A DNA stretch of 35,270 nt from Fidelibacterota bacterium (GTDB lineage Bacteria > Fidelibacterota > Marinisomatia > SCGC-AAA003-L08 > D37C17): positions 5,428-40,697 of the forward strand of contig PBGO01000005.1 of the NCBI GenBank assembly GCA_002719095.1, given 5' to 3'. The notes under the pieces are model-generated. The model had not been told where the DNA came from and ran no database searches. It was given only the letters and a program-made list of their open reading frames with translations. Position numbers and translations under genes: made by a program. The first letter of the stretch is position 1. Each line of letters begins with the position of its first letter. Of the stretch, positions 1 through 35,270 are shown in pieces.

Positions 1-492
1 AAAGCATATAAATTAAATGTAGTTAAATCTATCAAACTTTATGGTCATCTGCATAGATTCATACCTGTGCTGGCGCATAATGCCGGATTTAAGGTTACTG
101 AAATTCCTGTAAAACATCATCCTCGATTACATGGAAAAAGTAAATATGGAAAATCAAGATTTTTCCATGGATTCTACGATTTTTTGACGATAATTTTACT
201 TGATAAATATTTAACTAGGCCAATGCATTTTTTCGGAAAATTTGGTATTTTATTTTCAATATCCGGAACAATGATTAATTCATACTTATCTTCTCAATGG
301 TTTTTATATCAATTATACGATTCGGGAGAATTTACCGTTATTAGACCACTTTTCTTTTTAGGTATCTTATTGACTGTGATTGGTGTTCAATTTTTTTCAA
401 TTGGACTCATAGGCGAAATGATCATTCGGAAGTCTCCAATTGAATCTCCTCAAAACATAAAAATATTTAAAAATACAAAAAGTAATAATTGA
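1..492 (+). CDS. Polyprenyl-phosphate glycosyltransferase, GT2 family, C-terminal part (5' end outside window)
   Basis: The frame is open from base 1, so this is the last 163 residues of a larger protein. The visible part has the sequence GHLHRFIPVLAHNAGFK followed by a basic EIPVKHHPR-HGKSKYG stretch. This is typical of the end of the catalytic domain in DPM1/ArnC-like GT2 enzymes, which move a sugar from a nucleotide donor onto a polyprenyl phosphate at the cytoplasmic membrane. Two hydrophobic segments follow (about residues 75-95 and 115-140), as in the membrane-anchored members of this family. The ATG-like internal starts are not meaningful because homology runs upstream of them. The stop overlaps the next gene's TTG start by 4 bases (TTGA), so the two are probably translationally coupled. 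The sugar and the lipid carrier cannot be told from this fragment. Confidence 0.85.
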   Translation, partial: KAYKLNVVKSIKLYGHLHRFIPVLAHNAGFKVTEIPVKHHPRLHGKSKYGKSRFFHGFYDFLTIILLDKYLTRPMHFFGKFGILFSISGTMINSYLSSQWFLYQLYDSGEFTVIRPLFFLGILLTVIGVQFFSIGLIGEMIIRKSPIESPQNIKIFKNTKSNN

Positions 493-1613
493 AAATTTCC
501 TTTTTATCCGTATTTCCACCTTACAGAGGAGGAATAGCTCAGCACTCATCACAACTTAAAAAATATTTATCAAAAAAACACCAAGTCCAGACAATTAATT
601 TTAAAAAATTATATCCCAATATTTTTTTTCCTGGTAAAAACCAATTTTCAGATTCTTCTTCGATTCAAGGAAAACGTATTCTGAGTAGTATTAATATCAT
701 TACCTGGTGTAGAACTTTAAGAGTCATTAAAAAATTCAAACCTGATATATTTATTTTTAAGTTTTGGAATCCTTTTTTCGTTCCATGCTTGTACTTTATA
801 CTTAAAGGATTGAAATCTAATAAGCAAACAAAAATAATTATGGTTTGTGATAATATAAAACCTCATGAAAGCTTTCCTTTTTCAAATTTTTTAATAAAAA
901 AAATAACAAGACTAGTTGATGGATTTATTGTCCAATCTTCAATAGTTGAATCTGAATTAAAAACATTCATAAATAATCCCAAGTATCTTAAAAGGTTTCA
1001 CCCAATTTATGATAATTATCCTGAAAAATTAGATCTTAAAAAAGCTCGAAGTAAAATTAAAATATCTCACTCTAAAGTAATCCTCTTTTTCGGACTTGTT
1101 AGAGCATACAAGGGGTTAGATGTTCTTTTGAAATCTATTAAAAATATTTTTAAAAAAAATAAAGATATAATGCTTTTAATTGTTGGAGAGAGTTATGAAG
1201 ATGAAAATAAATATAAAAAATTGATTTTAGAATCAGGATTTCAGGACAGAGTCATCTGGATTAATAAGTTTGTATCTGATAACGACGTTTCTTTATATTT
1301 TTCAGCAGCTGATTTAGTTGTTTTACCTTACAAAAGTGCATCTCAAAGTGGTGTTGTGCCTTTAGCCTACAATTACGAAAAGCCTGTTGTCACTTCAGAT
1401 TTAAAAAGTTTGTCTGAAGTTATTGTTTATGGAGAGACTGGATATACTTTCAAAACACAGTCTGAACTTGAAAGTATAATTATTAAATTTTTTGAAAATT
1501 TTGATGACAAATTTTATGCCGAAAAAATAAAAGAACATAAAAAGCTTTTTTCTTGGGAAAAATTCGCAAGTAGTATAACAGAACTTTATGACTCAATTAA
1601 CGAAAAATTATAA
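489..1613 (+). CDS. Glycosyltransferase, GT4 family (GT-B fold)
   Basis: This 374-residue protein is a retaining GT4-type glycosyltransferase. The N-terminal Rossmann half begins with FPPYRGGIAQHSSQL, the acceptor-side glycine loop of GT4 enzymes. The C-terminal half has LFFGLVRAYKGLDVLL, LLIVGESYED and AADLVVLPYKSASQSG-VVPLAY. The last is a variant of the usual E-x7-E donor-binding region, followed by KPVV and GETG. No signal peptide or membrane segment is evident, so it is probably a cytoplasmic or peripheral membrane enzyme. The start is a TTG overlapping the upstream stop by 4 bases; no in-frame ATG near it keeps the conserved KISFLSVFPP start. It lies between two GT2 genes and probably adds one sugar in a surface-glycan pathway; donor and acceptor are unknown. 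Confidence 0.88.
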   Translation: MKISFLSVFPPYRGGIAQHSSQLKKYLSKKHQVQTINFKKLYPNIFFPGKNQFSDSSSIQGKRILSSINIITWCRTLRVIKKFKPDIFIFKFWNPFFVPCLYFILKGLKSNKQTKIIMVCDNIKPHESFPFSNFLIKKITRLVDGFIVQSSIVESELKTFINNPKYLKRFHPIYDNYPEKLDLKKARSKIKISHSKVILFFGLVRAYKGLDVLLKSIKNIFKKNKDIMLLIVGESYEDENKYKKLILESGFQDRVIWINKFVSDNDVSLYFSAADLVVLPYKSASQSGVVPLAYNYEKPVVTSDLKSLSEVIVYGETGYTFKTQSELESIIIKFFENFDDKFYAEKIKEHKKLFSWEKFASSITELYDSINEKL

Positions 1614-2385
1614 AATAAAAATACTTATTTTGAATTACAACGGAGTAAACTTTTTGAAAGAATGTTTAGATTCCGTCTGTAAAATTGATTATCCTAATTT
1701 TTCTGTTACAGTAATTGACAACTTGTCTACAGATAATTCAATTAATTTTATTAAATCTAATTATCCAGATGTAGAGCTGGTTTTGACTGATAAAAATCGC
1801 TTATTTGCTGGTGGTTACAACTATTATTTTAATCGTTCACAAGATAATTGTTATTATCTCATTCTCAATAATGATACAATTGTGTCAAAAACAATTTTAA
1901 ACCAATTTATTATTGGTCTAAATAAATATGGTAAAAGAGCTATTTATGGACCTACAATCACTTTTTCAAATGAAAAAAAATTAATATGGTATAGTGGAGC
2001 TGAGGTTGATTTAAAAAAGGGCATTGTCAGACACCTCAACATAAGAAAAAATCTTCAAGATTTGAACTTAAGAGATTGTAGAACTGGATATATTACGGGA
2101 TGTTGCATGTTCGTTCATTCGTCAATTGTATCTGATTTGAACGGATTTGATGAATCGTTTAAAATGTATATGGAAGATGTAGATTTTTGTTTGAGGGCAA
2201 GGTTTATGGGAATAAAATCTATTTATTTAGCATCTCCAAGGTTATTCCATCATGTTTCAGGAACCGTAAATTTGAAGGTATTAAAAGTTGCAATTTCATT
2301 TTTTAAATTAGCATATAAACACATTGGGTATTTATGTTTTTTAATTTTTCCTTTGTTCGTTATTAGAAAAATAACAGGTAAATAA
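1588..2385 (+). CDS. Glycosyltransferase, GT2 family (rhamnosyltransferase-like)
   Basis: This 265-residue protein starts its GT-A domain with ILILNYNGVNFLKECLDSV. It continues with TVIDNLSTDNSINFI and ILNNDTIV, the nucleotide-sugar and metal-binding region in the position of the DxD motif. Near residue 170 it has TGCCMFVHSSI and GFDESFKMYMEDVDFCLRA, where MEDVDF holds the catalytic-base region of rhamnosyltransferase-like (WcaE/RfbF-type) GT2 enzymes. A short hydrophobic tail (about residues 238-258) may hold it at the membrane. The ATG lies 26 bases inside the preceding GT4 gene, in keeping with the compact operon. It probably extends the same glycan; the sugar cannot be assigned from sequence alone. 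Confidence 0.87.
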   Translation: MTQLTKNYKIKILILNYNGVNFLKECLDSVCKIDYPNFSVTVIDNLSTDNSINFIKSNYPDVELVLTDKNRLFAGGYNYYFNRSQDNCYYLILNNDTIVSKTILNQFIIGLNKYGKRAIYGPTITFSNEKKLIWYSGAEVDLKKGIVRHLNIRKNLQDLNLRDCRTGYITGCCMFVHSSIVSDLNGFDESFKMYMEDVDFCLRARFMGIKSIYLASPRLFHHVSGTVNLKVLKVAISFFKLAYKHIGYLCFLIFPLFVIRKITGK

Positions 2386-2389
2386 CAAC

Positions 2390-3487
2390 ATGCAGAATTC
2401 AGAGATTCACTTAGTCTTAGTTTGGGAAAAAGGATTAAATAAAATTGATCAGATTCTTTATGATTTGAATAACTGCTTTGATATCATTGATGTTTATAAA
2501 ATTTCATGGAATAAGAAATATTTTTCAAGTAATTTAAGCAGATTTTATGGGCAAAATCTTAAGAATGGGTCATTCAAGGAAATTCACTGCGGTAAAGGTC
2601 CATTTACTGCAATCATCATTAGACAAAAAAATCCAAAGTATAGCTTTAGAGAAACCTCAAATGGTAGGAAAAAAGTAAATACAGAGTTATTTGAAAAAAA
2701 GAAAATTTATCGAAATTGGACAGGCGGTGGGCACAAAGTGCACACATCGAATGATATTCAAGAGGCATCTCAAAATATTTATTATCTAATAAATAAAAAA
2801 TATCAAGAAATTGAATTTTCTAAACTATGGAACGGTAAAGTAAAGTATTTAAAAAATGACATTCTAGGGTTTGATGGATGGAAGGATTTCAATGAACTAT
2901 TTGAATTTATCAATTATACGAGTGAATATTTGATTCTTAGGAATTATTCTGGGTTGTTAGATTTAAATTCACATATTGATGATATTGATTTTCTATCATC
3001 AGATTTAAATTTTAAATACCATATCAATGGGATTAAAAAAAATTTTTCAAAAGATAGAGCAGCATACTATGTGAAAGTTGATGAAAAATTGTATAATGTT
3101 GATATCAGGATTGTCGGTGATAATTACTATGATTCAAAATGGTCAAAAAAAATGGTTGATAAGCGAGTCAAGCATTCCAATAATTTCTTCATACCTGATA
3201 AATTTAATGAGTTTTATTCATTGCTTTACCATTCTTTGATTCATAAAAATAAATTTACTTATAAATATAATGATTCTTTAAAGAATTTAGCTGAAATAAA
3301 TAATTTAAAAATAGAGCCTGATTTTTTCACAGATGAAGTAAAACTTTTGAATTTTTTGCAGAAATTTATGAACAAGAATGGCTACTTTTATACTAAGCCA
3401 AAAGATTTTACCGTTCAATATAGTTACGGAAAAAAGGGTGTAAAAAGGTACTTATGGGAATTAATTGGTAAGATTAAAAATGTTTAA
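2390..3487 (+). CDS. Unrecognised protein in glycan cluster, with nucleotidyltransferase-like motif
   Basis: I do not recognise a named family for this 365-residue protein. The N-terminal third (residues 1-130) has a compact alpha/beta pattern. It includes ISWNKKYFSSNLSRFYGQNL, a CGKGPFTAIII strand, and a striking NWTGGGHKVHTSN motif at residues 109-121. The middle contains HIDDIDFLSSD (D197, D198, D200) and, about 38 residues later, NVDIRIVGD (D238). That spacing and the hDxDh...hDh pattern resemble the metal-binding acids of the nucleotidyltransferase superfamily, but no clear GS motif precedes them, so this is only an inference. There is no signal peptide or membrane segment. It sits 4 bases after a GT2 and overlaps a kinase-like gene by 8 bases, which suggests that the pair modifies a glycan or lipid head group. 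Confidence 0.6.
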   Translation: MQNSEIHLVLVWEKGLNKIDQILYDLNNCFDIIDVYKISWNKKYFSSNLSRFYGQNLKNGSFKEIHCGKGPFTAIIIRQKNPKYSFRETSNGRKKVNTELFEKKKIYRNWTGGGHKVHTSNDIQEASQNIYYLINKKYQEIEFSKLWNGKVKYLKNDILGFDGWKDFNELFEFINYTSEYLILRNYSGLLDLNSHIDDIDFLSSDLNFKYHINGIKKNFSKDRAAYYVKVDEKLYNVDIRIVGDNYYDSKWSKKMVDKRVKHSNNFFIPDKFNEFYSLLYHSLIHKNKFTYKYNDSLKNLAEINNLKIEPDFFTDEVKLLNFLQKFMNKNGYFYTKPKDFTVQYSYGKKGVKRYLWELIGKIKNV

Positions 3488-4175
3488 AAGATTTCTTACT
3501 CATTTTAGAAATATACACGAATCTATAATTTGGATTTTGGGAAATATTTACTATCTAAAAAAAGATTTGAACTTGAGAGGATATTCATCTGTAAAAGTAT
3601 TCAAGATTATTTTGTGGAATTCCCAAAAAAAGTATTTTAAAGTTAAGAATGAATTTGGAACAGAATACTTTGTAAAAATAAACACCAACAGATATGTAAG
3701 ACATGAATCAAGCATAATTAGTAAAATAGAAAGTCTTGACACAAAGAAATTAAATTTTTATCCAAAATTTATCCTTAAAGTCAATGGAAGATTTAATTAT
3801 AATATTTTTGAATTTATTAATGGTGAAAAAATATCAAAAAAAAATGTAGTTGGAAATGATATTACAAAACAAATACTTGATATATTAAAATTCTTTAAAA
3901 AAAATGAAATTTCACACAAAGATATTAGACCTCACAATATTATAATGCAAGGTAATAAAATCAAAGTTATAGACTATGAACATTGCTCTATTAAAAATAT
4001 TAAAATTAATTTTAATAAGCCTGATTTAAATAAGCTCTACAGTCCGTCGGATGGTACATGGGATGATGCTTTTTCTTTTTTTGAAATATTAAAAAAAATT
4101 TTAGAAAAAGAAGAAATCGAAAAAGATTTTTTTTGTACTGAAATTTTTAATATGATTAAATATGAAAAAAAATAA
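3480..4175 (+). CDS. Small kinase-like protein (LPS core / Kdo kinase-like fold)
   Basis: This 231-residue protein has a minimal eukaryotic-like kinase core. EYFVKI supplies the possible ATP-binding lysine (K66). A hinge-like FEFINGEKI follows at about 110-118. HKDIRPHNII (H146, D148, N153) is the catalytic HxDxxxxN loop, and VIDYEHC (D165, with E167) is the DFG-equivalent. This is the pattern seen in LPS heptose/Kdo kinases and other small-molecule kinases rather than protein kinases. The glycine-rich loop is poorly recognisable. I chose the ATG at 3480 (8-base overlap with the preceding stop) over an upstream TTG at 3465. The likely role is phosphorylation of a sugar or lipid-linked acceptor made by its neighbours; the substrate is unknown. 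Confidence 0.7.
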   Translation: MFKRFLTHFRNIHESIIWILGNIYYLKKDLNLRGYSSVKVFKIILWNSQKKYFKVKNEFGTEYFVKINTNRYVRHESSIISKIESLDTKKLNFYPKFILKVNGRFNYNIFEFINGEKISKKNVVGNDITKQILDILKFFKKNEISHKDIRPHNIIMQGNKIKVIDYEHCSIKNIKINFNKPDLNKLYSPSDGTWDDAFSFFEILKKILEKEEIEKDFFCTEIFNMIKYEKK

Positions 4176-6720
4176 ATATCAGCTGTTTAATTTTAGCCTT
4201 TTTGCTCCCGCTTTAATACTTTGTTGTTTGATGTTAACTTATTTTGAAGCCTTAGATGGATCTCAGAGTTACTATGGAGCAAATGACAAGTATTCCGCTA
4301 TAAATGTAAGGGCAGCGATAGATGCTTCTAATGATTACCCTTATTGGTTTCCCTGGATGATGGGAGGTATTCCTTCTGTCCATTCAGCGCAAAATATTTC
4401 TGACTTTTATCCACCTAATTATTTAATTAAGGCCCTAAATTCATTTGGTATGCCTTGGTTCTGGAATTATATAATTCACTTTCTTTTTGCGGGAATAGGA
4501 GTATATAGCTTATGCCTGTATTTAAAGTTGAGTAAATTTATTTCTATCTTGCCAGCTGTTGGCTTTATCTGTCTTCCTTATATGACTGGTATGTTGGTTC
4601 ATGGTCATGGTAGTCAGGTAATGACTTTATGTTACCTCCCATGGATATTTTTATTTTATTTGAAAATTAGAGGGAACCCTAATTTAAATCATTCTTTAAT
4701 TTTATCTATTTTGCTTACCTTACAACTATTGAGAGGACACGTTCAGATGGCATATTACACTTGGATGGTAATTGGTCTAGTGGCGATAGTTGATATAATT
4801 ATAGATCTGATACAACGTAAGAAAATTAATTTAAAGTGGATATACTTTTCATTCTTGAGTTTATTTTTAAGTATTATTGCTTGTCTAAAACTATACTTGC
4901 CAATAATATCTTATCTTCCGATGTCAACTCGCAGTATTGGTAAAGAAAGTGGAGCGGGAATTGAATACGCAACAGATTATTCTTTTAGTTTTCCGGAAAT
5001 TTTAACATTTATAATCCCCTCATTTTCTGGTTTTGGGGACCAGACATATTGGGGCACTATGCCTTTCACTTCTTTTCCGCAGTATATGAGTTTCTTAATT
5101 TTAATATTTGCTTTATATGCAATTTTGGAAGCAGAAAGAACACGAATTAAGCTATATTCATTAATATGTATAACATTTTTTTTGACATTATCAATGGGAA
5201 AGAATTTTATAAGTTTTTATACATTTTTTTATGACTATCTTCCTTTGTTTTCAAAGTTTCGAAATCCAGCGTATTTATTAATTATTGTTCAGTTTTTTAC
5301 AATGATTTTAGCTGCTCTAGGTTTAAGTAAAATGCTTCAAGAATTAAAATATCTTAAAAGGAGAACTTTTATATTCTTGGGTGTTTCTTTTTTGATAGTT
5401 TTTCTTAGCCCAATTATTGACTTCAGTAAATATGGAAAAAAATCATACATAGATGAAAAAAAATCTTTAATAAATAATTATAAAGAAAATCTAATAAAAT
5501 CAAATCCAAGCTTATCAGATCCTTCCGTTTTCTTTGAATATGAAAGTTATATTGATGAGCAAATAGAACCGTTGAACAAAGTATTTGATAGTAAAATTAA
5601 ATTAGGAAGTGATATGGTCAAAACAGATATTTTAGTTTTGAGAATTTTAATATCCGTATTAATTCTACTAATTGCAGTTTTTATTTATACTAATAAAATT
5701 AAAACCATTAATCGTTCTAATTCTTCTATCATAGTTTTATTAATTACAAGTTTAGTTTTCATAGATTTATTAATTGTCAATAGAAAAATAACTAATCCAG
5801 AAAAATCAAGCCATCTGATTAGAAAATCGGCAATATCTAGTTATGAAAAATTTTATGCAAATTTGGGATTGAGCTTAGATCAAAAAGCATTAATTAAAAA
5901 TAAAAAGAACTACTTGGGAATGCCTGCCACAAGCATTCAAAACCAAATTATTAAACTAAATGAAAAAGAAATTTTTCGAATCCTGGATTTGGATGGAGGG
6001 AGTAGTAGTAATGTTTGGGCAAAATTTCACGTTGAAGATGTTTCTGGCTACCATCCAGCAAAGCTAAAGTCCTATCAAAAAATGATGCAATTAAATTCAA
6101 GTTTCGTACTAAGAATGTTAAACGTTAAATATATCATTCAGAATGATAAAATAAATCCATTTGATGGGGAAAGTCGAGTATTCTTTGCCAAGACAATATA
6201 TTTAGATGAAACGAATAGCTTTAAAAGAAGAAAAAATTTATATATGTCTAATTCGCTTCCAAGTGATGGTTCTTATTTGACTAACTATAATGAAAGTTCA
6301 GGAAAATTTGAGAAAATTGATTTGATAAAAGATGATTCTATGAATATTAGCTATAAAAATTTCGATCAAAATGTTGATGATTATATTACCGATATTAATA
6401 ATTCAAATCCAAATCAGATTAATATCGAGCTTAATACATCAGGTCCACAGTTTGTAATAATAAGTGAAGTTTTTTATAGTCCAGGATGGAAAGCAACCCT
6501 TAATGGAAATGCCGTACAAATTCACGAAATTAATGATTTAATAAGGGGAATTTATATAAAAAATAAAGGAAGGCATTTTATTGATATGACTTTTGAGCCA
6601 TCAGACTTATTCTGGGGGAAATTCTGTTTTATTTTATATGTATCTTTTATCTCAATTCTTTTATTTTTAGGAGCAAAAAATAAATTTTCAAAAAAATGTC
6701 TTTCTTTATTAAAAAAATAA
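4162..6720 (+). CDS. YfhO-family multi-pass membrane protein
   Basis: This 852-residue protein begins with a hydrophobic segment (about residues 8-25). A large extracytoplasmic loop has SQSYYGANDKYSAINVRAA and FPWMMGGIPSVHSAQNIS, then about ten more membrane helices follow. The C-terminal part is a soluble domain with VEDVSGYHPAKLKSY, LNVKYII and FYSPGWKATLNGN, then a final helix at about 817-840. This arrangement and the SPGWKATLNG motif are typical of YfhO proteins, which resemble GT-C glycosyltransferases. Some members are implicated in glycosylating lipoteichoic acid or other envelope polymers in Gram-positive bacteria. In this Gram-negative setting it may add sugars to a periplasmic glycan intermediate using a polyprenyl-phosphate sugar, possibly the one made by the partial GT2 at the window start. 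The start overlaps the kinase-like gene by 14 bases. Confidence 0.85.
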   Translation: MKKNKYQLFNFSLFAPALILCCLMLTYFEALDGSQSYYGANDKYSAINVRAAIDASNDYPYWFPWMMGGIPSVHSAQNISDFYPPNYLIKALNSFGMPWFWNYIIHFLFAGIGVYSLCLYLKLSKFISILPAVGFICLPYMTGMLVHGHGSQVMTLCYLPWIFLFYLKIRGNPNLNHSLILSILLTLQLLRGHVQMAYYTWMVIGLVAIVDIIIDLIQRKKINLKWIYFSFLSLFLSIIACLKLYLPIISYLPMSTRSIGKESGAGIEYATDYSFSFPEILTFIIPSFSGFGDQTYWGTMPFTSFPQYMSFLILIFALYAILEAERTRIKLYSLICITFFLTLSMGKNFISFYTFFYDYLPLFSKFRNPAYLLIIVQFFTMILAALGLSKMLQELKYLKRRTFIFLGVSFLIVFLSPIIDFSKYGKKSYIDEKKSLINNYKENLIKSNPSLSDPSVFFEYESYIDEQIEPLNKVFDSKIKLGSDMVKTDILVLRILISVLILLIAVFIYTNKIKTINRSNSSIIVLLITSLVFIDLLIVNRKITNPEKSSHLIRKSAISSYEKFYANLGLSLDQKALIKNKKNYLGMPATSIQNQIIKLNEKEIFRILDLDGGSSSNVWAKFHVEDVSGYHPAKLKSYQKMMQLNSSFVLRMLNVKYIIQNDKINPFDGESRVFFAKTIYLDETNSFKRRKNLYMSNSLPSDGSYLTNYNESSGKFEKIDLIKDDSMNISYKNFDQNVDDYITDINNSNPNQINIELNTSGPQFVIISEVFYSPGWKATLNGNAVQIHEINDLIRGIYIKNKGRHFIDMTFEPSDLFWGKFCFILYVSFISILLFLGAKNKFSKKCLSLLKK

Positions 6721-7853
6721 ATTTAAAAAATTTTATACTATCAGTATTCATTTTTGTAATGATATTGTTATTTTTAATTAATAGTTGGCTTGTAGATGCA
6801 TTAAGGACAAGTGTTACCAAAACAGCTAAAAGCTATAAGACTTTTATTGAAGGTATTGTAAATCAAGAAAAATTGAGTGACTATCCTACAATAGCAATGT
6901 TCAATAACCTGCTTAAGGAAACAGATATACCAATTATTATTAAAAGTATTGATCCTGACGAAGTTTATACAAAAAGCTCACATTTTGATCATTTGACCCA
7001 AAATCAAATTGAATTATCAATTATTGAAATGAAGCAAATTTTCTCACCTCTTCCCATTTTTATCAGAAAGGATAATGAGATTATGATTAGTCAAAAGCTT
7101 TACTATGGTGATACAGATATGATAAAGATTATTCGTTTAATTCCTTTTGTTCAAGTATCTTTTATATTCTTAATATCAATTTTATCGTTTATTTATTTTA
7201 CATCAACTAGAAAAAGTCTTCAGAATGCACTCTATGTTGGAATTTTTAAAGAAACTGCACATCAACTTGGAACTCCTATATCCTCATTAATGGGTTGGGT
7301 GGAAAACATAAAGATAAATAAGGTTAATAAAGAAAATATAAAGTATATTGAACAGGATTTAGATAATTTGAAAGAAATTTCTAATAGATTCAATAAAATT
7401 GGCTCAAAAGTAAAATTATCTAAAATCAACCTATCATCCCTTCTTGATCAAATTTTAGGTTATACAATTTCAAGAATTCCAAAGACAAAAAAAATTAAAA
7501 TACAAAATGATTACGATGGAAATATATTTATTTTGGGAGAAAATGTATTATTAAGCTGGGCATTTGAAAATCTAATTAAAAATTCAATTCAATCAATAAA
7601 TCAAAATCAGGGCATAATAAAGATTAGTGTGTCGCAAAATAAAAAAATAACAAGAATACTTTTTGAAGATACTGGACAAGGAATAAATCGTAAAAGATGG
7701 AAGAAAATTTTCCTTCCAGGGCACAGCACCAAACGCTCAGGATGGGGTGTTGGTCTTAGTCTGACAAAAAGGATTATTTGCGAAATTCATGATGGTAAAA
7801 TTTTTGTAAATAGATCATCAGATTCAGGAACTGTTATCGAGATTAATATCTAA
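6696..7853 (+). CDS. Membrane-bound sensor histidine kinase
   Basis: This is a 385-residue sensor kinase with a helix at about 11-33, a periplasmic sensor region of about 115 residues, and a second helix at about 148-168. There is no HAMP domain. The H-box is ETAHQLGTPISSL, with the phospho-accepting histidine at H189. The ATPase domain has the N-box ENLIKNSIQSI (N296), the G1 box FEDTGQGI (D325) and the G2 box GHSTKRSGWGVGLSLTKRI. All residues needed for autophosphorylation are present. The ATG lies 25 bases inside the YfhO gene, so it belongs to the glycan operon, and a terminator follows the stop. No response regulator is in the window. It may sense an envelope state, but the signal and partner cannot be inferred. 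Confidence 0.9.
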   Translation: MSFFIKKINLKNFILSVFIFVMILLFLINSWLVDALRTSVTKTAKSYKTFIEGIVNQEKLSDYPTIAMFNNLLKETDIPIIIKSIDPDEVYTKSSHFDHLTQNQIELSIIEMKQIFSPLPIFIRKDNEIMISQKLYYGDTDMIKIIRLIPFVQVSFIFLISILSFIYFTSTRKSLQNALYVGIFKETAHQLGTPISSLMGWVENIKINKVNKENIKYIEQDLDNLKEISNRFNKIGSKVKLSKINLSSLLDQILGYTISRIPKTKKIKIQNDYDGNIFILGENVLLSWAFENLIKNSIQSINQNQGIIKISVSQNKKITRILFEDTGQGINRKRWKKIFLPGHSTKRSGWGVGLSLTKRIICEIHDGKIFVNRSSDSGTVIEINI

Positions 7854-7888
7854 TTAAAAATAGTAATAATTTCATTTTTTTATCAAAT

Positions 7889-7915
7889 AGTGCAGCTTAG
7901 TCTGCACTTTTTTTT
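7889..7915 (+). terminator. Factor-independent terminator after the glycan/histidine-kinase operon
   Basis: The 7-bp stem AGTGCAG/CTGCACT (7889-7895 and 7902-7908) has a 6-base loop and runs into eight T residues (7908-7915). It lies 36 bases after the histidine-kinase stop and just before the mraZ promoter, so it separates the two transcription units. Confidence 0.85.
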
Positions 7916-7933
7916 AAAGAATAAAAATTTTTA

Positions 7934-7963
7934 TTGCTTTTATATGGGGAAAAATGTTATAAT
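7934..7963 (+). promoter_or_regulatory. Promoter of the dcw cluster (Pmra), extended -10 type
   Basis: A perfect TATAAT at 7958-7963 is preceded by TGT, giving a TGnTATAAT extended -10. A partial -35, TTGCTT, lies at 7934-7939 with an 18-base spacer. The expected start of transcription is close to 7970, about 30 bases before the mraZ ATG. A good terminator immediately upstream supports a new transcription unit here. No other clear promoter is seen until ftsZ ends, though internal promoters cannot be excluded. Confidence 0.75.
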
Positions 7964-7980
7964 AGTGGGAGAGTGTGGGG
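7945..7980 (+). promoter_or_regulatory. MraZ-type operator: TGGGN boxes over the mraZ promoter
   Basis: TGGGG at 7945-7949, GTGGGA at 7965-7970 and GTGGGG at 7975-7980 match the TGGGN repeats bound by MraZ, which represses its own operon in well-studied bacteria. The last two begin exactly 10 bases apart (one helical turn). The first is 21 bases upstream of the second, so it is on roughly the same helix face, and the box expected between them is missing. Two boxes sit just downstream of the -10, where a bound oligomer would block RNA polymerase. Confidence 0.7.
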
Positions 7981-8000
7981 ATAATTCCCATAATTATATC

Positions 8001-8465
8001 ATGAAAGAAGAAAAAATTAACATATCGTTTACCGGCGAATATTACAATTCGCTTGATTCAAAAAGCCGTCTAAGTATTCCGGCAAAGTTTAGAAAGGCTT
8101 TGGATCCCATTAATGACCGCACGTTCGTTCTCACGCGTGGATTTGATAAATGCCTCCTCCTATATCCTGTGTCTGAGTGGAGCAAAGTAGAAGAGCAGCT
8201 TAGCTTTTTAAGCTCTATGAAGGGCCGGCACAGAAATTTCATCAGATCCATCGTGAGGCACGCCTCTTATCTGCAATACGATTCTCAAGGAAGAGTCATC
8301 ATTCCTGAAAATTTATGTCGATATGCTGAAATAGAAAAAGAGATTGCCGTCATCGGCGTTATAAAAAAAATTGAATTATGGTCTCCAAGCATTTTGAATG
8401 ATTTTGATTCTGACTCTGAAGATTTAAATGAATTCGAAGATTTAGCTGACGAAATAAGTTTCTAG
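8001..8465 (+). CDS. mraZ: Transcriptional regulator MraZ
   Basis: MraZ is a DNA-binding protein made of two SpoVT/AbrB-like halves that forms a ring and represses the dcw operon. Both signature repeats are present: NSLDSKSRLSIPAKFR (residues 16-31) and QYDSQGRVIIPENL (92-105), each with the D-x3-R core. I chose the ATG at 8001 (154 residues, normal family length) because homology begins with FTGEYYNSLD. The longer open frame from 7890 would start inside the terminator and run through the promoter. No clear Shine-Dalgarno sequence precedes the ATG. The acidic C-terminal tail (134-151) is an extra. Its own TGGGN boxes lie just upstream, so it is probably autoregulated. The first 350 bases use G+C-rich codons (CGC, ACG, CTC, GCC) more than neighbouring genes. 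Confidence 0.95.
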   Translation: MKEEKINISFTGEYYNSLDSKSRLSIPAKFRKALDPINDRTFVLTRGFDKCLLLYPVSEWSKVEEQLSFLSSMKGRHRNFIRSIVRHASYLQYDSQGRVIIPENLCRYAEIEKEIAVIGVIKKIELWSPSILNDFDSDSEDLNEFEDLADEISF

Positions 8466-8467
8466 AA

Positions 8468-9394
8468 TTGAAATACAATAAGGGAAACTCACCGCACACA
8501 CCTATAATGAAGGATGAGGTTGTTGATAATCTTATATCAAACAAATCAGGAGTATATCTCGATTGTACTCTAGGTTTTGGAGGTCACGCACAAGAGATAA
8601 GTAATAATTTAGATGAAAGTGGAATGGTTATTGGTCTTGATTGTGACCAAGATGCATTCGCTTATTCAAAGGATAAGTTTAAATCAAATAAAAAAGTGAA
8701 AGTTTTTAATTCAAATTATGTGGATTTTGAAAATATTCTTAATTCTCTAAAAATAACTGAAATTGATGGAGCAATTATGGATCTTGGTATTTCGTCATTT
8801 CAAGTTGACCATAAAAGTAAAGGATTCTCTTACAGAATTGACAGTGACTTAGATATGCGGTTTGATTCAAGTTATAAAAAAACAGCTTTCAAGGTTTTAA
8901 ATAGTTATTCTGAAAATAGAATATCAGATATAATTAAAAATTTTGGAGAAGAGAGAAATTATAAAAAAATTTCTAATAGCATAGTGAGATTTTCAAAAAA
9001 AAATAATATGAATACTACTTTTGATCTTAAGGAAGCTATAACTAAAGCAATTAGTTACAAAACTAATATGAATAAGATTTTTTCAAGGGTGTTTCAATCT
9101 ATAAGGATAGAAGTAAATCAAGAATTTCAAAATATTAATAAAATGATAGAATCTTTACCAAAAAGAATAAAAGCTGGTGGAAAAATTTTGTGGATAACAT
9201 TCCACTCTCTAGAAGATAGAGTAGTTAAGAAGTCAACTTTTAAACTTGACGGAAAAGAAATTATAACTACAAATGGTAAAAAAAAAATAAAGTTAATTTC
9301 AAAAAAAGTTATCAGGCCTAGCAGACAAGAAATATTGAATAATAAAAGGTCGAGAAGCGCAAAGCTAAGAGGGTTAACGATTTTAGAATGCTAA
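8468..9394 (+). CDS. rsmH: 16S rRNA (cytosine(1402)-N4)-methyltransferase RsmH
   Basis: RsmH (MraW) methylates N4 of C1402 in the 16S rRNA P-site using S-adenosylmethionine. The protein is 308 residues, close to the usual length. It shows the conserved start SPHTPIMKDEVVDNL, the SAM-binding YLDCTLGFGGHAQEI and VIGLDCDQDAF, then MDLGISSFQVD, GFSYRIDSDLDMRFD and, near the end, ILWITFHSLEDRVVKK. The start is TTG at 8468, two bases after the mraZ stop; the next ATG (8507) would remove the conserved HTP motif. There is no strong ribosome binding site, so translation probably depends on mraZ. The position after mraZ is the standard dcw order. Confidence 0.95.
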   Translation: MKYNKGNSPHTPIMKDEVVDNLISNKSGVYLDCTLGFGGHAQEISNNLDESGMVIGLDCDQDAFAYSKDKFKSNKKVKVFNSNYVDFENILNSLKITEIDGAIMDLGISSFQVDHKSKGFSYRIDSDLDMRFDSSYKKTAFKVLNSYSENRISDIIKNFGEERNYKKISNSIVRFSKKNNMNTTFDLKEAITKAISYKTNMNKIFSRVFQSIRIEVNQEFQNINKMIESLPKRIKAGGKILWITFHSLEDRVVKKSTFKLDGKEIITTNGKKKIKLISKKVIRPSRQEILNNKRSRSAKLRGLTILEC

Positions 9395-9714
9395 GAAAGT
9401 CACATTATAAAAGAAAAAGCTACAGAAAAAAAAATAAAGATATTTTTCCATTGTCTTTTACAATTATAGTCTTAATGATTATAGCTGTTTTAAACGAATT
9501 CATTCAAAGAGATCGATTGAGTAGCTTAAAGGATATAAAAAAATCATATTTACAGGAATTAGAAGAATCGAGAGTAGAGCTTCAGTCCTTAGATAAAGAG
9601 TTTGAGATTCTATTTCAGCAAAATAAGATTTTAATAGCGAATGCTTTTTATAGCGATAGAAAAAAGTGGTCAACTGTAACAATTAAAAGATCAAATTGGG
9701 AAATTAAGAATTGA
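9388..9714 (+). CDS. ftsL: FtsL-like cell division protein
   Basis: This short 108-residue protein has a basic N-terminus (RKSHYKRKSYRKKNK), one membrane helix at about residues 22-38, and then a long coiled-coil-like helix (DRLSSLKDIKKSYLQELEESRVELQSL). It is a bitopic architecture with a small periplasmic coiled coil, as in FtsL, which pairs with FtsB and supports FtsQ, FtsW and FtsI in the divisome. Sequence identity to FtsL is weak, as is normal for this family. The assignment rests on topology and on the position between rsmH and ftsI. It overlaps rsmH by 7 bases and ftsI by 4. Confidence 0.75.
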   Translation: MLRKSHYKRKSYRKKNKDIFPLSFTIIVLMIIAVLNEFIQRDRLSSLKDIKKSYLQELEESRVELQSLDKEFEILFQQNKILIANAFYSDRKKWSTVTIKRSNWEIKN

Positions 9715-11417
9715 CAAAGCTATATAAAAATCATCATAATAGACTAAGAATTATTCTAATTGTATGTCTTTCATTTATGTTAGTATCAACAACTAAAACT
9801 TTTTATTTACAAGTTTTTAAATCTCAGGATAAGAGTATTGAAATTCAAAAAATTGTAAAAGGTGATAGAGGAGTGATATATGATAGGAATTTGACAAAAT
9901 TAGCGTATGATATAAATTTTTATGATCTATACTTAAACAAAAATGAGATAACCGATATTTATTCGATAAAATATTTTTTAAATGAGTATTTTGAGTATAA
10001 TACTTCGAATTTAGATTCCATAATTAATATTAGTAAAAAATCAGATGTTCTAATCGTTGAGGGTGTGCCATATTATAAAATTGATGAATTGAGTGAAGTA
10101 TTAAAATTATATCCTCAAATTAAAAAAAGTATACAGTACAAGGGAAGATACTATCCAGAAAAGAGTTTGGCCTCACAAATTATTGGAAAATTTTCTCATA
10201 AAAATGATACAATAGGTAGATGGGGTGTAGAGCGTATTCTAAACGAATTAATTAAGGCAAAAAAAAATAAGTTAAGCTTTAGTGTAACTTCAAGGGGAAG
10301 GATAAAAAAAAGATTTTTAGAAGATGAATATTTAGCCTTATCTGGCCAGGATGTAATGCTTACGATTGATATTGAATATCAAAAAATATTAGAACAAGAA
10401 TTAATTCGTCAAATGGAAAATACAGGATCAAAGTCTGCAAATGGCCTCATAATTAATCCTTTTAATGGAGAAATTTTAGCGATTGCTTCGGTTCCAAGTT
10501 CAAATTTAAATAATAAACTCAAAGAAATAGAGTTGATTAGAGATTATGTATGTAATTTTTCATACGAACCTGGTTCCACGCTAAAGCCTTTTTCAATTTT
10601 GGCTGGAATGAAAAATAATAAAATTAATCTTGAAGATAAATATTTTTGTGAAAATGGTAGATATAAGATACCCGGATTAAATCGTAAAAGATACATTCAA
10701 GATCATGATCCTCATGATACTCTAAGCGTAAATGAAATTTTAGCTCATTCAAGTAATATCGGACTTGTAAAAGTTTCATCTGATATTGGAATGGAAAGCA
10801 TATATAACACGTTCAGAGAATTTGGATTTGGTCAACGACCAATGTTAGATGAATATTCTACATCTGCAGGTTTAATGAAAGATTTAAACAAATGGAATAT
10901 ACATTCATTAGTTTCTATACCTATTGGACAAGAATTAAGAGTCACTAACTTGCAAATTGGATTAGCCTACTCAGCAATTGCAAATGGAGGCTATCTGATT
11001 AAACCAAAATTATTTTATAAAAAAAATCACAATAACGAATCATCACAAATTGTTAGAAAAGTTGCTAATGAGACTGATTTAGATAAGCTAGTTGAATCAC
11101 TAAAACTTGTTGTATCAAACGGAACGGCAACTCAAGCACTTGAAAATCATTCAATATGCTCATATGGCAAAACTGGAACTGCACAGGTATACGATAAAGA
11201 TAGCAGAGCATATTCAGACTCACTATTTATATCTACTTATGCGGGTGTTTTTCCATGCGAAAATCCAAAGTTAGTATGTGTGATAAGCTTTATTAACCCA
11301 GAAGTAGATAAGAAATGGGCGAGTCAATCTGCTGTACCAGCTTTTAGAGAAATTATTAATAGAATTGTTAATAGAGATCAAAATTTATCAATGGATATTG
11401 CACATGAAATTAGATAA
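9711..11417 (+). CDS. ftsI: Peptidoglycan D,D-transpeptidase FtsI (PBP3, class B)
   Basis: This 568-residue class B penicillin-binding protein crosslinks septal peptidoglycan. It has one membrane helix (about residues 12-30) and a pedestal domain with KGDRGVIYDRN and a GRYYPEKSLASQIIG linker. The transpeptidase domain follows, with all three active-site motifs: STLK at 289-292 (nucleophile S289), SSN at 347-349 and KTGT at 487-490. No PASTA domain follows. The start is TTG at 9711, sharing TTGA with the ftsL-like stop. The last 14 bases overlap murE. Its place before murE and in the same cluster as ftsW fits a division-specific role rather than elongation. Confidence 0.95.
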   Translation: MTKLYKNHHNRLRIILIVCLSFMLVSTTKTFYLQVFKSQDKSIEIQKIVKGDRGVIYDRNLTKLAYDINFYDLYLNKNEITDIYSIKYFLNEYFEYNTSNLDSIINISKKSDVLIVEGVPYYKIDELSEVLKLYPQIKKSIQYKGRYYPEKSLASQIIGKFSHKNDTIGRWGVERILNELIKAKKNKLSFSVTSRGRIKKRFLEDEYLALSGQDVMLTIDIEYQKILEQELIRQMENTGSKSANGLIINPFNGEILAIASVPSSNLNNKLKEIELIRDYVCNFSYEPGSTLKPFSILAGMKNNKINLEDKYFCENGRYKIPGLNRKRYIQDHDPHDTLSVNEILAHSSNIGLVKVSSDIGMESIYNTFREFGFGQRPMLDEYSTSAGLMKDLNKWNIHSLVSIPIGQELRVTNLQIGLAYSAIANGGYLIKPKLFYKKNHNNESSQIVRKVANETDLDKLVESLKLVVSNGTATQALENHSICSYGKTGTAQVYDKDSRAYSDSLFISTYAGVFPCENPKLVCVISFINPEVDKKWASQSAVPAFREIINRIVNRDQNLSMDIAHEIR

Positions 11418-12855
11418 GCTACTAAAAAATCTTGATTACAGAGGAGAGATTGATTTAAGTATTGATGTTGAGAAAATATCTTATGACTCTAGAAAAATAG
11501 ATAAAAATTCATGCTTCATAGCATTTTGTGGGATTAAAACTGATGGTCACAATTATATTAAAGATGTTATAGAAAAAAAACCAAAATTAATAATTGTTGA
11601 TAATGATGAGTATATGAATGAGTACGAGTTTATAATTAAAGTAGAAAATTCAAGAAAAGCACTATCAAAAATATCTTCAAATTTTTATGGTAATCCATCT
11701 TCTGAAATAAATGTTATAGGCGTTACTGGAACTAATGGAAAAACGTCAACATGTCTCATAACAAAAAAAATTATGGATTCCATGGGTCAGAAATGCGCTT
11801 ATCTTGGAACGCTTGGATTTATATTAAACGAGAATGTTTCAAGTACAGGCTATACAACTCCAGAATCTCTTGAATTACAGAGTATTTTAAAATTAATTAA
11901 AGATAGCGGGACTCAACATTCTGCAATTGAAGTTTCATCTCACTCTTTAGTTCAGGAAAGAGTCAGTTCAACTGATTTTGACGTAGCAGTTTTTACTAAT
12001 TTAAGTCAAGATCATCTTGACTACCATAAAACAATGAAGGAATATTTTAATGCTAAAGCCAAACTCTTCAGAAATCTTAATAATAATTCTACCTCAGTTA
12101 TAAACACTGATGATTTTTATGGAAGGACCCTTTTTGAAGAATCCAAATCACAGAGAATATCATTTGGTAAAAAGAATAAATCAGATATTCAATTAAAAAA
12201 AATTGAACAATCTATTAGCAAAACACAAATTGAAATGATAATTATGGGCAAGAATTTTGAATTTGAAACTAATCTTGTTGGGGAATACAATGTTTATAAT
12301 ATTATGGCGTCGATAGGTTCATTGATTTCTTTGGATTTTAAAATTGAAGATATTTTAGATTCATTATCAAAACAAACCTTAAACATTCCTGGTAGAATGG
12401 AGCTTGTATGCAAAAAGAATAATAAATATTTTTTCATTGATTATGCACATACTCCTGATGCATTTAAGCAAATCTTTTCAAACATAAAAAAAGTTAAATC
12501 AAAAGATGATATTTTGTGCGTCTTTGGTTGTGGTGGAGATAGAGATGCAACAAAAAGAGCAAGAATGGCTTCTATTGCTGAACAATATTGCAAAAAAGTT
12601 TATGTTACTACAGACAATCCAAGAAGCGAAAATATACAGCAAATTTTTTCAGATATTTTAAATGGTTTTCAAACTAATAATTATCATTTAATTGAAGATA
12701 GAAAAAAAGCTATTGAAACAGCCATAGATTCTATGGATGATAACAGTGTATTGCTTGTTCTTGGAAAGGGAAGGGAGAACTACCAGATTATTAATGAATC
12801 TCAATTTTATTTCAGTGATTCAGATACCATAAAAGATATTGTATATGAGAGCTAG
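11404..12855 (+). CDS. murE: UDP-MurNAc-tripeptide synthetase MurE, probably meso-diaminopimelate-adding
   Basis: MurE adds the third amino acid to UDP-MurNAc-dipeptide in the cytoplasm. The 483-residue protein has an N-terminal UDP-binding part (ISYDSRKI), the ATP loop VTGTNGKTST (residues 107-116), the VSSHSL and NLSQDHLDYH motifs, and DYAHTPDA (about 346-353). DNPR at 404-407 is the motif that, in characterised MurE enzymes, selects meso-diaminopimelate rather than lysine. This argues for a Gram-negative-type peptidoglycan. I chose the ATG at 11404, which gives the usual length and a 14-base overlap with ftsI. A TTG-initiated version from 11365 would add 13 residues with no family support. 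Confidence 0.95.
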   Translation: MKLDKLLKNLDYRGEIDLSIDVEKISYDSRKIDKNSCFIAFCGIKTDGHNYIKDVIEKKPKLIIVDNDEYMNEYEFIIKVENSRKALSKISSNFYGNPSSEINVIGVTGTNGKTSTCLITKKIMDSMGQKCAYLGTLGFILNENVSSTGYTTPESLELQSILKLIKDSGTQHSAIEVSSHSLVQERVSSTDFDVAVFTNLSQDHLDYHKTMKEYFNAKAKLFRNLNNNSTSVINTDDFYGRTLFEESKSQRISFGKKNKSDIQLKKIEQSISKTQIEMIIMGKNFEFETNLVGEYNVYNIMASIGSLISLDFKIEDILDSLSKQTLNIPGRMELVCKKNNKYFFIDYAHTPDAFKQIFSNIKKVKSKDDILCVFGCGGDRDATKRARMASIAEQYCKKVYVTTDNPRSENIQQIFSDILNGFQTNNYHLIEDRKKAIETAIDSMDDNSVLLVLGKGRENYQIINESQFYFSDSDTIKDIVYES

Positions 12856-14206
12856 AATAAGTAGTAAAAATATTTTAAAGAAGTGTTTATCAGAAATGAT
12901 GGATTTCAATTTCAATAAATCGATTGAAAGTATTGTAATTGACTCTAGAAAAATTAGGCATAATGATATTTTTTTATGCCTTCAAGGTAATAAAAGTCAT
13001 GGATCAGACTTCATTGATGAAGAAATTCTAAGAAAAGTAAGCTACATAATTACAGATAGTAAAACGAAAGGTGATAAAATTCTTAACGTTGATAACTCTA
13101 ATCTCTTTTTAAATAATTTAGCAAAAAATTTCAGAAAAAGATTAGAAACAAAATTTATTGGAATCACAGGAACCAACGGAAAAACATCAACTAAAGAATT
13201 TTTGTTACAAATGTTAAAAACAAAATTTAATGTTAGTTGCTCAAGAGGAAATTATAATTCTTTAATCAGTATGCCGCTTTCAGTACTTGAATGCAACGAA
13301 AACTCCGATTTTTGTATTTTAGAAATGGGTGCAAGCAAGAATGGCGAAATAGGAAAGTTATGTGAAATAGCTAATCCCAATTATGGTGTTGTTACAAATA
13401 TTTCTGAGTCTCATCTTAAAGGTTATTCAAACTTTAATAGTCTCATAAAAACAAAAATGCAGTTATTCGATTATTTATCAAATAACAATGGAACTTTTTT
13501 TCAAAATCTTGATGATAAAAATATTTCAGTAAAAAATAATGATAAATTGAAATCAATATCTTTTTCTATACTAAATGAAAATTCAGATTATTTTATGAAA
13601 AATAATTACAATGAAAGTAAGGATAATCGCAAAGTATTAATAAATGATTATGAGTTTGTAATGCCCCATCACTCAAAATCCTTTAAATATAATTTTTTAT
13701 GCAGTTACTCAATTGCTTCACATCTTGGAATCAGTAATGAAAATATAGATAAAGGACTAAAAGAATATGATATACCTAATGGTAGAGGAAACATTATTAA
13801 AAAAAATGATTATTTAATAATCAACGATTCATATAATGCTAATTATAAATCAATGACTCAGGGAATAGAAGATTTAAACAGTATTACAAAGGGTAAATAT
13901 AATGCTAATCTTTTTTTGTCTGACATGTTAGAATTGGGAGAAAAGAGTGAATTCTTCCACAGTAAGTTAGGTTGTTTTTTAAGTAACTTAGATTTCATTG
14001 ATAATATTTTCTTAATAGGCAAAAGAGTGGTCACTACGTATGATGCTATTGAAAATAGGAAAGTAAAAAAATATTATTTTGAAGATTTGAATTCATTTTT
14101 TAAAAATTTCAGACTTAAACAAATTGATAAAAATAGTATCAATTATATCAAAGGGTCAAGATCTATGCATTTAAATAAAATAATGGAAGTTTTTGATGTT
14201 AGATGA
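12845..14206 (+). CDS. murF: UDP-MurNAc-tripeptide-D-alanyl-D-alanine ligase MurF
   Basis: MurF attaches D-Ala-D-Ala to complete the cytoplasmic UDP-MurNAc-pentapeptide. The 453-residue protein shows ESIVIDSRKIRHNDIF (N-terminal UDP-binding domain), ATP loop GITGTNGKTSTKEF (around 106-119), EMGASKNGEI with the following NISESH motif, and NDSYNANYKSM in the C-terminal domain, a hallmark of MurF. The ATG at 12845 overlaps murE by 11 bases; a TTG at 12839 would add two residues and cannot be excluded. The central domain is shorter on conserved sequence than usual (lysine/asparagine-rich between about 220 and 265), which probably reflects the strong AT bias. Confidence 0.94.
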   Translation: MRARISSKNILKKCLSEMMDFNFNKSIESIVIDSRKIRHNDIFLCLQGNKSHGSDFIDEEILRKVSYIITDSKTKGDKILNVDNSNLFLNNLAKNFRKRLETKFIGITGTNGKTSTKEFLLQMLKTKFNVSCSRGNYNSLISMPLSVLECNENSDFCILEMGASKNGEIGKLCEIANPNYGVVTNISESHLKGYSNFNSLIKTKMQLFDYLSNNNGTFFQNLDDKNISVKNNDKLKSISFSILNENSDYFMKNNYNESKDNRKVLINDYEFVMPHHSKSFKYNFLCSYSIASHLGISNENIDKGLKEYDIPNGRGNIIKKNDYLIINDSYNANYKSMTQGIEDLNSITKGKYNANLFLSDMLELGEKSEFFHSKLGCFLSNLDFIDNIFLIGKRVVTTYDAIENRKVKKYYFEDLNSFFKNFRLKQIDKNSINYIKGSRSMHLNKIMEVFDVR

Positions 14207-15413
14207 CATAATCCAAATAATAAATCCAAATTTTAATCTATTCGGCTATTTATCTTTTAGATCAATTATGGCATTTGTTTTTGCTTTAACTTTAAGTTTC
14301 TTAATCGGGCCTAAAATAATCCGCACACTCAAAAATCACCAAATAGGTGAAATGATTAGAAAAAATGGGCCTGAATCCCACCTCAAAAAAGAAGGTACAC
14401 CAACAATGGGGGGGGTGATAATATTGATATCTGTCATCCTCCCTACAATCCTTTTTTCAGATGTGACAAATTTTTATATTCAAATAATTTTAGTATCAAC
14501 TTTAGCAATGGGAATCGTAGGACTTATTGATGATTATTTGAAAGTAATTAAAAAATATTCAGATGGGTTAATAGCTAGATACAAGTTATTTGCACAAGTC
14601 CTTATTGGTCTTTTTGTGTCATTAATGATGCTTAATGGAATGAATCAAAATGGTAATTATATCAATGATTACGGAATAGAAAAAGATACCATTCAAAATT
14701 TTGAAGATTATAATTATAGAGCCTCAGAAATTTCAATACCATTTCTTCCTGATAAAAGATTTTCCACAATTAAAAATAATACTTATGAAAAAGTAAATTC
14801 CGTTGAATCAGGGACTATTGAATTAGGTATTTTTTTATTTATTTTATTAAGTATTATCGTTGTTTCAGGAAGTTCAAATTCAATTAATTTAACTGATGGG
14901 TTAGATGGATTAGCTGCTGGTTTATCTGCGATAGTATTTTTTACTCTTGGGATTATAGGTTATGCTACTGGACATGTAAATTTCAGTTCATATCTAAACA
15001 TTACATACATTAATAATTCAGGTGAAATAGCTGTTTTTTGTATGGCAATGGTCGGTTCATGCTTAGGTTTCTTGTGGTACAATACCAAACCAGCAGAAAT
15101 ATTTATGGGTGATACTGGCTCTCTATCTTTGGGAACTGCAATGGGTGTTATCTCGATTATTTTAAAGAAAGAAGTTTTACTGGTAATAATTGCAGGATTA
15201 TTTGTAGTTGAGTCGCTTTCAGTTATATTGCAAGTTACTTATTTTAAATTTTCTAGGTGGAGATATGGGGTTCCAAGGAAAATTTTTATGATGTCTCCAT
15301 TACATCATCATTTTGAATTAAAGGGAATAAAAGAAAGTAAAATTGTTACACGATTTTGGATTTTAGGAATTTTATTTGCTTTAATAGCACTAATCACATT
15401 GAAGGTGCAATAA
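14196..15413 (+). CDS. mraY: Phospho-MurNAc-pentapeptide transferase MraY
   Basis: MraY transfers phospho-MurNAc-pentapeptide to undecaprenyl phosphate, forming lipid I at the inner membrane. Recognised motifs are KKEGTPTMGGVIIL (residues 64-77), GLIDDYLKV with the D112-D113 pair, NLTDGLDGLA (231-240), AEIFMGDTGSLSLG and MSPLHHHFELKG. About ten membrane helices alternate between them. At 405 residues it is longer than the roughly 360 of E. coli because of a polar insertion at about 149-205, in the loop after a membrane helix. Longer MraY proteins of this kind are, to my knowledge, common in Bacteroidota-like bacteria. I chose the ATG at 14196 (11-base overlap with murF) over the adjoining TTG. 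Confidence 0.95.
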   Translation: MLDDIIQIINPNFNLFGYLSFRSIMAFVFALTLSFLIGPKIIRTLKNHQIGEMIRKNGPESHLKKEGTPTMGGVIILISVILPTILFSDVTNFYIQIILVSTLAMGIVGLIDDYLKVIKKYSDGLIARYKLFAQVLIGLFVSLMMLNGMNQNGNYINDYGIEKDTIQNFEDYNYRASEISIPFLPDKRFSTIKNNTYEKVNSVESGTIELGIFLFILLSIIVVSGSSNSINLTDGLDGLAAGLSAIVFFTLGIIGYATGHVNFSSYLNITYINNSGEIAVFCMAMVGSCLGFLWYNTKPAEIFMGDTGSLSLGTAMGVISIILKKEVLLVIIAGLFVVESLSVILQVTYFKFSRWRYGVPRKIFMMSPLHHHFELKGIKESKIVTRFWILGILFALIALITLKVQ

Positions 15414-16729
15414 TGCTAAGTAGATCTATTTCAATTATTGGAGCAGGAATATCTGGAATATCATGTGCTGAGTTTGCATTAAAACTTGGTTATAAAGTTT
15501 TTCTCAGTGAAATATCAAATAAAGATATTAAAATTAAAAATAATAAAAATTTAAAAATTGAAACAGGTCAACACTCAGATGAAATACTTAATAGTAATTA
15601 CATTATTTTAAGCCCTGGTATCCCACAAAATATTGAAATAATAGAAAAAGCTAAAAGAAAAAAAATTCCAATTATTAATGAAATTGAATTTGGTAGCTGG
15701 TTTTGCGAACATGATATTTTAGCAATAACTGGGTCAAATGGTAAATCTACAACCTGTATGATGTTGCACGAAATTTTAGTCAATAATGGATATCAAAGTT
15801 ATTTAGGCGGAAATTTCGGAATACCGTTTACAAAAAATTTAATCAGAACAATGAATAATAAAAGTGATAGAATTGTTCACGTTCTTGAACTCAGCAGTTT
15901 TCAAATTGAATTATTATCAAATTTTAAATCAGATATGTCATGTATTTTGAATATTTCTCAAGATCATCTTGATAGATATATAAATATGGAATCTTACGTT
16001 GAAACAAAACTCAAGATTTTAAAATTTTCAAAAAAAACATTCTACAATAACAAGGATATTAATCTTAAAAAAAAGATTAATAGTGATCATAATCCAAATT
16101 ATTATAAAATTGATTCTAATACTTCATCTTTTAGAATAAATAATAGATCTATCGTTACAAAATCTGGCGAGATTTTATTTAATTTGGAAGAGACTAATTT
16201 TGTGGGAGATCATAATTTGCAAAATGCAATATCTGCCTGTACTTTGGCATTTCACTATGGCGTTGATAAAAATTCAATTTCACAATCAATAAAAAAGATC
16301 AAACCACTAAATCATCGTATCGAATATATTGGACAGTACAGTAATGTTAAATATTATAATGATTCAAAATCAACAAATTTAAATTCGACAATTAAAGCTA
16401 TAAAAAGTTTTGAAAAGAATGTGATTTTGATATTGGGAGGACAAAATAAGGGTTTTGATTTTTCAGAGTTAAAATCTTTTTCCAAAAAGATAAAATTAAT
16501 TTTTTGTTATGGAGATTCAGGTTTAGATATTTCAGAGAGTCTTCATCCTTACTTCAAAACTTATTTTAAGTCTAATTTTAGAAAATGTATTATTGAAGCA
16601 GTAAGAATGTCTTCTGAAAATGATAATATTTTACTTTCTCCTGGCTGCTCAAGCTATGATCAATTTGATAATTTTGAAAAAAGGGGTGATTCATTTAAAA
16701 AAATTATTTCGGAGATTCATTATGTCTAG
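15413..16729 (+). CDS. murD: UDP-MurNAc-L-alanine--D-glutamate ligase MurD
   Basis: MurD adds D-glutamate to UDP-MurNAc-L-Ala. The 438-residue protein starts with SISIIGAGISGISCAEFA (UDP-binding Rossmann part). It has the ATP loop AITGSNGKSTT (105-114), ELSSFQIELL, NISQDHLDRY, YNDSKSTN and the C-terminal SPGCSSYDQFDNFEKRGDSF, a strong MurD signature. The ATG at 15413 shares one base with the mraY stop (TAATG) and has GAAGG at 15401-15405 as a ribosome binding site. The longer frame from 15356 lies inside mraY and is not supported by homology. It overlaps ftsW by 8 bases. Confidence 0.95.
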   Translation: MLSRSISIIGAGISGISCAEFALKLGYKVFLSEISNKDIKIKNNKNLKIETGQHSDEILNSNYIILSPGIPQNIEIIEKAKRKKIPIINEIEFGSWFCEHDILAITGSNGKSTTCMMLHEILVNNGYQSYLGGNFGIPFTKNLIRTMNNKSDRIVHVLELSSFQIELLSNFKSDMSCILNISQDHLDRYINMESYVETKLKILKFSKKTFYNNKDINLKKKINSDHNPNYYKIDSNTSSFRINNRSIVTKSGEILFNLEETNFVGDHNLQNAISACTLAFHYGVDKNSISQSIKKIKPLNHRIEYIGQYSNVKYYNDSKSTNLNSTIKAIKSFEKNVILILGGQNKGFDFSELKSFSKKIKLIFCYGDSGLDISESLHPYFKTYFKSNFRKCIIEAVRMSSENDNILLSPGCSSYDQFDNFEKRGDSFKKIISEIHYV

Positions 16730-17810
16730 ATTTAGCGATATAATTTTACCTGCAATCATAATACTGCTCTCTCTGGGATTAATAATGGTTTATAGTGCCA
16801 GTTCAAGTCCCTTTTCAAATAATATATCTGGATTAACAATTTTCATAAAACAATTTAAATGGGTCTTAATAGGTTTTCTTTTTTTATTTATATGCAGTTT
16901 CATGAATCATAAGAAATTAAGAGATTTCGCTAATTTGTTGTACTTAGTGTCAATAATATTGGCCTTAGTGGCATTCGCAACAAAAAATCCAAATGCCTCA
17001 ACGGCTAGATGGTTGACATTATTTGGTACTAATATTTTCCAAACATCAGAATTTATAAAATTATCTTTGATAATTTTTACAGCATCATTCATCGCAAAAA
17101 ATAAAAGAAAAATTCACGATTTTGATTTTATGATAAAGAGGTTTTATCCATTTTTACTATTACCTCTAATAGTAATTTTATTACAACCTGATTTGAGTAC
17201 TACTCTCATTATAGGAGTTATCATATTTGCAATGTTGTTTACAGCAGGAATAGATAAAAAACAAATAAAAGTACTGTCTGGATTATTAATAGCATCTTTA
17301 ATATTTAAATTTTTATTTATGCCTGGATTGTCAGGAAAAAATAATTATCAAAATATACGATTACAAAGCTATTTAAATGGAAATGCTATTCAACAAGATA
17401 ATGCAGTTGATAGTATTATAGATGGAGGAGTATTTGGTGTTGGGTTAGGAGATAGTATGTGGAAAGGAGATCATGTTCCTGAAGCTCAAACTGATTTCAT
17501 TTATTCAGTAGTAATTTCTGAAATTGGATTATTTGGACTTTTGATTGTAACTATTTGCTTTTTTATTATTTTTATTAGAGGAATTAATGTTGTAAAAGAT
17601 TCAAGAGATTTATTTGGCATGTTCTTAGCTATGGGCATTACGTTTAATATTTTTTTCTACTATTTAGTTCATGTTGGCTATAATATAGGAATTTTACCAA
17701 CAACGGGTCTTCCTCTACCTTTTGTAAGCTACGGTGGCTCGCACACCTTATTCAATTTGTCCCAAGTTGGGCTTTTACTTAGCATAAGTAATAGGATAAA
17801 TAATGAATAA
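16722..17810 (+). CDS. ftsW: Lipid II polymerase FtsW (SEDS family)
   Basis: FtsW is the SEDS glycosyltransferase that polymerises lipid II at the septum together with FtsI. The 362-residue protein has about ten membrane helices. Family motifs are ARWLTLFGTNIFQTSEFIKL (95-114), LQPDLSTTLIIG with the conserved aspartate D157, VPEAQTDFIYSVVISEIG (252-269) and GLPLPFVSYGGSHTLFN near the end. The ATG at 16722 overlaps the murD stop by 8 bases and has GGAG at 16711-16714 as ribosome binding site. The longer frame from 16620 lies within the murD tail. It could in principle be RodA, but the setting between murD and murG is that of ftsW. Confidence 0.95.
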   Translation: MSRFSDIILPAIIILLSLGLIMVYSASSSPFSNNISGLTIFIKQFKWVLIGFLFLFICSFMNHKKLRDFANLLYLVSIILALVAFATKNPNASTARWLTLFGTNIFQTSEFIKLSLIIFTASFIAKNKRKIHDFDFMIKRFYPFLLLPLIVILLQPDLSTTLIIGVIIFAMLFTAGIDKKQIKVLSGLLIASLIFKFLFMPGLSGKNNYQNIRLQSYLNGNAIQQDNAVDSIIDGGVFGVGLGDSMWKGDHVPEAQTDFIYSVVISEIGLFGLLIVTICFFIIFIRGINVVKDSRDLFGMFLAMGITFNIFFYYLVHVGYNIGILPTTGLPLPFVSYGGSHTLFNLSQVGLLLSISNRINNE

Positions 17811-18894
17811 AAATAAAATAAAAAAAATAATTTTAACCGGAGGAGGAACCGGTGGTCATTTAATACCTTCTTTTGCGATTGCTGATAAATTAAAGGCACT
17901 TGATAAAAATTTAAAAATTAAATTTATTGGTTCAAAATGGGGAATTGAATCAAAGCTGTATAAGGACAGAAAAGAGACTTATCATTTGATCGATATAAAA
18001 GGATTTAAAAGAAAAATAAGTATTTTTTCGATTTATGAAAATATAGTTTTATTTCCAATCAGATTTGTAAAATCAATTTTACAAGTTTTAATAATTTTTA
18101 TCCAATTTAAGCCAGATGCAATAATTGGTACTGGAGGATATTCAAGCGCTGTTCCTTTACTCGTTGCAAAAATAAAAAAAGTTAAAATTTACATACAAGA
18201 GCAAAATGCAATTCCTGGATTAGTAAATAAGTTTTTTTTAAAAAGTGCAAATAAAGTTTTCTTTGGGTTTAAAAATGAATGTAATGAAAAAAAATATTAT
18301 CATTCGGGAAATCCTATCCTAAATGTTGTAGAGAATTCATTGGATAAGTCTAAAAAAAATATTGAAAATAATTTTACAATTTTCATCATTGGTGGAAGTC
18401 AAGGTTCGGTTCCAATAAATGATCATTTTTATAAAAACTATCATCATTATGTGAATGAGAATATAAAAATTATTTGGCAATGTGGTCAAAGCAACTTTAG
18501 TAAAATTAAAAAAAATATATCAAATGAAAATATTGAGTTATTAGGATTCATTCAACCAAAAGATATGAATTTATATTACAAGAAAGCAGACCTCGTAATT
18601 TGCAGGTCAGGAGCTTTAACTTTAACTGAGCTTGCTAATTATTGTGTTCCATCAATTTTGATACCTTTACCAAACTCTGCAAATAATCATCAATTTCAAA
18701 ATGCAAAGTATTTTTCTGATTACAATGCAGCAATTACAATCAATCAAAAAGAACTTAAAAAAGGAATACTAGAGAAAACATTTTTAAATATTTTGAATGA
18801 AAAGAAAAAATTAGAGAAAATGAAATTAGGTTTACAAAAAATTTCAATGAAAAATTCTGCTGAATATATATCAAAAGAGATTCTGGATTTCTAG
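17803..18894 (+). CDS. murG: UDP-GlcNAc:lipid I N-acetylglucosaminyltransferase MurG
   Basis: MurG adds GlcNAc to lipid I on the inner face of the cytoplasmic membrane, making lipid II. The 363-residue GT-B protein has TGGGTGGHLIPSFAIAD (residues 12-28), GTGGYSSAVPLLVAK, YIQEQNAIPGLVNKFF, IIGGSQGSVPIND and the donor-binding CRSGALTLTEL followed by PLPNSANNHQFQNA. All main motifs are intact. The ATG overlaps ftsW by 8 bases (ATGAATAA), and the stop is one base from the murC ATG. The distance and order (ftsW-murG-murC) match the standard dcw arrangement. Confidence 0.96.
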   Translation: MNKNKIKKIILTGGGTGGHLIPSFAIADKLKALDKNLKIKFIGSKWGIESKLYKDRKETYHLIDIKGFKRKISIFSIYENIVLFPIRFVKSILQVLIIFIQFKPDAIIGTGGYSSAVPLLVAKIKKVKIYIQEQNAIPGLVNKFFLKSANKVFFGFKNECNEKKYYHSGNPILNVVENSLDKSKKNIENNFTIFIIGGSQGSVPINDHFYKNYHHYVNENIKIIWQCGQSNFSKIKKNISNENIELLGFIQPKDMNLYYKKADLVICRSGALTLTELANYCVPSILIPLPNSANNHQFQNAKYFSDYNAAITINQKELKKGILEKTFLNILNEKKKLEKMKLGLQKISMKNSAEYISKEILDF

Positions 18895-18895
18895 T

Positions 18896-20275
18896 ATGTT
18901 TAATGATAAAATAAATAACATACATTTTATAGGAATTGGAGGAATCGGTATGAGTGGAATGGCCGAATTATTATTTAGAGATGGTTATTCAATTTCTGGT
19001 ACTGATTTAACTGAAAATGATAGGACTGAACATTTAAGAAAGATCGGTATAAATATTTCAATAGGTCATTCTGAAAAAAATATCGAAAATTCTAATTTAG
19101 TTGTTTATTCGTCGGCAGTAAAAGATGACAATGTTGAAATAATAGCTGCTAAAAAAGTTAATATACCTGTCATAAAAAGAGCAGAGATGCTTTCCGAAAT
19201 TGTCAGTATTAAAAAAACTAGTATTGGAATCGCAGGGACGCATGGAAAAACCACAACTTGTTCAATGGTTGGTAATATTTTACATCATTCGAAGAAAGAT
19301 CCCACAATGATAATCGGTGGTATTGTCAAAAATTTTGAAACAAATAATGTTTCGGGAGATGGGGATATAATTGTTGTAGAGGCAGATGAATATGATAAAT
19401 CATTTTTATCATTGAAACCAACTATTGCTGTTATAAATAATATTGAAGAAGAACATTTAGATTGTTATTCAAATATATCAGAGTTAAAAAAATCATTTGA
19501 GATTTTTATTAATAATATTCCATTTTATGGGTTTGTTTTGATTAATGCTGATGATTCAAATATTGAATCAATAATCCCAAATATAAAAAGACCAATGATA
19601 AAATTTAGTCTCAATGGAAAAGGTGACTATAATGCTGAAAATATTTCGTTTAATAAGAATCGAACAAGCTTTGATTTGTTTTATCATGGTGAAAAAATTT
19701 CTTTTATTGAATTATCTGTTCCAGGATACCATAATGTATATAATGCATTATCTAGCATAGCCATATGCAGAGAATTAAATATACCAATTCAAACTATAGC
19801 TAAATCATTTCTTCAGTTTAAAGGTGTTAGGAGGAGATTTGATATAAAATATAATAAAAGTGATAAAATTTATATTGATGATTATGCTCATCATCCTACT
19901 GAAGTCGAGGTAACAATTGATGCCGCTAAAAAAGGATGGCCTGATAAACGAATAATTTCAATATTTCAACCACATCTATTTTCAAGAACAAAAATTTTTT
20001 TCAAAAAGTTTGCTAGAGCATTAGAAAACAGTGACAAAATAATCCTGTTAGATATTTATGGAGCCCGTGAAAATAAAATTAAGGGTGTAACATCGGAATT
20101 AATTTTTAGAGAGCTAAAGAATCATTGTTATGACTCAAAAATTTTAACAACAAAAAATAGTATTAAGGAATCATTGAAAAAAATTTATACTGGAAATGAA
20201 TTGATTATTACTATGGGCGCTGGAAATTTACATACAGAATCAGATAATATTATAAGTGTAATTGAAAATGAATAA
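18896..20275 (+). CDS. murC: UDP-MurNAc--L-alanine ligase MurC
   Basis: MurC adds the first amino acid, L-alanine, to UDP-MurNAc. The 459-residue protein starts with IHFIGIGGIGMSGMAELL (UDP-binding, residues 9-26). It has the ATP loop GTHGKTTT (114-121), VEADEYDKSF, NNIEEEHLDCY, GVRRRFD and IDDYAHHPTEV, then IISIFQPHLFSRTK. These are the standard MurC motifs in order. It starts one base after the murG stop and overlaps murB by 8 bases. The ligases murC, murD, murE and murF are all present in the cluster, but no ddl (D-Ala-D-Ala ligase) is seen between murB and ftsQ, so ddl must lie elsewhere. Confidence 0.96.
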   Translation: MFNDKINNIHFIGIGGIGMSGMAELLFRDGYSISGTDLTENDRTEHLRKIGINISIGHSEKNIENSNLVVYSSAVKDDNVEIIAAKKVNIPVIKRAEMLSEIVSIKKTSIGIAGTHGKTTTCSMVGNILHHSKKDPTMIIGGIVKNFETNNVSGDGDIIVVEADEYDKSFLSLKPTIAVINNIEEEHLDCYSNISELKKSFEIFINNIPFYGFVLINADDSNIESIIPNIKRPMIKFSLNGKGDYNAENISFNKNRTSFDLFYHGEKISFIELSVPGYHNVYNALSSIAICRELNIPIQTIAKSFLQFKGVRRRFDIKYNKSDKIYIDDYAHHPTEVEVTIDAAKKGWPDKRIISIFQPHLFSRTKIFFKKFARALENSDKIILLDIYGARENKIKGVTSELIFRELKNHCYDSKILTTKNSIKESLKKIYTGNELIITMGAGNLHTESDNIISVIENE

Positions 20276-21185
20276 AAAAAATCAGGATTATTTAATGAAA
20301 AAATTTCCAGAAATATCATTTCAGAATGAGTCACTAAGAAAACATTCAAGTTTCGGTATTGGTGGAGAGGCAAAAGTTTTCATGTTACCAAAAAACGAAA
20401 AAGAATTAATTCAAATTTTACAATATGTCAACAAAGAAAATATAAATGTTTTCTTTAGTGGTTCAGGTTCAAATATACTTTACAGTGATGATGGGTTTGA
20501 TGGTTTGATTATATCTCTTAAAAACGCATTTAAAAATTTGCAGATTTCAGATGATGGTCAAATTCTTGCTGGAGCAGGAGTAATTTTAGTAAAAATGGTT
20601 TCAAAAGCTATTAAAAAAAATATTGAAGGATTAGAAAGTTTAGCTGGTGTTCCAGGAACTTTAGGTGGTGCTTTATTTATGAATGCGGGTGCTTATGGTG
20701 CAGAAATATCAAATTATTTCATTTCAGCTAAATTTTTAGATCTTGATGGAAATACTAAAATTATTCAAAATCGTGATGTTTCATTTAGTTATAGAGCATC
20801 CTCATTTCCAAAAAAACATATTTTGATTGAAGCAAACTTTAAATGCAATGTTGGTAAGAAAGAAAATATAATAGATAACAGAAATAAGTTCTCAAATTCA
20901 AGAAAGAATAGTCAACCACTTCAATACAGATCTGCAGGAAGCATTTTCAAAAATCCTATTGATAATTACGCAGCTGGATATTTAATAGAAAAAGCTGGCC
21001 TTAAGGGTATGGTGAAAGGGAATGCGATGATATCAGATAAACATGCAAATTTTATTATAAATCTTGGTGGGGCCTCTTCAAATGATATTATTTATTTAAT
21101 AGATAAAGTACGTGAAAAAGTATTCAAAAAATTCAATGTAAATCTTGAGCTTGAAATAAAACTAGTTGGATTTAAAAATGGATAG
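20268..21185 (+). CDS. murB: UDP-N-acetylenolpyruvoylglucosamine reductase MurB
   Basis: MurB is the FAD-dependent reductase that makes UDP-MurNAc from enolpyruvyl-UDP-GlcNAc. The 305-residue protein has the FAD-binding FFSGSGSNILYSDDGFDG (62-79), GLESLAGVPGTLGGALFMNA (121-140), SYRASSF (174-180) and RSAGSIFKNP (221-230), with the proton-donating serine at S225. The final segment LELEIKLVG carries the conserved glutamate region. The length and the SAGSIFKNP form suggest a type II MurB. I preferred the ATG at 20268 (8-base overlap with murC) to a TTG at 20262. An internal ATG at 20295 is also possible. It overlaps the ftsQ-like gene by 8 bases. Confidence 0.95.
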   Translation: MNKKNQDYLMKKFPEISFQNESLRKHSSFGIGGEAKVFMLPKNEKELIQILQYVNKENINVFFSGSGSNILYSDDGFDGLIISLKNAFKNLQISDDGQILAGAGVILVKMVSKAIKKNIEGLESLAGVPGTLGGALFMNAGAYGAEISNYFISAKFLDLDGNTKIIQNRDVSFSYRASSFPKKHILIEANFKCNVGKKENIIDNRNKFSNSRKNSQPLQYRSAGSIFKNPIDNYAAGYLIEKAGLKGMVKGNAMISDKHANFIINLGGASSNDIIYLIDKVREKVFKKFNVNLELEIKLVGFKNG

Positions 21186-21918
21186 AACTGCACAAAATAG
21201 AATTTTTAATTGTTGCTATTTTTTTACTCTTTTGGTTTCTGCGTATTTTTTATCTCTAGATTTTTATAGTTTTTTAAATGTAAAAAAAGATATCAAGATT
21301 TCTAGCTATAATCTTTTAAATACAGAAATATATGGTAATCATTTTTTACCTAATGTTGAGGTTTTAAAAAAGATAAATAAGGATATTGGATACGAGAACG
21401 ATTATGATTATCTAATTGAAACCTTCAAGACAGTACAGATATCTGAAAATAACAGTGTAGTAATAATCAATGAAAATGAGCCGCTATTTTGTGATTATAG
21501 TAATATTTATTTTTCTGGTGATAAGTACTTACATATTGATAAAGATATTGAAAACAAGCAGGACTTAGTTTTTGTAGATATATATTCAAAAAATAAAAGT
21601 GATTACAAAACTGGATTGAAAAGAATAGAGTCTTTCATTAGTTACCTTAAAAACAAACAAAATGAGATTCATAAAATTCTTGAACGGATTGAGATTGATG
21701 AAGATAGTTTTTTATCAATTTATTTAAAAGGTTGTAAGGTAAAAATGTTCAAAATCTATCATACATACTCAAATATAAATTTGAATAAAATGAAGAAAAA
21801 AATAAGTATTTTCTCATTGTTTTTAAAAAACGAAGAACTAAATATCGAGTCTTTAAAAGAAGTAAATTTAAGTATGGAAGACGATGGATTGATTATATGG
21901 CAAGAAAGATTAAACTAA
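21178..21918 (+). CDS. ftsQ: FtsQ-like division protein (assigned mainly by position)
   Basis: This 246-residue protein has a short cytoplasmic N-terminus, one membrane helix at about residues 9-27, and a periplasmic part of about 215 residues with alternating short strands and helices. The first 80 periplasmic residues (KKDIKISSYNLLN to VVIINENEPLF) look like the POTRA-then-beta arrangement of FtsQ, including a VQISENNSVVIINENEP stretch. Sequence similarity is too low to be sure. It sits exactly where ftsQ belongs, between murB and ftsA, overlaps murB by 8 bases and lies 12 bases before ftsA. FtsQ links early and late divisome proteins at the septum. Confidence 0.65.
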   Translation: MDRTAQNRIFNCCYFFTLLVSAYFLSLDFYSFLNVKKDIKISSYNLLNTEIYGNHFLPNVEVLKKINKDIGYENDYDYLIETFKTVQISENNSVVIINENEPLFCDYSNIYFSGDKYLHIDKDIENKQDLVFVDIYSKNKSDYKTGLKRIESFISYLKNKQNEIHKILERIEIDEDSFLSIYLKGCKVKMFKIYHTYSNINLNKMKKKISIFSLFLKNEELNIESLKEVNLSMEDDGLIIWQERLN

Positions 21919-21930
21919 TTTGAGGAATTT

Positions 21931-23172
21931 ATGAATCAAAAAAATACAATTTGTTGCATTGATGTTGGTACAACTAAAATTGTAGCGATTATAGCTGAAT
22001 TTGATGATACCGGTAAGTTTTCAATTGTTGGAATTGGCGAAAGTAAATCAAATGGTTTGGAGAGGGGTGTTATTGTAAATATTAAGGATACAATTCAGTC
22101 TTTAGACCTGGCTATTTCAAAAGCCCATGAACAATCTGGATACGATGTAGAATCTGTTTATGTTGGTATATCAGGTGATCATATTAATGGTATGAATGCA
22201 ACAGGTATTGTATCTGTTTGTGATAGCAATAATGGACAGTTCGGAAGTGTTATTGATTTAGATGACAAGAAAAAAGTTCTTGAAAGCGCACAAGCTATGG
22301 CGCTTTCAGGAGATCGCAGAATACTTCATGTCTTATCAAAGCATTATGCAGTTGATGAAAGAAATAACATTGAAGACCCCGTAGGTTTAACAGGCAGTAA
22401 GCTACAAGCTGAAGTCCACTTAATTACAAGTTCTTTAAGAACAGAAAATGATTTTAAAACTTGTTTTGATTCTTTAGATATTGAAGTTGAAGCATTTGTA
22501 CTAGAACCCTTAGCATCTTCATATTCAATTCTTAGTAGAGATGAAAAGAAACTTGGTTCAATAATGATTGATATTGGTGGGGGTACAACAGATGTTGTCA
22601 TATGGGAAGAAGGAGGTATTACAAATACGAAAATAATACCTTTAGGTGGAGAAATTATTACAAAAGATATTGCAAGAGTTTTAGGTTGTACAATTAGTAA
22701 TGCAGAAGCACTTAAAATTAGTAATGGCTCAGCAATAAGTATCAATGATCAAGAAGAAATAGTAATTGAAGATATAGAAAATCAAATGATTAAAACTACA
22801 TCTTCTCTCCTATCATCAATAATTGAACAAAGAGTTAAAGAAATTTTAAACGAAGTTAAATATGAAATTGAATCAAGAACTCAAATTGCTAATCTTAGTT
22901 TTGGAATTATATTAACTGGTGGAGGATCTCAATTGAGGAATATATCGAAATTAGCTGAAAAAATTTTTAACTCTAGGGTTAGAATTGGCAAACCTTCAAA
23001 TGACCTCGATTCAATTGATGAAACAATTATTAATCCAAAATACTCAACCGCAATTGGTATAATACAGTACGCAATTGACCACATAGACGAACTAAGAGAA
23101 AATGAAATTAATACAAGTTTAGGTATGATTAAAAATTTTTTTAAAACTGTAAAAGAATTATTTAAAAATTAA
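21931..23172 (+). CDS. ftsA: Cell division protein FtsA
   Basis: FtsA is the actin-like ATPase that anchors FtsZ filaments to the membrane. The 413-residue protein has the phosphate-1 motif CIDVGTTKIVAII (D11), the FtsA-specific 1C subdomain (about 85-165, including HINGMNATGIV), phosphate-2 MIDIGGGTTDVVIW (212-225) and the adenosine-binding ILTGGGSQL. The C-terminus (GMIKNFFKTVKELFKN) is an amphipathic helix, as expected for the membrane-targeting sequence. The ATG is preceded by GAGGA at 21922-21926, one of the clearest ribosome binding sites in the cluster, after a 12-base gap. This suggests that its translation is less coupled than that of the upstream mur genes. Confidence 0.96.
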   Translation: MNQKNTICCIDVGTTKIVAIIAEFDDTGKFSIVGIGESKSNGLERGVIVNIKDTIQSLDLAISKAHEQSGYDVESVYVGISGDHINGMNATGIVSVCDSNNGQFGSVIDLDDKKKVLESAQAMALSGDRRILHVLSKHYAVDERNNIEDPVGLTGSKLQAEVHLITSSLRTENDFKTCFDSLDIEVEAFVLEPLASSYSILSRDEKKLGSIMIDIGGGTTDVVIWEEGGITNTKIIPLGGEIITKDIARVLGCTISNAEALKISNGSAISINDQEEIVIEDIENQMIKTTSSLLSSIIEQRVKEILNEVKYEIESRTQIANLSFGIILTGGGSQLRNISKLAEKIFNSRVRIGKPSNDLDSIDETIINPKYSTAIGIIQYAIDHIDELRENEINTSLGMIKNFFKTVKELFKN

Positions 23173-23187
23173 ATAAAGGAGAAAAAC

Positions 23188-24417
23188 ATGTTAATAGAAC
23201 CAAGTGATTTTAGAGACCAGAGAGCAAAAATATACATTGTTGGTGTTGGAGGAGCTGGTGGTAATGCTGTAAATAGAATGATTGACGAGGGAATGAATAA
23301 TGTAGATTTTGTTGCATTGAATACTGATGCTCAAGATTTAGAGCAAAATAATTCGCAAATTAAATTACAAATTGGTAAAGAATTGACTTCAGGTTTGGGT
23401 GCTGGCGCAGATCCAGTAATTGGTAAGAAAGCCATTGAAGAAAATAAGGAAGTAATAGCATCAACTATACAAGAAGCAGATATGGTATTTATTGCTGCAG
23501 GAATGGGAGGAGGTACTGGTACAGGAGCAGCTCCTGAAATAGCAAAAATTGCAAGGGAGAATGGTGCATTAACCATTGGTATTGTAACGAAACCATTTAG
23601 ATTTGAAGGTCCAAAAAGAATGAAAAGAGCTCTTGATGGAATAGTTGAGTTAAAAAAGAATTGTGATACGCTACTTGTTATTCCAAATGAAATCTTACTG
23701 AATATTATTGATCCTGATACAACAGTTAATGAGTCATTTACACTTGCAGATAGTGTTCTTAAACAAGCTGCAAAAGGTATATCAGAACTTATTAATAATT
23801 CTGGTGATATTAATACTGATTTCGCGGATGTTAGAGCAACAATGGAGAATATGGGAGATGCTATAATGGGTACTGGGGTAGCCTCTGGTGAAGAGAGAGC
23901 TGTATTAGCAGCACAGCAGGCTATTAATTCTCCTCTTCTACAAGATACAAGTATTAAAGGAGCAAAAAATCTACTTCTACATATTTCAGGTCCTAGCGAT
24001 ATGAAAATGAACGAAATGGTTTCTGCTTCGAATATTATTTATGAAGAGGCTGGAGAAGATGTTAATGTCATTTTTGGTTGTAGTACTGACAGTAATCTTG
24101 ATGAAAGACAGGAAATTCACATAACTGTTGTAGCAACAGGAATCAATAATTCTGAAACTATAATTGACGAAGAAAAAGTTTACAAAGGTCATAATCAGAC
24201 AACAAATTATTTTGATAAAAAATCAAAAGAGCATTCAGCTCAAAATATTATAATCAATGATTCCAATGAAGAATCTGAAAATAATGTTATTGATAAAAGC
24301 GAGGATGATTATGAATTAGATTTTAATTCTGATAATATCAAAAAAAGTGATGATACAATGTTAAAATTTGGGGATGATGATATTGATATTCCAACTTTTT
24401 TACGAAATAGTAATTAG
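23188..24417 (+). CDS. ftsZ: Cell division protein FtsZ
   Basis: FtsZ is the tubulin-like GTPase that forms the division ring. The 409-residue protein has GVGGAGGNAVNRMID (19-33), NTDAQDL, the tubulin signature GGGTGTGAAPEIAK (107-120) and FADVRATMENMGDAIMG. The GTPase core ends near residue 320, followed by an acidic, disordered-looking linker rich in D, E, N and S. The final DDIDIPTFLRN is the conserved C-terminal peptide that binds FtsA. A strong AAGGAG (23176-23181) lies six bases from the ATG, fitting high expression. The gene ends in an inverted repeat shared with the convergent RodZ-like gene. Confidence 0.97.
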   Translation: MLIEPSDFRDQRAKIYIVGVGGAGGNAVNRMIDEGMNNVDFVALNTDAQDLEQNNSQIKLQIGKELTSGLGAGADPVIGKKAIEENKEVIASTIQEADMVFIAAGMGGGTGTGAAPEIAKIARENGALTIGIVTKPFRFEGPKRMKRALDGIVELKKNCDTLLVIPNEILLNIIDPDTTVNESFTLADSVLKQAAKGISELINNSGDINTDFADVRATMENMGDAIMGTGVASGEERAVLAAQQAINSPLLQDTSIKGAKNLLLHISGPSDMKMNEMVSASNIIYEEAGEDVNVIFGCSTDSNLDERQEIHITVVATGINNSETIIDEEKVYKGHNQTTNYFDKKSKEHSAQNIIINDSNEESENNVIDKSEDDYELDFNSDNIKKSDDTMLKFGDDDIDIPTFLRNSN

Positions 24418-24433
24418 CTAGCTGAGCTAATTA
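24411..24433. terminator. Inverted repeat at the convergent ftsZ / RodZ-like stops, possible bidirectional terminator
   Basis: TAATTAGCT (24411-24419) and AGCTAATTA (24425-24433) form a perfect 9-bp stem with a 5-base loop. The repeat contains both stop codons: TAG of ftsZ at 24415-24417 and TAA of the minus-strand gene at 24414-24416. No long T-run follows on either strand, so factor-independent termination would be weak. The symmetry fits a shared end for the two units, but the function is inferred. Confidence 0.5.
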
Positions 24434-24842
24434 TTAGAAATATCGAGATTATTATAAGTATTACAATCGAAGTAATAATTAATTCTCTATTATTTTTGAA
24501 AGTATCTGAATCAATGAATGATTGAGAAGAAGATGTTTCCGAATTATTTTTTTCATTATCTTCTTGCTCAGCTATAAAGTTGTCAGATTTTTTTTTGTGC
24601 CCAAAAATAAAAATCTCTAGTTCATCAAGTATTGATTTGGAATCAATTTCAATATAATCACAATAAGATCTCAAGAAAAGACGAGTATAAACTGTAGGCA
24701 AAACATCAAAATCGCCGTTTTCAAGTGATTCTAAATAAGATATATTGATTTTTGTATATTCAGAAATTTCTTTCAAGCTGATTTGTTTTGTTTTTCTAGT
24801 TTCTTTTAGTATATCATAAAAATTTTGGTTTTCTTGATTCAT
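24414..24842 (-). CDS. RodZ-like HTH membrane protein, short form without periplasmic domain
   Basis: This 142-residue protein has a Cro/C1-type helix-turn-helix domain at about residues 8-75 (LKETRKTKQISLKEISEYTKI, YLESLENGDFDVLPT, YTRLFLRSYCDYI). This is the HTH_25 pattern of RodZ, the MreB-binding cell-shape protein. A polar, acidic linker (82-118) leads to a single membrane helix at 120-140, where the protein ends. RodZ normally continues into a periplasmic domain of roughly 100-200 residues, which is missing here. The stop lies in the inverted repeat shared with ftsZ, with no sign of a frameshift fragment downstream. It lies 46 bases after maf on the same strand. It could act in cell shape or as a membrane-bound regulator. 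Confidence 0.7.
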   Translation of the reverse strand: MNQENQNFYDILKETRKTKQISLKEISEYTKINISYLESLENGDFDVLPTVYTRLFLRSYCDYIEIDSKSILDELEIFIFGHKKKSDNFIAEQEDNEKNNSETSSSQSFIDSDTFKNNRELIITSIVILIIISIFLIISSAS

Positions 24843-24888
24843 TTTTAACTCTCTCTTTTGCTTTAATATATAATTATTTATTTATTTC

Positions 24889-25449
24889 TTAAATGATTTT
24901 TAATTTCTTTAAACAGTTATAAACTCTTGAAACAGGTAATCCTATAATATTTTCATAATTACCAACAATGTAATCAACGAAAATCATGCTTTCATCTTGT
25001 ATTCCATAACTCCCAGATTTATCATATGGCTTATTTTTTTTTATATAGGTTTGGATATCATCTTTACTAATTTCAAAAAACTTTACAGTTGTTTTCTCAA
25101 CAAAATTAATTTCAAAATTACTTGAAATGATTGATATTCCAGTATAAACATTATGTTTTTTTCCGCTAAGTGTTCTTAACATATTGTAAGCTTCTTTAAA
25201 ATCAGAAGGCTTTTCTAAAATTTCATTATCAATCTCAACAATAGTATCTGCTCCAATGATTGTACTATCATTAAATTTTACAAGTACACTTTTTGCTTTA
25301 GCATTCGCAAGTTTCTGGCAATATTTTTTGGGATCTTTGATTAAGTATTTAGATTCATCAAGTTTTGAATCTTCAATTTTAAATGTAATATTCATTTTTT
25401 TTAAAAGTTGGGCTCTTCGTGGACTTTTTGATGCTAAGATTAGATTCAT
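24889..25449 (-). CDS. maf: Maf family nucleoside triphosphate pyrophosphatase (YhdE-like)
   Basis: Maf proteins hydrolyse nucleoside triphosphates such as dTTP and UTP (and modified forms) to monophosphates and are linked to cell-division arrest. The 186-residue protein starts with the diagnostic LILASKSPRRAQLL. It has IIGADTIVEIDNEILEKP (65-81, with D68 as the conserved acid), LRTLSGKKHNVYTGI and GSYGIQDESMIFVDYIVGNYENIIGLP. All family motifs are intact; the motif pattern resembles the dTTP/UTP (YhdE) group, though this is not certain. The ATG overlaps the upstream C25 peptidase stop by 4 bases (ATGA), so the two are probably translated from one message. Confidence 0.93.
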   Translation of the reverse strand: MNLILASKSPRRAQLLKKMNITFKIEDSKLDESKYLIKDPKKYCQKLANAKAKSVLVKFNDSTIIGADTIVEIDNEILEKPSDFKEAYNMLRTLSGKKHNVYTGISIISSNFEINFVEKTTVKFFEISKDDIQTYIKKNKPYDKSGSYGIQDESMIFVDYIVGNYENIIGLPVSRVYNCLKKLKII

Positions 25450-27593
25450 TTCATTTTACTCAATACTTTATTGAATTGCTGTTTTGTCCCATCTGATGAT
25501 GTAATTAGAGCTCTTAAAATATAGTTTCCATTTGGAATAATTTCATTACTATTGTTGGTTCCATTCCAAGTAATTGAGTGAAATTGATTATTTATATCAT
25601 TAACCGAAATATTTTTTACAATCTTACCATTCATATCAAAAATTAAAAAGTCTATATCTAGAGGTAAAAGATTTACATCAGTAATCTGGAAAGTGAAGTG
25701 TGTATTATTTTTAAAAGGATTAGGTAAATTCAAAAAATTACTAATGATCTCTTTATTATTTTCACTCAATATATGTAAATTAATATATTCAGTTGTGCTA
25801 TTATTAAAATTGTCCCATGCTTCAAAGTTCAATCTAGTATCTCCAATATACCGATTAGGAATTGTCAAATTTAAATTACCTTCACCTTTACAAGCATTTG
25901 TATAATTGAAATCCGTGGCTGGAACATTATATGAGTCTAATTCATCGTTGAACCAATATCTGAAATTATGACCTATACCATTATATATATTTATTCCAGA
26001 TTCATCATTCAGTTCAACCGTCAAATCAGTATTATTTTTAATTATAGTATTATCTACTAAATTGAAGTTATTTTTTTTGAAGTTTATATTTGGGCCAGTT
26101 TCGTCAAAAATTTCTAACTGAGAATCATCGTATTTAATTAAAATTTCATTTTTTATTTGAGATACTCCATTATAACTTCCCTCATTTTGAAAGTACATAT
26201 GAGCTTTTCCATTACAGTCAATACAATTTGCTGCATCGATTGGTAATGACAAGCAAATTTCGTCGTTGAACTGATTTTTAAAAAGAATGTTTCCTGGAAC
26301 ATTATAAACAACAGATCCTGGACAAAAACTCGTGGGTTGTCCGTAACTCATTTCTTCAGTTAAATTATCATTATATTTAACGATAATATCACCATAGTCA
26401 TAATTTGGCATATCAAGATTGTAGTTCAATCCAATATTGATTGTATCTGGAAGAACAAGTTCATTTTGGATTTTTTTTGATGAAAAAATTGGTAATGCGG
26501 GATCTCCAAAAAGATGAAATAAGTAGCCTTGGTAATTAGTTGAAGAATTAAATGTGTTTAATTTTGCCGCAGTTATTATATCTCCTAATCTTAATACATT
26601 TGGAGATTCAAAATGTTGAATATATTGCGAAAATAAATTCTCAAGAAAATCAATATTAAAAGTACTGCTTACAGAACGTACCGTTGAGATTACTCCTATT
26701 GCAGCATTTTCGTCTGTTATTAGTTTTTCGGCCATACATACTTCATTATCGTATTGACCAAACTTGCATGTCCCGACCACCCATATTCCTAGCTTGTTGT
26801 TAGATATAGAGATTTGATTTAAATCTCTCTGCATATCTATTATTTTTTCGGCAGATAATGAACGCTGGTCCCCATGGCCAATGTAGTTTATTAGAGCAAC
26901 TCCATTGTTAATTTGATTAATTAAATCCTGATTTAGCTCAACATGTGATAAGCCATCTGCAGTTGCTTCCGCTTGGTAATCAATGCCATACAATGTTTTA
27001 ACGTCCATGTATTCGGATAAAATATTATAAACTACATCGGAATTAGTTGTATGCTTTATTTCACATGCTTGGTTCGAAGCATTTTTGAATTCATCATCAG
27101 CTACTAGAACTGCGGTATCCCTCCATATTCCTAGAGTTGGTTGAGTTAAGAAGATTGTTAGTTTTTCAACAAAATTGTCAATAAGTATACTATCAGATGA
27201 TGGGATTCTTCCAAATGATATATCAGAAGGAATACTTAATGATGTATTATCTGAAATATAAAAATCATCTGAAGGAGAGATATTATTTAAGTAGATTGGT
27301 GGAAAAGTATCCTCATCACCCAAAATTAGTACATATTTCAAATCAGGGTTATCATTGCTCAAGTCACTAATAAAGCTTTTGATATTTAAGGCAAATATTT
27401 GTTCATTGTACAAACTCTCAATCAATAAATTTGAAAAAGTTTGCGTAGTTAATCTAAAATCTTCATCAATTTGATTATTATATAAATCTGAAATAGACAA
27501 AGCTTGCTGTTCGAGTGACGAATCATATAAGATTGCATATTCCAAATTGTTGCATATTGCAAATGATATATAAATTAGTAGGTTTTTGATCAT
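25446..27593 (-). CDS. C25 (gingipain-type) cysteine peptidase with type IX-like sorting domain; PorU-like candidate
   Basis: This 715-residue protein starts with a signal-peptide-like hydrophobic stretch (residues 3-19). The C25 caspase-like catalytic domain covers about 80-380: YVLILGDEDTFPP, ISFGRIPSSD, VALINYIGHGDQ with catalytic H240, and GIWVVGTCKFGQYDN with catalytic C276. The 36-residue His-Cys spacing is close to that of gingipains. Beta-rich Ig-like regions follow. The last 85 residues (NLPNPFKNNTHFTFQI, FDMNGKIV, WNGTNNSNEIIPNGNY) form a FlgD-like type IX sorting domain. C25 enzymes are either secreted proteases or the sortase PorU; this protein is shorter than typical PorU (over 1000 residues), so either role is possible. 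It is the first gene of a minus-strand unit with maf and a RodZ-like gene. Confidence 0.88.
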   Translation of the reverse strand: MIKNLLIYISFAICNNLEYAILYDSSLEQQALSISDLYNNQIDEDFRLTTQTFSNLLIESLYNEQIFALNIKSFISDLSNDNPDLKYVLILGDEDTFPPIYLNNISPSDDFYISDNTSLSIPSDISFGRIPSSDSILIDNFVEKLTIFLTQPTLGIWRDTAVLVADDEFKNASNQACEIKHTTNSDVVYNILSEYMDVKTLYGIDYQAEATADGLSHVELNQDLINQINNGVALINYIGHGDQRSLSAEKIIDMQRDLNQISISNNKLGIWVVGTCKFGQYDNEVCMAEKLITDENAAIGVISTVRSVSSTFNIDFLENLFSQYIQHFESPNVLRLGDIITAAKLNTFNSSTNYQGYLFHLFGDPALPIFSSKKIQNELVLPDTINIGLNYNLDMPNYDYGDIIVKYNDNLTEEMSYGQPTSFCPGSVVYNVPGNILFKNQFNDEICLSLPIDAANCIDCNGKAHMYFQNEGSYNGVSQIKNEILIKYDDSQLEIFDETGPNINFKKNNFNLVDNTIIKNNTDLTVELNDESGINIYNGIGHNFRYWFNDELDSYNVPATDFNYTNACKGEGNLNLTIPNRYIGDTRLNFEAWDNFNNSTTEYINLHILSENNKEIISNFLNLPNPFKNNTHFTFQITDVNLLPLDIDFLIFDMNGKIVKNISVNDINNQFHSITWNGTNNSNEIIPNGNYILRALITSSDGTKQQFNKVLSKMK

Positions 27594-27666
27594 TTTAATT
27601 TTATATGTATTAGAGTAAAGATATTTTATATATTTAAAATATTGAGCTTTTGATAAAATATGATTT

Positions 27667-27695
27667 TTGAATCACAGTTAAAAATATTTTATTAA
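27667..27695 (+). promoter_or_regulatory. Possible promoter of the SDR-rhomboid operon
   Basis: The 121-base divergent gap between the C25 peptidase and the SDR gene is very AT-rich. TTGAAT (27667-27672) and TATTAA (27690-27695) lie 17 bases apart, and an AAAGGA ribosome binding site (27701-27706) precedes the ATG. In such AT-rich DNA similar matches are expected by chance, so confidence is low. Confidence 0.3.
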
Positions 27696-27714
27696 AAATA
27701 AAAGGACTTGATGA

Positions 27715-28428
27715 ATGAATGATAAAAAGAAAATAGCTTTAATTACGGGTGCCTCTACAGGTCTGGGTAAATCGATGGCGCTTAAGCTGTCAAAAAAAGG
27801 TTTTGATACTATTCTAGCATCGAGAAATTTCAATAAGCTTGAAGAAATTTCTCACCAAATTTCTGGATTTGGTTCTAGAAGTTATCCGTTCATGCTTGAT
27901 GTTAGGAATGAACAATCTGTAAACGATTTGAAAAATTTTACCAAAGATATTGGATTTGTTGATGTTATCATAAACAATGCAGGATTTGGAAAGTTTGACG
28001 AAATAAGAAACTTGGAAGTTAAGGATTGGGATGAGCAAATGTCAGTCAATTTGAGAGGATCTTTTTTAATTACGAAATATTTTTGCAATGATATGATTAA
28101 TCAAAAAATAGGCACAATTGTTTTCATAAATTCCGTTGCGGGTAAAAAGGCATACCCTTATTCTTCAGCATATGTTACTTCTAAATTTGGATTGCTTGGT
28201 TTCTCAAGAAGTTTGAGGGAAGAATTAAGAGAATACAATATTAAAGTTATTTCAGTTCATCCGGGTGCAATTAGTACTCCATTCTGGGAAAATGTTGAGG
28301 CCGATTTTTCCAAAGATGATATGATGGACTCTGATAATGTTGCCGAAACAATTGTTCACGCAGTTCTTGCTCCAGATAATGTAGTTTTAGAAGAAATTGA
28401 TATTCAAAGAACACTCGGTGATTTTTAA
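27715..28428 (+). CDS. Short-chain dehydrogenase/reductase (classical SDR)
   Basis: This 237-residue protein is a classical SDR that uses NAD(H) or NADP(H). It has the cofactor loop ITGASTGLGKSMALKL (TGxxxGxG, residues 9-24), ASRN after the second strand (suggesting NADP(H) by the basic residue), NNAGFG (about 86-91), catalytic serine in FINSVAGK, and the YVTSK active-site tyrosine-lysine pair (about 153-157). HPGAISTPFW is the usual C-terminal substrate-side motif. AAAGGA, 8 bases upstream, supports the ATG at 27715. The substrate cannot be inferred. It is followed after 16 bases by a small envelope protein and then a rhomboid protease, an unusual set with no obvious pathway. Confidence 0.92.
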   Translation: MNDKKKIALITGASTGLGKSMALKLSKKGFDTILASRNFNKLEEISHQISGFGSRSYPFMLDVRNEQSVNDLKNFTKDIGFVDVIINNAGFGKFDEIRNLEVKDWDEQMSVNLRGSFLITKYFCNDMINQKIGTIVFINSVAGKKAYPYSSAYVTSKFGLLGFSRSLREELREYNIKVISVHPGAISTPFWENVEADFSKDDMMDSDNVAETIVHAVLAPDNVVLEEIDIQRTLGDF

Positions 28429-28444
28429 ATCAAGATAGATAGAA

Positions 28445-28993
28445 ATGTTTTTGATGCATAAATTTTTGAAATTTTTATTTATCATGAATTTAATTTTACC
28501 TTTTAATTCTAATCATGATGATTATAAATCAAGAGTATCTGTATTAAATATTGGCTTAGACTATTCTAAGTTTTCAAGCAGTAATGACTTGTATCGATCT
28601 TTAGTTGTAATTCCATTTTTTTTAGAAAAAAAACGATACTCAATCGGCTTTTACTTAAATCCATTTTCTTATGAAGAGTTTAATTCTTATGGAGATTATA
28701 AAAAAAATAAATTAATTGATAGTTATTTATTAAATATAAGATTTCGATACATTCCTTATGAATTTAAAAATAAATCCAATTTTTTTATAGATTTAGCACA
28801 TACAAATGGCGAGCTTTACAATTGGAAAAATTTAAAAATAACTTGGTTGGAATTTGGATTATTTCGAAGATTAAACTATGCTTCAAAAATAAGCTTTGGT
28901 TACAAGTTGAATATTGATACAAATAGTAATATTAAAATGAATGGATTTTTTATTAATTTAATATTTGGATATAGCTTCTTAAAAAAGAAATGA
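28445..28993 (+). CDS. Small secreted or outer-membrane beta-barrel-like protein, unknown function
   Basis: I do not recognise this 182-residue protein. A signal-peptide-like segment (MHKFLKFLFIMNLILPFNS) covers about residues 4-22. The rest shows repeated amphipathic strands, such as SVLNIGLDYSKF, YSIGFYLNPF, SYLLNIRFRYIPY, FIDLAHTNG, LEFGLFRRLNY, KISFGYKLNI and GFFINLIFGYSF. The alternating hydrophobic and polar residues and the final aromatic-rich strand fit a small outer-membrane barrel of about eight strands. A start at the ATG at 28454 is equally plausible and would give a cleaner signal peptide. It shares ATGA with the following rhomboid gene, so the two are probably co-translated. Confidence 0.7.
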   Translation: MFLMHKFLKFLFIMNLILPFNSNHDDYKSRVSVLNIGLDYSKFSSSNDLYRSLVVIPFFLEKKRYSIGFYLNPFSYEEFNSYGDYKKNKLIDSYLLNIRFRYIPYEFKNKSNFFIDLAHTNGELYNWKNLKITWLEFGLFRRLNYASKISFGYKLNIDTNSNIKMNGFFINLIFGYSFLKKK

Positions 28994-29640
28994 TAGGAAT
29001 TCAATTAAATAAAATCTCGTACACAAAGATATTAATAATTATCAACATATTAATTTTTCTTATTATGTATTTCCCGCTGTTCAATTTGAATGGACTTTTC
29101 AGACAATATTTCATTTCATCAGGGATAATGTCTTATGATTTGTTATCCAAATCCTATACAACTGTGTTCAGTATTGAAAATTCTTACAGATTAATTACTG
29201 CTAATTTTTTACATAGTGGTCCCACTCATTTGGTTATGAACATGATGGGGCTTTACATATTAGGAGAACCCACGGAATCAGTTATAGGCCGAAAAAACTT
29301 TATTTTAATTTATATATTGTCAGCTCTTGGCACTACTATGCTTTGTGCTGCTGTTAATATCCTATTCAATCCTTTTGGATTTGAGCCTGTTTTGGGTGCT
29401 TCAGGAGCAGTTTTGGGGATTGGTGGTTGTTTGGCCGGAATAGCTGTTTACCGAAAAATTAATAATATATATGATCCGTTTCAAATTGATTATATGCCAT
29501 TATTGATAATGCTTGGACTAAATATTTTTGTTGGATTGTTTCCTGGGATAAGTCTAACTGGACATTTGGGAGGAATAGTTTCTGGCTTTGCTTTGGGATA
29601 TTTCTTGGCAAGAAAAATTGAACAAAATAGATTCAAATAA
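28990..29640 (+). CDS. Rhomboid family intramembrane serine protease
   Basis: This 216-residue protein has about six membrane helices and the full set of rhomboid active-site features: HLVMNMMGLYILG (H80 and N84, oxyanion region), VLGASGAVLGIGG (GASG with nucleophile S138) and LTGHLGGIVSGFALGYFL (catalytic H192). Rhomboids cut membrane helices of other proteins within the lipid bilayer. The start overlaps the small barrel-like gene by 4 bases (ATGA), and the stop overlaps the convergent ArsC-like gene by 8 bases. There is no signal of an extra cytoplasmic domain. The substrate is unknown; the upstream envelope protein or surface proteins are candidates by proximity only. Confidence 0.93.
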   Translation: MIGIQLNKISYTKILIIINILIFLIMYFPLFNLNGLFRQYFISSGIMSYDLLSKSYTTVFSIENSYRLITANFLHSGPTHLVMNMMGLYILGEPTESVIGRKNFILIYILSALGTTMLCAAVNILFNPFGFEPVLGASGAVLGIGGCLAGIAVYRKINNIYDPFQIDYMPLLIMLGLNIFVGLFPGISLTGHLGGIVSGFALGYFLARKIEQNRFK

Positions 29641-29983
29641 TTTTGTAAATATTTTCTGGTGGTCTTCCAATACAACCTTTTTCATTTATCAAAATGATTG
29701 GTCTTTCAATGATTTTTGGATACATATTCATTAGCTCAAATAATTTTGTATCATCATCAATAAAACAATTTATAGAATTATTTAAGAAGTCTTTTTCGCC
29801 TTTTCTTATGAATTGTTTCGGCCTAAGGTTTAATTTTTTAGAAATTATCTTCAAATCGTCAATTGATGGAGGATCTTTCAGGTAATTGATTACCTCGTAA
29901 TCAATGTTTAAATCTTCTAAAATTCTCAAGGAATTTTTGCTCTTACTTCAATTTGGATTATGGTAAATCAATATTTTTTTCAT
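29633..29983 (-). CDS. arsC: ArsC-family arsenate reductase-like protein with TGA (probable selenocysteine) at the catalytic position
   Basis: Read from the ATG at 29983, the frame gives MKKILIYHNPN, then an in-frame TGA (29948-29950) as codon 12, then SKSKNSLRILEDLNI and a full ArsC-type thioredoxin-fold domain ending with a true TGA stop at 29633-29635. ArsC proteins have IYHNPxCxxS at this place, with catalytic Cys12, so the TGA replaces exactly the nucleophile. The three arginine sites known from R773 ArsC have equivalents in FIRKGEKDF, ERPIIL and IGRPPENIY. Total length would be 116 residues, the normal size. I infer selenocysteine: the frame is intact on both sides, a hairpin follows (29919-29937), and Sec-containing ArsC proteins have been reported in marine metagenomes. 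Alternatives are a TGT/TGC-to-TGA mutation or sequencing error. It overlaps rhomboid convergently by 8 bases. Arsenate is the classic substrate, but a general redox role is also possible. Confidence 0.85.
29919..29937 (-). promoter_or_regulatory. SECIS-like hairpin downstream of the ArsC in-frame TGA
   Basis: In the mRNA, AAAAUUC pairs with GAAUUUU in a perfect 7-bp stem (29931-29937 with 29919-29925) around the 5-base loop CUUGA. A further C-G pair is possible beyond an A-A mismatch. The loop G lies about 20 bases after the TGA, within the range for bacterial SECIS elements. The fit is imperfect, since bacterial consensus prefers a G in the first two loop bases and here it is the fourth. Confidence 0.5.
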
Positions 29984-30052
29984 TCTAAAAGTTAAAAAAC
30001 CATAATAAATTAAGCAATAATATATTTTTAGTTAAAATTATTTTGAAAAAAA

Positions 30053-30058
30053 TATAAT
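30053..30058 (+). promoter_or_regulatory. Possible -10 element for the Lrp-glnA unit
   Basis: TATAAT at 30053-30058 lies in the 94-base divergent gap between the ArsC-like gene and the Lrp gene. It would start transcription near 30065 and leave a leader of about 13 bases before the ATG at 30078, which has no Shine-Dalgarno sequence. No good -35 is visible and the DNA is very AT-rich, so this is weak. Confidence 0.3.
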
Positions 30059-30077
30059 TAACCTTAATATATAATAT

Positions 30078-30539
30078 ATGGATGTAATAGATAAAAAAAT
30101 TTTAGCACTACTATCAGAGGATGGCAGAAAAACTGCAAGTAATATTTCTGATGATGTAGGATTATCTGTACCCGCAACATCTGATAGAATTAAAAAGCTT
30201 ATAGATAATGGAATTATAAAGGGTTTCAAGCCAATAATTGATAGTAAACTTATTAATCTAGACATAACTGCATTCATTACTGTTTTTTCTGAGTCTTCTA
30301 AAAATTTTGAGAAAGTTGTTCTCAATGCTCGAAGCAACATTAATATAATGAAATGCTACACTACAACAGGTGATGGTTCTCATCTCCTACTTGTTAAAGT
30401 ACAGAATACTGAAAAATTAGAAAAACTATTAAGAACTATACAGGAATGGCCTGGTGTAAGTAGAACTCAAACTCAAATAGTTCTATCATCTTATAATAAT
30501 TCAGAATCATCAACAACAATTAAACCGGAGGAAAAATAA
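30078..30539 (+). CDS. Lrp/AsnC family transcriptional regulator
   Basis: This 153-residue protein starts with the classic winged helix DVIDKKILALLSEDGRKTASNISDDVGLSVPATSDRIKKLIDNGIIKGF (residues 2-50). A RAM-type ligand-binding domain follows (about 60-140, with CYTTTGDGSHLLLVKV and the EWPGVSRTQTQIVL segment). Such proteins form dimers or octamers that bind DNA and sense amino acids. The stop is directly followed by the glutamine synthetase ATG, with no base between, so it is very likely to control or co-vary with glutamine synthesis, perhaps responding to glutamine or another amino acid. The last 15 residues are a polar tail. It is transcribed away from the ArsC-like gene. Confidence 0.93.
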   Translation: MDVIDKKILALLSEDGRKTASNISDDVGLSVPATSDRIKKLIDNGIIKGFKPIIDSKLINLDITAFITVFSESSKNFEKVVLNARSNINIMKCYTTTGDGSHLLLVKVQNTEKLEKLLRTIQEWPGVSRTQTQIVLSSYNNSESSTTIKPEEK

Positions 30540-31571
30540 ATGCAGACTTTTACCAAAGCTCAATATATTTGGCTTGATGGAGCCATACCTACTCAAAAAT
30601 TGAGAGGAAAAACTAGAATAATTGAAAAGCATGTTTCAAATTTAAATGATTTGCCAGATTGGGGATTTGATGGTTCAAGTACGAATCAAGCAGTTGGTGA
30701 TGATAGCGATTGTTTGTTAAAGCCTGTATTCTTTTTAAATGACCCAACCAGAATAGGTGATGGAATAATTGTCATGTGTGAAGTTTATAATGCAGATGGA
30801 ACTCCTCATAAAACAAATCAAAGGGCAAAATTAAGAAAAATAGCTGAAGAATGTAAGGATCATGATGCATGGTTTGGTATTGAGCAAGAATATACATTCT
30901 TTGATGGTATAAAACCATTGGGTTGGCCTGATAATGGATTCCCTGCTCCACAAGGAGGATATTACTGCGGGGTTGGTTCAGATGAAGTCTACGGAAGAGA
31001 TTTAGTGGAAGATCATTTAGAGGCATGCTTAGCAGCAGGAATTAAAATTTCTGGAATTAATGCTGAAGTAATGCCAGGGCAGTGGGAATTTCAAGTTGGT
31101 CCTCTAGGACCACTAGAAGTATCAGATCAATTATGGATTGCAAGATGGCTTTTATACAAAATAGGTGAAGAATATGGAATTAGTGCTACTCTAGATCCTA
31201 AACCAGTCAAGGGTGATTGGAATGGGGCTGGTGCGCACGCGAATTTTAGTACAAAATCAATGAGAAGTAAGGGAGGTATAAAAATAATTGAAGCTGCATG
31301 TGAAAAACTTTCTAAAAAACATGCCGAACACATTGCAGTATACGGAGCCCTTAACGAAGAGAGATTAACAGGTCTTCATGAGACTTGCAGTATTGAAGAA
31401 TTTAGATATGGAGTAAGTGATAGGGGTGCTTCAATAAGAATTCCTATGCAGACAAAAATTGATGGTTATGGTTATTTAGAAGATAGAAGACCATCAGCTA
31501 ATATGGATCCTTATCAAGTATGTTTTAAGCTTTTGGAAACTGTATGTATTGGTGAAGATGTACCTGCATAA
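30540..31571 (+). CDS. glnII: Glutamine synthetase, type II (GSII, eukaryotic-like)
   Basis: Glutamine synthetase makes glutamine from glutamate, ammonia and ATP. At 343 residues this is the short type II form, not the 450-470 residue GSI. GSII-type motifs are WGFDGSSTNQAVGDDSDC (41-58), WFGIEQEYTFFDG (111-123), YYCGVGSDEVYGRD, INAEVMPGQWEFQVGP (173-188), GDWNGAGAHANFSTKSMR (225-242), DRGASIRIP (294-302) and EDRRPSANMDPY (314-325). The adenylylation tyrosine site of GSI is absent, as in other GSII proteins, so control is likely transcriptional, with the adjacent Lrp-type regulator as the obvious candidate. A strong GGAGG (30527-30531), inside the end of the regulator gene, lies 8 bases from the ATG. 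Confidence 0.94.
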   Translation: MQTFTKAQYIWLDGAIPTQKLRGKTRIIEKHVSNLNDLPDWGFDGSSTNQAVGDDSDCLLKPVFFLNDPTRIGDGIIVMCEVYNADGTPHKTNQRAKLRKIAEECKDHDAWFGIEQEYTFFDGIKPLGWPDNGFPAPQGGYYCGVGSDEVYGRDLVEDHLEACLAAGIKISGINAEVMPGQWEFQVGPLGPLEVSDQLWIARWLLYKIGEEYGISATLDPKPVKGDWNGAGAHANFSTKSMRSKGGIKIIEAACEKLSKKHAEHIAVYGALNEERLTGLHETCSIEEFRYGVSDRGASIRIPMQTKIDGYGYLEDRRPSANMDPYQVCFKLLETVCIGEDVPA

Positions 31572-31650
31572 AATGATATTATCTTAATCATTAAATAGTA
31601 TTTCGAAAAATAAATTTTGAAGCATTATTGTTTTATTTTATATTCACCAA

Positions 31651-33522
31651 ATGTTATTTATGGAAAATATAGATAAAATAATTCTTTTGACTATTTTAAT
31701 ATTGGGTATCTTTTCTTTTATTTTTGAATGGATGCAAATTGAAGTTACAGCATTGGCTATAGCGGGGCTGATTCTTCTTATTGATGTTATCGCAGTCAAA
31801 ACGATGGGTTACGATACTTTTTTGTTAAATCATCATAATGATATATTTAAAGGTTTTTCAAATAGTGCCGTCATTGCCATAGGATCTATGTTTGTACTGA
31901 GTAGAGCACTTGTAAAAACAGGATTTTTAGTATTTTTTGCCGATTTTATGTATAAGTGGGCTGGTAGATGGAAATGGTTTGCTATTACAGTTGTTTTTTT
32001 TATCGTTTCAATTCTTTCTGGCTTAATCAATAACACTGCCGTAGTTGCAATTTTCATTCCTTTTATAATTGATATTTGTAATAAATATCATCTTAGTCCA
32101 TCAAAATTATTACTACCTTTATCTTATGCAGCGATATTTGGCGGTACACTCACACTAATAGGTACATCTACAAATCTTCTTGTCAATTCTATAATTGTTC
32201 AATACAATCAAAGTTTAACTAACGATTTAATACCCATTCAGGAATTTGGAATGTTCGAATTTACTAAATTGGGAATAATATTTTTAATTGTTGGAACAAT
32301 ATATAATATAATTGTTGCTCGGTGGTTCATTCCATCGAGAGCTATTGTTTCGTCCTTAACCCAAAAGTATCATATATCTCAATACATAACAGAATATAAA
32401 GTTTCAGGTAATGCTTACATAATTGGAAAGACTTTCAATGAAATTCAGAATGAAATCGAATACTCAGCTGATTTAGTAAAAATAATTAGAGATAAAAAGT
32501 CGATTTTGACAGATATAGAAAACATTGAGATACTTTTAGATGATGTTATTATTGTTAGGCTGAATGCAGACAATATCTTAAAGTTTAAGTCACATTGCAA
32601 CATACTAATATTACCTGATATTAAAATGTCACAAGATGAATTAGAGGGAGACAATCACGTTTTGGTTGAGGCAATTGTAACACAGCAGTCATCTTTAGTA
32701 GGTAAAACACTTACTCAGGCAAATTTTAGAAATGTTTTCTCCTCTTTTGTTTTAGCAATAAAAAGACAGCAAGAACTCCTTAGAAATAAAGTTTCTAAAA
32801 TAAGGCTGAAATTTTCTGATACTCTCTTGATTATGGTACCAAAAGATAAATTACACAAACTAAAAGACTCAGTTAATTTTGTCGTTTTAGAAGAACTAAA
32901 TATTCATTTGAATTATCATAGGTATTGGTGGCTTTCAGTTTTGGTAATCCCATGTGTTATGTTTTTGGCTGCTTTTAATGTAGTTCCAATCCACATAGCA
33001 GCCGTTTTGGGTTGTGTAGTAATTTTAGCAATGAGAACCATTACTGTACAGGATGCTATTGAATCAATAAATTTATCTGTCATATTTCTAATCGCATCAT
33101 TGATACCTCTTGGAATAGCAATTTCTCACACTGGATTTGATAAAGAAATTTCAAATGTCTTTTTGATGTTGAAAGATTTTATCCCCAATACAACAAATGG
33201 TAAGTATGTATTTTTAGCAATATTTTACTTTGTAACATTTATTTTGACAGCATTTCTTTCAAATGCTGTTGTTGCAATAATACTCACTCCTCTCGCATTT
33301 ATAATAGCTCCGGAACTTAATAGTGATTCGCGCCCATTCCTAATGGCTATATGTTTTGGTGCTTCAGCATGCTTTATGACTCCAATGGGATATCAGACAA
33401 ATCTTATGGTTTTTGCCCCTGGCCAGTATAAGATGAAAGATTTTTTATATATTGGTTTTCCTCTGAATTTGATTTTCTGGGGTTTGGCAGTTTGGTTGAT
33501 ACCAAAATTTTGGCCTTTTTAA
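31651..33522 (+). CDS. SLC13/DASS-type transporter with two internal RCK_C domains
   Basis: This 623-residue membrane protein has two membrane halves of about five to six helices each. The first half has SGLINNTAVVAIFIPF and GTLTLIGTSTNLLVNSI, and the second has AFLSNAVVAIILTPLAF and TPMGYQTNLMVFAPGQYK. These paired helix-hairpin and SNT-like motifs define the DASS (SLC13, CitT/SdcS-like) fold. Between the halves (about residues 235-415) lie two RCK_C/TrkA_C-type domains, each with a VSGNAYIIGKTFNEI- or SSLVGKTLTQANF-type start. Members with this insert are often annotated as sulfate, dicarboxylate or other anion permeases, but the substrate cannot be set here. There is no clear ribosome binding site; a second ATG lies at 31660. 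It stands alone after the glutamine synthetase. Confidence 0.9.
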   Translation: MLFMENIDKIILLTILILGIFSFIFEWMQIEVTALAIAGLILLIDVIAVKTMGYDTFLLNHHNDIFKGFSNSAVIAIGSMFVLSRALVKTGFLVFFADFMYKWAGRWKWFAITVVFFIVSILSGLINNTAVVAIFIPFIIDICNKYHLSPSKLLLPLSYAAIFGGTLTLIGTSTNLLVNSIIVQYNQSLTNDLIPIQEFGMFEFTKLGIIFLIVGTIYNIIVARWFIPSRAIVSSLTQKYHISQYITEYKVSGNAYIIGKTFNEIQNEIEYSADLVKIIRDKKSILTDIENIEILLDDVIIVRLNADNILKFKSHCNILILPDIKMSQDELEGDNHVLVEAIVTQQSSLVGKTLTQANFRNVFSSFVLAIKRQQELLRNKVSKIRLKFSDTLLIMVPKDKLHKLKDSVNFVVLEELNIHLNYHRYWWLSVLVIPCVMFLAAFNVVPIHIAAVLGCVVILAMRTITVQDAIESINLSVIFLIASLIPLGIAISHTGFDKEISNVFLMLKDFIPNTTNGKYVFLAIFYFVTFILTAFLSNAVVAIILTPLAFIIAPELNSDSRPFLMAICFGASACFMTPMGYQTNLMVFAPGQYKMKDFLYIGFPLNLIFWGLAVWLIPKFWPF

Positions 33523-33699
33523 TTGTTTACATCTCGTTACAGTAAAAGCTATTAATGAATTATTATCTTTGATTAAGTTATTAGTAAGATTTTAAAAATA
33601 TAATTTCTGTTTTTTTATTTTGTTTTTAGAAAAGAATAATTATATCTTTAAGTCGTTTCCTAAACAAGAAAAAACAAATTTATAAAATGGAGGATTCAT
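33523..33699. other. AT-rich intergenic region before the modular secreted protein
   Basis: This 177-base gap has no open frame of note. It ends in a strong GGAGG ribosome binding site at 33689-33693. A weak promoter-like pair, TTGTTT (33620-33625) and TATCTT (33643-33648) with a 17-base spacer, could drive the downstream gene. No clear terminator hairpin is seen after the transporter. Confidence 0.5.
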
Positions 33700-35270
33700 A
33701 TGTTGAATGTTAAAAATATTTTAGTTACATCATTTATGTTATTTGGTTTGATGATATCTAACGTTACTTTGACCTTAGAAAATCTTGATACTGATGCTGG
33801 TACAGTTGACGTTTTTATGGTTAACCCAGAGGATGCTGTAGGCGGTTTTCAGTTTGGATTAAGTGGAGTAACAATGACTGGTGGTTCTGGTGGAACATCA
33901 GCCTCTGCTGGTTTTACCGTTAACGCATCTGCTTCAACATTGTTAGCATTTTCATTTAGCGGTGCTACAATTCCTGCATCAGATGGTGCTGTGCTAGTAA
34001 CAGTTACCTTTGAAAACCCAGATAATGTTCTTGAAACATGCATTGAAAATTCAGTATTTTCAGACGCAACTGGTGGTGGGCTGACATTTACAGAGTCTTG
34101 CATAACTTTAGTAGAAGGTGGAGGTTGTACTGATTCAACTGCTTGTAATTATGATGACTCTGCAACCGTTGATGATGGTTCTTGTTTGTACCCTGATCCT
34201 CTTGAAGACTGTCAAGGTAATTTCATTGGTGCTAATGTTCAGATAATTCATGCATCTCCAAGTCCAACAGTTGATGTATATGTTGATGGTGCCGTTGCTG
34301 TTCCTAATTTTGAATTTGAAACAGCTACTCCTGTTTTACAATTACCAACATCTTTTACTGTAGGAATTGCTCCAGCAGGTGGTGATGTAATAGCAAACTT
34401 TCCGTTTTCTCTTGAACAAGGAGGATCGTATGTGGTTGTTGCAACTGGTATATTAGGTAATGAAACTACTCCATTTGAATTGGCAGCTGATGCAACAGTT
34501 TTTGGTTCTTCTTTTACAGATTTAGTTGGACTTCATGTATATCATGGTTCAACAGATGCCCCAGCAGTTGATATTTTAGCAAATGGCGGACTTTTGATTG
34601 AAAATCTTTCATACGGAAGCTTTTCAACCAGAACTGAAGTATCAGCTATTGATTACATCGTTGGTGTGGCTCCAACAGGTGGTGAATCTATTGCGGACTT
34701 TACTGCTCCTTTATCTGGATTAGGTGGTGGAAGTGCAGTAGTATTTGCTTCAGGATTTTTAAGTGGATCAGAAACTGATCCTGGTTTTGGACTGTTCGCT
34801 GCTCTTCAAGATGGAACAGTATTAGAGCTTGATGAAATTTTGCCAGCAGATGTTGAACTCCAGATTACTGACGTCACATCTGATAATATTGAGGTCAGTA
34901 TTTTAGTCAATCAAGACATGGGTGGTTTTCAATTTACATTAGATTCATCATGTGATGATATATCATGGAATTCTATTACCGCAGCGGGTGCACTGACAGG
35001 TACTGACTTTACTTGTTCAGTTGGCGGAACAGGTGTAGCGCTTGGTTTTTCTCTCACTGGAGCAACAGTTGCAGCTGGTACTGATGATGTGTTAGTAAAT
35101 GTTAGTATAGAACTTAGCAATTGTGAAGCAGGTGTTTTTGAAATTGCTGCCGCAACTATTTCTGATCCAAATGGTCAGCCCCTAACTGTTGATTTAGGAC
35201 AAGCGTTTGATTATCCTGCTCCTACATCATGTCCGGATGGTGTTGTTGAAGGTTGTGATGGTGTTTGTGG
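33700..35270 (+). CDS. Large modular secreted protein with cohesin-like, GCTDxxACNYD-type and DUF4397 modules (3' end outside window)
   Basis: The frame is open from the ATG at 33700 to the window end (523 complete codons, no stop). A signal peptide covers about residues 1-21. Residues 23-138 resemble a cohesin-type beta-sandwich (DVFMVNPEDAVGGFQFGLSG). A calcium-loop-like CTDSTACNYDDSATVDDGSC module follows (143-162), then two DUF4397-like repeats (about 180-265 and 277-372, each with an HASPSPTVDVYVDG- or HGSTDAPAVDILANG-type start). A second cohesin-like domain (385-503, MGGFQFTLDSS) comes next, and finally the start of a CDGVCG-type cysteine module. A C-terminal type IX sorting domain is expected but lies outside. 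Codon use is richer in GGT, GCA and ACA than the envelope genes. The ribosome binding site is strong, suggesting good expression. The function is probably surface adhesion or matrix, but it is not known. Confidence 0.88.
   Translation, partial: MLNVKNILVTSFMLFGLMISNVTLTLENLDTDAGTVDVFMVNPEDAVGGFQFGLSGVTMTGGSGGTSASAGFTVNASASTLLAFSFSGATIPASDGAVLVTVTFENPDNVLETCIENSVFSDATGGGLTFTESCITLVEGGGCTDSTACNYDDSATVDDGSCLYPDPLEDCQGNFIGANVQIIHASPSPTVDVYVDGAVAVPNFEFETATPVLQLPTSFTVGIAPAGGDVIANFPFSLEQGGSYVVVATGILGNETTPFELAADATVFGSSFTDLVGLHVYHGSTDAPAVDILANGGLLIENLSYGSFSTRTEVSAIDYIVGVAPTGGESIADFTAPLSGLGGGSAVVFASGFLSGSETDPGFGLFAALQDGTVLELDEILPADVELQITDVTSDNIEVSILVNQDMGGFQFTLDSSCDDISWNSITAAGALTGTDFTCSVGGTGVALGFSLTGATVAAGTDDVLVNVSIELSNCEAGVFEIAAATISDPNGQPLTVDLGQAFDYPAPTSCPDGVVEGCDGVC

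Follow-up and report, generated by a model that had tools for sequence, protein, structure and literature searches.

The arsenate reductase ArsC encoded by Escherichia coli plasmid R773 depends on glutaredoxin, and its mechanism comprises an attack on arsenate followed by resolution with thiols. A selenocysteine (Sec)-containing form of the family (COG1393, pfam03960), in which Sec occupies the position of the catalytic Cys within a UxxS motif and a bacterial SECIS element is predicted downstream, has been described from marine metagenomes, with 14 sequences in the Sargasso Sea (PMC1088965) and 77 in the Global Ocean Sampling (GOS) set (PMC2398784); a review from 2022 includes it as well (PMC9312934). 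As regards the SAR406 lineage (Candidatus Neomarinimicrobiota), a 2016 survey found some single-cell genomes with selD only (PMC5029168). In the model of the bacterial SECIS element, a G is wanted at the first two positions of the loop (PMC13188914).

The window analyzed here (the whole stretch of 35,270 nucleotides from a SAR406 bacterium) contains a gene that belongs to this known Sec-ArsC (UxxS) family (Table 1); an earlier note on this DNA had correctly stated that the family is known from marine metagenomes. The gene shares with the Sargasso Sea and GOS sequences the pfam03960 assignment, the placement of Sec at the catalytic Cys and the UxxS motif, and it has a candidate SECIS hairpin downstream. 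It differs from them in that (i) its host is placed in Ca. Neomarinimicrobiota, (ii) its hairpin lacks the loop G, and (iii) the phylum has two SECIS positions. A family known from marine surveys is thereby assigned to a phylum of which few members have been cultured. We consider it highly probable that the gene encodes a small thioredoxin-fold reductase of the ArsC family, in which Sec replaces the catalytic Cys12.

Table 1. Features of the ArsC locus (positions are those of the window).
Feature	Position	Strand	Remarks
Putative Sec-ArsC gene	29633..29983	minus	116 residues, terminator TGA; translation, Pfam ArsC and TIGR00014 matches, PDB match
In-frame TGA	29948..29950	minus	catalytic position 12; UxxS motif is U-S-K-S; aligned with Cys12 of Cys homologues
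Candidate SECIS hairpin	29919..29937	minus	AAAAUUC / loop CUUGA / GAAUUUU; loop 17 nt after UGA and lacking the relatives' G
Codon 19 (Sec+7)	29927..29929	minus	TTG (Leu), false start of the automatic ORF; Val (GTG/GTT) in 48/48 Sec copies with the 17-nt SECIS
Lrp/AsnC-family regulator	30078..30539	plus	divergent from Sec-ArsC; family match
Type II glutamine synthetase (GlnII)	30540..31571	plus	divergent from Sec-ArsC; family match

The minus-strand translation of the gene reads MKKILIYHNPN*SKSKNSLRILED...IRKGE...IERPI...IGRPPENIYKII* (whole product, MKKILIYHNPN*SKSKNSLRILEDLNIDYEVINYLKDPPSIDDLKIISKKLNLRPKQFIRKGEKDFLNNSINCFIDDDTKLFELMNMYPKIIERPIILINEKGCIGRPPENIYKII*), and the TGA at codon 12 is the only internal stop in the frame. 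When this TGA was read through, the product matched Pfam ArsC with 46.4 bits (cut-off 24) and, over its full length, the TIGR00014 arsenate reductase model with 101.8 bits, slightly below the cut-off of 106.05. The PDB matches included solved ArsC structures, among them that of the R773 enzyme (1jzw, 1i9d), to which the homology extends over the full length (E 6e-27) and whose equivalents of His8, Cys12, Ser15, Arg60, Arg94 and Arg107 are kept; the window gene differs from R773 arsC in its TGA-encoded residue 12 and in having no adjoining ars operon. The Spx/YffB branch of the superfamily shares the fold, but its matches were weaker, with scores much below those to ArsC, and the window protein has the Arg60/Arg94/Arg107 set.

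The 104 open codons located 3′ of the TGA were reproduced in none of 20,000 nucleotide shuffles, and the dN/dS ratio of this part, calculated pairwise for pairs with unsaturated dS, was 0.14-0.39. The automatic ORF list contains only a 98-aa ORF (29633-29929) starting at the TTG of codon 19, and therefore a gene caller would lose the ArsC active site. The earlier note had described this locus as an ArsC frame of normal length, with TGA at the catalytic codon, the arginines of the IRKGE, ERPI and IGRPP motifs kept and the active site dropped by ORF calling; this description is confirmed here. In an 18-row alignment, H8, N9, U/C12, K14, S15, Y34, R60, P89, R94, P95 and R107 were invariant.

Homologues of the protein (E 1e-12 or better) were found in 82 of the 245 genomes of the phylum. 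The catalytic codon of the 84 copies, always the same codon, was TGA (69), TGT (8) or TGC (7), so that only TGA or Cys codons occur at this position. Within the order, 23 of 41 genomes contained a homologue, and 20 of the 24 copies had TGA at codon 12. A chance TGA is excluded, since all 69 TGA homologues have it at the same codon. A single base separates TGA from TGT or TGC, but the same TGA occurs in 68 other copies from independent assemblies; a sequencing or assembly error at this codon was therefore rejected, its probability being negligible.

A general reassignment of TGA as a sense codon (e.g. for Trp or Gly) could also place an in-frame TGA within a conserved gene. However, TGA terminates both the arsC gene itself and another gene of the window, the catalytic site is occupied by TGA or Cys codons only, and selA, selB and selD are present in the genome. 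This explanation, to which we give next to no credence, was rejected because TGA also serves as a gene terminator.

Of 80 named ArsC loci, retrieved with search patterns that favoured Cys, 79 (all from outside the phylum) carried TGT or TGC at the catalytic codon. The remaining one, L157 (Candidatus Neomarinimicrobiota bacterium SI037S2_bin13), is a Sec copy, identical over 6348 bases to a stretch of G167, a genome of the same class as the window genome; on this ground the window is assigned to Ca. Neomarinimicrobiota (SAR406). Few forks of the ArsC tree were resolved, and the number of Sec/Cys changes was at least four. Sec-ArsC is conserved across SAR406 genera, where ordinary gene calls would truncate it. 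One homologue (L048, G009:C2) has TGA at codon 12 together with further stops, a frame change and an N-containing stretch, and represents either a decayed gene or poor assembly. A search of genome contigs with a single protein query revealed no relatives, a search of viral contigs with the ArsC alignment gave no matches, and phage records contained only distant ArsC proteins (≤33% identity).

The genome from which the window derives (1.46 Mb in 36 contigs, 90% complete, 5.4% contamination) contains selA (400.6 bits) adjoining selB (353.7 bits) on contig C25, and selD (367.7 bits) on contig C27; beyond the window, this genome was covered by searches and by a few stretches. The selD gene has one in-frame TGA, which corresponds to the active site (TSYSSGAGUACKLSP). 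It is therefore a selenoprotein gene itself (L021, G000:C27; TGA at 9091, minus strand), with a GU-loop hairpin (UCCCAA-GUU-UUGGGA) 33 nt after the TGA.

No tRNA-Sec gene (selC) was detected at the Rfam score in the 90% complete assembly, where the top matches were Ser, Leu and other tRNAs, and neither ARAGORN nor Rfam revealed one near selAB. Such a gene is present in 31 of the 41 genomes of the order; among the 20 that carry a TGA-containing arsC, 13 have it and seven, including the window genome, lack it. In G012 and G018, selC adjoins a TPR/SPOR-like gene, which was not found in the window genome either (in a search run with no positive control); the shared absence fits a missing stretch of the assembly, although it does not prove it. 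The Sec machinery is thus represented by selA, selB and a Sec-containing selD, and not by tRNA-Sec. Considering these three genes and the selC of relatives, the SAR406 genomes of the 2016 survey were perhaps incomplete.

Another candidate selenoprotein gene of this genome (L023, G000:C2; 4898-6034, minus strand, TGA at 5857) has a frame of approx. 360 aa that matches no Pfam family. It contains the sequence EPCGUKKKP, with a CGU motif, and a GU-loop hairpin that is strong (−11.7 kcal/mol, z −2.3). In its CxU motif it is reminiscent of a selenoprotein from the GOS survey, the UshA-like one. Scattered N bases are frequent in some contigs of the same genome (L020, L024, L025, L220), which suggests masked or polymorphic assembly positions, and there are none in the window.

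A bacterial SECIS hairpin is expected to have G as its first or second apical-loop base and to be placed 16-37 nt after the UGA. The hairpins of the relatives fall into two classes. Type A, with 48 copies, has a loop (most commonly CGUGNN) that starts approx. 17 nt after the UGA, and Sec+7 is invariably Val (GTG in 39 copies, GTT in nine). Type B, with 19 copies, has the loop CGUGA 30 nt after the UGA; here Sec+11/12 is invariably encoded by CGT GAC (Arg-Asp), and Leu is found at Sec+7. L036, with the loop AGUUG at 22 nt, is the sole copy so placed. Leu occupies Sec+7 in 78 of the 80 named loci (Val was found in one, being either the Sec copy L157 or one Cys copy), and it is therefore the default of the Cys homologues.

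The type A stems covary, with pair switches G-C/U-A, A-U/G-C and G-C/A-U and with the five inner pairs kept in 45/45 copies; compensatory changes that preserve the pairs are likewise seen in type B. Of the 69 TGA copies, 67 have, at the expected spacing, a stem of 5 bp or longer that carries a GU loop, compared with two of the 15 Cys copies. The two TGA copies that fail this test are the window copy and L181, whose CGUGA loop is accompanied by one stem mismatch. These conserved, covarying downstream hairpins mark bacterial SECIS elements. As part of a wider reading that we hold only tentatively, the SECIS of one enzyme family may have moved between two places of the coding region within SAR406, each locking different residues. 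A limited search revealed no description in the literature of the two SECIS positions or of the outlier loop. With these two positions, nature provides a test of the constraint that an intragenic RNA signal imposes on the encoded protein.

The window copy has a perfect 7-bp stem at the type A position, yet its Sec+7 is Leu (TTG), and it alone lacks the loop GU, which is present in the other 68 of the 69 TGA copies. A 7-bp stem at that position arises in 23% of synonymous shuffles and is hence weak evidence by itself, and the fold energy of the hairpin is unremarkable (z −0.86). A search of this copy further downstream for another SECIS of the GU type gave a single candidate, a weak A/U stem located 32 nt from the UGA and having the loop AGA, which was judged to be due to chance. 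A SECIS is thus conserved and covarying in the relatives, whereas the apical-loop G is absent from the window copy. Taken together with the TGA/Cys-only relatives and the presence of selA, selB and selD, the covariation supports the view of the earlier note that the gene is a probable selenoprotein gene. Sec coding of the ArsC lineage is very likely; Sec insertion in this exact window sequence is less certain, because its hairpin loop lacks the guanine kept by the relatives.

The unusual loop could be, in decreasing order of likelihood, a variant that is tolerated, a sign that function was lost very recently, or an error of the consensus. If the loss were real, a lineage that had Sec-ArsC would just have lost efficient Sec insertion in this copy through the loop change, UGA would mostly terminate, and the gene would be a very young pseudogene; in a variant of this explanation, the loop base is wrong owing to the assembly or to a strain consensus. 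The uniqueness of the loop fits such a loss, since the selD hairpin of the same genome keeps its GU loop and SelB therefore probably still reads, and should still want, canonical loops. The end branch of the window copy in the ArsC tree is also longer than that of its nearest relative (0.73 versus 0.29). However, the downstream codons are intact, all of the catalytic residues are kept, dN/dS is 0.14-0.39 where measurable, the 7-bp stem has been retained at the exact family position, and the window contains no N bases. We thus consider recent loss distinctly improbable and favour a Sec-containing reductase, whose loop makes the window copy a natural test of how strict SelB is for the apical G.

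In the mechanism that we propose, SelD would supply selenophosphate, from which SelA would make Sec-tRNA, and SelB would bring this tRNA to the UGA, aided by the hairpin just downstream, while the 3′-terminal UGA, having no such hairpin, would still terminate translation. As homology suggests, residue 12 would be held as selenolate by His8, Ser15, Arg60, Arg94 and Arg107 and would attack arsenate or a substrate like it; a low-molecular-weight thiol and a glutaredoxin would then resolve the resulting selenium adduct. The frame, the codon position, the conservation, the Sec genes other than selC and the covariation of the SECIS in relatives are shown by the data, whereas Sec insertion in this copy, what the enzyme acts on and what resolves its adduct are inferred. 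Counted against this explanation are the loop lacking GU, the frequent occurrence of the stem in shuffles, the plain fold energy and the absence of tRNA-Sec from the assembly, as well as two findings on arsenic metabolism: a search of the window genome for exporters of the ACR3 family (SBF) found none, and its only glutaredoxin match has the motif CxFS, which we take to be of the monothiol type.

The residue set of glutaredoxin-coupled arsenate reductases (His8, Cys/Sec12, Ser15, Arg60, Arg94, Arg107) is complete in the window gene, and the likely chemistry is therefore that a selenolate attacks arsenate, or a substrate related to it, and that thiols resolve the product. The protein may have a role other than arsenic detoxification, since in most members of the family, and in some loci beyond it, arsC is divergent to the Lrp/AsnC and GlnII genes; among the 48 scanned ArsC loci of the phylum, Lrp is a neighbour in 21 and GlnII in 20. 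It might then be a redox protein with Sec, belonging to the ArsC/Spx superfamily and acting on a substrate other than arsenate, perhaps linked to nitrogen regulation, which is compatible with Sec coding. The conserved divergent neighbours, the missing ACR3 match and the TIGR00014 score just below the cut-off point in this direction, but the catalytic residues of R773-type ArsC are all invariant and arsenate reductases head the PDB matches, with Spx far below them; we regard a non-arsenate substrate as rather unlikely.

Elsewhere in the window, a cell-wall and division cluster (FtsI/PBP2-like, MurE, MraY, MurC, FtsA and FtsZ) occupies positions 9711-24417 of the plus strand. The minus strand encodes a Peptidase C25 protein (25446-27593) that is similar to PorU, the sortase of type IX secretion, at 275 bits (cut-off 420) and has an FlgD-like Ig domain close to its end.
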